NCBI GenBank assembly: GCA_032622095.1
Contig: CP136066.1
Location: 205,056,978 to 205,120,977, forward strand
Direction: 5' to 3'
Length of the DNA: 64,000 bases
DNA from: Siphonodentalium dalli
Taxonomy: Eukaryota; Mollusca; Scaphopoda; Gadilida; Siphonodentaliidae
Shown here piece after piece: positions 1 to 64,000 of the stretch (within the stretch, counting starts at the first letter, position 1; every line of letters begins with the position of its first letter). The position numbers were made by a program, and so were the translations under genes. Under the pieces are notes generated by a model. That model was not told the DNA's origin. It did not search any database and saw only the letters and a program-made list of their open reading frames with translations.

Positions 1-72
1 ATACCGAAGATATTTTAGGCTGTTGAAGGTTTATTTGGGCGTTTTTGGCCGTTTTGTTGGGTAAAGGGTTAA
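1..72. mobile_element. TTAA-flanked MITE family A, right-end fragment
   Basis: The last 72 bp of family A, cut by the window edge. It ends with TGTTGGGTAAAGGG followed by TTAA and matches the right ends of the full copies at 3387-3850 and 32426-32878. The CCCTTTACCCAACA terminus next to TTAA resembles piggyBac-type elements. Confidence 0.8.
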
Positions 73-754
73 GGTCATATTCGCATGGCACAGCTGCGCA
101 GCCCTGGATTCCCGAAGTTCCAAACGGATATTATATAATTTACTCATGGTCTCAGATACGCGAACCATGCAGGCTCCCCAAGTCACATCGCGAACAGGGT
201 GTTTCGGAATTTTTTTCAGACACGTATATGATACTTTTTTTTTTTACCTTTTGCCATTTTTGGGACAACCCACCCCTCGACCCAATTTTTTTCTCCGTTT
301 TAACAAGTTTTTTCCGACCACATTATACTTATACTGTATGTCTCCTATATATCAACTAAACATATTACAGATTGGTGCATGCATGTGATTAGCCCAGTTT
401 GACATGGCAGTGACTGCATATGCAATTTGTCAGTGCATTTTATGTTCGGAGTGACATAGACCACCCGATAGACCAGGTATTCAGTTATTTTTCAACAGGA
501 AACACCCTATATATACTGTATGTATACTGGCTGTCTAAAGGAAATGCTGATGTAAAATTACATTATCTCTAAGTTTTAATACCAAAAATAGTCGAAAAGA
601 ATTGACGAATTTTGTTTTTGAGATGTGGACAAAATTATTTGATCCCCCTTGACCACCCACCCACCCCCTCACACGTGCTCGGAAAAATGTTTGACCCCCC
701 CCCCCTCCCCGCCGGGAACAAGATTTTACTGTTGTATAGAAGCGATGTCATGCA
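73..754. other. Unassigned intergenic stretch
   Basis: No gene recognised. The ORFs here are short, overlap one another and have low-complexity composition. There is a pyrimidine-rich, C-run segment around 685-712. Confidence 0.5.
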
Positions 755-1076
755 TCTGCAACAACAACAATAACAACAACAACATTTCTTCAAAAGACGC
801 TTTAGTTATCATGCAGAATCGATTAATTGCCAAAAATAATGCTAACCATTGCCAAGTCCAGTATAACATTTTCCAAAACGTGTTATATATCAACCCTTTG
901 CTCAACGCAATTTGGTATCGAGAGTATGTCGGTCGGCTCGTCGAATATTTGCTAGACCGCCAAATATTCCAGACGGTGACAAATAACATATTTCAAATAT
1001 CGATATCTGATAACTGAGCTTTGATGGGTCGAATCAATCGATATCTGATAACTGAGCTTTGATGGGTCGAATCAAA
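755..1076. mobile_element. MITE family C, partial copy
   Basis: Aligns by eye with the interior of the complete copy at 30113-30505. Shared landmarks are the AAC-rich run, GCTTTAGTTATCA, CAGAATCGATTAATT, CAAAACGTGTTATATATCAA and CGAGAGTATGTC. A 38-bp segment ending GATGGGTCGAATCAA is duplicated in tandem at 1000-1075. The left terminus is not clear. Confidence 0.7.
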
Positions 1077-1082
1077 CATGTT

Positions 1083-3390
1083 TTAAAGGCCCACTTAATT
1101 TTTGAATCACCAGATCACATTATATACAACATATTCCATGTTATATACCACCCCCAGATCACATTATATACAACATATTCCATGTTATATACCACCGCCA
1201 GATCACATTATATACAACATATTCCATGTTATATACCACCCCCAGATCACATTATATACAACATATTCCATGTTATATACCACCCCCAGATCACATTATA
1301 TACAACATATTCCATGTTATATACCACCCCCCAGATCACATTATATACAACATATTCCATGTTATATACCACCCCCAGATCACATTGTATACAACATATT
1401 CCATGTTATATACCACCCCCAGATCACATTATATACAACATATTCCATATTATATACCACCCCAGATCACATTATATACAACATATTCCATGTTATATAC
1501 CACCCCCAGATCACATTATATACAACATGTTCCATGTTATATACCACCCCCAGATCACATTATATACAACATATTCCATATTATATAACACCCCAGATCA
1601 CATTATATACAACATATTCCATGTTATATACCACCCCCAGATCACATTATATACAACATATTCCATGTTATATACCACCGCCAGATCACATTATATACAA
1701 CATATTCCATGTTATATACCACCGCCAGATCACATTATATACAACATATTCCATGTTATATACCACCCCCAGATCACATTATATACAACATATTCCATGT
1801 TATATACCACCCCCAGATCACATTATATACAACATATTCCATATTATATAACACCCCAGATCACATTATATACAACATATTCCATGTTATATACCACCCC
1901 CAGATCACATTATATACAACATATTCCATGTTATATACCACCGCCAGATCACATTATATACAACATATTCCATGTTATATACCACCCCCAGATCACATTA
2001 TATACAACATATTCCATATTATATAACACCCCAGATCACATTATATACAACATATTCCATGTTATATACCACCCCCAGATCACATTATATACAACATATT
2101 CCATGTTATATACCACCGCCAGATCACATTATGTACAACATATTCCATGTTATATACCACCCCAGATCACATTATATACAACATATTCCATGTTATATAC
2201 CACCCCCAGATCACATTATATACAACATATTCCATGGTATATACCACCCCAGATCACATTATATACAACATATTCCTTAGTATATACCACCCCAGATCAC
2301 ATTATATACAACATATTCCATGTTATATACCACCCCCAGATCACATTATATACAACATATTCCATGTTATATACCACCCCAGATCACATTATATACAACA
2401 TATTCCATATTATATACCACCACAGATCACATTATATACAACATATTCCATAGTATATACCACCCCCAGATCACATTATATACAACATATTCCATGTTAT
2501 ATACCACCCCAGATCACATTATATACAACATATTCCATGTTATATACCACCCCCCAGATCACATTATATACAACATATTCCATATTATATAACACCCCAG
2601 ATCACATTATATACAACATATTCCATATTATATACCACCCCCAGATCACATTATATACAACATATTCCATGTTATATACCACCCCCAGATCACATTATAT
2701 ACAACATATTCCATAGTATATACCACCCCAGATCACATTATATACAACATATTCCATGTTATATACCACCCCCAGATCACATTATATACAACATATTCCA
2801 TGTTATATACCACCCCCAGATCACATTATATACAACATATTCCATATTATATAACACCCCAGATCACATTATATACAACATATTCCATGTTATATACCAC
2901 CCCCAGATCACATTATATACAACATATTCCATGTTATATACCACCCCCAGATCACATTATATACAACATATTCCATAGTATATACCACCCCCAGATCACA
3001 TTATATACAACATATTCCATATTATATACCATTTGAAAGAGGAAGCTCAAAACAGTATATTATCAACTGATCCGGTTGAATAAACTGGGAACATGTTGTT
3101 TTTGTCGAGGTAACAAGGTGTGTACTATGCTTAATTTTGATCAGGACTGTACTATAAAGTATATTATACTCAATGGAAGGGGAATAACTCTATCTCTTAG
3201 TTTGAATTCTGATGCATTCTGGATTGACAAGGGGTGAGTTTTGGAACGAATCTGTATCACTTGGTGGACAGTCCTATGCCACAGCTGTTTCGTATTCTGG
3301 TGGACTATATATATTTTTGGTTCCTCTTCCAAATGGTATATAATTTTGGAATAATGTTATCTGGGCATTGATAATTAAATGGGCCTTTAA
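1083..3390. mobile_element. Inverted-repeat element family E enclosing a large minisatellite
   Basis: The left end reads TTAA-AGGCCCACTTAATT and the right end AATTAAATGGGCCT-TTAA, a short terminal inverted repeat flanked on both sides by TTAA. Almost all the interior is the 44-copy minisatellite at 1111-3030. The right-hand TTAA also serves as the left flank of the family A MITE at 3387-3850. Only one copy is seen in the window, so the boundaries rest on the terminal symmetry alone. Confidence 0.55.
1111..3030. repeat. Minisatellite, 43-45 bp unit, about 44 copies
   Basis: The unit begins CAGATCACATTATATACAAC and ends with TTATATACCA and a run of three to six C. The C run varies between copies, so the frame drifts and long open frames appear in every phase. 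The longest, 464 codons from 1059, is an artefact of the repeat. Variants such as TTCCATATT and TTCCATAGT recur in blocks, which suggests higher-order amplification. Confidence 0.97.
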
Positions 3391-3850
3391 CCCTTTACCC
3401 AACAGAACGGCCCTGTGCCAATGCATTCTCTTATATATGCGAGTCGACCATATGTCGCCTCGCATATATTAGAGAATGCATTGGCTTAACACATATTAAA
3501 AATGATAAAATTGTCAAAGAATGTAGAAAAATATTATAAAAATTGTTTAAAAATGTAAGAAAAAATTATAAAATTGTTAAAGAATGTAAGAAAAAATGGT
3601 AAAAAGTGTTAAAAAAATATTTTTTTAGGCCAATGCATTCTCTTATATATGCGAGGCGACCTATGGTCGACTCGCATATATAAGAGAATGCATTGGCACA
3701 GGGCATAACTGTAACCATCAAAATGTGGTCGATGAACCGGTTCCAATGATATCCATATTTGTATGGTGTTATTGAGACATACCGAAGATATTTCAGGCTG
3801 TTGAAGCTTTATTTGGGCGTTTTTGACCGGTTTGTTGGGTAAAGGGTTAA
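3387..3850. mobile_element. TTAA-flanked MITE family A, complete copy
   Basis: 464 bp bounded by TTAA on both sides, with termini CCCTTTACCCAACA and TGTTGGGTAAAGGG. It carries two copies of a roughly 70-bp palindrome (about 3416-3484 and 3630-3697) in opposite orientation, separated by an A-rich spacer. No coding capacity. The TTAA target and CCC/GGG ends suggest mobilisation by a piggyBac-type transposase encoded elsewhere. Confidence 0.88.
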
Positions 3851-3918
3851 CCCGAAGCCAAAGAAATAGTAATTTAGGAGCGTTAATTCTGATTATGTAT
3901 CTTTAAGACAGTTTCTAA
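3851..3918. mobile_element. MITE family B/C end fragment
   Basis: Contains GAAGCCAAAGAAATAGTAAT, TTTAGGAGCGTTAATTC and GTATCTTTAA, the same terminal block as at 30440-30505. The rest of the element is missing, apparently replaced by the family E and A insertions to its left. Confidence 0.65.
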
Positions 3919-3973
3919 TATATTGGTAAAAAAAACAACATAGAGCTCACTTTTCACTAAATATAATTTGAAA

Positions 3974-4448
3974 TTAAAGGTACTCAATCCGATCAGGCGC
4001 TCCTAAATTACTATTTCTTTGGCTTCGGGGGTAAAAAATATTTGATTCGAGTCGAGGAACCTACCCTTCAAAGCTCAGAATGATTAGATATCGATGTTTG
4101 AAGTTTGGAGATCTGGGCCAAAAATTATTCAAATCCACGTGCTAAACGGACAAATTGCGGTTGTAACTTAATGTAAGATGGATAACTCTAAAATCAAGTG
4201 GTTATTATTGTTAATAGTAACAACGTTATTTTTGAGTTATCCATCTTACATTAAGTTACAACCGCAATTTGTCCGTTTAGCACGTGAATTTGAATAATAT
4301 TTGGCCCAGATCTCCAAACTTCAAACATCGATATCTAATCATTCTGAGCTTTGAAGGGTAGGTTCCTCGACTCGAATCAAATATTCTTTACCCCCGAAGC
4401 CAAAGAAATAGTAATTTAGGAGCGTCTGATCGGATTGAGTACCTTTAA
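3974..4448. mobile_element. MITE family B, long foldback copy
   Basis: 475 bp bounded by TTAA, with termini AGGTACTCAATCCGATCAG and CTGATCGGATTGAGTACCT. The two arms, each about 215 bp, are nearly perfect inverted repeats around a short loop at GTGGTTATTATTGTTAATAG. Non-coding. Related copies lie at 9110, 26268 and 32941. Confidence 0.9.
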
Positions 4449-4508
4449 AAGTATCAGACTAATTTCAGCTTTTGTTTTCAGTTTGAAATTGCCATCACTA
4501 CATGAAAT

Positions 4509-5065
4509 GTTTATAACTGATAACCCAACACGTCCCTGTGGGATAGACACGAGGTTTATAACTGATAACCCAACACGTCCATGTGGGCTAGACACGAGGT
4601 TTATAACTGATAACCCAACACGTCCCTGTGGGCTAGACACGAGGTTTATAACTGATAACCCAACACGTCCCTGTGGGCTAGACACGAGGTTTATAACTGA
4701 TAACCCAACACGTCCCTGTGGGCTAGACACGAGGTTTATAACTGATAACCCAACACGTCCCTGTGGGCTAGACACGAGGTTTATAACTGATAACCCAACA
4801 CGTCCCTGTGGGGTAGACACGAGGTTTATAACTGATAACCCAACACGTCCCTGTGGGCTAGACACGAGGTTTATAACTGATAACCCAACACGTCCCTGTG
4901 GGCTAGACACGAGGTTTATAACTGATAACCCAACACGTCCCTGTGGGCTAGACACGAGGTTTATAACTGATAACACAACACGTCCCTGTGGGGTAGACAC
5001 GAGGTTTATAACTGATAACCCAACACGCCCCTGTGGGCTAGACACGAGGTTTATAACTGATAACC
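4509..5065. repeat. Minisatellite, 45-bp unit, 12.4 copies
   Basis: Unit GTTTATAACTGATAACCCAA followed by CACGTCCCTGTGGGCTAGAC and ACGAG, with very little variation. Because 45 is a multiple of three, the array is open on both strands (FITDNPTRPCGLDTR on plus, SSPQGRVGLSVINLV on minus). No splice context or family match supports translation. Confidence 0.96.
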
Positions 5066-5152
5066 ATAGCTAAGCACGAAACATCAACTTTGTCTTGTCA
5101 CCACAGCATTACGTATCGGGGTTTAAAATGTTTTTGATTAATGGTTGCCAAT

Positions 5153-5287
5153 AATGTGATGTGTGACAGACGATATTATAATGTGATGTGTGACAGACGA
5201 TATTATAATGTGATGTGTGACATACGATATTATAATGTGATGTGTGACAGACGATATTATAATGTGATGTGTGACAGACGATATTAT
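5153..5287. repeat. Minisatellite, 27-bp unit, 5 copies
   Basis: Five near-identical units of AATGTGATGTGTGACAGACG plus ATATTAT; one copy has CATACG for CAGACG. Confidence 0.95.
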
Positions 5288-5369
5288 GATGTGTTTGCCT
5301 ATCTAATTCCGGTTGACTTCATGTCCTCTGAAGTGATATCGATTCCTATAAGATCGACGTGAGATGTCT

Positions 5370-5895
5370 GTGGTGGTGCCGCCAGTTCCCATTGTTAATC
5401 TACATGGGCAAACCTGGAAATTGTGTGTCTGACATTTTCAGAATGAGGTCCCCAGAGGGTGAATTTAGTGACTAGCCCACATGCAAGCATCACCAAATTC
5501 ACCCTCTGAGAACCTCATTCTGCTTAACCCACAACTGCTGTGTGAGGTCTAGGATCAATTTGAAGTTTCCCATGTGAATTTGGTGATATTCATCCATCAG
5601 TCACCTCGATTATGCATTTTATCTTCTGCAATTTAGGGGATAAAGAAACTGAAAGTAACTAAAAACAATGTTAATTTGATACTATAGATATTTCCCAGAA
5701 GATGAGGCCTAAGCAGAATGAGGTCCACAGAAGGTGAATTTGGTATTGCTAGTCCGCTGTGCGGTGTAGTAACACTAAATTCACCCTCTTGGGACCTCAC
5801 TCTGCAAATGTCAGACACACTGTTTCCAGGCTTGTACATGGGAGAAGAAATTAAGCCGTCTTCCCGTGGGCAAACGTCTGCTACCACCTCAGCCA
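5370..5895. repeat. Inverted-repeat (foldback) element
   Basis: The left side has TACATGGG, CCTGGAAA, GTGTGTCTGACATTTTCAGA and ATGAGGTCC. The right side has the complements GGACCTCACTCTGCAAATG, TCAGACACAC, TTTCCAGG and TACATGGG. Inside, GAGGGTGAATTTAGTG and its complement recur, so smaller hairpins sit within the larger one. No coding capacity. Outer limits are approximate. Confidence 0.65.
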
Positions 5896-7314
5896 GACAC
5901 GTTAATTTTATCTGTCGTGCATACTTATCTCAAGAATGTATGGTATTTACTTTTATATATACTGCCATTGTCATAAATAAAATACCACTAAGTGAAGGCG
6001 CCAAATCGTGAACAGCATGAATCATTGTCAACAACTCGATCGGCCATTTCCGCTTTGCTAGGAAATAACCTCTTCCATAAATGCTACAGTGCAGGGCCCT
6101 GGTAATATGGCAATCACCTGAGTTGAGAAATTATAAGACGATGGCAAACATGACAATGATTGGGATAATGTTGATTATAATGATGACGAGGTATATATGA
6201 CGATGACAAACATGGCAAGATTGCGATAATGTTGATTATAATGATGACGAGGTATATATGACGATGACATTGCTGGATGTTTTTGTTGATGATGTTCGCA
6301 ATGACAATATCGATGCCCATAATGATAGTGATGACGATGATGAAAATGATTAATGTAATGATGGTGATGATGATGATGATGATGATGACGACGAGGTATA
6401 ATGGTGTTGATGCTGATAATGTGATGATGAACGAATAGACGCAGAGCGGGAGGTCGCTGAGCATATCATGTATATAGAATTACCTTCCTTCTATCATTCT
6501 TTTGTATATACACTATTTTCTCAAGATCCTTTAATGTGTATATGGATCAGAGAATTATGCATAATTTTTATTTATTCCACACCCATTGACGTGAGTCACG
6601 TGTATTCAACGGTATCCCAGCCATTGAATACATATTAGTGTATACCTCTAGTGGAATACAAGCCGGAACTATTCTTGTTGACGTTGTCGCCAAGAAAGAT
6701 GACGTATATTACGTCGATCATCCGCTTGCGGTGATCACCCAATAATTACTGATTATTTGTCAGACTTAAATCACAATAAAGGTAGCTATAGTAACAATGA
6801 ATTATGAAGGTGACGTTCGTGGATTGAACTTATCTGACTGAACGGTGTAGAATAAATACAGAACACAAATTGCATCATAATTTAGAATCTGTTATCGAAC
6901 TTGTTGAGGATAGCTGTGAATGGAGTAGAATGTATTCACTGCATGACAAGACAGTCTGCTTCGCGAGATCGGATGTCAATGACATTTTGACAATATTCCC
7001 ACAATAGCGGAACACAACTTATAATACAGAATACAGGCGACAAATTCATAACGCAACATACCCCATCGCAATCGATAGTAGACTTCATCTTCGAGTTTTT
7101 ATCAGTCAACGATATTTATTACGGACTATTCTTTAGCATTTTGTTGTTGTTATAATTATTACTAAATACACGGTGTTGTTGATGATGGTGGTGATGTAAG
7201 TGGCCCCATTGTATATATCCATGTTCTGCATTAATGTGCAGCCACACAACATTCATACCCATCTGTTATCAAAACTCGTTATGGCTATTGCGCTTAAGTG
7301 CAATTCAATTACGC
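5896..7314. other. Unassigned stretch with simple repeats
   Basis: No gene recognised. Around 6140-6395 there is GATGATGAT/GACGATGAC-rich simple sequence, including a twice-repeated block with ATAATGTTGATTATAATGA and CGAGGTATATATGACGATGA. Confidence 0.55.
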
Positions 7315-7504
7315 TTAACCCTTTCAGTGCCAAGTCCGATTTTTGTATCAACCCATATTTCCTTGAGCATTTTTCAAATTTATTGATTATAATAATGTGA
7401 CACATTGATGGAAAGGGCTCTTAGAATTATAATCAATAAATTTGAAAAATGATCAAGGAAATATGGGTTGATACAAAATTCGGACTTGGCACTGAAAGGG
7501 TCAA
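7315..7504. mobile_element. Short TTAA-type MITE family F (hairpin)
   Basis: 190 bp with termini CCCTTTCAGTGCCAAGTCCG and CGGACTTGGCACTGAAAGGG. The left flank is TTAA and the right TCAA, one substitution from TTAA. Arms of about 75 bp pair almost throughout. The ends resemble family A only in the opening CCCTTT. Confidence 0.82.
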
Positions 7505-7680
7505 ATGCAATTGGGTAAAGGTGTGAGTAATCGTGTTTGGATTTTATTTTAGAACTGTCAATTATTTCATTTAGTGCATAATTACGTTACTTACTATACA
7601 ATTATTCCCAAAACACATTCACAATGGGATATACCGTATCACATCAGGTGTTTTAGGTCTACGTAAAATATATGGTACTA

Positions 7681-8123
7681 TAGTTGATGTGCCCGACTTC
7701 GTCCGGGCTATTGATGGATTTCTTTGTGATTGCCTCCGTCTGAGGAGAAAGAAAAAAACTATTGTTCGATCTGTCCAGAAACATGGCTATATGAGCGTAT
7801 ATGAGCGAGGTCAAGGTCAAGGCCAATGACACGGTCGTACGTGAAATTGGACTCGCCCATATTGTTCCCAGTAACAAAGTAGGCATACATACCGAATTTG
7901 AGTCGGATCGGTCGAGTTCCAGAAACATGCCTATATGAGCGTATATGAGCGAGGTCAAGGTCAAGGACACGGTCGCACGTGAAATCGGACCCACCCATAT
8001 TATTCCCATGACCCAATTTGAGTCGGATCGGTCAACCAGTTTCAAAGTCCATAACAAACATACATGTAGACAGGCAGACAGACAGAGAGACAGACATACA
8101 GAAGTTCCAAAATATATAGGAGA
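7681..8123 (-). mobile_element. Non-autonomous Helitron-like element
   Basis: Read on the minus strand it starts TCTCCTATATATTTTGGAAC after an A, runs into a GTCTGTCTG-rich stretch, and ends with the hairpin GCCCGGACGAAGTCGGGC a few bases before CTATAG. The same hairpin and a similar 5' start close and open the units at 47387-49907. The 3' end lacks a clean CTAG, so that boundary is uncertain. Two diverged blocks containing GAGCGTATATGAGCGAGGTC sit inside. The ORFs across it have no family resemblance. Confidence 0.65.
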
Positions 8124-8612
8124 TTATTCAGTCTGGAGTAAACTGCATACCAACATATAAAAAAAAAAAGAACATCAGTATGAATATGAGTGTATATGTT
8201 TACACAGACATGGTATTATTAATTTATTATGCACCCGTACGAAGTTCTATATTTTGCATGTTCTGTGTTAAATCATAGCTTTTGCATTAAACTGATTCAG
8301 GACTGCACGCAACTCTCGTTAACATAGTAACCATGGTAACGGGGATACAAAAAAAACGTCGTGTTAAAACGTACTCGACAGAAACGAAACGCATTTGTCT
8401 GGTGTCAAGCCTCAGGGCTGTCTGGAATATTGCGCGAGGTTTTATGACGGCATCACGGGTGCTTCATGCACTGCTTCTCGGCTTTGCCGCCGTTTCTATA
8501 AATGCTTCGCCGGCAAAAAGTCACACTGCATTTCACTTCCAGTTTGAAGAGTTGTTTTATGTGTATGTTTTTTTTAACCCGTCCATGACTGGAGTGTCCT
8601 GAAATTTTGTGA
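8124..8612. other. Unassigned intergenic stretch
   Basis: Holds an 89-codon open frame at 8333-8602 (+) that I do not recognise and for which there is no splice or neighbour support. Nothing else is visible. Confidence 0.4.
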
Positions 8613-9032
8613 AACCTCTGTGCTAACGCATTCTCGTATAAACCTCTGTGCTAATGCATTCTCGTATAAACCTCTGTGCTAACGCATTCTCGTATAAACC
8701 TCTGTGCTAATGCATTCTCGTATAAACCTCTGTGCTAATGCATTCTCGTATAAACCTCTGTGCTAATGCATTCTCGTATAAACCTCTGTGCTAACGCATT
8801 CTCGTATAAACCTCTGTGCTAATGCATTCTCGTATAAACCTCTGTGCTAATGCATTCTCGTATAAACCTCTGTGCTAATGCATTCTCGTATAAACCTCTG
8901 TGCTAACGCATTCTCGTATAAACCTCTGTGCTAATGCATTCTCGTATAAACCTCTGTGCTAATGTATTCTCGTATAAACCTCTGTGCTAATGTATTCTCG
9001 TATAAACCTCTGTGCTAATGCATTCTCGTATA
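8613..9032. repeat. Minisatellite, 28-bp unit, 15 copies
   Basis: Unit AACCTCTGTGCTAATGCATT plus CTCGTATA, exactly 15 x 28 bp, with C/T variation in CTAA(T/C)G. The unit resembles one arm of the palindromic cassette (CTGTGCCAATGCATTCTCTT), and a degenerate remainder of that cassette follows at 9033-9100. Confidence 0.96.
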
Positions 9033-9100
9033 AATGCGAGTCTTCTATTGGGAGTCTCACATAAAACAAGAGATTACACTGGCCTAACAATGTTTACAAG
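9033..9100. repeat. Degenerate palindromic cassette remnant
   Basis: Holds ATGCGAGTC, GGGAGTCTCA, ACAAGAGATTACACTGGCC and AACAATGTTTAC. The order matches the degenerate cassettes at 40130-40275 and 43255-43405. Confidence 0.55.
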
Positions 9101-9109
9101 TGATTACTA

Positions 9110-9570
9110 TTAAAGGTACTCAATCCGATCAGAGGGTCATATACTACTATTTCTTTGGCTTTGGGGGTAAACACATTTTGATTCGAGTCGAAGCTCAGAG
9201 CGATTAGATATCAATTTTTGAAATCTATTAATTTTCGGAGATCTGTCCCAATCGTTAGGAGAACCACGTGATCAAAACAGACAAATTGCGGCTGTCAGAT
9301 GGATAACTCTAAAATCAAGTGGTTATTATTGTTAATAGTAAGCACTTGATTTTAGAGTTATCCATCTTACACCCGAAAATTTTCTGTTTTGATCACGTGG
9401 TTCTGCTAACTATTGGAACAGATCTCCGAAAATTAATAGATTTAAAAATTCGATATCTAATCACTCTGAGCTCTGATAGGTGGGTTCCTCGACACGAATC
9501 AAATATTTTTTACCCCCAAAGCCAAAGAAATAGTAATATAGGACCCTCTGATCGGATTGAGTACCTTTAA
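9110..9570. mobile_element. MITE family B, complete foldback copy
   Basis: 461 bp, TTAA on both sides, termini AGGTACTCAATCCGATCAG and CTGATCGGATTGAGTACCT, with long inverted arms around a GTTATTATTGTTAATAGTAA centre. Confidence 0.9.
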
Positions 9571-9813
9571 CAATAATAACCACTATATTTTAGAGTTATC
9601 CATATTACCCCGCAATTTGTTTGTTTGAGCTCGAGTTCTCAAGTGGACCACATCTCCAAAATTTAACAAACTTCAAAAATCGATATCTGATCACTCTGAG
9701 CTTTGAAGGGTGGGTACCTCGACTCGAATCAAATATTTTTAGCCCCCCCCCCCCCCCCCCGAAGCCAAAGAAATAGTAATTTAGGGACGCTTAATCGGAT
9801 TGAGTACCTTTAA
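9571..9813. mobile_element. MITE family B, right-half copy
   Basis: Directly abuts the previous copy and matches only the right half of the family, from ATAATAACCACTATATTTTA through an internal C run (about 9743-9760) to GATTGAGTACCT-TTAA. The left arm is absent. Confidence 0.8.
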
Positions 9814-10398
9814 AGGGGTACTGTACGCCATTTTCATTAAATTTCCGGTGACAACAACGATCTAATATCGATAATATATAGAAACATAAGTAATTTGAGT
9901 CGAAGATGTATTCTGTAAACGCTCAGGTTAATAGGCTATCTTAAAATTTAATAATTTAAAAGTTAATAATTTGATAAATTGAATTTATGACTGGAGCCAT
10001 AAAATGGCGTCAATTAAATTACGAATTACCGTAATCAAAAACAGTAATTGAGGGATACTGGATTGTTAAACCGATCCCACACACGATCGCTTAAAATATT
10101 ATGATGATACGGGGAGAACACTCAAGCCACTCACTGACTAGCGATGATACAATAACTTAAATGATTATATGGGACTAGTATGCATATAATATAACTTTTA
10201 TTTGATTCATTTGGTTGAAAACTTTACAAAAATTACTCGACAACGACAATTTGTATTTTTGCATTCCGGTAAATTTGTCATCCGTAACATGACTTCGTAC
10301 TCAACAGACTTTCAAATAATGGAAAAATTGTTACCTTATTCTCCGACTCGGAGACTATAGAAACCAACAACAACATTTGGCGTACAGTACCCCTTTAA
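9810..10398. mobile_element. TTAA-flanked MITE family D, copy 1
   Basis: 589 bp with termini AGGGGTACTGTACGCCA and TGGCGTACAGTACCCCT, TTAA on both sides. The left TTAA is shared with the end of the family B half-copy. A second copy in the opposite orientation lies at 52336-52997. No coding capacity seen. Confidence 0.88.
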
Positions 10399-10634
10399 TA
10401 TCATAGAAACTGAAATAATCATTCATAAAAAAAAATAATAGACATTCCGAAGAGTTCATTATATGATTTATTCAGCTGTTACCCAACTGTTTTTATAATT
10501 ATTTAAACGTTCTGTATTATTTATATACATATCATATCATAAGAATGGTCCCAATAAAAATTACTAAAACATTAAAACAGATTTTCAGGGAGCAGTCGGC
10601 GATACTATACATGTATATTTCGTCCATTTCATGG

Positions 10635-11042
10635 TTAAAGATGCATAATCCGAATTAACGCTCCCAAATTTCTATTTCTTTGTCTTCGGTGGTAAAAACA
10701 AAATCTGATTTGAGTCGAGGAACACACCCATCAATGCTCAGAGATATCAGATATCGATTTTTGAAATCTATTATTTTTCACCACCGGTACTTTTGAGTGG
10801 CCTGGAAAAAAGTCGACGAGCCGACGGTCTCGGACGAAATTGCGGATGAAGATGGATAACTCTAAAATAAAGTGGCTTTCGTTGAACAAAATGTTGATAA
10901 ATAACATGTTTTTGGCAATTTTATACTATAGCTGACTGATAGCATTATGTTTGGACAATTAATCGATTCTGATAACTGGCATTTCAAAAAATGTTGAAAT
11001 ATGATGATATGGGGACCATCGAATCGGATTGAGTACCTTTAA
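10635..11042. mobile_element. MITE family C, copy ending 55 bp before the gene start
   Basis: Bounded by TTAA; starts AGATGCATAATCCGAATTAA and ends ATCGGATTGAGTACCT. The empty TTAA within CCGAATTAACGCTCCC is where the related copy at 24447-25272 carries a nested family A MITE. The right end is 55 bp upstream of the start codon at 11098, so the gene's leader or core promoter may lie in it. Confidence 0.85.
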
Positions 11043-11097
11043 TATTTGGACATGGAATTATAAATCTGATTAATCAAACACGCACATATATACATGC

Positions 11098-11319
11098 ATG
11101 CATGCGATTATTCACAGGTTGGTGCGGCCGCTATACCTCACAGTGGTCATATGCGTGAACGTTCGGGGATATGCCGACTTCCAAATGCTTATTCCAAACG
11201 GTCAAAGAGTACCTGATCCATGTGACCCAAAAAGAACCTGGGCTGGCGTTGGCCACACACAGAGCAAAGGTGCAGGAGTCAGGAATGGCTTCGGAACTGA
11301 TTTCCTGTTGCACGAAAAG
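11098..11319 (+). CDS. Exon 1: signal peptide and first part of temptin-like domain
   Basis: Codes residues 1-74. A basic start (HRLVRP) and hydrophobic LYLTVVICVNV fit a signal peptide cut near RG|YADF. The mature part has ADFQMLIPNGQRVPDPC, GVGHT and RNGFGTDF, the order seen in molluscan temptin. The donor is AAG|GTAATG, phase 0. A possible acceptor (TTCACAG at 11111-11117) inside the signal region means an upstream first exon cannot be excluded. Confidence 0.85.
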
Positions 11320-14300
11320 GTAATGCCGTATATAATGGCAAAGAGTTTCTGAAACATAATTTGCTCCAGTGTTCATGACAGGGAGTAAAATAACTGCTAT
11401 ATATTTAGGATCTCTAATGGAACTATATTTTTTAATATTTACACACTAAGTGTTGTCATCACTAAATCCAGCATTCTGATTGGTCGCCGCCCACGTGGCT
11501 AGTTGCAGTTATTTCTCGGTGAATGCGCAACGCATCATGACACCAAGCTAATAACACCATCGATACGTCATTAGGTTTGGAAAGACGAACGCGTAATGTT
11601 TTGGGCGCATTTGGACTCGCGCAGGACTGACTTAATACATCATCGGGTTTCAATATGAAGAGAAATTGTTCCTATTAACTTTTGCCAAGGGTGCTATTGG
11701 GTATTTTGGGCTGATCTTGTCACGATACACTTTTCGATTTAAATAAATTTACAAAAGTGGCTTTTTCGCTAAATGTATATAAATATAAGGATTAACTGTC
11801 ATGTGGACTATTTTTATGGAGATGTAACGGTGAGGTAAGTGGTCATAACTTGTATGTAAAACCCTTCGGGTTTTACACAAGTTATGTCCACTTACCTCAC
11901 CGTTACATCTCCATAAAAACAGTCCACATGACAGTTAATCCTTATTTGAATGTGTCTTTACTTCCTATTTGGATGTGATAAGGAAATCAATATTAATTTG
12001 TTTTAACCCCAGCCGTTTCGAGATCGTTATTCCTTGCTGAAAATGTTATTACGTGACAAAATGGATCTCATATTCGTCGCAATTCTAAACGAAATTTATT
12101 AACCTCAACAATTAAATTTGATTCGAGCCTCGCTAATTAAGGTAGGTTAATACATTTCGTATACAATTGCGACTCCTTATAGAAATCCTACAGTGAATTA
12201 CGTCATTAAGGAACAGGTAATAACTAAGAAATATATTCTCCGCGTTATTTCTTCGACTTTATAAGGTTCCCTGCCAAAACTTAAAAAAGTTTCAAGGTTT
12301 TGCATGTACTGGTGGAATGTGATCTCTACGGACGTTATCCAGAGTAGAGATTCATGGCATGATCTAACAACTGATTCTGCAGTAATTGGTTTTCTTCAAG
12401 ATGACTGAGTTGCTATACATTTTTCTAATTTTCATAGCATTTTGCTCCCTTAATGCTCTGTTGTGCATGGTGCCCAAACCTTTTACACGCCCATCATTCG
12501 GCGTTCAATATAAACAGGTGTTCGGGGAATAAAAATTCCATTTCCATCTTCTAGTTGGGCGACATGTCATGTACACATGACTGACACATAATTTATGCTG
12601 CAAATCCACAGGGAGGCCGATTTGGATTCAAGGATAGACATCTTAGCGTGATTTTGACTGAAATGTATGTGTATATGTGACCCGCCATATCAAATCCAGT
12701 CGGAAGTCGGGATTTCTTTTTACCCTGTGCCAATGCATTCTCTTATATATGCGAGTCGACCATAGGTCGCCTCGCATATATAAGAGAATGCATTGGCCTA
12801 ACAATTTGTTATCATGTTTTTTAAATAAATGTTTCTTACAATTTTTAGGACATAAAATAAAACACATCCATTACTCTGCAGGGATCCCCACACATATATA
12901 GAAGCATATAGAAGAGTGCATGTCGTCTGCACATGTTTGTCTGGGGCGCTGTATGGGTGAAATTATAAAATTGTTAAAGAATACAAGAACAAATTATTAA
13001 AATTGTAAAAAATTGTTAGGCCAATGCATTCTCTTATATAAGAGAATGCATTGGCACAGGGTAAAAAAATCCCGACTTCCGACGGGATTTGATATGGCGG
13101 GTCACATATGGACTAAAGAGAGATCGGTTCTGTGTGCCGGTCTCATTTGGTACATTAATCAATTGCACAATACATAAGGGAACCGAAGTTGACACCGGTG
13201 GATGAGGAAAGCGATTTGTTTATACGTTTGAAACCTCATCCATTTTGTTGAATACCCTTGTTCTGTCGGGAGTCGTGTTTCAACGAAAATGTCTGACTAA
13301 TTGCACCTTTGTAATCTTGTATTATTTATTCACAGACGTGGAGTCTCAGGTTGTGTAGGACTGACTCAGATGGCGATGGGAAAACTAACGGAGAAGAGCT
13401 CGGGGATCCTAACTGCGTGTGGCGACCAGGAGATGCACCCGAACGCACCACGTCACTTTCGCATCCAGGTATAAACTGATTTATGTGTGTGTACTATATA
13501 CGTCTTGTCACCGAGTCGCGACCACGTTGGATCAATCCAGCCCCGTTCCGTTCCGTTTTTAGTGATACAGGTCAAAGTTCTGGAGTATCATTCCATATAT
13601 GGAATTCATTCATATTCAAAAGCTCCATATATGGAATGCTACTCCAGAACTTTGACATGTAGTACTAATAAAACGGAACGGGGCTGGATGGATCCAATAT
13701 ATTGACGCGAATCAGTGACAAGACGTGTATGGAATCAGGGAGCTATAAATGTGTTCCAGAGTCGGGGTGCGAGTGCACCGTAGAATGCTAGAGGTGAAGG
13801 TAACTGAAGAATGGCCTTCACCTGATACATGCGACACGTTATTAAATGATGAAATCTTGTTTATTTGATTTGTACATCATATAAATAATTTAAACTGGTG
13901 AATTAATGAGGAATGGATTTTTGTGAGATAAAAATTATTTCGGTAATAGAACATTAATTAATTTAATTTAACCCTTTACCCAACAAACCGGCCAAAACCG
14001 GCCAAATAAAGCTTCAACAGCCTAAAATATCTTCGGTCTGTCTCAATAGAACCATACAAATATGGATATCATTGGAACCGGCTCCTTGACCACATTGTGA
14101 TAGTTACAGTTATGCCCTGTGCCAATGCATTCTCTTATATATGCGAGTCGACCATAGGTCGCCTCGCATATATAAGAGAATGCATTGGCCTAAAAAATTC
14201 TTTTTTTAACACTTTTTACCATTTTTTCTTACATTCTTTAACAATTTTATAATTTTTAATGTGTTAAGCCAATGCATTCTCTTATATATGCGAGGCGACC

Positions 14301-17300
14301 TATGGTCGACTCGCATATATAAGAGAATGCATTGGCACAGGGCCCTTCTGTTGGGTAAAGGGTTAAGGGCAAAACATCATCCAAGACAAACAAAGTATCA
14401 CAGTCGGGTGTTTCACAGTCGGGTGTATCACAGTCGGGTGTATCACAGTCGGGTGTTTCTCTTTTCTCATCCAATAATACCCTGGACGATACCAGTTTAT
14501 TTGTTGTTTCAATTGTCATATGCAAACATAACGGATAGCTCTTGTTTTGACTTCTACGTGCATATTTTTACATTTTCTTTCCATTTTATTGGTATTATAT
14601 TTTTTCAAGATATTGACCCGGCACTATACATGGCTTTAGTTATTACATGTACATGCAAACTTATCGCTTAGCTTGTGTTGTGCTATGTATATGTTTAGCA
14701 TATATTTCCATATTCTTGGCATATTTTTCAATATGTTCACCGGCACTATATATATGCTTTCAGTTATTACATGCAGAAGTATCGCTTAGCTTGTGATGTG
14801 TTAACTGTGTTTAACACTTATTTTCATATTCTTGGCATTATTTTCAATATATTGATCTGCGGCACAAAACATGTACATGGTTTCAGTTATGACATGCAAA
14901 CGTATCGGATAGCTTTACTTGTGTGTTGTGCCATCTATGCTTAACAATTTTATTTCCATATTCTTGGCCTACTTTTCAATATATGGATCCGAAACTATAT
15001 TTTCTCATTCAACAGGCATCTGTGATCCCATTAATAACGGTACCTGCGTACACGTTAACAGTCGCTTCAAGTGTGGGAACACCGAGCTGGATTGTGCTGC
15101 GTTGAATAAAACTGGTAAGAATCATACTGAATTGTCTCGGCAATTAGGGATGCATGTCTATCGATTTTCCTGGTTATATGCATTCTGGAATGCACAAAGC
15201 ATATATGAGAAACTTCTATTTATCCCGCTCACAACGGGGTTGTTAAAATTGTCTTATATCTCTTCTCTGTGTCTCTCTCGTTCGCTCTCGCTCCCTTTCA
15301 ATGGCTGCGAACACACGTACCAAATTGCGAAAGCATGGTAGGTGTGACAATTTATTAAGGTGGAGTTTGGTGACAATTGGTCGTCATAATTAATATGTCA
15401 TAATTAATATGCCATAGCTAGCCATGTCGCTCGCTGCATATTCGCACAATGAGTGTTCCAAAGTTCGTTATAATCAGCCTTTTTCTTGTTTTGGTCCTTG
15501 TATAGTTCGCTTTGTTTATTCCAGAAACTTTTTCTCAGCTGCAATTCCTCCAACAGATCCGATACAGCTTCATCGGCCCACATGATAATGTTAGCGGAAA
15601 TATGCGTAGAACTATAAACGTCACAAAATAAAAGAACGCAATTCGGGAACTGTCTTAAGACGCATGAAATTAATATAAGTATAGATAAACATACATTGAG
15701 ATCATATCAATAAAACGTACTACATGCATGATATGTGAGTGAATGAGGGATTGCCATGCATGGTCAAACACAATTCGGGACGATCGATCGTGCAATTATA
15801 TATATATCGTAGATAATACATGCAATGTATAGCAAAAGTAATGAGTATAGAGTTCAACTTTGGTGAAACGCAATGCATGGGTTAATTGGTCCAGTCGACT
15901 CATTGTGCGGAAACTTAGCGGGCAACATAGCTAGCTATGGCACAGGATTATGACGGCCAATTGTCACCAAACTCCATCATCATAAATTGTCACACCTACT
16001 ATGCCATGGCTACTGTGGTACGTGTGTCCGCAGCCAATCTCCATACATAGTCTGGTCGATAAAAGGTTTGACCTAGAAAAAATTTGGACTAAGTTGGTTT
16101 TTATTCCATTTTGAAGAGGAATATTTCCTCTACAACATATCCAAAATCCGCTAAAATCCGCTTTGAGCAAACTTTTTTACAGAGATTTTAAAAAATGCTC
16201 ATTTTTCGACCTTGCGAAGTACGTTTTTCTACAATATCCCGCATCGGCGACACCAGAACGCATTAATCCTCCATCCGATATATACCAGTTTGTGTAAAAG
16301 AGTATAGAGGGCGAATAGAGTGACAAGGACAGAAAACAATGCATTCGCGGCGATGAAATGGCTGTCAAAATGGCCGCAACTACAATCCATGCTACGATGA
16401 AAGCAATATATTGGATAACCCCCTATAAGCGAAAATACACATTTGTAATTTACAAGAATGTTGTTATATATCTTTAAAGGCACACATATAATTAAAACAG
16501 ATCTATCTGAATTATTTATCGATCACTGCTACGCACGTTAACCCAATGATTTACGTTCGGGTTTTCTTATTAGAATACATCCAACAGTCGGACCAAAATC
16601 AGTTATGTTGGGCATGCAACACACGAAGTAATATTTCGTCACACAGTGCGTGGTAGTTTCCTTTTGGAATGGTGATTAATTATTGAATGTAAAGCAGAAA
16701 CTGAAGTGTCCACCCTATCTGTGTAAATACTAGTTATATTTCCAGAATTTTCAACACTCTCCGTGACAATAAACCATACACGTATGTCGTAATGCTGATT
16801 ATACTGTCAAGAAACACTTATCTCTTCAACAGAATAGTACCCTATCTCACTAGATCGAAGAGACTGTACATCGTACATTTTATTTAGTACTAATTTTCAT
16901 GGTGCTCCCAAACCGGTTTCTTAGTAGTCAATTATGTTCAAATTACTTCAATCGACACTTTACAACATAAATATGTACAACGCAATACACACTATTAGTT
17001 GTCAGTATCTTGTTGTTTGAAATTATGTTACCATTGCCACCCACATACTTGCGGTAAATATCAGGTCATCAGCGTTTACAGTTATTAGTTCTGCGTTTAC
17101 CATTCACTCAATGTTGCTATTTATGGTTTTGTATGCAGCAGATATGTGTAACATTAGGGAGAATGGGTAAACGCGGCGATGCGGTTGCAGAAAAGGTCGT
17201 ACGTTTCGCGTATATGTGGCCTTAGTGCATTTAAGTGCACACAATTTCCAGGTATAAAGACAGTCTCTGCCATAGAGTATGTAGGCAATTTGGGTTATGT

Positions 17301-20300
17301 TGAGAATTTATTGAAGATAGTCAATTGTAATCCTTTGTATTTTGATAAATTGCGTTCATGGTATACCACCATGTATTTGTGTGATAAAAATGAAATATTC
17401 GTGTTTAATCACTTGACCGGAGGCAACTATGACTACTATTTTAAGACACGGACAATAGGATCTGCACATTTTACCTAGTACCATATGAATAGCTCTCATA
17501 CTGTTCTATAGTAGTAAATTTTGACAGACTGTCTGTTGTAGATTCAAAAATAAATGATTATCGGTCACATTCGTGAGACTGTTTTAATTACATATATTTC
17601 TGCTTCTAGAAAAGGCCACACAATGAGTACATCCCTATTAGATCACATTTAACTGTTTTAATACACATATATTACACGATTCAAGATAAAAAGTACAGAT
17701 AAAACTGCGTTATTCTTCTATGGCGCCCAAAAAGTCGACATTCAATCGTTGTATGAGACCTGGCTTTCGGTTGCTCTCTCGCGAGATACATTTGAGAGAA
17801 TTCTTACATACTATTATTAATAGCTCCCCTTATACTCTGAAATCATTCTTCCTCGTATAATTCGACGGCCTGTTCGTTCTTGTATAACCAGCTATTCAAT
17901 TTTCTGCAAATTATAAATTTCATTCGATTTTGTCCATTTTGGCGGCCATTTTGGACAGACATTCTACCGATATGGTTTACGACTAAGGATTGTTTGTGTG
18001 GATTTTATTTTATTACTAATTTGGTATTTGTTGGCGCACATACCACCGAAATTCAGGATTTTTCTATAACAACTGCCACCATGGACGCCATCTTGTATTA
18101 CAGAAAATGCTCAAAGCGGATTTTAGCGGATTTTGGATATGTTATAGAGGATATATTCCTCTTCAAAATGGAATAGAATCCAACTTAGTCCAAATTTTTT
18201 CTAGGTTGACCCTAAAATTTTAGTTTATCGACCAGACTAACATGACTGTCGTGTTTCTCGATCATCCTCTAGCTTTCTCCTCTCTCTCTCTCTCTCTCTT
18301 TCTCCGCTCCGACCCTCTTGATTCTGTCACAATCTTGTTTTTTGTTATAATCGAATTACGATAACCCGATACTGCATGCCCGATTTCTCTGGAACTTCGT
18401 AGATCTTTTCCTCACCCAGTAACAAATTTAATAATTTATATATAAAATATACGAGAAGGACCCAATTTATATAATGATTATCGATGATAAAACAAAATCA
18501 CAAATGATCTGCTATATAGATTTACTAATAGCTTATTTCTCATAAATCATACATCGTATTATATAAAAAAAAATACACAAATAGACAGACCGACCCCTGC
18601 ATGGTTCCAATTTAACTAAACACTCATTTAATCATTTCCCCCGATACGGGATATTTAATACGCGAAACTGTGTTTACCCTGTGTCAAGAAAATTCGCATG
18701 GACATCATGGAGTAAATGTTAGCCCGAAATTAATATTACCGTTCTTTGTTATCATATGGAATCGTATTAATCCAGCCCCGAATCGCTGAATACCTGCCCA
18801 AATATATTGACAGTCTGTCGTGAATAAAAACCGCCCGAAGCTGCTAGGACCCGAATCAGCCCGGACCCATGCACGCATGGTTTTAGGCGGGATTTTAGAG
18901 ACCGGAAAAGTGCGGGATTTTATGAAACCCCTATACGCAGTGTTTGGTGTCGCGGCCACGCAGAAGGGTGGCGATATTAACACTACTTTCCAGAATTTCA
19001 ATATGGTATCTGCATACAAAATATACATTTCATGACAGACTGTCCAGACCCCCATGTCGCCATCGTACCACTAATAACTCCACACATATATGTAGCGGAA
19101 TCATCGACTATATTCGCATAGAAACAAGTGGGAATCGCCCACCAAAGTCAAGCCAGGCAATTAGCACTCGAAATGGCGACATCACAATGTGTGTCGCGAC
19201 GAAGCACACGAAAACCAACCCACGCACGGATGGGGGCTACGACCGCGCGTAAGTATTAACCCATTACTTCCAACAATTTCAATATTGTCACAATCGTACC
19301 ACGAAGAACTCCAAATATGTCGGTATAGCGGAACTAACGTCGACTTTTGATTCGCGAAGTAAAATAAGGAATATTTCCCAACATATCCTGGCAATTAACC
19401 ATCGATATGTCATCATCGCCGATTATATGTTCGCCGCCAATGAAGCGAACAACCCGAACCGCCCGTGTGGCGTCTAATTATGATGATTTTAGTGGCCATG
19501 CAGCATAGTGCTTGTGTCTCATGAAAACCCATGCACGCCATTCCTTGTGCGCAAGTTAATTTTAATGTACACTCAGCCTTGTAGGGCATGACGTTATATG
19601 GGGTTGGGTGTACATACTTATAATGCACGGGGACAGTGTTTTCACGACTGGTTACATGTATAGGGAAGTGGTGAACACTATATGTGCATGTTCTCAAGAC
19701 TTATCACGTGTAGGGACGCGGCGACAGAGGGTTTTGGATGTACGTACATATTGCATGGCACACTATCGGTCTATATGGACATTTCATGTGTACGTTATCA
19801 AGACTGGTAACAGGGACGCGGTGACAGAGGGTTGAGGTGCACGCATACTCATATTATTTGGGACACTGTCGGGTCTATTTTAAAACTGCATGCGCATGCT
19901 CTCAAACTGGTCACACGTAGGGACGTGGCGACAATGGGTTGGGTGTACGTACTTATATTGCACGGGACACATTCGGGTCTATTTTATAAAGTCATGCGTA
20001 TATTCCAAGGCAGGTCACATGGACCTGTCAGATTGGGTTGGTGTGGCCCGGGTACTCATATTGCATGGGACACTGTTTGGTCTATTTGAACAGTTCGTGT
20101 GTATGATTTCATGGCTGGTCTCTTTACTGCATTCCCCTTGGAGCAGACGGACATGTTTCATTATCATCCCTCCCCTCGGGTTAATAACTTCCAACATATG
20201 CAGGAAGTTTTAATTATTTTGAGAAAAAAGTGCCAAACCCAAGCTAATTGCAACACAGTGTTTCTTAGCAGGAATAAGTCTATTAAACCCATTATAAACA

Positions 20301-23300
20301 ACATACTGAAAATAAAAAAGGATCAAGAAAGGCGAAATTGATAAATTTTGTGAAATAAATTTGCCAAAATTTGGTTAAATACTCAATTTATGCCTTTTCA
20401 ATGATGTTTATAAAAAACTCAATTTAACAAGTCCTTCCTTTTGATTTTCTGATTACAGAGCAGCAAACATTTTCCAATACATTGAGTATTTTTGGAGTTA
20501 TGTGCCTCCAAAATTGGGAGTTTGTCTAATTGCGGAGACTCAATTTCTAAGAATTAGCTAAAATCCATATTTTATGGTCCATTATTTAAAAAAAAGGATA
20601 TCTTGCTGTTGTATCAATTTCCTAACTAGATTGTGCCAAAAAAATGATTACTTTATGCATATATGATTGAGAAGACAAAAATGTTCTTAAACAAAATGAG
20701 TGTTCCATTGTATAGCCAAATTTGCCTTGTGGCACAGAACTGATATGATGAAATGCCATATTTGAAGTCATACAACTCGATACATTGATATCCATATGCC
20801 CTGTATTTCTAAAAACCTTTTAAGTATACAAGGTCAAATACACTGTGTTGGAATTGCTATACGCAGTTGTGCCAAAAAAAACTGATGGCCTTGTGAATCC
20901 TTAGTATTGAATATTTTCCAAAAATGGCATGTTGGACTGTTTTTGGATGTTTTTTGTCCATTTTAAAATGTATTTTTTGTGCACAAATAGTAAACAACAA
21001 TGAACACAATTAGTGTTTAATGTGTATAATCATTTGAACGTTCCTCCTAAAACACTTATGTTGGAAAAAATAGGATTACATTGATTGAGCCAATCAACGG
21101 TTACTGGATTTCACATTATTTTTCAAGAAACTGACTCCAAATTTGAACGTTGATAATGGGGTAGGTGTAATCACAAAAGGCTATAATCTTGTCATCCCAT
21201 ATTCTAGTCATTGCAGACAAAAGTTGTTTTATTCCAGTTTGTGTAGATTGTTTCATATGTACTTTAGTGGAGGTATATTTAGAACTTAATGGGCATGTCA
21301 TATAGACCAATCCCGAAATAATAATTCGCCATCGAGTGGTAACACAAAGGATTGTAGCTCTCAATATGAACATCAGATCAGGAAGCAGTAAACTCTGTAT
21401 GAAAGAATGTTTTTAGTAATGTTTTCTGAGATTTTGTCAATATGGTTTCCCCTACCCAATTTTTCCGATATTCAAATTTGGATCAGTTTCCAGAAACTTG
21501 AGTGAAATCCAGTGACATTCATTGACATATCAAATGTAAAGCTATTATTTCAACTGTAAGAGTTTTAGGGTAAACGAACATTACTCTTTACTATTTATAT
21601 ACAAAAACCTTTAAAAATGGACAAAAGTGCCCCGAAATCGCATTTTTAGAAAAAAGTTAATACTGAGGATTCATTGGGCCATAAGTTGTTTTCTACACAA
21701 TGTTTTCGGAAATTCCTTCACAGTGTGTTTAATCATGTATACTTACGTTGTTATGAGAATTGAAGGGAATATGGATTTATATTTATTGAGTTGTATGACC
21801 TCAAATATCCTATTTCATCACGCCGGTTCTCGATCACAGGCAAATTTGGCTGTCCGTGTAATGGAAGACACAATTTGTTTAAGAATATATATTTTTATTT
21901 TTGTCTTCTCAATCATAGATGCATAAGGAAATCATTTTTGTTTGTGAACAAAGACATTAATAAAACAACAAGAGATCCCTTCATTTTTCTTTAGTTTTCA
22001 AAATACAAGACCACAAAAAATGGATTTTAGCTAATTTTGAGAAATTGCGGCTCTGAAATTAGATAAACTCCCAATTTTTGAGGCAATTAATCCGAAAAAT
22101 AATGAACATATCTGGGAAAAGTTTTTTGTTCTGTATTCAGGATTGTCTACGCACTTTACAAAATGGATACACAAATGGAAGGCCTTGTGAAATATTATTT
22201 GTATAAACATTGTTGAAAAGTCATAAATTGATTATTTTACCAAATTTGAACAAATTTATTTCACAAAATTCACAAATTCATCAATTTCGCTTTTCTTGAT
22301 TCTTTTTTATTTTTAGCATGTTGATTTTAATTGGCTAATGTACTTATTCCCAATGAGAAAATTTTGTTGCAAATAGTTTGAGGGAAAGCCACAAATGCAC
22401 TGGACTTTTAACATAATACTAAAGTTCTTGTGTTGCCAATGATATAATTGCTCTAAGCTCTTGCGTCACTGTGCGTGCCGGTAATAAACGTGTGTCTTGC
22501 TAAATCACGAGGCCGAATTTAGGGACTAATTGTGTTATAAACATATATATTAAATTTATAATACTTTCCAAATATACGTGATTAAATCTTGTAAAATAGT
22601 TCATGGGGGATCTGATGCATGCATCTTCTTTTCTTGTTACAAGCATTACATCGAAATTATCACATTTATATACACTTATAGAACAACATAGAAAGGTGGG
22701 TGGTCGGTCCAAATATAAACAATTGCTTGCGTCGGTCCTTGTGGACAAAATATCTATCGACTTCGAGTATAAACAGTATAATAGCTATAACTAAATATTA
22801 TATATTAAATAATATGGATTAATATAATATATACATGTATATAACGCTGATTATTAGCATTCCCCATAGATATGCGAAACATGACGTCGGCGTCACTGCA
22901 GTGTGTGTATGCATGCGACTTTGACATCACGTCACAATATAAGTTCCGATTCACAGGAACCACCCACTATTATATCTATATATACTTTTCTCCAGGTACC
23001 AAGAACATCACTCTGAGGTTTCCTGAGACAGTGGTACCTAACCAAGAGACCAATTATTATTGCATGACATTCGATTTACCACCAGATAACGAGTACCACA
23101 TTATCGCCACAAAACCTGTGATAGATAACGAAGTGGTTCTACATCACATGTTGTTATTTGGATGTGAAGGTGAACATAATTATATATTTACATACTAAGT
23201 GTGATTATCACTAAATCCAGCATTCTGATTGGTCGGCGCCCACGTGGCTAGTTGCAGTTATTTCTCGGTGAACGCGCAACAGCTCATAACTGCAGCCTCA

Positions 23301-26300
23301 TAATTACATCGACGCGTCATTGGTTTTGGAAAGACGAACTCGTAATGTTTTGGGCGCATTTGGACTCGTGCAGGATTGACTTAATAAATCATCGGGTTTC
23401 AATATAAAGAGAAACTGTTCCTGTTAACTTTTGCCAAGGGTGCTATGGGATATTTTGGGCTGGTTTTGTCACGATACACTTATAGATTTAAATACATTTA
23501 CAAAAGTGGCTTTTTCGCTAAATGTATATAAATATAAGGATTAACTGTCATGAGGACTGTTTTTATGGAGATGTAACCGCGAGGTGAGTGGTCATAACTT
23601 GTATGTTCGGGTTTTACACAAGTTATGACCACTCACCTCGCCGTTACATCTCCATAAAAAACAGTCCACGTGACAGTTAATCCTTATTTGAATGAGTATT
23701 CACCCGCGTTGAGTTTGATTGTCGCAGAGGAACGAGACTTTTAGATGTTTGGTGACTTTTTTTGCACATTTAGGAGATGCTGTGTGTCTTTTTGCACGTT
23801 TGAGAGATCATGTGTGTCTTTTTGCACATTTAGGAGATGTTGTGTGTCTTTTTGCACATTTAGGAGATGCTGTGTGTCTTTTTGCACATTTAGGAGATGC
23901 TGTGTGTCTTTTTGCACATTTAGGAGATGCTGTGTGTCTTTTTGCACGTTTGAGAGATCATGTGTGTCTTTTTTGACGATATCATGCGACAATGACCAAT
24001 TCAGCCCGATTGTGAACATGATACAACACATTTCCACATGTTTTGTTTCACTTCGTATAACACAATTTAAGAGTATTTTGCATGAAGATATTTGTATTTT
24101 TCTACCACATAATTATATGATATTCAAAGTGTTATTTGTAGTGTCAGTTTTAGTATGTAATATTGTAAAAGGGACACTTTCAACACACATACATATATGG
24201 ATGTAATCCGGTCGAGAGAAAAACCTAAATACGATGTTTTGTTTTCGAAGTATAAATGGCTTGATTTTAAGAGTACAGTACTCGAGTAAGACCGTGATAG
24301 TTGACTATAAATTACTGATTTCTCGAACACTAGTGCACCTTCAAAAAATGTTAAGATATACAGCAGATTCTCAAAAAGGAAGCCTGTTACAAAAACCTAT
24401 AGTTTATGAACCTAATTTCCTGAAGTAAAAAATCATTATGATGGCTTTAAAGATGCATTATCCAAATTAACCCTTTACCCAACAAAGCGGCCAAAAACGC
24501 CCAAATAAAGCTTCAACAACCTAAAATATCTTCAGTCTGTCTCAATAACACCATACAAATATGGATATCATTGGAACCGGTTCATCGACCACATTGTGAT
24601 GGTTACAGTTATGCCATGTGCCAATGCATTCTCTTATATATGCGAGTCGACCATAGGTCATCTCGCATATATAAGAGAATACATTTTTTAACAATTTTTA
24701 TAATATTTTTCTACATTCTTTGACAATGTTATCATTTTTAATATGTGTTAAGCCAATGCATTCTCTTATATATGCGAGGCGACCTATGGTCGACTCGCAT
24801 ATATAAGAGAATGCATTGGCACAGGGCCGTTCTGTTGGGTAAAGGGTTAACGCTCCTAAATTACTATTTCTTTGGCTTCGGGGGTAAAAGATAGTTGATT
24901 TGAGTCGAGGAACCCACCCATCAAAGCTCATAGTTATCAGATATCGATTTTTGAAGTTTGTTATTTCTCGAAATGTGCAATTATTTGTGACCCAGAAAAA
25001 AATCGTCGTCAACAGACCATCTCGGACAAAATTGCGGATGAAGATGGATAACTCTAAAATCAAGTGGTAATACGGCCACATTTCGTTGAACAAAATGTTG
25101 ATAAATAACACGTTTTGGGAAATTTGATACCATAGTTGACAGTGGTTAGCATTATTTTGTTGCAATTAATCGATTCTGATAACTAAAGTGTATTTTGAAG
25201 AAATGTTGTTGTTGTTGTTGTTGTTGTATCTTGATTATATGGGTATCGTCTGATCGGATTGAGTACCTTTAAATCTCTCTTTTGTTTTTTCAGATGATAC
25301 CCAGCCTCCGCCCGCCAACGCGAAGCCACAATCGTGTGGAATGGTTCCTAGCCAACAATGTGCTAAATTGATTGCATTGTGGACGGTCGGACTTCCTGGA
25401 GAATGCCTGCACGAACAAGAGGGGTTCCCGTTTGGCAAGCATGGTTTCAAAAGAGTTGCCGTACAGGTATAGGAATCCCTATAATAAGTCCTGCTATACT
25501 GAGTCCCGGCTATATTGGCCACATTCATGAATATTCAAATGCTCCATATATGGAATTCGTGAATATTCAAAGCGCCATATATGCATGGAATGCACATCCA
25601 GGACTTTGACCTGTGGAACTTTATCCGCGGAAACGGAGCTGGATGAATTCAATATGGCCGTGATTTAGTGATCTCGCTTATAAGTGAGATCACTAACTCG
25701 CGGTGAATCCGCCATTTGGTCTCCGGAGGTCAAAGTTAACAAGTAGCATCTATTTTTAGCATATGGCTCCAGTCTGGGAATTACCAAAATAAAATGGCAA
25801 CAGGTCGTTACCGAATCGCAGGTGCGAGAACTTCATAAAACTAATTAAACAATCACCCTGGATACATGCAATACGTTTCGCACAGTAGATGGATTGGATG
25901 TATCACGTATGCTTTTGAGTTATTTTTTTTAACGCAAGTACTAGCTATTTATCAGTAACTTATGGGAAGTCCGTTGACAAAAGAGGGCGTCTGAATGTCT
26001 GCATCGTCACCAGATCCTAACTCTGTAGATGACATGGCCACAAAACAATTCTTAAACACGTAGTTGCACTCAGAATAAATTAAATTAAGCCATAAAATAT
26101 TGATAAAAAATGCTCGCACTCAGCTGTCGAATGTTTACAAATGGATGCTACTTCTTAACTTTGACCTTTTACCGGTGGGTTGGGTAAAATGCTAGGAATC
26201 GGGCTATATGGAAATACCGGCCATCTTGAAAATCGCGAACCAGTGATACGGCTTATTGATTGAACATTTAAAGGTACTCAATCCGATCAGAGGGTCCTAT

Positions 26301-29300
26301 ATTACTATTTCTTTGGCTTTGGGGGTAAAAAAGATTTGATTCGAGTCGAGGAACTCACTGGATAACTCTAAAATCAAGTGGTTATTATTGTTAATAATAA
26401 GCACTTGATTTTAGAGTTATCCATCTTACACCCGCCCTTTTTGATCATGTGTTTTGCCAACTTGTGGGCTACATATCCGAAAATTAATATATTTCAAAAA
26501 TCGATATATAATCACTCTGAGCTTTGATGGGTGGGTTCCTCGACTCGAATCAAATATTTTTTACCCCCAAAGCCAAAGAAACAGTAATATAGGACCCTCT
26601 GATCGGATTGAGTACCTTTAACTGTTAAGTTAGTATTCAGGCAGTATGGCAACTGGAAGAATGTAGCGTTCTAATGCATCACCGAAAATCTCAAGCAAAT
26701 CGACCGTACCACTCCATAGAAAACATCATCTGAACTACGCTCAATTGTAAATATTTATTTCTCGATTCGGGACGCAACTATCGGCGATAAAGTAACGAAA
26801 ACGATTTCACCATTGAGAGTCACTGAATTTAATTAATATATAATAATGGCTGTGTGTGTTGTCAATTTGGATTTAAGATTTGTAACAATAACTACTTTGA
26901 GAAAGATTATCCTTCATTACTATTTGATCACCCAACCGGAGTGTTTCACATCACTTGTATGTATCATGTGCATAATGGGATGCTATTTTCACCTTCACAT
27001 CCAAATAACAACATGTGATGTAGAACTACGTCGTTATCTATCACAGGTTTGGTGGCGATAATGTGGCACTCGTTATCTGATGGTAAATCGAATGTCATGC
27101 AATAATATAAAGTTATTATACAATGTTGTGTACAGTATGTGTTTTTCTTGTACTCGTCCAGGTTGTGGTGAAAAGTCATATTGGACGAGACAAGCCATGC
27201 AGTGTCGAGTCCAATATGACTTTTCACCACAACCTGGACGAGTACAAGAAAAACTCATACTGTACACAACATTGTATAATGACATTTTTATTATCCATCT
27301 GTATGTTATCCAAATTTTGGGAATAAAACTTTTGTGGTTATTTTTGGTATTTGTCGGCACTTAATTCTCTATAAAAAAAAGCCTGCATATTGATCATCAG
27401 AAAGCATGATTTGGAAAAGTAAACACAAAAGTGAGAAAAACAACTCAACGCGGAAGTGAAACGTCTGCTAAAATCCAGCAGTGTTGCGCGCGCATCACAA
27501 TTTCACCGATTTATTTCGCAATAGAGTTAATTCGTGACGTCACGGAGTCCCAATAAATAGACAATAGTTAACTGTCATCAGCGACGAACGAAGTTTCTCC
27601 TCGAGTGAGATGCGCAGGATAATTTTTCACGAGGCGTTAGACGAGTGAAAAATAATCCTCGCATCTCACGAGAGGAGAAACTTCGTTCGTCGCTGATGAC
27701 AGTTAACTATTGTGTTTATTATATTTTCCACAACAGTTTGTCACGACACAACTCTAATAAAATGCATTGAGAAGATGTTCCGATTCTGAATATTGACCTA
27801 AATGTTTCCGTTAAATTACGCGCAATGATAAGATAACAACCCAAATAAGGTAAATCGATTACGTCACTCATTCATGAATTTTTTTACTATAGCCGCGCGC
27901 GCCATAGTATTTTACCCCGTATAAGGAACGTGACGTCATTTCATTGACTGATTTCTCCTATTGCCACCAACTTCAAAGGGGATTTTCGGAGGAATTTTTC
28001 AAACAAACAACACACTTTATTGATTAAATTAGTAACTGTTTGGAATGTCATTGTGTGGATAAGCGTTCCTAGTTCTATGAGATATCACTGCTCACTTTCA
28101 TTTGGAATATGCACTCGAATATCAGTGGAATTTGAAGTGGAACTGCTAGAAGATACTAAAGTGGATCTCAACACTGTTTTCATTTTCTTGGTGCGAATGC
28201 ACTTGTGTGAACAATTGTTTATCGCGATTTCGATCTTTGGATTCCGAAGTGTAGCGTAACCAAAAATGTTTCCCAGTTGGTGTTGATCCTGCAAATTCAC
28301 TGAGCTGGAATTTGATGTCGATAACACATTGGTGGTCTGTGTTTTTGGTGATGTATTTTGTGTTATCTGACTATGCACTGGAACTGAGACAGTTATTTTG
28401 GTGTAAGGGGAGTAACCCAAAACGTGCAAATCGAATTACGTAATTCGGAACGTGCGAGGTTGGGATAAATAGTCCGTCATCGCTGGCAGTAGGATAAACC
28501 TCTGGGAGTAGGATAACATCGTGGCACTTCCGGGAGTGGGGATACGATTATTATTTTTGCAGAAAAAGTTACTGAAAATATAATAAAAAGTGATATTGTA
28601 CAGTCGGGAGTCCAATATGACTTCCGGGAGTCCAATATGACCTTTTCCAGGACTATCACGTGGCGGCTTTTGCCCAATCGGAAATGGTGTTAGTTAAGGG
28701 ATGGATAATAATAACTGGTCTCTTTGTTAGGCACCGCTGACATGTCTCCGGAAACTTCAGAGTGATGTTCTTGGTACCTGGAGAAAAGTATAGATATAAT
28801 AGTGGGTGGATCATGTGAATCGGAACTTATATTGTGATGTTATGTCCAAGTCGCATGCATACACACATTGCGGTAAAGCTATAGCAGATAATTTGTGATT
28901 CAGGACGCGACTCGTCGAATTATACTCAAAGTATTGAAAGTAGACCTGTGTACCTTACTCGTATTTAAATTCGCGCAGTACTATTTTTCGCTCAGTTTTG
29001 AATTCGCGCACCTAGCTGCGCGAATTCAAAGCTGACAAAATTAATTTCGTAATATTTCTGTGATATGTTCGTATATCTTGGAGCTGATGACAATTTCGGT
29101 TCTTAGTCATTTGAGATAGTATATGTGTAATATTAAACACCATCGCGGCGGATTTTCATCGTGTAGACAAACTAGTAACTACATACGTCATAATTTTGTG
29201 GCGACCTGGAATATTAATATTTCTTATATATACAAGCATTTCGGTCTTTATAGCGGTTAGCCGAATGTAAATATATGCATACATGTACATGTATATGCGT

Positions 29301-32300
29301 AATTGTCTATATATTCAACCGTTTATAATATATGTAAACTCAGCAACAGAGCCCTCTTGTATTTAGATTAAACTTGGGAGTCGTACTATTTTTCGCTCAG
29401 TTTTAAATTCGCGCACCGATGGGTGCGCGAAAAATAGTACTGCGCGAATTTAAATACGAGTAAGGTAGTAAAGGACTATAAAGGTCCATCAACACATAAA
29501 ACATGGCACACCGTATATAGTTATTTGATTCATTGTACTACTGGGTCCTTGGTCCTTGTTTATCCAGCGGAATGAATACGTATACGCATCGTGCCCAGCA
29601 GAAACTCGATGTAAGCTTCATTTTCTTTCTCCAATCAGAATTAAATCATTTACGAGGAAATATGCATTCAAGCGAGTAAATAAATGGTTCATTCGTTAGG
29701 CAATATCGTATAGTAATAGAAAGCCCAGCTAATCGAGTACGAAAGTATGTTGTAAAATGTAATTGCAGCTGCTGCGCCCAAGCGGAATCAAAATAGAGAA
29801 TCAACTAGTGGTTCTTCGTTATATTATATACAAGTATAATCAACAGACTTATATTTGCTCATTCAATTTGCAAAAGCTGGTTCTATAACTTTGTTCAGCA
29901 GACAAAACTGTTCTCAGGATATAAATTACGTTTCATCACCTTCCCGCCAAGAACCATTTTCATTGGTTCAGAAGATTGTTCATATATGTTGAGAAAGAAC
30001 TTGGTTCTCCATTTGAGTACACTTTTAGTTGTTCCCCGGGGAGCTAATGGTTTCAGTTGTTGCATTATGTAACTCCTCATTTAGAACCTTGCTAGGGATC
30101 TGATGGTTTTAATTAAAGGTACACACTCCGATTCGATGGTCCGGTATCATCAGGTTACAACAACAACAGCAACGACGATGCTTTAGTTATCAGAATCGAT
30201 TAATTACCCAAAAATAATGCTAACCACTATCAACTCTATATATAGTATAAAATTTTCCAAAACGTGTTATATATCAACATGTTGTTCAACCCAATTTGGT
30301 ATCGAGAGTATGTCAGTCGGCTCGTCAAATATTTGCTAGGCCGCCAAATATTCCAGGTGGTGAAAAATTATAGATTTCAAAAATCGGTATCTGATAAACT
30401 CGGAGCTTTGATGGGTAGGTTCCTCGACTCGAATGAAATATATTTTACCCACGAAACCAAAGAAATACTAATTTAGGAGCGTTAATTCGGATTATGTATC
30501 TTTAATCGTATAACTACTATGTCAAACGAGTTTTATGTGACGACTTGTACGTTGATTTAAAAGTATAGTACTTCCGTATAATGTTAATTGTTGTGGACAC
30601 CGTTTCAGGTTCATTGGAACAACCCAAACTTGACAGAGAATCTAACTGATTCATCGGGTTTGAATCTATTCTACACATCAAACCTCCGTCAAAACGACGC
30701 GGCGATACTGACAGTGGGACAGGAATACATCGAGATATTTCCTGGATCATCGCAGACCATCACGAAGGGGCATTGCTCCCCGGAATGTTCCATGAGGAAG
30801 TTTGCTGGCTCCGTCAACGTCACTATGGTTATCAACCACATGCATTATTTAGGTAACCCATTAAGATATATCAAACGATCCATATATATACCCAGTGGCG
30901 ACAGGGGTGTGTGCATGTGGCCAGAGTGTGGGGTGTCTATATAACCAGTATGCACCACAGCTAAATGGTCTAAATTTTCAACAGTTCGAAATGTTATGCC
31001 TCACAAAACATTTCTTGTGACATTTTACGCCAGATTATGGTTTCCATTTTTTGATTTTCCAGCCAATAATTAGAGGGGGGATTTGAGTTTTAGACCAACA
31101 GTGTCATAGTTTTCTATATTTAGTCAAAATTTTGGTCTGAAATTGCTATCAGTTGCATGTAAGGTATCGAAGTTGTATTGGAAATTTTCCAACGTTATAT
31201 AGGTGGTATTAGGTTGTAAATTTCCATTAATTGGACAATTTGAGGTAGCATGCAGTCGGATAATTCCAACCAAATTGGGAGGGGGTGCAAATGGCTTACA
31301 GCCAAGTGATACCCGAGTCAAGTGATGCCATACAAAGTGATACCCAAATTGGTAAAATTGTTTAGCTGATATTTTTAGAGCAGTAATCCGCACTAAAATG
31401 TTCGGAGCATGCCAAGACTGTTCAAAGAAGGAGAACTCTATTTGTTAGCATATTAGCTTAGAGATTTACTGCCAATTACGATCGAAATAAACCACTTTAT
31501 TATGCCTTTATAGACTAATAATGGACACATCTTCAGTAATAAACCACTTTATTATGCCTTTATAGACTAATAATGGACACATCTTCAGTAATAAACCACT
31601 TTATTATGCCTTTATAGACTAATAATGGACACATCTTCAGTAATAAACCACTTTATTATGCCTTTATAGACTAATAATGGACACATCTTCAGTAATAAAC
31701 CACTTTATTATGCCTTTATAGACTAATAATGTACACATCTTCAGTAATAAACCACTTTATTATGCCTTTATAGACTAATAATGGACACATCTTCAGTAAT
31801 AAACCACTTTATTATGCCTTTATAGACTAATAATGTACACATCTTCAGTAATAAACCACTTTATTATGCCTTTATAGACTAATAATGTACACATCTTCAG
31901 TAATAAACCACTTTATTATGCCTTTATAGACTAATAATGTACACATCTTCAGTAATAAACCACTTTATTATGCCTTTATAGACTAATAATGTACACATCT
32001 TCAGTAATAAACCACTTTATTATGCCTTTATAGACTAATAATGGACACATCTTCAGTAATAAACCACTTTATTATGCCTTTATAGACTAATAATGTACAC
32101 ATCTTCAGTAATAAACCACTTTATTATGCCGTTATAGACTAATAATGTACACATCTTCAGTAATAAACCACTTTAGTATGCCGTTATAGACTAATAATGT
32201 ACACATCTTCAGTAATAAACCACTATAGTATGCCGTTATAGACTAATAATGTACACATCTTCAGTAATAAACCACTATAGTATGCCGTTATAGACTAATA

Positions 32301-33732
32301 ATGTACACATCTTCAGTTATATCTGTATGTTATCTTCAAAATAGCTAGGTCTAGTCTTGAAATCAGGATTTATAACATGTTGTTGTTGTTGTAATTGTGC
32401 AAGGCACGGAAGCGATATACCATCTTTAACCCTTTACCCAACAGCATGGCCATGTGCCAATACATTCTCTTATATATGCGAGTCGACCATAGGTCGCCTC
32501 GCATATATAAGAGAATGCATTGGCTTAACACATATTAAAAATGATAAAATTGTCAAAGAATGTACAAAAATATTATAAAAATTGTTAAAAAAAGTAAGAA
32601 CAAATCATAAAATTGTTAAAGAATGTAAGAAAAAATGGTAAAAAGAATTTTTTTAGGCCAATGCATTCTCTTATATATGCGAGGCGACCTGTTGTCGACT
32701 CGCATATATAAGAGAATGCATTGGCACAAGGCATAACTGTAACCATCACAATGTGGTCAATGAACCGGTTCCAATGATATCCATATTTGTATGGTGTTAT
32801 TGAGACAGACCGAAGATATTTTAGGCTGTTGAAGCTTTATTTGGGCGTTTTTGGCCGTTTTGTTGGGTAAAGGGTTAAACTCACACATGGTGAATGTTTT
32901 CGACCGACCAACGTAATTGGGGATGATGATTTATCGTATTTTAAAGGTACTCAATCCGATCAGAGGGTCCTATATTACTGTTTCTTTGGCTTTGGGGGTA
33001 AAAAATATTTGATTCGAGTCGAGGAACCCACCCATCAAAGCTCAGAGTGATTAGATATCGATTTTTGAAATCTATTAATTTTCGGATATGTAGCCCACAA
33101 GTTGGCAGAACACGTGATCAAAACGGACAAATTGCAGGTGTAAGATGGATAACTCTGAAATCAAGTGGTTATTATTGTTAATAGTAAGGCCAAAAAAAAA
33201 AGTGTTTTGGTTCTCGGGCAATTTTTTTTTCAAATCAATGAGGGAGGGAGGGAGGGAGGGTTTTATTTTTATTTTTTATTTTTTTCTGCACATAGTAAGC
33301 ATGGACAAAGATACCTCTGTCTAGTAATAACCAGAAAGGTAGAGGGAACTGTTATGCATATAAACTCATTTAGTCTTACATAAAAATGACATTGTACTAC
33401 CAGTGTATGACTGGGATTACCTAACATTATATAATCCCCCTGACATTAACTACTGTTATTGTTGTCTAAAAACTGATACCTCTCCATTCCAATATGTGAT
33501 CCTGAATTTAGTACTGTGCCTTTCAATTGTATAAAGTTACAATTAGTGTAAGTTAGTTCACAATGACTAATTGTAAGAAGCGCATGAGGATCAGCTAATC
33601 ATTTTCTTAATTGTAGTCATCTACTTCATGTTGTAAGCCTGCAAGTCACTTTTAACACATTACACGTTAGAGCTCAATGCACACTAATATTCAACACATA
33701 TCTGCTATGGACATGGTTATAAAAAAAAAAAA

Positions 33733-33766
<34 letters not shown>

Positions 33767-35496
33767 ATAATTAATTTTTTCGTAAGTTTTTTTGTCATAA
33801 CATCAGGCATTGCAATAAAAAGGCCTAATGCGGCCCTTTTTATTCAATGCGGCGGGGCCTGAGAACCAAACCCTTTTTTTTTGGCCTAAGCACTTGATTT
33901 TAGGTTATCCATCTTACACCCGCAATTTGTCCGTTTTGATCACGTGTTCTGCCAACTTGTGGGTTACATATCCGAATATTAATAGATTTTAAAAATCGAT
34001 ATCTAATTACTCTGAGCTTTGATGGGTGGGTTCCTCAACTCGAATCAAATATTTTTTACCCCCAAAGCCAAAGAAATAGTAATATAGGACCCTCTGATCA
34101 GTTTGAGTACCTTCAATATCGCGCTTCCCCGGCGTGGTAATATCTGCAAAATAAAAATCGATTGAAAAATTGTGGGATGTTAAGTATGTTTCACATTATT
34201 TTGCAGGGAAGAGCCAGCACGTAGAGCTATACAGGTCAGGAAGGAGGCATATCGATTTAGCAAACAACCGACTGTTCAGATATGACGAACCAGTGTCGTA
34301 CATGTGAGTTTTAGACTTTCAAGAACATATATATAATTGTTTTGTCAATTCGTGATTAATATGTGTTGGGGGTGTTAAGAATGGAAGATGCCTTCCAATA
34401 TGGCGACAAAAATATTGTACTCAAAAATCACAAAAACGTGTAAACATTCCCCCATTTGCTTGTGAGTTTTAGACTTTCAACAACATATATATAATTGATT
34501 TGTCAATTCGTGATTAATATGTGTTGGGGGTGTTAAGAACGGAAGATGGCTTCCAATATGGCGACAAAATTATTGTACTCAAAAATCACAAAAACGTGTA
34601 AACATTCCCCCATTTGCTTGTGAGTTTTAGACTTTCAACAACATATATATAATTGTTTTGTCAATTCGTGATTAATATGCCATGCAACTAAATCATCTAA
34701 AGCCCAATTGTGTTGGGTTGGCGGTGTTAAGAACGGAAGATGGCTTCCAATATGGCGAACAAATTATTGTACTCAAAAATCACAAAACATTCCCCCATTA
34801 ATTTTGCTTAATTTGAGAACAACTTAACGTTTCTGATGGGACATTGATATAAATCACGAATGAATTAACATGGTTTCTACGTGTTTCAGATTCGACGAGC
34901 CAATCACGGTGATGCCAGGCGACGAAATTCGAACAACTTGTGTTTATAATTCAAACACAGGCGACACAAACGTTCATTTTGGACCGGCAACGTCCGATGA
35001 AATGTGTTATGCTTTTATTAGATACTACCCTGCCAAAAACATTCCGATTCCTTGGTGCGTGTCATTCATGGATAAACCTTGCTACGATGATGTGGTGTTG
35101 TCGGCCTATAGCGGCTCCGCGTGCAACGAAAGTGCCTTGTTTTTCTCTTCTGATGAGGAGTGGAGAGTTATGTATAGTCGGTTAATGAATTCATGCAACA
35201 TGAGTGATATATGTCAGGACGAATGCGGAAGTGTTGTCGATGAGATTCGAAACCAACGTTGCTTTCAAAGTGATAAAGTTAGTGACTTCATCCGACCAAA
35301 GTTATCGACTAGTCGGGAGGATTCGATTCTATTGTCTGCCGTTTCAGCCTGCGATGGCTGTACGTCTACTCGTTGTCTGTGCAGTGACCCGGACCGGTGT
35401 GCTGTCAGCAATTCCAACAATATCAAAGTCATCCTATTCCATAAACTGTTGATGACAGTTTTTATGTCTGTTATGTACCTGGAAAGCTATGTTTGA
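11098..35496 (+). CDS. Temptin-domain copper type II monooxygenase (PHM/DBH/MOXD family), 8 exons
   Basis: Spliced CDS: join(11098..11319, 13336..13468, 15016..15114, 22996..23169, 25294..25466, 30609..30852, 34207..34303, 34890..35496). It totals 1749 nt and 582 aa; all introns are GT-AG and phases agree. Order: probable signal peptide 1-24; temptin-like domain about 25-119 with a DSDGDG loop; short Cys-rich linker 119-151; N-terminal copper domain from about 153; C-terminal copper domain; Cys-rich tail; hydrophobic C-terminus about 558-578. Copper ligands known in PHM are all visible: HH 201-202, H269, HMH 344/346 and M419. The family hydroxylates amines or amidates peptides at two coppers in the secretory pathway; the substrate here cannot be read. 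There is no DBH-type DOMON domain. Many N-glycosylation sequons fit a secreted or luminal protein. The start ATG could be replaced by an upstream exon. Confidence 0.9.
11441..11952. mobile_element. Interspersed repeat family G, copy 1 (intron 1)
   Basis: About 510 bp, starting ACACTAAGTG then ATCACTAAATCCAGCATTCT. Its right part is a 160-bp hairpin with arms ATAAGGATTAACTGTCATGT and the complement. It aligns along its whole length with 23190-23693. No coding capacity. Confidence 0.85.
11953..12672. other. Unassigned intron 1 stretch
   Basis: Nothing coding is seen. A diverged small inverted repeat lies at about 12078-12172, with GTCGCAATT at the left and AATTGCGAC at the right. Confidence 0.5.
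12673..13110. mobile_element. MITE family H carrying two palindromic cassettes
   Basis: Terminal inverted repeats of about 50 bp read ATGTGACCCGCCATATCAAA, then GTCGGAAGTCGGGAT, and the complement at the right. Directly inside each arm sits the roughly 70-bp palindromic cassette of family A; the right one has lost its centre. The outer ends differ completely from family A. Confidence 0.85.
13336..13468 (+). CDS. Exon 2: second part of temptin-like domain
   Basis: Codes residues 75-118 plus one base. It has TWSLRLCRTDSDGDGKTNGE, GDPNCVW and LSHP, the conserved second half of temptin domains. DSDGDGKTNGEE resembles a calcium-binding loop. Acceptor CACAG, donor CAG|GTATAA, phase 0 in and 1 out. 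Confidence 0.93.
13499..13730. mobile_element. Palindromic MITE family I, copy 1 (intron 2)
   Basis: Termini ATACGTCTTGTCAC and GTGACAAGACGTGTAT. Inner arms hold CCAGCCCCGTTCCG, AAAGTTCTGGAGTA and TCCATATATGGA with complements. Related copies at 25500-25690 and 42441-42670. Confidence 0.82.
13968..14366. mobile_element. TTAA-flanked MITE family A (intron 2)
   Basis: 399 bp with TTAA on both sides, CCCTTTACCCAACA ends and two inverted cassettes (about 14120-14189 and 14268-14336). Reversed relative to the copy at 3387. Confidence 0.9.
14398..14459. repeat. 15-bp tandem repeat, 4 copies
   Basis: Four units of TCACAGTCGGGTGTT or TCACAGTCGGGTGTA. Confidence 0.9.
14500..14990. repeat. Diverged tandem repeat, roughly 110-130 bp unit
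   Basis: About four diverged copies share ATATTCTTGGC, TTTTCAATAT, GGCACTAT, TTCAGTTATTACATGCA and TATCGCTTAGCTTGTG. The array ends just before the exon 3 acceptor at 15015, so the acceptor region derives from or adjoins it. Confidence 0.7.
15016..15114 (+). CDS. Exon 3: short Cys-rich linker
   Basis: 99 nt, phase 1 to phase 1, so skipping it keeps the frame. It codes four Cys in CDPINNGTCVHVNSRFKC and ELDC, with possible glycosylation at NGT and NKT. The spacing recalls a reduced EGF-like module, but I cannot assign it. Acceptor CAACAG, donor ACTG|GTAAGA. Confidence 0.82.
15303..16035. mobile_element. Inverted-repeat element J (intron 3)
   Basis: Terminal inverted repeats of about 90 bp: GGCTGCGAACACACGTACCA, GGTAGGTGTGACAATTTAT and GGAGTTTGGTGACAATTGG, with complements at the right end. 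Interior has no recognisable gene. Confidence 0.75.
16048..18239. mobile_element. Inverted-repeat element K, 2.2 kb (intron 3)
   Basis: Terminal inverted repeats of about 135 bp. The left starts TAGTCTGGTCGAT and continues with AAAAAATTTGGACTAAGTTG, CATTTTGAAGAGGAATATTT and AAAATCCGCTTTGAGCA; the right is the complement. Internal open frames (to about 99 codons) are not recognised, so it looks like a non-autonomous DNA transposon. Confidence 0.78.
18240..19589. other. Unassigned intron 3 stretch
   Basis: Starts with a CT-rich simple repeat (about 18280-18302). No conserved protein features in the overlapping ORFs at 18705-19400, which run on both strands over the same bases. Confidence 0.5.
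19590..20125. repeat. Diverged satellite-like repeat, about 105-130 bp unit, 5 copies
   Basis: Recurring blocks: TGTACGTAC or TGCACGCAT, then ATATTGCA, GGGACACTGT, GGTCTATTT, and GGTCACA/GGTTACA followed by AGGGACG. Copies start near 19609, 19738, 19838, 19943 and 20050. Confidence 0.75.
20188..22440. repeat. Large palindrome L, 2.25 kb (intron 3)
   Basis: The left arm pairs with the right arm over most of its length. Examples: GAATAAG...AACATACTGAAAATAAAA with its complement near 22300-22345, GCGAAATTGAT with ATCAATTTCGC (22284), and GAAATGCCATATTTGAAGTC (20753) with the diverged complement at 21796. The centre is near 21310. It lies wholly within intron 3, so the pre-mRNA should fold into a long hairpin. 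Probably an old foldback or MITE-like element; no coding capacity seen. Confidence 0.75.
22441..22995. other. Intron 3 end, no further feature
   Basis: AT-rich sequence leading to the exon 4 acceptor. The segment from about 22900 to 22995 is also present, inverted, at 28779-28868. Confidence 0.55.
22996..23169 (+). CDS. Exon 4: N-terminal copper domain with the HHM motif
   Basis: Residues 153-209. NYYCMTFDLP and VLHHMLLFGC are hallmarks of the first copper domain; the two His are copper ligands (H107/H108 in PHM). 174 nt, phase 1 to 1. Acceptor TTCTCCAG, donor GAAG|GTGAAC. An inverted, broken copy of this exon lies in intron 5. Confidence 0.95.
23190..23693. mobile_element. Interspersed repeat family G, copy 2 (intron 4)
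   Basis: Aligns with 11441-11952, including the CATTCTGATTGGTCG block and the terminal hairpin around CATAACTTGTATG. It starts 20 bp after the exon 4 donor. Compared with copy 1 the hairpin loop is shorter. Confidence 0.85.
23759..23968. repeat. Minisatellite, 30-bp unit, 7 copies
   Basis: Unit TTTGCACATTTAGGAGATGC plus TGTGTGTCTT, with a GTTTGAGAGATCA variant in the second and seventh copies. Open on both strands because 30 is a multiple of three; not judged to be coding. Confidence 0.95.
24447..25272. mobile_element. MITE family C host copy with nested family A insertion
   Basis: Starts TTAA-AGATGCATTATCC and ends GATTGAGTACCT-TTAA, interrupted at CCAAATTAA by a family A MITE (24467-24850). 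Taking that out leaves AATTAACGCTCC as in the uninterrupted copy at 10635. Its right end is 21 bp from exon 5. A GTT microsatellite lies at 25206-25227. Confidence 0.88.
24467..24850. mobile_element. TTAA-flanked MITE family A, nested copy
   Basis: 384 bp, CCCTTTACCCAACA ends, TTAA duplicated on both sides and two inverted cassettes. The first cassette has a truncated right arm. Confidence 0.9.
25294..25466 (+). CDS. Exon 5: N-terminal copper domain, second part
   Basis: Residues 210-267. ALWTVGLPGECLHEQEGFPF corresponds to the family's W-x-x-G ... P-x-x-x-G-F/M-P segment and leads into the VxxVHxNNP strand. The proline-rich start (QPPPANAKPQ) is family-variable. The acceptor TTTTTTCAG has a pyrimidine tract of only about 20 bp before it meets the MITE end at 25272. 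Donor CAG|GTATAG, phase 0. Confidence 0.92.
25500..25690. mobile_element. Palindromic MITE family I, diverged partial copy (intron 5)
   Basis: Shares ATTCATGAATATTCAAA, CTCCATATATGGAATTC, CCAGGACTTTGACCTGT, GGAGCTGGATG and AATATGGCCGTGA with the family I copies at 13499 and 42441. The left terminus is eroded. Confidence 0.7.
26268..26621. mobile_element. MITE family B copy with shortened left arm (intron 5)
   Basis: 354 bp with TTAA on both sides and intact termini. The left arm skips from GAGGAACTCACTG to GATAACTCTAAAATCAAGTG, so it is about 100 bp shorter than the right arm. Confidence 0.88.
26993..27117 (-). pseudogene. Inverted partial copy of exon 4, 3' half
   Basis: On the minus strand this reads YYCMTFDLPSDNECHIIATK and VVLHHMLLFGC followed by a GTGAA donor. 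It differs from exon 4 (23054-23169) by five bases counted by eye, giving P to S, Y to C and E to D changes. The HHM copper motif is kept. Its 5' half is displaced to 28707-28778 by an insertion, so it cannot be a normal exon. Confidence 0.92.
27118..28706. mobile_element. 1.6-kb insertion splitting the inverted exon 4 copy
   Basis: It separates the two halves of the exon copy at an ATAATA-like site that appears on both sides. It contains two strong hairpins, 27112-27288 (arms CTTGTACTCGTCCAGGTTGT) and 27562-27712 (arms CAATAGTTAACTGTCATCAG). A 114-codon Ser/Thr-rich minus frame at 28085-28429 is not recognised. It may be composite, with the first hairpin a separate insertion. Confidence 0.6.
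27562..27712. repeat. Near-perfect hairpin, 151 bp
   Basis: Left arm CAATAGTTAACTGTCATCAG then GCGACGAACGAAGTTTCTCC; right arm is the complement. Sits inside the 27118-28706 insertion. Confidence 0.9.
28707..28778 (-). pseudogene. Inverted partial copy of exon 4, 5' half with acceptor
   Basis: On the minus strand it carries ACTTTTCTCCAG then GTACCAAGAACATCACTCTG as in exon 4. A 5-bp expansion after GAGACA breaks the frame. The upstream intron sequence continues to match intron 3 to about 28868 (GTGTGTATGCATGCGACTT), so the duplication included the acceptor and about 90 bp of intron 3. Confidence 0.9.
28951..29467. mobile_element. Inverted-repeat element M (intron 5)
   Basis: Termini TACCTTACTCGTATTTAAAT and ATTTAAATACGAGTAAGGTA, each followed inward by hairpin-rich GCGCGAATT and TACTATTTTTCGCTCAGTTT. 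517 bp; no coding capacity. Confidence 0.82.
29468..30112. other. Unassigned intron 5 stretch
   Basis: No repeat or gene feature recognised. Confidence 0.5.
30113..30505. mobile_element. MITE family C, inverted copy (intron 5)
   Basis: 393 bp bounded by TTAA, in the opposite orientation to 10635-11042; ends AGGTACACACTCCGATTCGA and GTTAATTCGGATTATGTATC. Includes an AAC/AGC-rich run near 30158. Confidence 0.85.
30609..30852 (+). CDS. Exon 6: inter-domain region and start of C-terminal copper domain
   Basis: Residues 268-348. VHWNNP carries the third His ligand of the first copper (H172 in PHM). SSGLNLFYTSNLRQNDAAIL matches the family's conserved start of the second domain. INHMHYL carries the two His ligands of the second copper (H242/H244 in PHM). 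Acceptor GTTTCAG, donor TTAG|GTAACC, phase 0 to 1. Confidence 0.95.
30853..31485. other. Unassigned intron 6 stretch
   Basis: No feature recognised. CCAAGTGATACC and CAAAGTGATACCC give a small local repeat near 31303-31345. Confidence 0.5.
31486..32317. repeat. Minisatellite, 52-bp unit, 16 copies (intron 6)
   Basis: Unit AATAAACCACTTTATTATGC, CTTTATAGACTAATAATG(G/T)A, CACATCTTCAGT, exactly 16 x 52 bp. Variants (GGACAC to GTACAC, CCTTTA to CCGTTA, CTTTAT to CTATAG) accumulate toward the right, giving an ordered gradient. Confidence 0.97.
32426..32878. mobile_element. TTAA-flanked MITE family A (intron 6)
   Basis: 453 bp, TTAA on both sides and two inverted cassettes (about 32457-32525 and 32657-32725). 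Same orientation as the copy at 3387. Confidence 0.9.
32941..34116. mobile_element. MITE family B host copy with nested insertion (intron 6)
   Basis: Left TTAA-AGGTACTCAATCCGATCAG, right GAGTACCT-TCAA (decayed TTAA). The central loop is split by the element at 33188-33886; the outer arms match the uninterrupted copies. Confidence 0.88.
33188..33886. mobile_element. Nested non-autonomous element with GGCC ends and TAA target duplication
   Basis: 699 bp with inverted ends GGCCAAAAAAAAAA...GGTTCTC and GAGAACC...TTTTTTTTTGGCC, flanked by TAA on both sides. Family B copies without it read AATAATAAGCACTTG, so TAA is the duplicated target. A 3-bp TWA duplication with GGCC-type ends fits the PIF/Harbinger superfamily. 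Interior has a GGGA run (33241-33260) and a long A tract (33721-33766). Confidence 0.78.
34207..34303 (+). CDS. Exon 7: C-terminal copper domain, middle
   Basis: Residues 349-380. After the split Gly it reads KSQHVELYRSGR and then LFRYDEPVSYI, corresponding to the family's G-x-x-x-x-x-x-R-x-G strand. Acceptor TTTTGCAG, donor CAT|GTGAGT, phase 2 out. The donor begins a 158-bp repeat present three times in the intron. Confidence 0.9.
34304..34797. repeat. 158-bp tandem repeat containing the exon 7 donor, about 3 copies
   Basis: Copies start with GTGAGTTTTAGACTTTCAA at 34304, 34462 and 34620. The first GTGAGT is the exon 7 splice donor. The third copy has a 36-bp difference near 34680-34716 and is shorter at its end. 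Confidence 0.92.
34890..35496 (+). CDS. Exon 8: C-terminal copper domain end, Cys-rich tail, stop
   Basis: Residues 381-582. PGDEIRTTCVYNS and FGPATSDEMCYAFIRYYP are typical of the family; the Met of DEMC (residue 419) is the second-copper Met ligand (M314 in PHM). A Cys-rich tail (CDGCTSTRCLCSDPDRC) and hydrophobic KVILFHKLLMTVFMSVMYL follow, which could be a membrane anchor or a GPI signal. The stop TGA is at 35494-35496. Confidence 0.95.
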
Positions 35497-35584
35497 GTTT
35501 GAGATGTGTATGTTCAGGTTGTCTTGTGTTTGTACCCTAAGAATGTCGCGAGTGTGCATAGTTATGTTACTTCAATTTTTCTAC

Positions 35585-35590
35585 ATTAAA
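35585..35590 (+). promoter_or_regulatory. Possible poly(A) signal ATTAAA
   Basis: ATTAAA 89 bp after the stop codon of the monooxygenase gene. It is the common variant hexamer in an AT-rich flank; chance occurrence cannot be excluded. Confidence 0.4.
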
Positions 35591-36910
35591 TTATCATATC
35601 ATATCTTCAGCAACAAACCTTATTCTTGTTGATGTCCCCATATCTGCTAATTGAGCCATCAATACTAGTAGATGTCTGCATTTCATTACTGATACGATAT
35701 AAATACAGACTACGATATATTACCACAAGACCTCCACCTCTGTACGAAAATGACTCATGCACAAGAAGTCAGAATACACACCCGTGTATTGTGTAGCAGC
35801 AATAATGTACTTAAATTTTTTATTTTGGAAAGACAATTCACATTTATTCGCGAACTATACTTTAGTTTTGCTGATATATATTTTCTATGCTCAAATTAAT
35901 TGACCAAATTAAAATTATAGCAACATATACATGTATATCAATTATTTACACTTCACTTTACATGCATGCACTGACCGATTTATAGCCATCTCTAAAGTGC
36001 ATGTACATGTCACAATTAACACAAAAATGAACCGCTCAGAGTTTAATGTAGACCATAAATTAAAACTTATCATCAAGTATGTCAAATCTAGCACATGTGC
36101 GTTCGGTTGGTATCGCTTTCCCCGAGTTCGGAGGTAAAAATAATGTATTCGTTCACTCATCATGACATGGACTAGAAAAGCTGTCCGATTTCGGAAAAGA
36201 AAGGTTCCTGTTTACATTTGTTGAGAATACCCTTGGGTGAATTCGGGACCGGACAATTTGCTCGCCATGGAGAGGGATTCGGTTTAGAGAGGGTCCGATT
36301 TAGAGAGGTTTTAATGTGCTATATACATAATTTTATATTGGTATTTAGGAGTAAACTATTAATATTTCCGTAACATGAGAATCACATATTCTTTTATTAT
36401 CATTTGATTCTCGGGTCAGCAATGTTTAGGTGGGAATTGGTTAAAACAAATATTGTCCTATGTTCAATTAAAGTTTATATTCACAAGCCTAACAGTTATT
36501 GCAGTTACAATTTTATATATATATTTATTACATACCCTTATTCCATTCAATAAACCCATTCTATACATTGTGATATTAACCGTACGTTTAATAACAGGAA
36601 ATAATGCCAGGTGACCTTTGACTTCCGGTATGTCGTCTGTTTACATTCCGTACGCTACGTCTCAAAATACAATGCCATCCAATATTTTTCCAACAAACTA
36701 TAATGAATGAAGAGTTTGAAAAGTTATGTCATTAAAGATACCCTAAATACGCCAAAGAGTCTATTTATCTGGGACTACTTCGTTACACGGACAACAGCGC
36801 ATAGTTAAGTGAAACGTCATCGCATGAGTTATAGAAGCCGATGTTAGATTCGCGTCCTATTTGTTTATTTAAGTATGTTTTATCTAGATTTTGGATCATG
36901 TAATAAATAG
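35591..36910. other. 3' flank, unassigned
   Basis: No gene recognised. A short local repeat with GGTTTAGAGAGGGTCCGATT and TTTAGAGAGG lies at 36280-36310. Confidence 0.5.
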
Positions 36911-37039
36911 AATCTACAACTCGTCCCCAGTTTATAGCGTAATTTACAAAACTCATCCAGTAAATTAGGTCTGGACCGAGTCCTAATTTACTGGACTCGT
37001 TTTGTAAATTCCTCAATAAACTGGGGACGAGTTGTAGAT
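36911..37039. repeat. Hairpin, 129 bp
   Basis: Arms AATCTACAACTCGTCCCCAG and the complement ending GACGAGTTGTAGATC, with a second inner pair around CAGTAAATTAGG. Confidence 0.88.
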
Positions 37040-37079
37040 CCTCTATATCTTTTTTATTCAGTTACAAAAGTTAATGGGT

Positions 37080-37100
37080 GGGGGGGGGGGGGGGGGGGGG
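37080..37100. repeat. Poly(G) run
   Basis: About 20 uninterrupted G. Length is likely unstable and sequencing-sensitive. Confidence 0.95.
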
Positions 37101-37328
37101 TGGTCGGATTCTGCAATTGCATTTGGGGCATCATATAGAAAATTCTACTGCAAATCTAGGGCGGGTTTTGATTTGGATATTTGGTCTGGTCCATGGGATG
37201 CAGTTAGAACATCGAGGTCGGCATCCACGAAGAACCGTTAAAGGAGAACCCATGCAGACATAACCCATGCAGACACAGTGTCTTTGTTGGCACCCGTCAA
37301 AGAGAAGGATGGGTACTGTAAATAAATG

Positions 37329-39968
37329 TTACAGTAAAGCTGGAGGGGTCATGTTACTACGCGTTACAGTAAAGCTGGATGGGTCAGGTTACTACGCGTT
37401 ACAGTAAAGCTGGATGGGTCGGATTACTACGGGTTACAGTAAAGCTGGAGGGGTCATGTTACTACGGGTTACAGTAAAGCTGGATGGGTCAGGTTACTAC
37501 GGGTTACAGTAAAGCTGGAGGGGTAAGGTTACTACGGGTTACAGTAAAGCTGGAGGGGTCAGGTTACTACGGTTTACAGTAAAGCTGGAGGGGTCAGGTT
37601 ACTACGGGTTACAGTAAAGCTGGATGGGTCGGATTACTACGGGTTACAGTAAAGCCGGAGGGGTCAGGTTACTGCGGTTACAGTAAAGCTGGAGGGGTCG
37701 GGTTACTACGGGTTACAGTATAGCTGGATGGGTCAGGTTACTTGGGTTACAGTGAAGCTGGAGGGGTCGGGTTACTACGGGTTACAGTAAAGCTGGAGGG
37801 GTCGGGTTACTAAGGGTTACAGTAAAGCTGGATGGGTCAGGTTACTGCGGGTTACAGTAAAGCTGGATGGGTCGGGTTACTACGGGTTACAGTAAAGCTG
37901 GAGGGGTCGGGTTACTACGGGTTACAGTAAAGCTGGAGGGGTCAGGTTACTACGGTTTACAGTAAAGCTGGAGGGGTCAGGTTACTACGGGTTACAGTAA
38001 AGCTGGAGGGGTCGGATTACTATGGGTTACAGTAAAGCTGGAGGGGTCAGGTTACTGCGGGTTACAGTAAAGCTGGAGGGTCGGGTTACTACGGGTTACA
38101 GTATAGCTGGAGGGGTCAGGTTACTTGGGTTACAGTGAAGCTGGAGGGGTCGGGTTACTACGGGTTACAGTAAAGCTGGAGGGGTCGGGTTACTAAGGGT
38201 TACAGTAAAGCTGGATGGGTCAGGTTACTGCGGGTTACAGTAAAGCTGGAGGGGTCGGGTTACTATGGGTTACAGTAAAGCTGGATGGGTCGGGTTACTA
38301 AGGGTTACAGTAAAGCTGGAGGGGTCAGGTTACTGCGGGTTACAGTAAAGCTGGAGGGGTCGGGTTACTACGGGTTACAGTATAGCTGGAGGGGTCAGGT
38401 TACTTGGGTTACAGTGAAGCTGGAGGGGTCGGGTTACTACGGGTTACAATAAAGCTGGAGGGGTCAGGTTACTTGGGTTACAGTGAAGCTGGAGGGGTCG
38501 GGTTACTACGGGTTACAGTAAAGCTGGAGGGGTCGGGTTACTAAGGGTTACAGTAAAGCTGGATGGGTCAGGTTACTACGGGTTACAATAAAGCTGGAGG
38601 GGTCGGGTTACTACGGGTTACAGTAAAGCTGGATGGGTCAGGTTACTACGGGTTACAGTATAGCTGGAGGGGTCATGTTACTACGGGTTACAGTATAGCT
38701 GGAGGGGTCATGTTACTACGGGTTACAATAAAGCTGGAGGGGTCGGGTTACTACGGGTTACAGTGAAGCTGGGGGGTCATGTTACTACGGGTTACAATAA
38801 AGCTGGAGGGGTCGGGTTACTACGGGTTACAGTGAAGCTGGAGGGGTCGGGTTACTTGGGTTACAGTAAAGTTGGAGGGGTCGGGTTACTACGGGTTACA
38901 TTAAAGCTGGAGGGGTCGGGTTACTACGGGTTACAGTATAGCTGGAGGGGTCAGGTTACTTGGGTTACAGTGAAGCTGGAGGTATCGGGTTACTACGGGT
39001 TACAGTAAAACTGGATGGGTCAGGTTACTACGGGTTACAGTATAGCTGGAGGGGTCATGTTACTACGGGTTACAGTATAGCTGGAGGGGTCATGTTACTA
39101 CGGGTTACAATAAAGCTGGAGGGTCAGGTTACTGCGGGTTACAGTATAGCTGGAGGGGTCATGTTACTACGGGTTACAATAAAGCTGGAGGGGTCAGGTT
39201 ACTACGGGTTACATTAAAGCTGGAGGGGTCGGGTTACTACGGGTTACAGTATAGCTGGATGGGTCATGTTACTACGGGTTACAGTATAGCTGGAGGGGTC
39301 ATGTTACTACGGGTTACAATAAAGCTGGAGGGGTCAGGTTACTACGGGTTACAGTATAGCTGGAGGGGTCATGTTACTACGGGTTACAGTAAAGCTGGAG
39401 GGGTCAGGTTACTACGGGTTACAATAAAGCTGGAGGGGTCAGGTTACTACGGGTTACAATAAAGCTGGAGGGGTCAGGTTACTACGGGTTACAATAAAGC
39501 TGGAGGGGTCAGGTTACTACGGGTTATAATAAAGCTGGAGGGGTCAAGTTACTACGGGTTACAATAAAGCTGGAGGGGTCGGGTTACTACGGGTTACAGT
39601 GAAGCTGGAGGGGTCGGGTTACTTGGGTTACAGTAAAGCTGGAGGGGTCGGGTTACTACGGGTTACAGTATAGCTGGAGGGGTCGGGTTACTACGGGTTA
39701 AAGTAAAGCTGGAGGGGTAAGGTTACTACGCGTTACAGTAAAGCTGGAGGGGTCAGGTTATTAAGGGTTACAGTAAAGTTGGAGGGGTCAGGTTACTACG
39801 GGATACATTAAAGCTGGAGGTGTCGGGTTACTACGGGTTACAGTAAAGCTGGATGGGTCAGGTTATTAAGGGTTACAGTAAAGTTGGAGGGGTCAGGTTA
39901 CTACGGGATACATTAAAGCTGGAGGGGTCGGGTTACTACGGGTTACAGTAAAGCTGGAGGGTTCAGGT
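37329..39968. repeat. Minisatellite, 35-bp unit, about 75 copies
   Basis: Unit TTACAGTAAAGCTGGAGGGG then TCGGGTTACTACGGG, with 33-bp variants lacking two bases (TTACTTGGGTTACAGTGAAG). Variant types recur in blocks of several units, showing higher-order duplication. Several frames stay open over 60-80 codons; not judged coding. Confidence 0.97.
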
Positions 39969-40129
39969 AATTATACGGTTTCATATTTTTGCAGTTTTAG
40001 ACCACGAACCAATCTATTCAACAAGATACATTTTGTGCGCGCAAATAAACAGACATGAGGGTGGCAGAAACAATGACAGAGGACAGCTGTAGATAGCAAT
40101 TTCCTATATATATGTCAACATTGAGACGA

Positions 40130-40275
40130 AGAGATTTTATTAAAATGTGCTTATAAGAGAATACATTGGCGTTACAATAGTTACCTTGATTGAAAGACAG
40201 TTCATTATCTTATATATGCGAGACTCGATTCATATGGGAAACTCGCATATATAAGAGTGGTCGTTAATGCTGCAC
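40130..40275. repeat. Degenerate palindromic cassette, standalone form
   Basis: Has TTATAAGAGAATACATTGGC, TTATCTTATATATGCGAG, CTCGCATATATAAGAG and a CAGCGCAGC tail. Same order as 43255-43405, without family A or H ends. A half cassette, ACTCGCATATATAAGAGAAT then GCATTGGCACAGGG, lies at 40417-40450. Confidence 0.65.
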
Positions 40276-40464
40276 CAGCGCAGCTCATGAAAGGGTTAAT
40301 CTATGCTACGAAGTAGAAACTTAGACAGTAATTGTTGTTGCCGAATTTCACCCCATGCACGGGGGAGGTTTGATGCATATCTATATAAAAAATAATAATA
40401 ACAAATCTGTTTGGCCACTCGCATATATAAGAGAATGCATTGGCACAGGGTTTTCGCAAAAAAA

Positions 40465-41345
40465 AATCGGACAACTTGTGCGCTGTGCACACCCCACAAG
40501 TAAACTCTTTAAAAAATTCAATATTGAAAAGCAACTAGTTTAACCCATTGATGAATGGACAGTGGCTGCAAAGTTGTTACTTGATTCCCATTTATTCATT
40601 GTAGGGGTGTTTGGGATAATAAGTTTAGCAGACAGCCAAGCGATGTTTTTTTGAACTTATATTATCCGAACATTCCTGCAAATAAATTAACGGGAATCCA
40701 TGGATAATTATCAGGGGTCTTTTTTTGTCACAACACCCCAACAAATGAAGAATATGCTATTCAAATGTATGTCTTCAGAACTGAATTGATTGGATATACA
40801 CACGTACGGACGGTGAGACTTACGAATCGGTATACTTGTGGGGTGATTTCTATTGTTCGGATGACTTGTGCACTCCACCCCACAAGTAAATTCTTGAAAA
40901 AATGTCAATATTAAAGAGCATCTATAGTTTAACCCTTTGATAAATGGATGCCAGCTGAGAAGTTGTTACTTGATGGCCGTCCCGATGATTCATTTGTGGG
41001 GATTAACGATAATAGTTCAGTAGACAGCTGCTACAAATGAAGTTTAGGCCATTGCAACGCACACTTTTGGAACTTAATGAGAGTATATGCACATCACAAG
41101 TTCGGACGGCGAGCCCACAAATCTACTTGTGGGGTGATTTCTATTTTATCGGACGACTTGTGCGCTGCACTCCGCAAGTAAACTCTTGAAAAATGTCAAT
41201 ACTAAAAGCATCTAGTTTAACCGTTTAAAACTGGATAGTAGCTGACAAATTGTTCTTGATTCCCATTCATTCATTCATGAATCTTAAAATAATAAGTTCA
41301 GCAGACAACCCAAGGCTGTTTGTTGAACTAGTTATAATATTGGAA
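40465..41345. repeat. Diverged tandem repeat, about 300-390 bp unit, 3 copies
   Basis: Copies begin near 40465, 40858 and 41150, each with GGA(C/T)GACTTGTGC, CACAAGTAAA(C/T)TCTT, GTTTAACC, and later GATTCCCATT or GATGATTCATTTGT and AATAAGTTCAG. Confidence 0.75.
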
Positions 41346-42440
41346 TATCCTTGTAAGTAAATTAACTCATAGCTAAATATCAAGGGTGTTTTCTTTCATA
41401 ACACCCCTACAAATGAAGAATCAGCTTTTGCAACGCACGTCTTTAGAACTGAATGAGATAATGTGCACAACTACGGATGTGGATACCGTGCACTATTCGC
41501 CAATTTCACCCCACATGTCTACTTAAGTTGCGCATTTATGGACGTGGTTCCCAAAAATTATGCATTGCTCTCACCCACAATATTTGTCTGAATTTGCACA
41601 AGTATATACATACATGGATTCCCACAACAATTTGACCTTTCTATGACCTCACACTTTCGTCCAAGATTGCACAAGAATATGGTCGTGAATAGCACGCAAT
41701 TTTCGGCTCCTGTCGCCCCACAATTTGACCTAAGTTGCACCCCACAACTACCTATGATAAGAAAATTGCAACCCACAACTGTAAATTTGCACAAGTATCT
41801 CTTGACTCGTGCGTACGTCCGCCTGTCCGTCCGTATTGGTAATATAGCAGTTCGTCAAAATTTGTTCGTTTCCGACAGATAACTCCAGTTTTGATCATTT
41901 CATCACAAACAAAGTTGTGAGTTTCTCAGCAGAAAATACTATGAATCGTACGTGGCACGTAGTGGAGCAGCCACACATGTGCCTGAAGTTGTCCTTTTAT
42001 CGGTGACATAACGCTAACAATAACGAATGTAACATCAGGCAGTGGTCCCGACGGAGACGACATGTCGTGGATTTTGCGATCCTGTCTGGATTCTGGCCCA
42101 CAAATCCAAAATGACGTAAAATGATGTCAGAAATCTTGTCACGACGTCTTCGCTGGTTTCATTAAGCTAACCAACGAAGTTGGTCCAAATGAAATTAATA
42201 GTCTTAATTTTCATCGCAATGGTCCATTCCCGATTCCGCGTTTTGGTAATATTCACACAGTTGCTAACCGGAAGTCACGTGAAAAATTCTCCAAAATCCA
42301 TAACCGCGGTCTGAAAAATCACTGGTGGATATAGAAAAATATATATGACGTCATTCACCTGCGCCTAAGGTATAAACAACCACGCTCGCCTGTGGCGAGC
42401 TGGTGGTTTCTATAAACCACGTTCGTATATGGGTTCCGTT
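41346..42440. other. Unassigned stretch
   Basis: CACAA/TTTGCACAAGTAT motifs recur loosely at 41560-41800. No gene recognised. Confidence 0.45.
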
Positions 42441-42670
42441 CAATGCGCATTGTCACTGAATCGCGGCCCTATAGGATCCATCCAACCCGTCCCGTGGTGT
42501 TAATGCTACATGTCAAAGTGATGGAGTAGCATTTCCATATATGGAGCTTTTGGATATTCATGACTGCCATATATGGAAATGCTACTCCAGAAATGTGACA
42601 TGTAACCGCGGGACTGGGCTGGATATGGATCCAAATTCCCAATATGGCCGCGACACAGTGACAAGGCGTA
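42441..42670. mobile_element. Palindromic MITE family I, copy 3
   Basis: Left TGTCACTGAATCGCGG, right CGCGACACAGTGACAAGGCG. Inner arms hold GATCCATCCAACCCGTCCCG, ATTTCCATATATGG and complements. Confidence 0.82.
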
Positions 42671-42714
42671 TAATGTTTACATGAATTAGAACTTAGCCGA
42701 TTTTATAACATCGT

Positions 42715-43010
42715 GGTTTCCGACCGATTACTCCGGTTTGTGTTATTGGTATGTATATTGTTCAGCCAAAAATACAGACCGTTGAGTTATTTTTACATGA
42801 GTTACGGCTTTTTTTCTTACTTAGAATTTTCCTGATTATATCGCATTTTATTGTTACCGACAGTTAACTCCAGTTTGAATTAGTTGATCAGAATCAAAGT
42901 TGGTCACTCTGTTGTTGTGAGTGTTTCACTGCAAAAAATACAGACCAACTATCCAATTATTTTTTATATGCTGAGTTACGGCCTTGTTTTACTTAGACTT
43001 AATCTGATTC
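42715..43010. repeat. Two diverged direct copies of a roughly 145-bp repeat
   Basis: Both copies carry CCGA(T/C)..TAACTCCAGTTTG-like sequence, AAAAATACAGACC, GAGTTACGGC and TTTACTTAGA. A third partial match lies at 41873-41945. Confidence 0.65.
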
Positions 43011-43254
43011 AATAACAATATGTACACTAACGAGCGTATTTAGCCACGCCCCAATAATATGTGTCATACATGTGAAAGTCGATGTTGCGCTTGACAATTC
43101 TGTGACGTCAGTATTATGACTTATACCCTATCTGGAATTTTCAAAGGAGGATACTCTTCAAGTATCTCTTGAGTTGAGTGTTTATTAATGTAAATTTAAC
43201 GTGACATCCTGGTGCGAGACATCCTATCCTTCATGACTAGAACTTCATAATTAT

Positions 43255-43405
43255 ACATTGGCATAACAATATTTACTTCAAGTTGACCTTGTAAGCCAGT
43301 GCATTATCTTATATAACTCTATGCATGCGATGCTCCCTATGGGAGACTCGCATATATAAGAGAATGCACTGGCACCTGATCTTGAATGTTGCGTCAGCGC
43401 AGCAC
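43255..43405. repeat. Degenerate palindromic cassette, standalone form
   Basis: GCCAGTGCATTATCTTATAT at the left, CTCGCATATATAAGAGAATG and CACTGGC at the right, with an altered centre (CTCCCTATGGGAG). Flanks match 40130-40275. Confidence 0.68.
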
Positions 43406-43420
43406 CGTCATGTACCCCTG

Positions 43421-43860
43421 TTAACCCTTTACCGAACAAAACGGCAAAAAACGCCCAAATAAAGCTTCAACAGCCTAAAATATCTTCGGTCTGTCTCAAT
43501 AACACCATACAAATATGGATATCATTGGAACCGGTTCATTGACCACATTGTGATGGTTACAGTTATGCCCTGTGCCAATGCGTTCTCTTATATATGCGAG
43601 TCGAACATAGGTCGCCTCGCATATATAAGAGAATGCATTGGCACTGGCACTTTTTACCATTTTTTCTTACATTCTTTAACAATTTTATTATTTTTTTTTA
43701 CATTTTTTTATAATATTTTTCTACATTCTCTGACAATTTTAGCATTTTTAATATGTGTTAAGCCAATGCATTCTCTTATATATGCGAGGCGACCTATGGT
43801 CGACTCGCATATATAAGAGAATGCATTGACACAGGGCCGTTCTGTTGGGTAAAGGGTTAA
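43421..43860. mobile_element. TTAA-flanked MITE family A
   Basis: 440 bp, TTAA on both sides, two inverted cassettes (about 43573-43642 and 43762-43830). Opposite orientation to 3387; its left end reads CCCTTTACCGAACA. Confidence 0.9.
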
Positions 43861-46800
43861 AGGGTTAGCAGTACGTGTTATTTCATTTCGACCTTCATGA
43901 CAATGGTATGAGCCTTGATGCTTTTCTCATCGTCACAATCTTCCCATTGATATACCTAAAATCAGAACTTGTTGCAATGCATAATTTACTTCTGAAATAC
44001 AATTTTGGGTATAGGCATCACACAAAAAACACATACGCCCGCCAACAATTCAATTCAGCACTCCCTACAGGTCGCATTTCTCACCCGATCATCACAAAAC
44101 TGCATATGGATCTTCGAGTGGTTTCTGGGTGGGAGCCATCAATTTTTGCCGTAAACGCCAGCAGCCATCTTGTATTTTGGATTTAAATTTATGCACGCCA
44201 TGCAACCAATGTTTATTGGGGAATTATTTTCATAATTTACAGGCATGTATATAGAGGGTCACCATGAGATGGGAGCTATCGAATTTTAACGATATCCAAT
44301 GAAAAACGTGACCGCCGACAAAGGTTGGGGCGATTACATGCCAATGTAATCGGTTACGATTACAATTACTTTTGATTTACATGATTACGATTACGATTAC
44401 TGATTACATTTTTTCAATGTAATCGATTACGTGTGCCACACATAATACATTCTGATCATATGTATACGGATGTTTAGGGTTAACTTAGAATCGTTACAAT
44501 ATTATCTGATGACTCTTAAAAAAGCCATAATTGCATAATTTGTAGCTATACGATATGTGTATATTCGATAAGATGATTCGGTTTCATTGTCGCGTAACGG
44601 TCTACTCGAGTGGGAACGAGTCATAAAGTCTGTAAACTAAACATGATTATAACAAATCGTTGATACGCCGAATGTCATCCTGCGTGTGTGGCTATATACA
44701 GACCCCAAGCATGTTAATAATAAACGAATATCCGGTTAGCTGCATGCATACGAACGACATCATTCAAGGCATCGCGTTATCATTCATTCACGTTTTTGAG
44801 ATCGCAAATCTGAATTCTGAGATGATGTTCAATTAGTTTCAATTGAAATACATTCATAATAGATATGTACACAATATTTCGAATTGATCAGAAAATTTGG
44901 GGGAAAATGGTGAAAATTTGTAATTTATACTAATTTCTCAAAATTTTACAACATTGTGATACAATTTTGATATGGGTATGGAAAATCACTCGAGGATACT
45001 GGTCCAGAATTTGTAAATTCATAAAACCTCACATGATCGCTTTTTTGTCAACTATTTCATATTTTTTTAAATTTTATTTGAATTTCTGTACAAAGTCGAT
45101 TATATATGTATTTCAACCGGTAATATATGGCTACCAAAGGCTAATGAGTGAGACGCACGTTTTACCGGGAGGTATTTTAATATTCTGTGGCGCATTTTGT
45201 GACACTAGAAACAAATGACGATATATACATCATCGGACACTTCATATTTGAAAATTGTTTTAAGATGGCGTCCAAAACAGGCTACCAACATCGAAGATTT
45301 TCAAACTTACCGCCACAAATTTAACTGGGTTCGTCGTATGGGAATAAGGTAATTGTCCATTAAGAAATGCATTAACTGGTGCTCCTCAACAAAAACTAAA
45401 GAACCTTGTCTTGTCTCAACTCTTTTATTGTGATGAGTAATTGATTGACGAAAATGCCCAATAACTCTGCTCATCCTCAGGGTAGTCAGTTAAGTCAAAA
45501 TTGGCACTACTTCGGTTATTCCATGCATATATCCTAACATTTCATACACCAGTACATCCTGACATCCAAATAACAACACTTCGCATCAAACCAATTGCAA
45601 ATGAGGAGCCATCAATGCGTTGTTGATCTGTTGGACTTCCGGGCCCCTCGCGCAGCGACCACCGATGGCCGTCTTGGAAAACCGATCCCATATAATCTCA
45701 TGCACCAATATATCTCATGCACGGTAACTATGCTTTCTATACCGGTACTTCTGTGGCGGGTTCACTTTAGCCAGACCAATTTTCAACCTTGAGGGAGACA
45801 AGCAGAACTCCCATGGCTTGTTGATATATTACCGCTGGGGGACGGACCGGGCCACCGAGGTCGACCCGATACACTGCATGTCAAAAGGTTCAGTAATTCA
45901 TGATTTATAGGAAAACGTTTGACTCTATTTAGCTGTTATGTTTCTGCCCAGCTTGTGTGTATATATTCTGGGTCAACTGAAATCATTTGGATTTGTCAAC
46001 AATACGAAGATTATAATAGTAGCATGGTGTTGATATATGATATGAACTCGACCGGCATGAAAGGGACAATATGAATGGACTGACCGATCATGATTACGCC
46101 TGAATCTTGCATCATCGTTGGTTATAGGTTCGTTCTTATGCATGTGCATCTGGGTGCTGACTATTCCCGATCTGCGTCAAGGGGATAGCATTATTTACAT
46201 AACACCCAAACGGGCATATAGGTAAAGGGACATACTTTAGGGACACCTCATTTCATCATTTTACCATAATCATGTATCTCGTGCACTATAGACATGGCTA
46301 TGGTGATATATGCCACACAACGTATGGCTATATATGGAGCCCAAATTACATAGGCTTATAAGGACATGACATTCCAGAATGGGTGTGAGTTGTTGTGCCA
46401 AGTAATTGTCTGATAGTTTGCACGAAAAACGTGTTGCTTAAGAAGTCTACATTTGGTGTTATTGTTCCTGTTTTAAAACAGAAGCAAATTTCTCGTAATT
46501 CATCGACTTGAATACACGTCGGCACGTCACATGAAGCATATACAAATTCTTGGCAGGATGTGGCAGGTAGATCATCATCGATATTAGTAGATTGTTGAAG
46601 TTGTTGCATTGTATGATACATTGCACTTCTTTTTCGGAAAATAGGTCATTATGCTACCCTTTTCCTGCAACACGAGAATACAATCCTGGTATTCAGGCAA
46701 GGCTTCACAGTTCCAGACATTGCCAAATATTTATCAGGTGGTGATAACAAAGACTCCTTGACAGGCTATTGCGCGAATGGTCGAGTGCAGAAGCTACATG

Positions 46801-47386
46801 CTGTTTCAAAAACAATGAATTGTGTTTGCCATTAGGTCGAATGTCACGCGATACTGTCCGTGAATGGCGACGTTCGCTTAGAGTTAATTCCTGATCTCGC
46901 AGGATCTCGTGCTATTATGTTACCACGGGGGAGCGGATACAGGTATGCTGTTATATGCAGCCAATGCAGCACGCCTGGGTCGGAAGCTAATTATTGTTTT
47001 TATTCCCCTGACGTACATGTCAAAATACTAGAATGTTATGTTTCTCGATGAATAGGAGCTAGGATATTTCTTCATACTGAAACCAAAAATAGGTCATATG
47101 CTATTTCCGTGAACGACAAAGCGGACAGTATTGTATAAGAGGTGTGTGAAACCTTGCCTCGAAGTCACGTGTTGACAGGCTACGACATTCACAAATACCT
47201 ATAAAACGAAGCTGTTTGACTTAATAGTCAAAAGCACTAAAATGTTATTCGACTTTTGCATCAATTTGTGCAATCTATTAATGTTGACGATGACACTATA
47301 TATCCCACCAAGAGTTGCATGTGGGCTATATTATGGTGAGCCATAATGTCGTCAATTCGACAAATTAATGCACACGTTCTTATCTA
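43861..47386. other. 3.5-kb stretch without recognised features
   Basis: GATTAC-type simple repeat at 44345-44405. Short ORFs such as 46346-46621 (-, 91 codons) and 46860-47051 (+, 63 codons) have fairly ordinary amino-acid composition, but I see no family motif or splice context. A gene fragment here cannot be excluded. Confidence 0.45.
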
Positions 47387-47943
47387 TCTCATATATATTT
47401 TGAAGACCTCTGTTTGTTTGTTTGTCTGTCTGTCTGTCTGTATGTTTGTCTGTCATTAATACAAATCTACGATTCTCGACCGATCGGGACGAAACTTGGT
47501 ACGTGTGTGTAGTTTGACCAGGCGGCGGTCGTTGTCGTATTGGCGAGCCCGTGCGACACCCGCTTCGCGCATGCGCAGACGAGATCTCGGAAACGGGTGG
47601 AGCTATCGACTTGAAATTTGCTATGTGAATGTATCTTGCCCCGAATACGAATTTTATCGGGTCGCCGAGCCCGTGCGACGCCAGCTTCGCGCATGCGCAA
47701 ACGAGATCTCGGAAACGGGTGGAGCTATCGACTTGAAATTTGGTATGTGAATGTATCTTGCCCCGGATACGAATTTTATCGGGTCTCCGAGCCCGTGTGA
47801 CGCCAGCTTCGCGCATGCGCAGACGAGATCTCGGAAACGGGTGGAGCTATCGCATGCGCAGACCAGATCTCGGAAACGGGTGGAGCTATCGACTTGAAAT
47901 TTGGTTTTTGAATAGCCCGGACAACGTCGGGCTCATCGGCTAG
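47387..47943 (+). mobile_element. Helitron-like unit 1 of a head-to-tail array
   Basis: Starts TCTCATATATATTTTGAAGA after an A and ends with hairpin GCCCGGACAACGTCGGGC, a short spacer and CTAG. TC start, CTAG end and a 3' hairpin are Helitron hallmarks. Inside are direct repeats of 122 bp containing GGAAACGGGTGGAGCTATCG and CGCTTCGCGCATGCGCAGAC. Non-coding. Confidence 0.82.
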
Positions 47944-48485
47944 TCTCATATATATTTTGAAGACCTCTGTCTGTATGTATGTTTGTTTGTTTGTTTGTTT
48001 GTCATTTATACAAATCTACGATTCTCGACCGATCGGGACGAAACTTGGTACGTGTGTGTAGTTTGACCAGGCGGTGGACGTTGTCGTATTGGCGAGCCCG
48101 TGCGGCGCCCGCTTCGCGCATGCGCAGACGAGATCTCGGAAACGGGTGGAGCTATCGACTTGAAATTTGGTATGTGAATGTATCTTGCCCCGGATACAAA
48201 TTTTATCGGGTCGCCGAGCTCGTGCGACACCAGCTTCGCGCATGCGCAGACGAGATCTCGGAAACGGGTGGAGCTATCGACTTGAAATTTGGTATGTGAA
48301 TGTATCTTGCCCCGGATACGAATTTTATCGGGTCGCCGAGACCGTGCGACGCCAGCTTCGCGCATGCGCAGATCAGATCTCGGAAACGGGTAGAGCTATC
48401 GACTTGAAATCGTCGGGCTGGGTAGAGCTATCGACTTGAAATTTGGTATTTGAATAGCCCGGACAACGTCGGGCTCATCGGCTAG
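47944..48485 (+). mobile_element. Helitron-like unit 2
   Basis: Starts TCTCATATATATTTTGAAGA directly after the CTAG of unit 1 and ends with the same hairpin and CTAG. Same 122-bp inner repeats. Confidence 0.82.
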
Positions 48486-49194
48486 TCTATTATATATTTT
48501 GAAAGATCTGTGTGTGTGTGTATGTGTTTGTTTGAAATCGATGGACTCCAAAACGACTAAGCCAATTTCGATGAAATTTGGTATTTTAGGGTATTTTCGG
48601 CCGCTGACGAACATAGGCATATTTATTTGTCCGTGCGAGGTCAACTTTTCACGTGCGGAGGTCAAATCTATTTTTACGCCGTTTTTGCGCTAATATATTT
48701 CAGTTCGGTGCTCACAAATCGATTCGATATAGCGCGAATAATAAATTGCCAGTCATATAATTTGTACGGTTAGAATCTGTGTGGCTTCATCTTTCCAACG
48801 ATATATAATATGTATGTATCCGTTTTAGTTATCTGCCTCAATTATTAGGTACAAGTGGTACGATGCTTTTATCAGGATAAAATCAATGCGTAAATTCTAT
48901 GACGTCGTCAGAGGTCACTCACCCTGCCGATGCATTTGACTGTGTCGCGTTAACTCATCACCGGCCGAGGTATCCGCAAATGACATTGGGCTATATATCT
49001 CGGAAACGGGTGTAGCTATCGACTTGAAATTTGGTATGTGAATGTATCTTGCCCCGGATACGAATTTTATCGGGTCGCCGAGCACGTGCGACACCAGCTT
49101 CGCGCATGCGCAGACCAGATCTAGGAAACGGGTGGAGCAATCGACTTGAAATTTGGTTTTTGAATAGCCCGGACGAAGTCGGGTCACCTTCTAG
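48486..49194 (+). mobile_element. Helitron-like unit 3
   Basis: Starts TCTATTATATATTTTGAAAG; ends GCCCGGACGAAGTCGGGTC, then ACCTTCTAG. The middle contains TCCAAAACGACTAAGCCAAT and TTTCGATGAAATTTGGTATT, absent from units 1 and 2. 709 bp. Confidence 0.82.
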
Positions 49195-49907
49195 TCTATT
49201 ATATATTTTGAAAGATCTGTGTGTGTGTGTATGTGTTTGTTTGTTTGAAATCGATGGACTCCAAAACGACTAAGCCAATTTCGATGAAATTTGGTATTTT
49301 AGGGTATTTTCGGCCGCTGACGAACATAGGCATATTTATTTGTCCGTGCGAGGTCAACTTTTCACGTGCGGAGGTCAAATCTATTTTTACGCCGTTTTTG
49401 CGCTAATATATTTCAGTTCGGTGCTCACAAATCGATTCGATATAGCGCGAATAATAAATTGCCAGTCATATAATTTGCACGGTTAGAATCTGTGTGGCTT
49501 CATCTTTCCAACGATATATAATATGTATGTATCCGTTTTAGTTATCTGCCTCAATTATTAGGTACAAGTGGTACGATGCTTTTATCAGGATAAAATCAAT
49601 GCGTAAATTCTATGACGTCGTCAGAGGTCACTCACCCTGCCGATGCATTTGACTGTGTCGCGTTAACTCATCACCGGCCGAGGTATCCGCAAATGACATT
49701 GGGCTATATATCTCGGAAACGGGTGTAGCTATCGACTTGAAATTTGGTATGTGAATGTATCTTGCCCCGGATACGAATTTTATCGGGTCGCCGAGCACGT
49801 GCGACACCAGCTTCGCGCATGCGCAGACCAGATCTAGGAAACGGGTGGAGCAATCGACTTGAAATTTGGTTTTTGAATAGCCCGGACGAAGTCGGGTCAC
49901 CTTCTAG
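49195..49907 (+). mobile_element. Helitron-like unit 4, near-identical to unit 3
   Basis: 713 bp. By eye it differs from unit 3 by an extra GTTT in the microsatellite near the start and very few substitutions (e.g. TTGCACGG for TTGTACGG). Ends CTTCTAG. Confidence 0.85.
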
Positions 49908-50529
49908 TTATATATATATATACGAAGTCAACGTTATTAGCATCTGCATTGAGTGCATTTCCTAGAACGCAACACGTGTTTTACGTCGTCTTGAGGTTCA
50001 CGATGGGAGTCATTTCAATGCAATGTTATCGCTCGAAACACGTGTTTACTTCGTGTTGAGGTTCACGATGGGAGTCTGACATTTCAATGCAATGTTATCG
50101 CTCGAAATATTATGCAGAAAGGCAGATCTCGGAAACGGGTGGAGCTATCGACCTGAAATTTGCTATGTGAATGTATCTTGCACCGGGTACAAATTTTATC
50201 GGGTCGCCGAGCCCATGCGACGCCCGTGCAGCGCATGCGCAGACGAGATCTCGGAAACTGGTGGAGCTATCGACTTGAAATTTGCTATGTGAATGTATCT
50301 TGGGCCGGGTACAAATTTGATCGGGTCGCCGAGCCCGTGCGACGCCAGCTTCGCGCATGCGCAGACCAGATCTCGGAAACGGGTGGAGCTACCGGGTACA
50401 ATTTGTTCTTATTGAAACGCGTGGAGCTAAAAATTTAAAAAAAATATAAACAAATGTCACAATTAACTCATTGAAAAACAAAAAATGTCATGGTTCGGAC
50501 AAGCCGCCGGTGGCGGGCTACCCTGCTAG
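49908..50529 (+). mobile_element. Helitron-like unit 5, truncated and chimeric
   Basis: Lacks a TC-type 5' end and starts in a TA run. It combines the 122-bp inner repeats of units 1-4 (50114-50395) with a 3' end like unit 6 (hairpin GCCGCCGGTGGCGGGC, then CTGCTAG). A 65-70 bp block with GAGGTTCACGATGGGAGTC is duplicated at 49975-50108. Confidence 0.72.
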
Positions 50530-51588
50530 TCTATACTATATATTTTGAGACTTCGTATATATGTATGTATGTACTTCATAGAATCGAAAACGGTTCGCTC
50601 GATTGAGTTCAAACTTCCCATCTAAATGTAAAATCCCACCGACACGACCGTGGTCGCGGTTTAGCGAAGCTCAGAGCACCCGTTCTCCAATCTCAAATCA
50701 CCACAAAGGCACGGCGGGGGTTAATCAAGTGATTATTTAATGAGCGTTTGTTTTTGACGCATCTCTATAAAGAGCGTCTGTTCAACGTTATTCGCATCTG
50801 CAGAGTTATACGGGAACGCAAACGTTATCGCTCGAAATTTATTCCCTGCGAGCACGGATGGCGCGCTTTGTTTTTACAGTATATACCATTGGTATATACC
50901 GAAATCATCCCAGATAATCACGAATATAGCATCAGATTTCTCCCCAGATATACCGTTATAAAGCTACTGGAATCTGCCAATCTACTATTAATATGTGTGT
51001 ATATATGTGGGTACTTCATAGAATCGAAAACGCGTGTAGGAACGGGCATCCCCACGGCAATGTCGGCAAATATATATGAGTGTGTCCTTTATAGACTCGA
51101 ACCGATTGAGCTCAAACTTGCTAAATATTGACTGGGAAATTCCAGGCAATGCCGATTGAGCTCAAACTTGCTACCTACGGGAAGTGTCATATATATGTGT
51201 GTGTCCTTTATAGACTCGAACCGATTGAGCTCAAACTTGCTAAATACGGGAAGTGTCATGGACGGGTTCATTAAAAAACAAAAACAAATCGGGTCAAATT
51301 GAAAAACAAAATTAAAAAGGCACAATTAACTCCTTGAAAAACCAATAAAAATCGGGTAAAATTTAAAAACAAAAAATTAAATTAAAAAATTAAAAAAGCA
51401 CAATTAACTCATTGAAAAACAAAAAAATTAACTCATTGAAAAACTAAAAATTAAATTAAAATTGTCATGTTTCTGACTATTGCCGAAATTTGGTGCAAAT
51501 GCAGCACAAGTGTCTCGGAACCTGTTGCAATTGCTTTTTCGAACAAAGCCATGGGACGAATGCCGCCAGTGGCGGGCTAACCTGCTAG
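50530..51588 (+). mobile_element. Helitron-like unit 6
   Basis: Starts TCTATACTATATATTTTGAG directly after CTAG of unit 5 and ends with hairpin GCCGCCAGTGGCGGGC and CTGCTAG followed by T. Inner repeats include CCTTTATAGACTCGAACCGA and CACAATTAACTCATTGAAAA. An open frame of 127 codons at 50748-51131 is not recognised. Confidence 0.78.
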
Positions 51589-52335
51589 TGTTGTATAACC
51601 GAGAACTGGAACACATCTTCTACCACCAGCAGCCACATACTCCTTAAGAAATCACATTAACATATCTTCGTGCGAACTATATCAGTGATTTGCACATCAT
51701 ACTAACTCCCCAGCCTGGTGCACCATGTCCTGACAGCCATGGCTGGTCGCTCTATGATTGAGTCCTACAAACCAGACGGATTATACTTCCTCCCGATCTA
51801 CTGTAACTACTGAGTTTTGGCTGCAAAGATTCATGTGAATCTAACAAATGATCTTGTTTCACCACAGACTAACCATGTAACGATGTATGTGAGCATGTCT
51901 ACAATAACCGAAATAGTGTAAATTTTGACGACTCACAGGACGAGCAGATTGAGATGACATGTAAGGACTATAGATACTCAAATTGTAGAAAGGAAGTAGT
52001 AGCATGCCTTTAAAATTGTTTGGCAACACAATATTATATACTGGAAAAGTAATTTCTTTATTGACAAAAACATCCTCTGTATAACAACTAATTTCGTTAA
52101 TATAAAATATTTCACCTGAACACATTTTACACCAGAGGTTGGTAACTTGACATTAATATGAGGCTGGTAATTTGGGCATACATTTTCAATTTTCTTCACA
52201 AAAATTATATATTAAATTGATATTAATTATCTAAACTGAACCAAAAAAAGGCACATGTTAGTGATGATTGTTTTAATCTTTCTATACATTGACTTTTATC
52301 AAGTATTCCCCGATAAATGAGTATATATATCGTTC
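51589..52335. other. Unassigned stretch
   Basis: No repeat or gene recognised. Confidence 0.5.
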
Positions 52336-52997
52336 TTAAAGGGGTACTGTACACAAACATAGGCGATTTTTTTTATTTACTCCCATTGAAATAACTTTCA
52401 AGTTAGATTGTGTTCGTGTTATATGAGTTTCGTATAAACCTAATTTAGCGAAGAAAATGTTGATCTTGGAAAGAAAAATATTACGATTTCAAACTACGCG
52501 CCATATTTTTTACCTTCACCGGAGAAGACGCATGTCGCAGGAAGAACCGGAAGTTCATTGCTCACAGCTTCGATTGATGCATTAAATCTCTTCCATCGAA
52601 CAATCTCACTCCCTATGAAATACTTAACGCTTTATGACTCTTGTTTCTTTCTCCCTTTTTCCGAATCGGTTATAACGGGCCTTCTTTTACGGGTAACATG
52701 TTTTGTTTGCAACCCAATAATGTTCGCGAACGGCCGTCGATAAAAGACACGCAACAGATCATGTCAGATGCGATTTCAAGAACGGTAACTCGTAATGGCA
52801 TAATTCTTCATTTTATGACTCCAGCCATAAATGAATTTATATTAAATAATTCAATTTTACTTTTACGATAGCCTGTTAACCGGAACGTTTTCAGTAGACA
52901 TCGTCGACTCAAATTAGTTATTTTATAATATAATATTCATATTAGATCGCTATTGTCACCTGGAATTTATTAAAATTGGGGTACAGTACCCCTTTAA
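52336..52997. mobile_element. TTAA-flanked MITE family D, copy 2 (inverted)
   Basis: 662 bp, TTAA-AGGGGTACTGTAC at the left and GTACAGTACCCCT-TTAA at the right. Interior TGACTCCAGCCATAAATGAA and CAATAGCGATC-type blocks match the complement of 9810-10398. Confidence 0.87.
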
Positions 52998-54038
52998 GAC
53001 AATCGATTACTCATGAGCTTAAATTAATTGAAACAATAGTAGGGTTCTTCGGTTTCTTTACAGTTACTAGTGAACTCATGATTAACAATTCGCTTGTCCC
53101 CAGATAACGAACTGTCACGTTTGTGACGGAAAGTGTGAGAAACTTGGATTTTGTTGGCCGTTTTGGATGCCATCCTAAACTTATTGTCAACTATGGAGCG
53201 CATGTATATAATGACGTGTCTATTGTGAGTTAGTCATTCTAAGTGTAAACCACATAATTCGTTTTTTTTTGCAAACATTATATTTTAGGGGGTGTGGTTA
53301 AGTTTACGCTCATATCACATTTGCACAGCAATACTCTTGCCATTCCATTATTAAAATCGTTTTTATGTCATTGGGGCAATTTTTCAGCCATATTGCGAAT
53401 CAATAGCCCATGTGGTTCAAAAGTTATAGCCAATAATATGTGACATCTTTTTTCAAATTCCAAGTAATTTTTCGCGATTTCAAAATATTTATCGCAATAT
53501 TTTCTAACTAGCTCATAAATTGGTCTAGTTTTTTTTATCTCGTGTCATTTTATGATCATTTATTATTAATATAAATGATATATTGTGCAGTTTATAGCCA
53601 CAATATTGTGTTTATGCTCTGACACTTGTACTCGAGAAAATTTTCATTTTATTTTAGGGGTAAGAGTTGTCTTCCCTGAAAAATCTATTTTGGGAAACGT
53701 GTTGAAACGGGCAACAAGCAAACTCTGATGCGCCATATGATGAACTTTAATTTGATATATAGAAACCTTTGTTGGTGGGGGGTGCAGCCAACTCGAAAAA
53801 TATCTTGTTTGGCCCACGGACAATAATTTGGCAGCGTGGACGTCCAGAAACTATACAAGTGGTGGATGTTCTCGAAAATTTGAGTGAGCAAAAGCAAAAA
53901 CACTATTGAAAAAATTCGCTAAAAAATATTAAATGGTTTGATCTGGGAAAACTGATTGACAGCGGGTGGATAAATACTCCTGCTTCGTGTGGACATGCGC
54001 ATGCGTTGTTCGTTGTCTGTTTTACGATGAGAAACAAA
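52998..54038. other. Unassigned stretch
   Basis: No gene or repeat recognised; AT-rich. Confidence 0.5.
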
Positions 54039-57000
54039 TAGTCCGAGAGCCCATAAGGTTTTATTGTCGTCACTCTGACCAAAAGACCCACTCTGCTCAT
54101 TTTGTGGCAAATTATATGTAGTTTACGGAAACCAATTTCTTGCGAGTGGGAAACGCGGCGTTTGGGAGATATTTAACATAGAATGATGCCTGGTGAGAGC
54201 GAAACATGTTACTTAAGTGTTGGGGGAGGGTTAGTAATTTCGAATGTATGCATCATATGTGATATCAGCTAACACGTTATCTATACCATTTTGTCGGCAA
54301 TAAGTCATTCTATTTAGTGAATAAACACAGAATTAGAATTTCAGCCACTGACCTCGAGTACGAGAGGTCAAAGGTCAAATATATTTTGAAACGCCATTTT
54401 CTTTTAAATGTCAAATTGGAAAGTTATCTTAAGAAATTTTGTAATCATCTGTTGGAATCCGTTCGAGTATAATTTTGAACTTTACTGTATACCAGATTCG
54501 GATATGTGGAAAGAAAATTAACACAGCCGTAATTGCAACCATTCAAGATGTCAGCCAAAATGTGTGCCGAAATAGCCAAAAACAGTAAACATTAATAAGG
54601 TTTCTTTGATCGCCGTTATAGTAAAGATGATATCACATGCGGTCATGTTGTCCGTTCGATACGTTATGGTAATATACAACCCTTACAAATTAGCCAAAAA
54701 TCCGACACAAAAATCCAATATGGCGGCCAAGATGGCCGCCGAAATGTGAAAATTTGCTATTTTTCGGACATTTCACCACCTTTCGTTTGTCTCTGTTGGA
54801 AAATGTTGGCTCCTTGACGCGACTTTATACATTTATCGTATAGAAGAATCATTGGCGAACACATGGGGATAATAATATACATTCCTTGCTGGAAATGTTT
54901 GTCCGATATCACGTTTTCTCAAATTCCGGTATAATCCGGTCAAAACCAAAACGACGCTAATAACGAAATGACTGTTTCGAATCAATGAATGTTATTGCCA
55001 TCACAACAAAACCCACGCGTATAGATGTGCAGGAGATACTCGAGCTAGGATTCCTCTTATACCTGAGTTGAGAAATATTCACCCAAATCCAATATGGCGG
55101 CTAAAATGGCCACCAGAAATAGAAATATTGCCGAATATCGCTGATTTTAACATCAGTGACAGTTATTGTCACGACAACTCAACACCGGCTTACTATTGTG
55201 AGTTGGGTACACTGAGTCGAAGAACTGTGCCTATATTTCATCCAAATAAAAGTTGCCCAAATTCAAAATGGCGCCCACAATGATGGACATATTTAGAAAA
55301 TCACAGAAAATCTCTCATATTCACATCATTGGGCATTATTGACGAGACAACTCTACCCATGCTTACAGCCGATTTGGAAATACTGTGATAAAGTAATTAT
55401 CTTGGATTTGATGAAGAACTTTTCTTCCAAATCGAAGATGGCGGCCGTAATGGAGTCCGAGATTTGAAAACAAGCTTAATTCCTTTACTTTCATACTATG
55501 TGCGTCATTGTTGTGAGAATTCTACACACACTTAAATATTCATATGGAAATTGACATGAAGTATCTATTTGAGTTTGGTCAACTCTCATAATCAAGATTG
55601 CTGCCAAACTGGTGGCCAGAAATTGAAAAGAAGTCGAAATTATCACACACTAATTTCAACTTTTCGTCATAATATCAATATGTATGGATTGAACGAAACG
55701 GTACATAAGCCAACTATTAGTTCCAACATAGGTCGTCGCCTTCTGGAAGGACGAAAACCCACAATAATCGTGATGTGGCATTTCGAAATCCATTCTCCAC
55801 TAAGCGCCCATACTGGCCGTAATCGTATATGGGTGCACCGAATAGTCATATTATGACTTCCAAGAATCAAAACAACAGTACCAGAGCTTATTCTGATTTG
55901 CCATTTTCAGCATTATATGGGCCAGCATTCGTTTCTTCATCACATTAATCTATCTTGTTGACACCAACACAGTTTTCTACAATTCGTGGCAGAAGGGTCC
56001 CACTAACCGAAATGTTTCAAACAACACATATGCCGGTGTCAAGCTCACGCGTTTGTCTCGAAAGATGGGAATTCTTATCCTTATTCTTGACGAGCTTCAT
56101 TCGTGGTAGCTTATGGTATAATTCAGACACTACATATGGGGTCTGATCGTCATATTGTGTGATAAACTAGAAAGTTATGCGGTCGATGCTTACAATAGCT
56201 TTCAGAAGGACGTCTCTATCTGCGTATTTTTCAGATTTTGTAACTTAATGTGGATAACAAAATGGTGATCTACCCATCCAGCCACGTCTAAATATATGGT
56301 TCATCAATTCACATATTCACATACTGACGTAGCCGGATATCTTCTGTATATGGCTTCGAATTTCTGAAAGCCTAACATTTGACGGGTGCCTTTCTGCTAA
56401 GGCGTAGAAGACCATAATGCATAATATACTTTCACTTCTTGACCGTGATCACAATAACAGTCCTTGTGGCTTCCAGCAATCGTCTCACCGTACAGACCCA
56501 AGCAGATAATAACAATACACAGTCATGGTGGCGTCCGTCAATCGTCTCACCGTACATATCCAAGCAGATAATAACAATACACACGGTGCTAGTTTGTGGG
56601 CAAGTGTCATGATAGTGGAAATGAAATTGAACCATAACTGCACTGCCTCTTCTTTGGGTATGTTTTAGATTTAGACATGATCTCATGTAGCTTTGCTTTC
56701 CTTATATGCTAAGAATGTATCTTCCAATCCGTCTGGAAGCCGTTCTTAATCAATTAGACCAGGCTTGTACCATTGGCTACTACTATATAAGCCCCACCCA
56801 GAATGGGATGTAGTCTTGATGACGATACATTTGATAGTTGATGTCATACTCACGATGGATGATGGTCGGTGTGGTTCAAGAAAGTACAATGCCATCACCA
56901 CAAGGGTGAAATTTTTAACTCGAAAAACATCTAGGGGATTGTGAGACCTTGCATTAAGTTTAACCTACGTTGGATACACCAATTTATTTCTTGGTAACAT

Positions 57001-59846
57001 CGCCATTCAAAGCCATTGTCCTGCATGAGACATATTAACTACTATATTCTAAAGTTATTTACTATAAAGCTATATGACCATAACGGTCAAGTTCACCAAT
57101 GTCATCATCAATTCCCATCGATCTATAAATTGTTCTCACATATGCATCACAGTTCCTTGGAAAATACCGCCCATATACTGACACTAGTCTTGAGAAAGGA
57201 TAACAACAACGCATACCTTCATTCCATAAAGACATCATTTAGCCCATCCGACTCTTCTGGGGAGGATAGGATAGTATTATCCAGACAGAATTACATGTCT
57301 GGTCAAGTTGATTAAGAACGGACTTGAAACTGATGTGGAAACACCAATATTACCACACCAAAAGCACCAACACATGACATTCTATATCTGAAACATCCAC
57401 CTGATGTGGGGGTGTATGCCGTGGCCCATTTCATTCCCACTGTCATGGCGCTTGTCTACAAACTAGCACCGCGAGTATTGTTCTTCTCTGCTAACGAGAC
57501 GAATGCGGGACGTTACAAAGTTGCTTAGGGTCATGATCAAGAAGTGTGTGTAGTCGGTACATTATGGTCTTCTCTGTAGCAGATATGCATGTGTCAAGGG
57601 AATGAGACAGCTAGCTACCTTTGAAACACTGCCGAAGTTGTCCACGTATGCCAATACGTTCGCTAAGTTTGTGAGTTGAACCATCTATTGATAAATGACT
57701 AGTTAGCTGGGAAGTTCGCCAGGTGCACATGTGGTTATCCACATGTGATATGAGAAAGACATACATGGATATGACCTGTAAGCTTGTATACTTATAGACC
57801 ATATGCCTTTCTAGTTCAAGATGACGAGCAAATCCCATATTTCGCAGGTATTTAAAATCTTAATCTTTACACCGGAAAATTAATTGCTTGAAACGTTATG
57901 ATAAGAGGGACTCTACTCCCAGGAGGTGTTGAATACTTTGCCGGTGTGAGCGACCTAGATTGATCAGGCAAAGAAATGGAAACTGGTCCAGATCATTAAG
58001 AACGTGGCAAATCATAATCTGTTATCAGGTAATTGTTCTAACATGGCTATTCGGCGCACCTACGGTTACGGCCATTATCTGCTCGAAGTGTCGAATGGAT
58101 TTCGAAATGTCACATCGCGATTTTAATTGCTGGTTTTCGTACTTCCAGAAGGATGCGAGCATTTTTATGCATTTTGATACGTTTTAAGTTGCACTAATAA
58201 GTGGTTTGTGTATAGTTTCGTCCATACATATTGATATTATGATTTCTTTTCAATCTCTGGGTCCAGTTTAGCTGCCATCTTAACCTTGAGTACCAACGCC
58301 AATAGCCAAACTCAAACTCAAATCAATACTTCATATCAATTTTCCATATCAGCATGTAATGGTGGGTAGAATTCGCGAAACAATAACGCCCATCGTAAGA
58401 AAGTAAAGGAATGTTGGCGAGTTTTCAAATATCGGTCGCCATTTTGGCCACCATCTTAGATTTGGAAAACTATTTCTTGCATGGGATGTAAGGTAATTAC
58501 TTCATCACAGTATTTCCAACTCAGCTGTAAGCATGGGTAGAGTTGTCTTGACAATAATGTCCAATGATGTGAATATGAGAGATTTTCGATGATTTTCTAA
58601 ATATGTCCACCATTGTGGGCGCCATTTTGGATTTGGGCGACTTTATTTGGATGCAATATAGACACTTCGACTCAGTGTCCCCAACTCACAATATGTGTGG
58701 AGTTCTCGTGACAATAACTGTCACTGATGTTCAAATCAGCGATTTTCGGCAATTTTTCTATTTCTGGTGGCCATTTTGGCAGCCATCTTGGATTTGGGTG
58801 AATATTTCTCAACTCAGGTATAAGAGGAATCCTAGCTCGAGTATTTCCTGCACATATATACGCGTGGGTTTTGTTGTGATAGCAATAACATTCATTAATG
58901 ATTCGAAACAGTCATTGCGTTATTAGCGTCGTTTTGTCTTTGACCGAATTATACCGGCATTTGGGAAAACGTGATATCGGACAAAAATTTCCAGCAAGGA
59001 ATGTATATTATTATCCCCATGTGTTCGCCAACAATTCTTCTATACGATAAATGTATAAAATCGCGTCAAGGAGCCAATATTTTCCAACAGAGACAAACGA
59101 AAGGTGGTGAAATGTCCGAAAAATAGCAAATTTTCACATTTCGGCGGCCATCTTGGCCGCCATATTGGATTTTTGTGTCGGATTTTTGGCTAATTTGTAA
59201 GGGTTGTATATTACCATAACGTATCGAACATGACAACATGACCGCATGTGACATCATCTTTACTATAACGGCGATCAGAGAGACCTTATGAATTTTTACT
59301 GTTTTTGGCTATTTCGGCACACAATTTGGCTGACATCTTGAATGGTTGTAATTACGGCTGTGTTAATTTTCTTTCCACATATCCGAATCTGGTATACAGT
59401 AAAGTTAAAAATTATACTAGAACGGATTCCAACAGATGATTATAAAATTTCTTAAGCTAACTTTCCAATTTGACATTTAAAAAAAAATGGCGTTTCAAAA
59501 TATATTTTACCTTTGACCTCTCGTATTCGAGGTCAGTGGCTGAAATTCTAATTCTGTGTTTATTCACTAGATAGAATGACTTATTGCCGACAAAATGGTA
59601 TATATAACGTGTTAGCTGACATTACATATGTTGCATACATTCGAAATTACTAACCCTCCCCCCAACACTTAAGTAACATTTTTCGCTCTCACCAGGCATC
59701 ATTCTATGTTAAATATCTCACAAACGCCGCGTTTCCCACTCGCAAGAAATTGGTTTCCGTAAACTACATATAATTTGCCACAAAATGAGCAGAGTGGGTC
59801 TTTTGGTCAGAGTGACGACAATAAAACCTTATGGGCTCTCGGACTA
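54039..59846. repeat. Giant near-palindrome, 5.8 kb
   Basis: Outer ends TAGTCCGAGAGCCCATAAGG and CCTTATGGGCTCTCGGACTA. The arms, each roughly 2.7 kb, pair throughout with moderate divergence: GAAACCAATTTCTTGCGAGT (54130) with its complement at 59737, CAATATGGCGGCCAAGATGG (54716) with 59150, and GGTGCTAGTTTGTGGGCAAG (56584) with the diverged complement near 57456. The centre is about 56.95-57.0 kb, with a poorly pairing loop of about 400 bp. Each arm has recurring AATATGGCGGCC-like blocks at intervals of about 170-370 bp. No coding capacity recognised. It may be a single foldback element or an inverted duplication. Confidence 0.85.
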
Positions 59847-60892
59847 AAACATATCCCCATATCATATACGTGAAATTGACTTTCCCATATTCTCGGTTTT
59901 GGCGATACCCTCGGTTTGGCGATACCACGTACACGGGGGTGAAGTAGTTGTACCAACAAAATACTGTTCACTGAGTGTGTACTCATGAATATATCACTTT
60001 GTTACCCAATAGTAGAGTTTTACTTCGTAAATCATTGGGATTTAGAATTAACTGGTTAACCCCAAATTCGCGTTTGTAACGCCAAAACGAACTGTTGCCC
60101 GCCCTGAATGAACTGTTGCCCGGTTTGCAATCACGGTCAGCTTTCGTGACGCCACGAGTGAACTGTTGCCCGACCCGAGCGAACTGTTGACTGGCTCCGA
60201 GCGAACTGTTGATTGGCCCGAACGAACTGTTACATGGTTTGCAATTTCCGTGACGTTTCGGCTATTTCCGGAAAATTCCGGTTTCGTTTTTTAATTATAC
60301 CGGATTTCCGCATTCTCATAATTCGAAATAACACTATTAAAGAGTTTGATTAATTAGCAATGACCTGATTATATACAAGTAAATGTATTGGGTAACAAAG
60401 CAATTATTTCATGTGTCTTTTGGGAACAGGCAAAATTGTTGTCCCTCGGTATCAGGAATGACTGATCATCTCGGGTCAAACAATTTTGACTGTTCCCAAA
60501 AGACACATGAAATAATTGCTTATTATACCATGGAGTATATAAAATCACGACATTCCACATACTCCATCACAGTGGGTTGTATGAGATGGCCGACGACCCT
60601 TTCAAATCTTCCCGGGTATCACCCCCACCATCTCCAAACTTTCATACTCCATCACAATCATGGCTGGTAATCAAGTTATTGTTACATTCATCCCTAACTC
60701 CAAAGGCGGAATGCTGACATCTCGTTTACGGCCACTTCAAATTCCGTCTTAAATCACAGAAACCCCCAAAGTTACTATTTAGAATGTATGTTATTCGTTT
60801 TGTTAACTGTATATTATCTTAACTCTTACAATAAATAAAAATGTTCAAGTCAAAGTATCTAAAATTGTCTCCTCTGAAACCACCGATAACAC
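59847..60892. other. Stretch with GAACTGTTG repeats and a hairpin
   Basis: GAACTGTTG(C/A) recurs about six times at 60088-60232, spaced irregularly. A hairpin follows at 60398-60521. No gene recognised. Confidence 0.55.
60398..60521. repeat. Hairpin, 124 bp
   Basis: Arms AAGCAATTATTTCATGTGTC then TTTTGGGAACAG and the complement; the inner arms diverge. Confidence 0.9.
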
Positions 60893-61106
60893 AAATCAGC
60901 CAATAACGTAAGACCTCCCTTTTGCTTTTCTACCTCTTTACAGAAATCATCCATACCACATGCTATTAAACTTTGGAATGCATTATCAAACAAAGCGAAA
61001 ATGTGCGAAACGGTTTCAGAATTTAAACAATTCCTGAAAAAAGATTGCATAGAACCTCCACAATTCTACGAGTATGCAAATACACGGCAAAGTCAAATAA
61101 TCCACT
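60893..61106 (+). mobile_element. LINE reverse-transcriptase tail, upstream part
   Basis: The plus frame reads SSIPHAIKLWNALSNKAKMC, ETVSEFKQFLKK and FYEYANTRQSQIIH. The P-x-A-I-x-L-W-N-x-L ... F-K-x-x-L pattern is typical of the region after the RT domain in many non-LTR retrotransposons. The upstream part is lost before an in-frame stop near 60890. It continues at 62982 beyond an insertion. Confidence 0.7.
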
Positions 61107-62981
61107 GAGGCGTTATTTCGCTAAAATCCGATTCAGATTCTGGATTCAGATTACAGATTGGTCCCCGTACGACTTGGTTCGGCAAAAGAACAGACCAGAA
61201 ATTGGCAGAATCAGTAAACGAACAGACCGTAATCTCAATTTCGTGTTAATCCGATTGGGATTCGGATTCCGATTACGGACTCAAATGTTCGTAATGTAAA
61301 CAAACCGAGATTTCGCCACCTCAGAGTTTAAAAACACAATAAAACATAAGAATCCGTCTCTTGTGTACAAATTATTGCAGAATATAAACAATCTATATCA
61401 AAGAATTTTAAATGCGGAGACAAATTTGTTTTATTGAATGTAAACTGGGAGAATATTACTGAAATTAGCCAAATAATAACGCTATTGATAGTAACGCTGG
61501 GGGAGCACTTCGGTTGATGGCGAAGCAATAATTGCAAATCATTGTTGATTGTCACTTTCATATGTCCATTTCATAATTCCATCCTTAAAATACCGCCCGA
61601 ACCCATGTCGATTTCGAATTCGGCGGATACGTCACTATTGACCGAATTCATATGAACCTGCATGGATATGTCTTCTGCTGTGTTCGTTATTATAATGTTT
61701 CTTCTTATTCAAGAAATAGTAGGATTATATGGTATCGATGGATTATCAGATACACGTATGTACTATCATCTAGTCTTAAAGTTATAGCAATTTCATGTTT
61801 AACATGTTTTGTTTCGTTAAATGCAGTCGTTTTGCACAATAGTCTCTGTATAGACAACAGACACATGTTCTAGGGACGTGGCTAGAAGTTTCCTCAAATT
61901 TCCGGCCAACTGCACCCCCCCCCCCCCCCCATTGAACCAAACATCAATCTCACAGGTTCGCAAAATTCAATTTGCTCCCCTTGGAAATATCCAATCTGAC
62001 AAACACTAAGATTGGAAAATTACCAACTTTTACTGGTTGAAAAAAATCAAACAATGAGAACAATGCCAACCTATATATGGTGTCAAATTAATGTCCAACT
62101 AATGTTGTGTCATGCATGAAATTTCCGACTGCTGGAATGTACCAAAGTTTAGTTTAGATATATTTATTTCAAATATATGTCAAATTTAGATAACACATGA
62201 TATATAACACATACATTTGTTTATACATACAAAGGAATTGGGGGACAAGTACTGACTCACTTAAGGGTACCCCCTCTCCCATATGTTATTACACTGAAAA
62301 AATAAATAATTAGTAATGGCAAAGCAACATGACTACCAAAACAAGTTGAACATATATACAGATCACTGGACACCCCCTCTCCCGAGTTAGTCATAAGTTT
62401 GTATATGTATTTATTTAAAATCGGGTTTGTTTGTTGCGTTTGTTGGCTTGTACGTATCATTATTTGAAACAGTTAGTCAAAATAATCCTGATTTTCCTCA
62501 CGTATGAATGACTGCACAGCTTAGCAAATTGTACCAAAGTTCGGGTGGGGGTCGAGACACCCAATCAACCCCTGTCGTCACGTCCCTGTTCAACTGACAA
62601 GTTTCGTGTGTTCTTCACAACATCTTCGGAATTTGATTCAGGAGGCCTAGAGCTGTCACGTTTAGATATGCTTGCCATCATCAATAAACACACTTTAACT
62701 TGAAAAAAAAAGATGCGATTAAGTCGGATTGGCAGCAAATTATGTGCCGTGTATATACACATATAAGAAAAGCATGACTTTCACAACAAACATGAACTTT
62801 ATAATATAAGATACAAATGATACTTGTGTCAAATACATGAGCCATGTTTGACGCTGGGAGAACATTAAACATAGTTTCGGAGACCACGTGGATTTCAAAA
62901 TCTGACCTAGAATCGGGAATTAGCCCCGCCCCCGTAATCGGCTTCGGATTCTCAATCCGGATTTTAGCGAAATTACGACTC
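61107..62981. mobile_element. Inverted-repeat element N inserted in the LINE relic
   Basis: 1875 bp with ends GAGGCGTTATTTCGCTAAAA and the complement-type TTTTAGCGAAATTACGACTC; inverted similarity runs about 50 bp (AATCCGATTCAGATTCTGGA against the right end). The target duplication is not clear. The interior has a poly(C) run (61915-61931) and no recognised gene. Confidence 0.65.
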
Positions 62982-63281
62982 TGTCGAATACGTCTCGAAT
63001 GCAGTAATCTGAATGATCACTTATACCAAAATCACTTGCAGGATAATTCCGATTGTACTTATTGTGGCCTATGACAGAGACCACAGAACACTTCTTCTTT
63101 TATTGTCGAAAGTTCACGAACGAACGAACGAACGATATGCTTTCAAGGTCTTCGCAACAGACCATGTTTAAATGAACTTATTAAAGGATCACTATCATTA
63201 CCAATAGATCATAACATTGATATCTTCGCAAGAGAACAGACATATATTCTACTTACAAAAAGATTTGCGACTAACTGAGAG
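62982..63281 (+). mobile_element. LINE reverse-transcriptase tail, downstream part
   Basis: Carries RIRLECSNLNDHLYQNHLQD and DCTYCG. After a +1 frame change it reads TETTEHFFFYCRKF, then NELIKGSL, SLPIDHNIDIFAREQTYILL and TKRF in a further frame. R-L-x-x-C-S-x-L-N ... C-x-x-C-G ... E-T-x-E-H-F-F-F-x-C is the usual C-terminal signature of this LINE type. An ACGA simple repeat (63118-63133) sits at the second frame change. Confidence 0.72.
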
Positions 63282-63612
63282 AAAACAAACTATACTATCA
63301 GCAATGCGGTAACCCTTGTCTTCTTGAACGGATTGGTGGGAGGGGGGCTATAGGTGCTGAGGGGAGGGCAGACAGGAAGCTATATATATATCCATTAATA
63401 ATTCGCAGTCAACATAACTCAATTATATATTAATGATAAACCAGTTATCGCCCATTGCCATGACTGGATATCCAATGGGGAAATGACAAATATAAGCTTA
63501 TAAAGCTTACAGTCAGATCCTTTTCTCACATCTTATATGCTGGGACATGCGTGTTAACATTTTGTAATAAATATATGTGTTTAATTAAAATTGTACATGT
63601 AAGTAGTATTGG
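63282..63612. other. Unassigned stretch
   Basis: No gene or repeat recognised apart from a short G-rich run near 63337-63368. Confidence 0.5.
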
Positions 63613-63855
63613 CGGACACTCTGGCCCACCCCGTCGCTGCGCGACACTCTGGCCCTGGCCAGAGTGTCCCGCAGGATTTGGTTTGCATTTTTTCTGGCCC
63701 ACCCACCTCGCTGCGCGACACTCTGGCCCGGGCCAGACTGTCCCGCAGCGAGGGGGTGGGCCAGAAAAAATTCAAATCAAATCCTGCGGGACACTCTGGC
63801 CCGGGCCAGAGTGTCGCGCAGCGAGCGGGTGGGCCAGAGTGTCCCGCCCAGGGTC
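63613..63855. repeat. GC-rich compound palindrome
   Basis: About ten occurrences of GGGCCAGAGTGTC, CACTCTGGCCC or close variants, in both orientations, with CGCTGCGCG/CGCGCAGCG and AAATCCTGCGGG/CCCGCAGGATTTG as further inverted pairs. Several overlapping hairpins are possible. Far more GC-rich than its surroundings. The overlapping ORFs on both strands are artefacts. Confidence 0.9.
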
Positions 63856-64000
63856 TGTCCAGAGGTTGTGTTACATTATAAAGAGTAAGGCGAGCGCTTC
63901 GAAGGATTTTTTGACAGAAAAGAGCACAATTTACAAATGTATCGATTTTCCTCGGATTATAATGCCAGTGTGGTAAGCGAAGGGCGCTCCCCTTCGCTGT

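Follow-up and report, generated by a model that had tools for sequence, protein, structure and literature searches.

It is in corals of the genus Acropora that the closest precedent for the locus analysed here has been described, under the name of CMITEs. As the excerpted text of PMC2872659 presents them, CMITEs are TTAA-flanked MITEs of about 100 bp, non-coding, with differing end repeats around a shared interior of 75 bases, with piggyBac-type CC[C/T]T tips, and also found in tandem arrays; a composite form, CMITE-IN, arose from a CMITE inserted into a TTAA-bearing element. In mammals, the Tc1/mariner MITE MER6 is described, in excerpts of PMC6887750, with an inserted SINE, the variant being MER6A, and in bivalves the modular MITEs of the Pearl family, for example DTC84 and CvA, have modules linked to short tandem arrays (PMC5139131, from partial text). 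Other composite or chimeric MITEs appear in the excerpted texts of PMC1562414 and PMC12368964. The original prediction had stated that no named element type resembles the one found here, which was too strong a statement given that the coral CMITEs are similar in kind.

The window, by which we mean the whole 64-kb stretch of DNA analysed, offers a compact case of one hairpin-ended module residing in MITEs with unrelated ends, together with its relatives and an array derived from one of its arms. This module, called M in what follows, consists of CCCTGT, a 69-bp palindrome, an AT-rich spacer, the same palindrome inverted, and ACAGGG, and can be written CCCTGTGCC...GGCACAGGG; its outer edge reads CCCTGTGCCAATGC. 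As in the CMITEs of the published excerpts, there is a TTAA-flanked non-coding element (family A), there are families with different ends and a common interior, and there is a tandem array; the CMITE composite formed by insertion, as is probable here. Unlike in the CMITEs as described there, what is shared here is a module with paired hairpin ends instead of a single 75-base interior, the sequence of the coral interior is unrelated, and one of the two hosts (family H) lacks the TTAA that flanks every CMITE family. MER6 and, on the nesting reading favoured below, the M hosts are both composite MITEs by nested insertion, the insert of MER6 being, in the text cited, a SINE in a single host family. 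DTC84, likened here by its description, resembles the present locus in having a palindrome near a repeat junction and a MITE-like module joined to an array (PMC5139131, same excerpts), with the difference that the Pearl arrays are satellite-like internal repeats, whereas the array reported below grew from the module's outer arm.

That the palindrome is a genuine repeat, as originally predicted, follows from its first 20 bases, GCCAATGCATTCTCTTATAT, which have 36 matches in the window with up to 3 mismatches, against none in 100 dinucleotide-preserving shuffles. The intact palindrome is 69 bp long, with two 33-nt arms and 3 nt between them. Sixteen instances were found in the window, namely 12 paired module ends in A or H, 3 degenerate copies, each of which has either a probable second-palindrome stub or an inner edge like that of the module, and one 27-bp half; with hits accepted up to E 1, an HMM built from 13 palindromes added nothing else in the window except the units of the array and a stub at 40 kb. 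Read from outside to inside, each palindrome lies in an asymmetric context, with CCCTGT on its outer side and, on its inner side, the AT-rich spacer and CTAACAA, CTAAAAA, TTAACAC or a variant. The outer CCCTGT, or a one-base variant of it, is present in 12 of the 12 A and H palindromes, the variants being CCATGT at one end of the third A copy and one end of the fourth, and CCTTGT at the other end of the fourth. The asymmetric centre GTCGACC-ATA-GGTCGCC also points in the same outside-to-inside direction in 11 of these 12 palindromes, those 11 being the ones that retain a centre. Given this polarity of outer edge, inner edge and centre, two facing palindromes are the inverted ends of one module.

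Six complete or near-complete copies of M, from 213 to 339 bp by their coordinates, are present in the window, five in family A and one in H. All six lie within hosts, so that a solo complete copy was found in none of the six cases in these 64 kb; what the window has outside the hosts is a single half copy and the degenerate relatives.

Family A has five full copies in the window, with TTAA at both ends in all five and with differing flanks, and the palindrome is found twice in each of them, as the original prediction had it. The first (A1, 3387-3850, minus strand, long arm on the right) contains a 293-bp M at 3411-3703 (minus), whose palindromes occupy 3417-3485 and 3629-3697. The second (A2, 13968-14366, plus), with a 146-bp long arm on the left and a 23-bp short arm on the right, carries a 228-bp M at 14115-14342 (plus) with palindromes at 14121-14189 and 14268-14336, their starts lying about 30 bp and about 153 bp, respectively, from the tips on either side. 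In the third (A3, 24467-24850, plus), M spans 213 bp at 24614-24826 (plus), with palindromes at 24620-24688, damaged at the inner edge, and 24752-24820. The fourth (A4, 32426-32878, minus) has a 282-bp M at 32450-32731 (minus; palindromes 32456-32524 and 32657-32725), and the fifth (A5, 43421-43860, plus) has a 269-bp M at 43568-43836 (plus; palindromes 43574-43642 and 43762-43830). Of a sixth copy only an end is present, cut by the window edge at 1-72 (minus).

The tips of family A, TTAACCCTTTACCCAACA, agree between both ends in 14 to 15 of the 16 bases that follow TTAA in all five copies, and the tip CCCTTTACC fits the CC[C/T]T motif as it is defined in the excerpts of PMC2872659. This combination of TTAA and CCCTTT points to a mover of the piggyBac type, and family A would accordingly have been mobilized by such a transposase, judging from its termini. 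The piggyBac and PiggyBat transposases can bind subterminal palindromes (PMC11707139, from partial text), those described there being short, 14-19 bp, compared with the 69 bp of M. Further TTAA-flanked inverted-repeat pairs are found in the window at 3974-4448, 9110-9570, 26268-26621, 27568-27706, 28965-29453, 9810-10398 and 52336-52997, with the matching tips TTAAAGGTACTCAATCC, TTAACTGTCAT, TTAAATTCGCGCAG and TTAAAGGGGTACTGTAC among them; the pair at 3974-4448, whose arms are 236 nt long, forms a near-perfect hairpin.

Family H is a different kind of host. The element (12673-13109, no strand assigned) has 47-nt inverted ends beginning ATATGTGACCCGCCATATCAAATCC..., 96% complementary, which enclose M; TTAA is absent from its ends, and it is flanked by TA on both sides if its tip is taken as TGTGACC. 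It is present once, its 20-base tip matching its own two ends only with up to 3 mismatches in the window. Its M, 339 bp at 12723-13061, lies between the H arms with the flanks TTTTTA and TAAAAA, and is placed on the minus strand because the H spacer matches the A spacer, with the long arm on the left, on that strand. The prediction of two palindromes in H holds in so far as two are there, the first complete at 12729-12797 (69 bp, plus), while the second, at 13020-13055 (minus), has only 36 bp, its central 33 bp missing and the rest identical to the family A majority sequence. As the H arms are complementary, H without M would be a short hairpin, the joined flanks being one base short at the joint. 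Such close-set arms are frequent here: 70 inverted pairs (at least 28 nt, within 1500 bp, M pairs included) were counted, and among the 25 longest, 8 that are not M pairs have 3-49 nt between their arms. Within the H spacer, about 110 bases (12850-12960) have no match to family A among the matches listed and look by eye like extra sequence.

Both the A2 module and the H element are predicted to fold strongly as single-stranded DNA. The inverted M ends of A2 extend over 86 nt counted from 14114 with 97% complementarity, and the module (14114-14343) reaches -103.8 kcal/mol where its shuffles average -19.1, with none of 200 as good; H (12676-13106) folds at -146.2 kcal/mol against a mean of -41.8, with none of 100 as good. 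Foldback-type elements such as Tm1 also have long inverted ends that fold on themselves, with tandem subrepeats in those ends. In M, by contrast, each end is itself a near-perfect palindrome in which no tandem subrepeats were seen, and 31-bp subrepeats are found in the spacer.

What A and H have in common is more than the palindrome. The CCCTGT and first palindrome of H are identical to the family A majority sequence over 75 of 75 bases, and the H spacer, compared in module orientation with those of A1, A2, A4 and A5, scores higher than every one of 1000 shuffles in each case; in the opposite orientation, the shuffles that scored as high, out of 1000, numbered 220 for A2, 114 for A1, 10 for A5 and 62 for A4. 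The likeness then stops sharply at CCCTGT in four contexts: the long-arm side of A, the short-arm side of A, H, and a half copy ending at 40450, the tip of the M ends being constant in all of them but for one-base changes at one end in A3 and at both ends in A4. Among 15 comparisons of flanks, with A represented by A2 only, the left and right flanks of H match each other as expected, 12 are unremarkable against shuffles, and those of H left and H right with the flank at 40450 had 2 of 300 shuffles as high each, with a run of T in common. The outer flanks of H are unlike those of A2, the A copy compared, which agrees with the prediction that the ends of the two families are unrelated. The unit common to A and H is M and not a lone palindrome, given a spacer that is partly common and outer edges that are sharp; the original prediction had left the spacer and CCCTGT out of the shared unit, and had also missed the half palindrome at 40418-40444 and the origin of the array.

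Sharp edges at the same base in four contexts, paired ends and a shared spacer together favour a nested hairpin-ended MITE followed by amplification of A, and on balance we consider it somewhat more likely than not that M is such a MITE, or the remnant of one, nested in different MITEs and passively amplified in family A. On this reading M, which is non-coding, would be, or derive from, a small MITE with hairpin ends that may once have moved by them; it would then have become nested in family A between the 146-bp and 23-bp arms, to be copied whenever A moved, and in H between the two arms, at the centre of the would-be hairpin. The order of these events is likewise conjectural.

Several observations speak against nesting. 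All six complete copies of M are in hosts, with no solo copy in the window. TA adjoins M in H and nothing of the kind adjoins it in A, so that no constant target duplication is apparent, and even the TA in H could be there by chance, because a palindrome often has self-complementary bases where its two halves meet. The spot between the two H arms would rarely be hit by a single random insertion and is suspiciously central. The short arm of A hardly exceeds the end repeat and directly adjoins M, for which nesting has to invoke a subsequent deletion or a different kind of joining. Over 32 bases, moreover, H and A2 are not significantly alike at their inner edges, with 319, 1173, 411 and 728 of 2000 shuffles as high in the four pairs. 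These were part of 28 pairwise comparisons, uncorrected, of which the 9-kb copy with the second palindrome of H (0 of 2000) and with the stub side of the 43-kb copy (4) stood out, as did the two H edges (32 of 2000) and the 43-kb copy with the stub side of the 40-kb copy (35 of 2000); the other 24 pairs, all four H-A2 pairs included, had at least 55 of 2000 shuffles as high.

The main rival to nesting, end replacement, takes M as a core that has persisted from an old MITE lineage while the ends of A and H were newly substituted around it, for example by template switching in gap repair. We hold this to be possible, if doubtful. The confinement of all complete copies of M to hosts is what it would predict, and the CMITE families of PMC2872659, which in the text cited have differing end repeats and an interior in common, provide a parallel. 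The degenerate copies near 40 and 43 kb are consistent with it as well, since they have an outer flank in common (0 of 2000 shuffles as high) and the flank of the 40-kb copy leads into TTAACCCTTTCATGA, another TTAA-type tip, so that M-like cores may long have resided in TTAA elements. A random joining of new ends, however, would not readily yield an outer edge at the same base in four contexts, and the H ends are without TTAA.

These degenerate copies had been predicted as standalone cassettes at 9033, 40130 and 43255. Degenerate copies do exist, but their actual positions are 9014-9083, 40203-40262 and 43295-43373, and none is a clean lone cassette: inward of the palindromes at 40 and 43 kb come about 32 bp and an apparent stub, and the copy at 9 kb has a module-like inner edge. 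The 43-kb relative (43253-43373, minus) comprises the palindrome, a 32-bp spacer and about 10 bases at 43253-43262, taken by eye for a second-palindrome stub and missed by the HMM, but included in the alignment of the 40-kb and 43-kb copies, which takes in the stub side as well as the palindrome (114 columns, 72%). The 40-kb relative (40152-40262, minus) comprises the palindrome, a spacer and a weak stub of a second, inverted palindrome at 40152-40170 (HMM E 0.029). Their outer edges are CCTCTGT at 9 kb and CAGGT at 43 kb, and none is recognisable at 40 kb. To these is added the outer edge of M in a further context, the 27-bp half palindrome at 40418-40444 with its ACAGGG (40418-40450, minus).

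Leading up to the 9-kb copy is an array (8612-9034) in which a 28-bp unit is repeated about 15 times and which runs into the degenerate palindrome (whole feature 8612-9083, plus). The unit is the palindrome's outer arm, CCTCTGTGCTAATGCATTCTCGTAT, preceded by three A; flank and palindrome alike have AAA at the unit's boundary, which slippage could have left so. The inner edge of this copy is the one that resembles that of H palindrome 2, and the TTAA-flanked inverted-repeat element at 9110-9570 starts 26 bases from the copy on its inner side. A likeness of the far end of the 43-kb copy to that of the 9-kb copy, or to the right end of the 40-kb copy, was unsupported (161 and 258 of 2000 shuffles as high). 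The degenerate copies are best read as decayed and presumably older relatives of M.

Another explanation, close to the original prediction that the 70-bp cassette moves by itself or is exchanged between elements, is that what moves or is exchanged is the 69-bp palindrome, either travelling by itself or copied between elements by gene conversion. This we regard as rather unlikely: the 16 instances in the window include no clean lone 69-bp insertion, polarity and CCCTGT edge are those of a module end, and the spacer is shared too, so that independent movement of the cassette is not the preferred reading. The contrast between 75 of 75 identical bases in the H and A palindromes and 8 differences in 53 bases in the best ungapped spacer block of H and A1 would speak for it, but all 8 differences lie within the first 30 bases, where 31-bp subrepeats may have been rearranged; for the same reason we rejected the spacer divergence of H and A as a clock. 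Better conservation of the palindromes than of the rest of A was not significant, with 11 changes in 685 positions compared with 20 in 730 in the long arm (p 0.15; 5 gapped columns of A3 set aside).

Correction of one arm against the other would be expected to leave changes on both sides of a pair. In an alignment of 14 palindromes with 10 distinct rows, 7 cells had both-sides changes against a shuffle mean of 2.4, with none of 500 shuffles as high, as exchange of the palindrome with arm correction would give, although related sequences may exceed shuffles without any such structure; the pairs changed on both sides, 3 among 33, are not unusually many, since 137 of 500 shuffles had as high a number, and this argues the other way. 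We take this as a hint, not proof, that the arms were corrected against each other. M could also be an exchangeable core that raises the transposition of the MITE carrying it, kept while TTAA and non-TTAA ends from different superfamilies change around it, arm-to-arm correction preserving its palindromes, and this we judge to be quite unlikely. If M were kept for helping its hosts to move, it would bear on why the interiors of some MITEs outlast their ends, the question raised by the CMITEs in the excerpts of PMC2872659; if its nesting were passive, it would exemplify an ordinary route to new composite MITEs.

It had further been proposed that the cassette could act as a tiny bidirectional core promoter, since it contains TATATAAG on both strands. 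The motif is indeed on both strands of most cassettes, 28 of the 30 copies in the window falling within the 16 instances, and it is retained in the 40-kb and 43-kb relatives; the 2 copies outside the cassettes amount to no enrichment, 20 shuffles having averaged 4.25 copies over the whole window. That the palindrome has been kept as a putative bidirectional core promoter or other cis element is very improbable in our judgement, considering that any motif in a palindrome appears on both strands, that TATATAAG is lost in the 9-kb copy and that, within A, the palindrome shows no constraint beyond that of the long arm. The motif itself is what would suggest a promoter role, and nothing else in these data calls for one.

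Outside the window, the 20-mer was found neither in viral contigs nor in genome contigs of collections that are viral or prokaryotic, and the same applies to the inner hairpin pattern, which has 11 places in the window; the family A tip was likewise missing from viral contigs, and the 16-base tip of H had 8 single matches there, presumably due to chance. These missing outside copies say little, the collections being viral or prokaryotic. Rfam returned no matches, and element sequence strings searched in the literature led only to papers unrelated by title and abstract. For a 60-mer of the coral CMITEs, its 21-base part had no matches in the window with up to 3 mismatches, its alignment to the cassette was no better than with shuffles (805 and 850 of 2000 as high), and the one BLAST match in the window covers 13 bases (23477-23489, E 0.10) that lie in none of the elements.

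The window has other features besides. A gene for a copper type II monooxygenase (Pfam PF01082, PF03712) is represented by fragments at 22851-23195, 30588-30941 and 34864-35493, the middle one below the Pfam cut-off, in a scan that covered 10 of the 35 listed open reading frames; these suggest that the window is eukaryotic. Two long tandem arrays, at 1110-3031 with a 44-bp unit and at 37328-39968 with a 35-bp unit, fall in 4-kb bins whose GC skew is strong and of opposite sign, -0.32 and +0.36, respectively, and three short arrays within 47544-50391 share a tandem unit of 122 bp, the likeness of the third being judged by eye.
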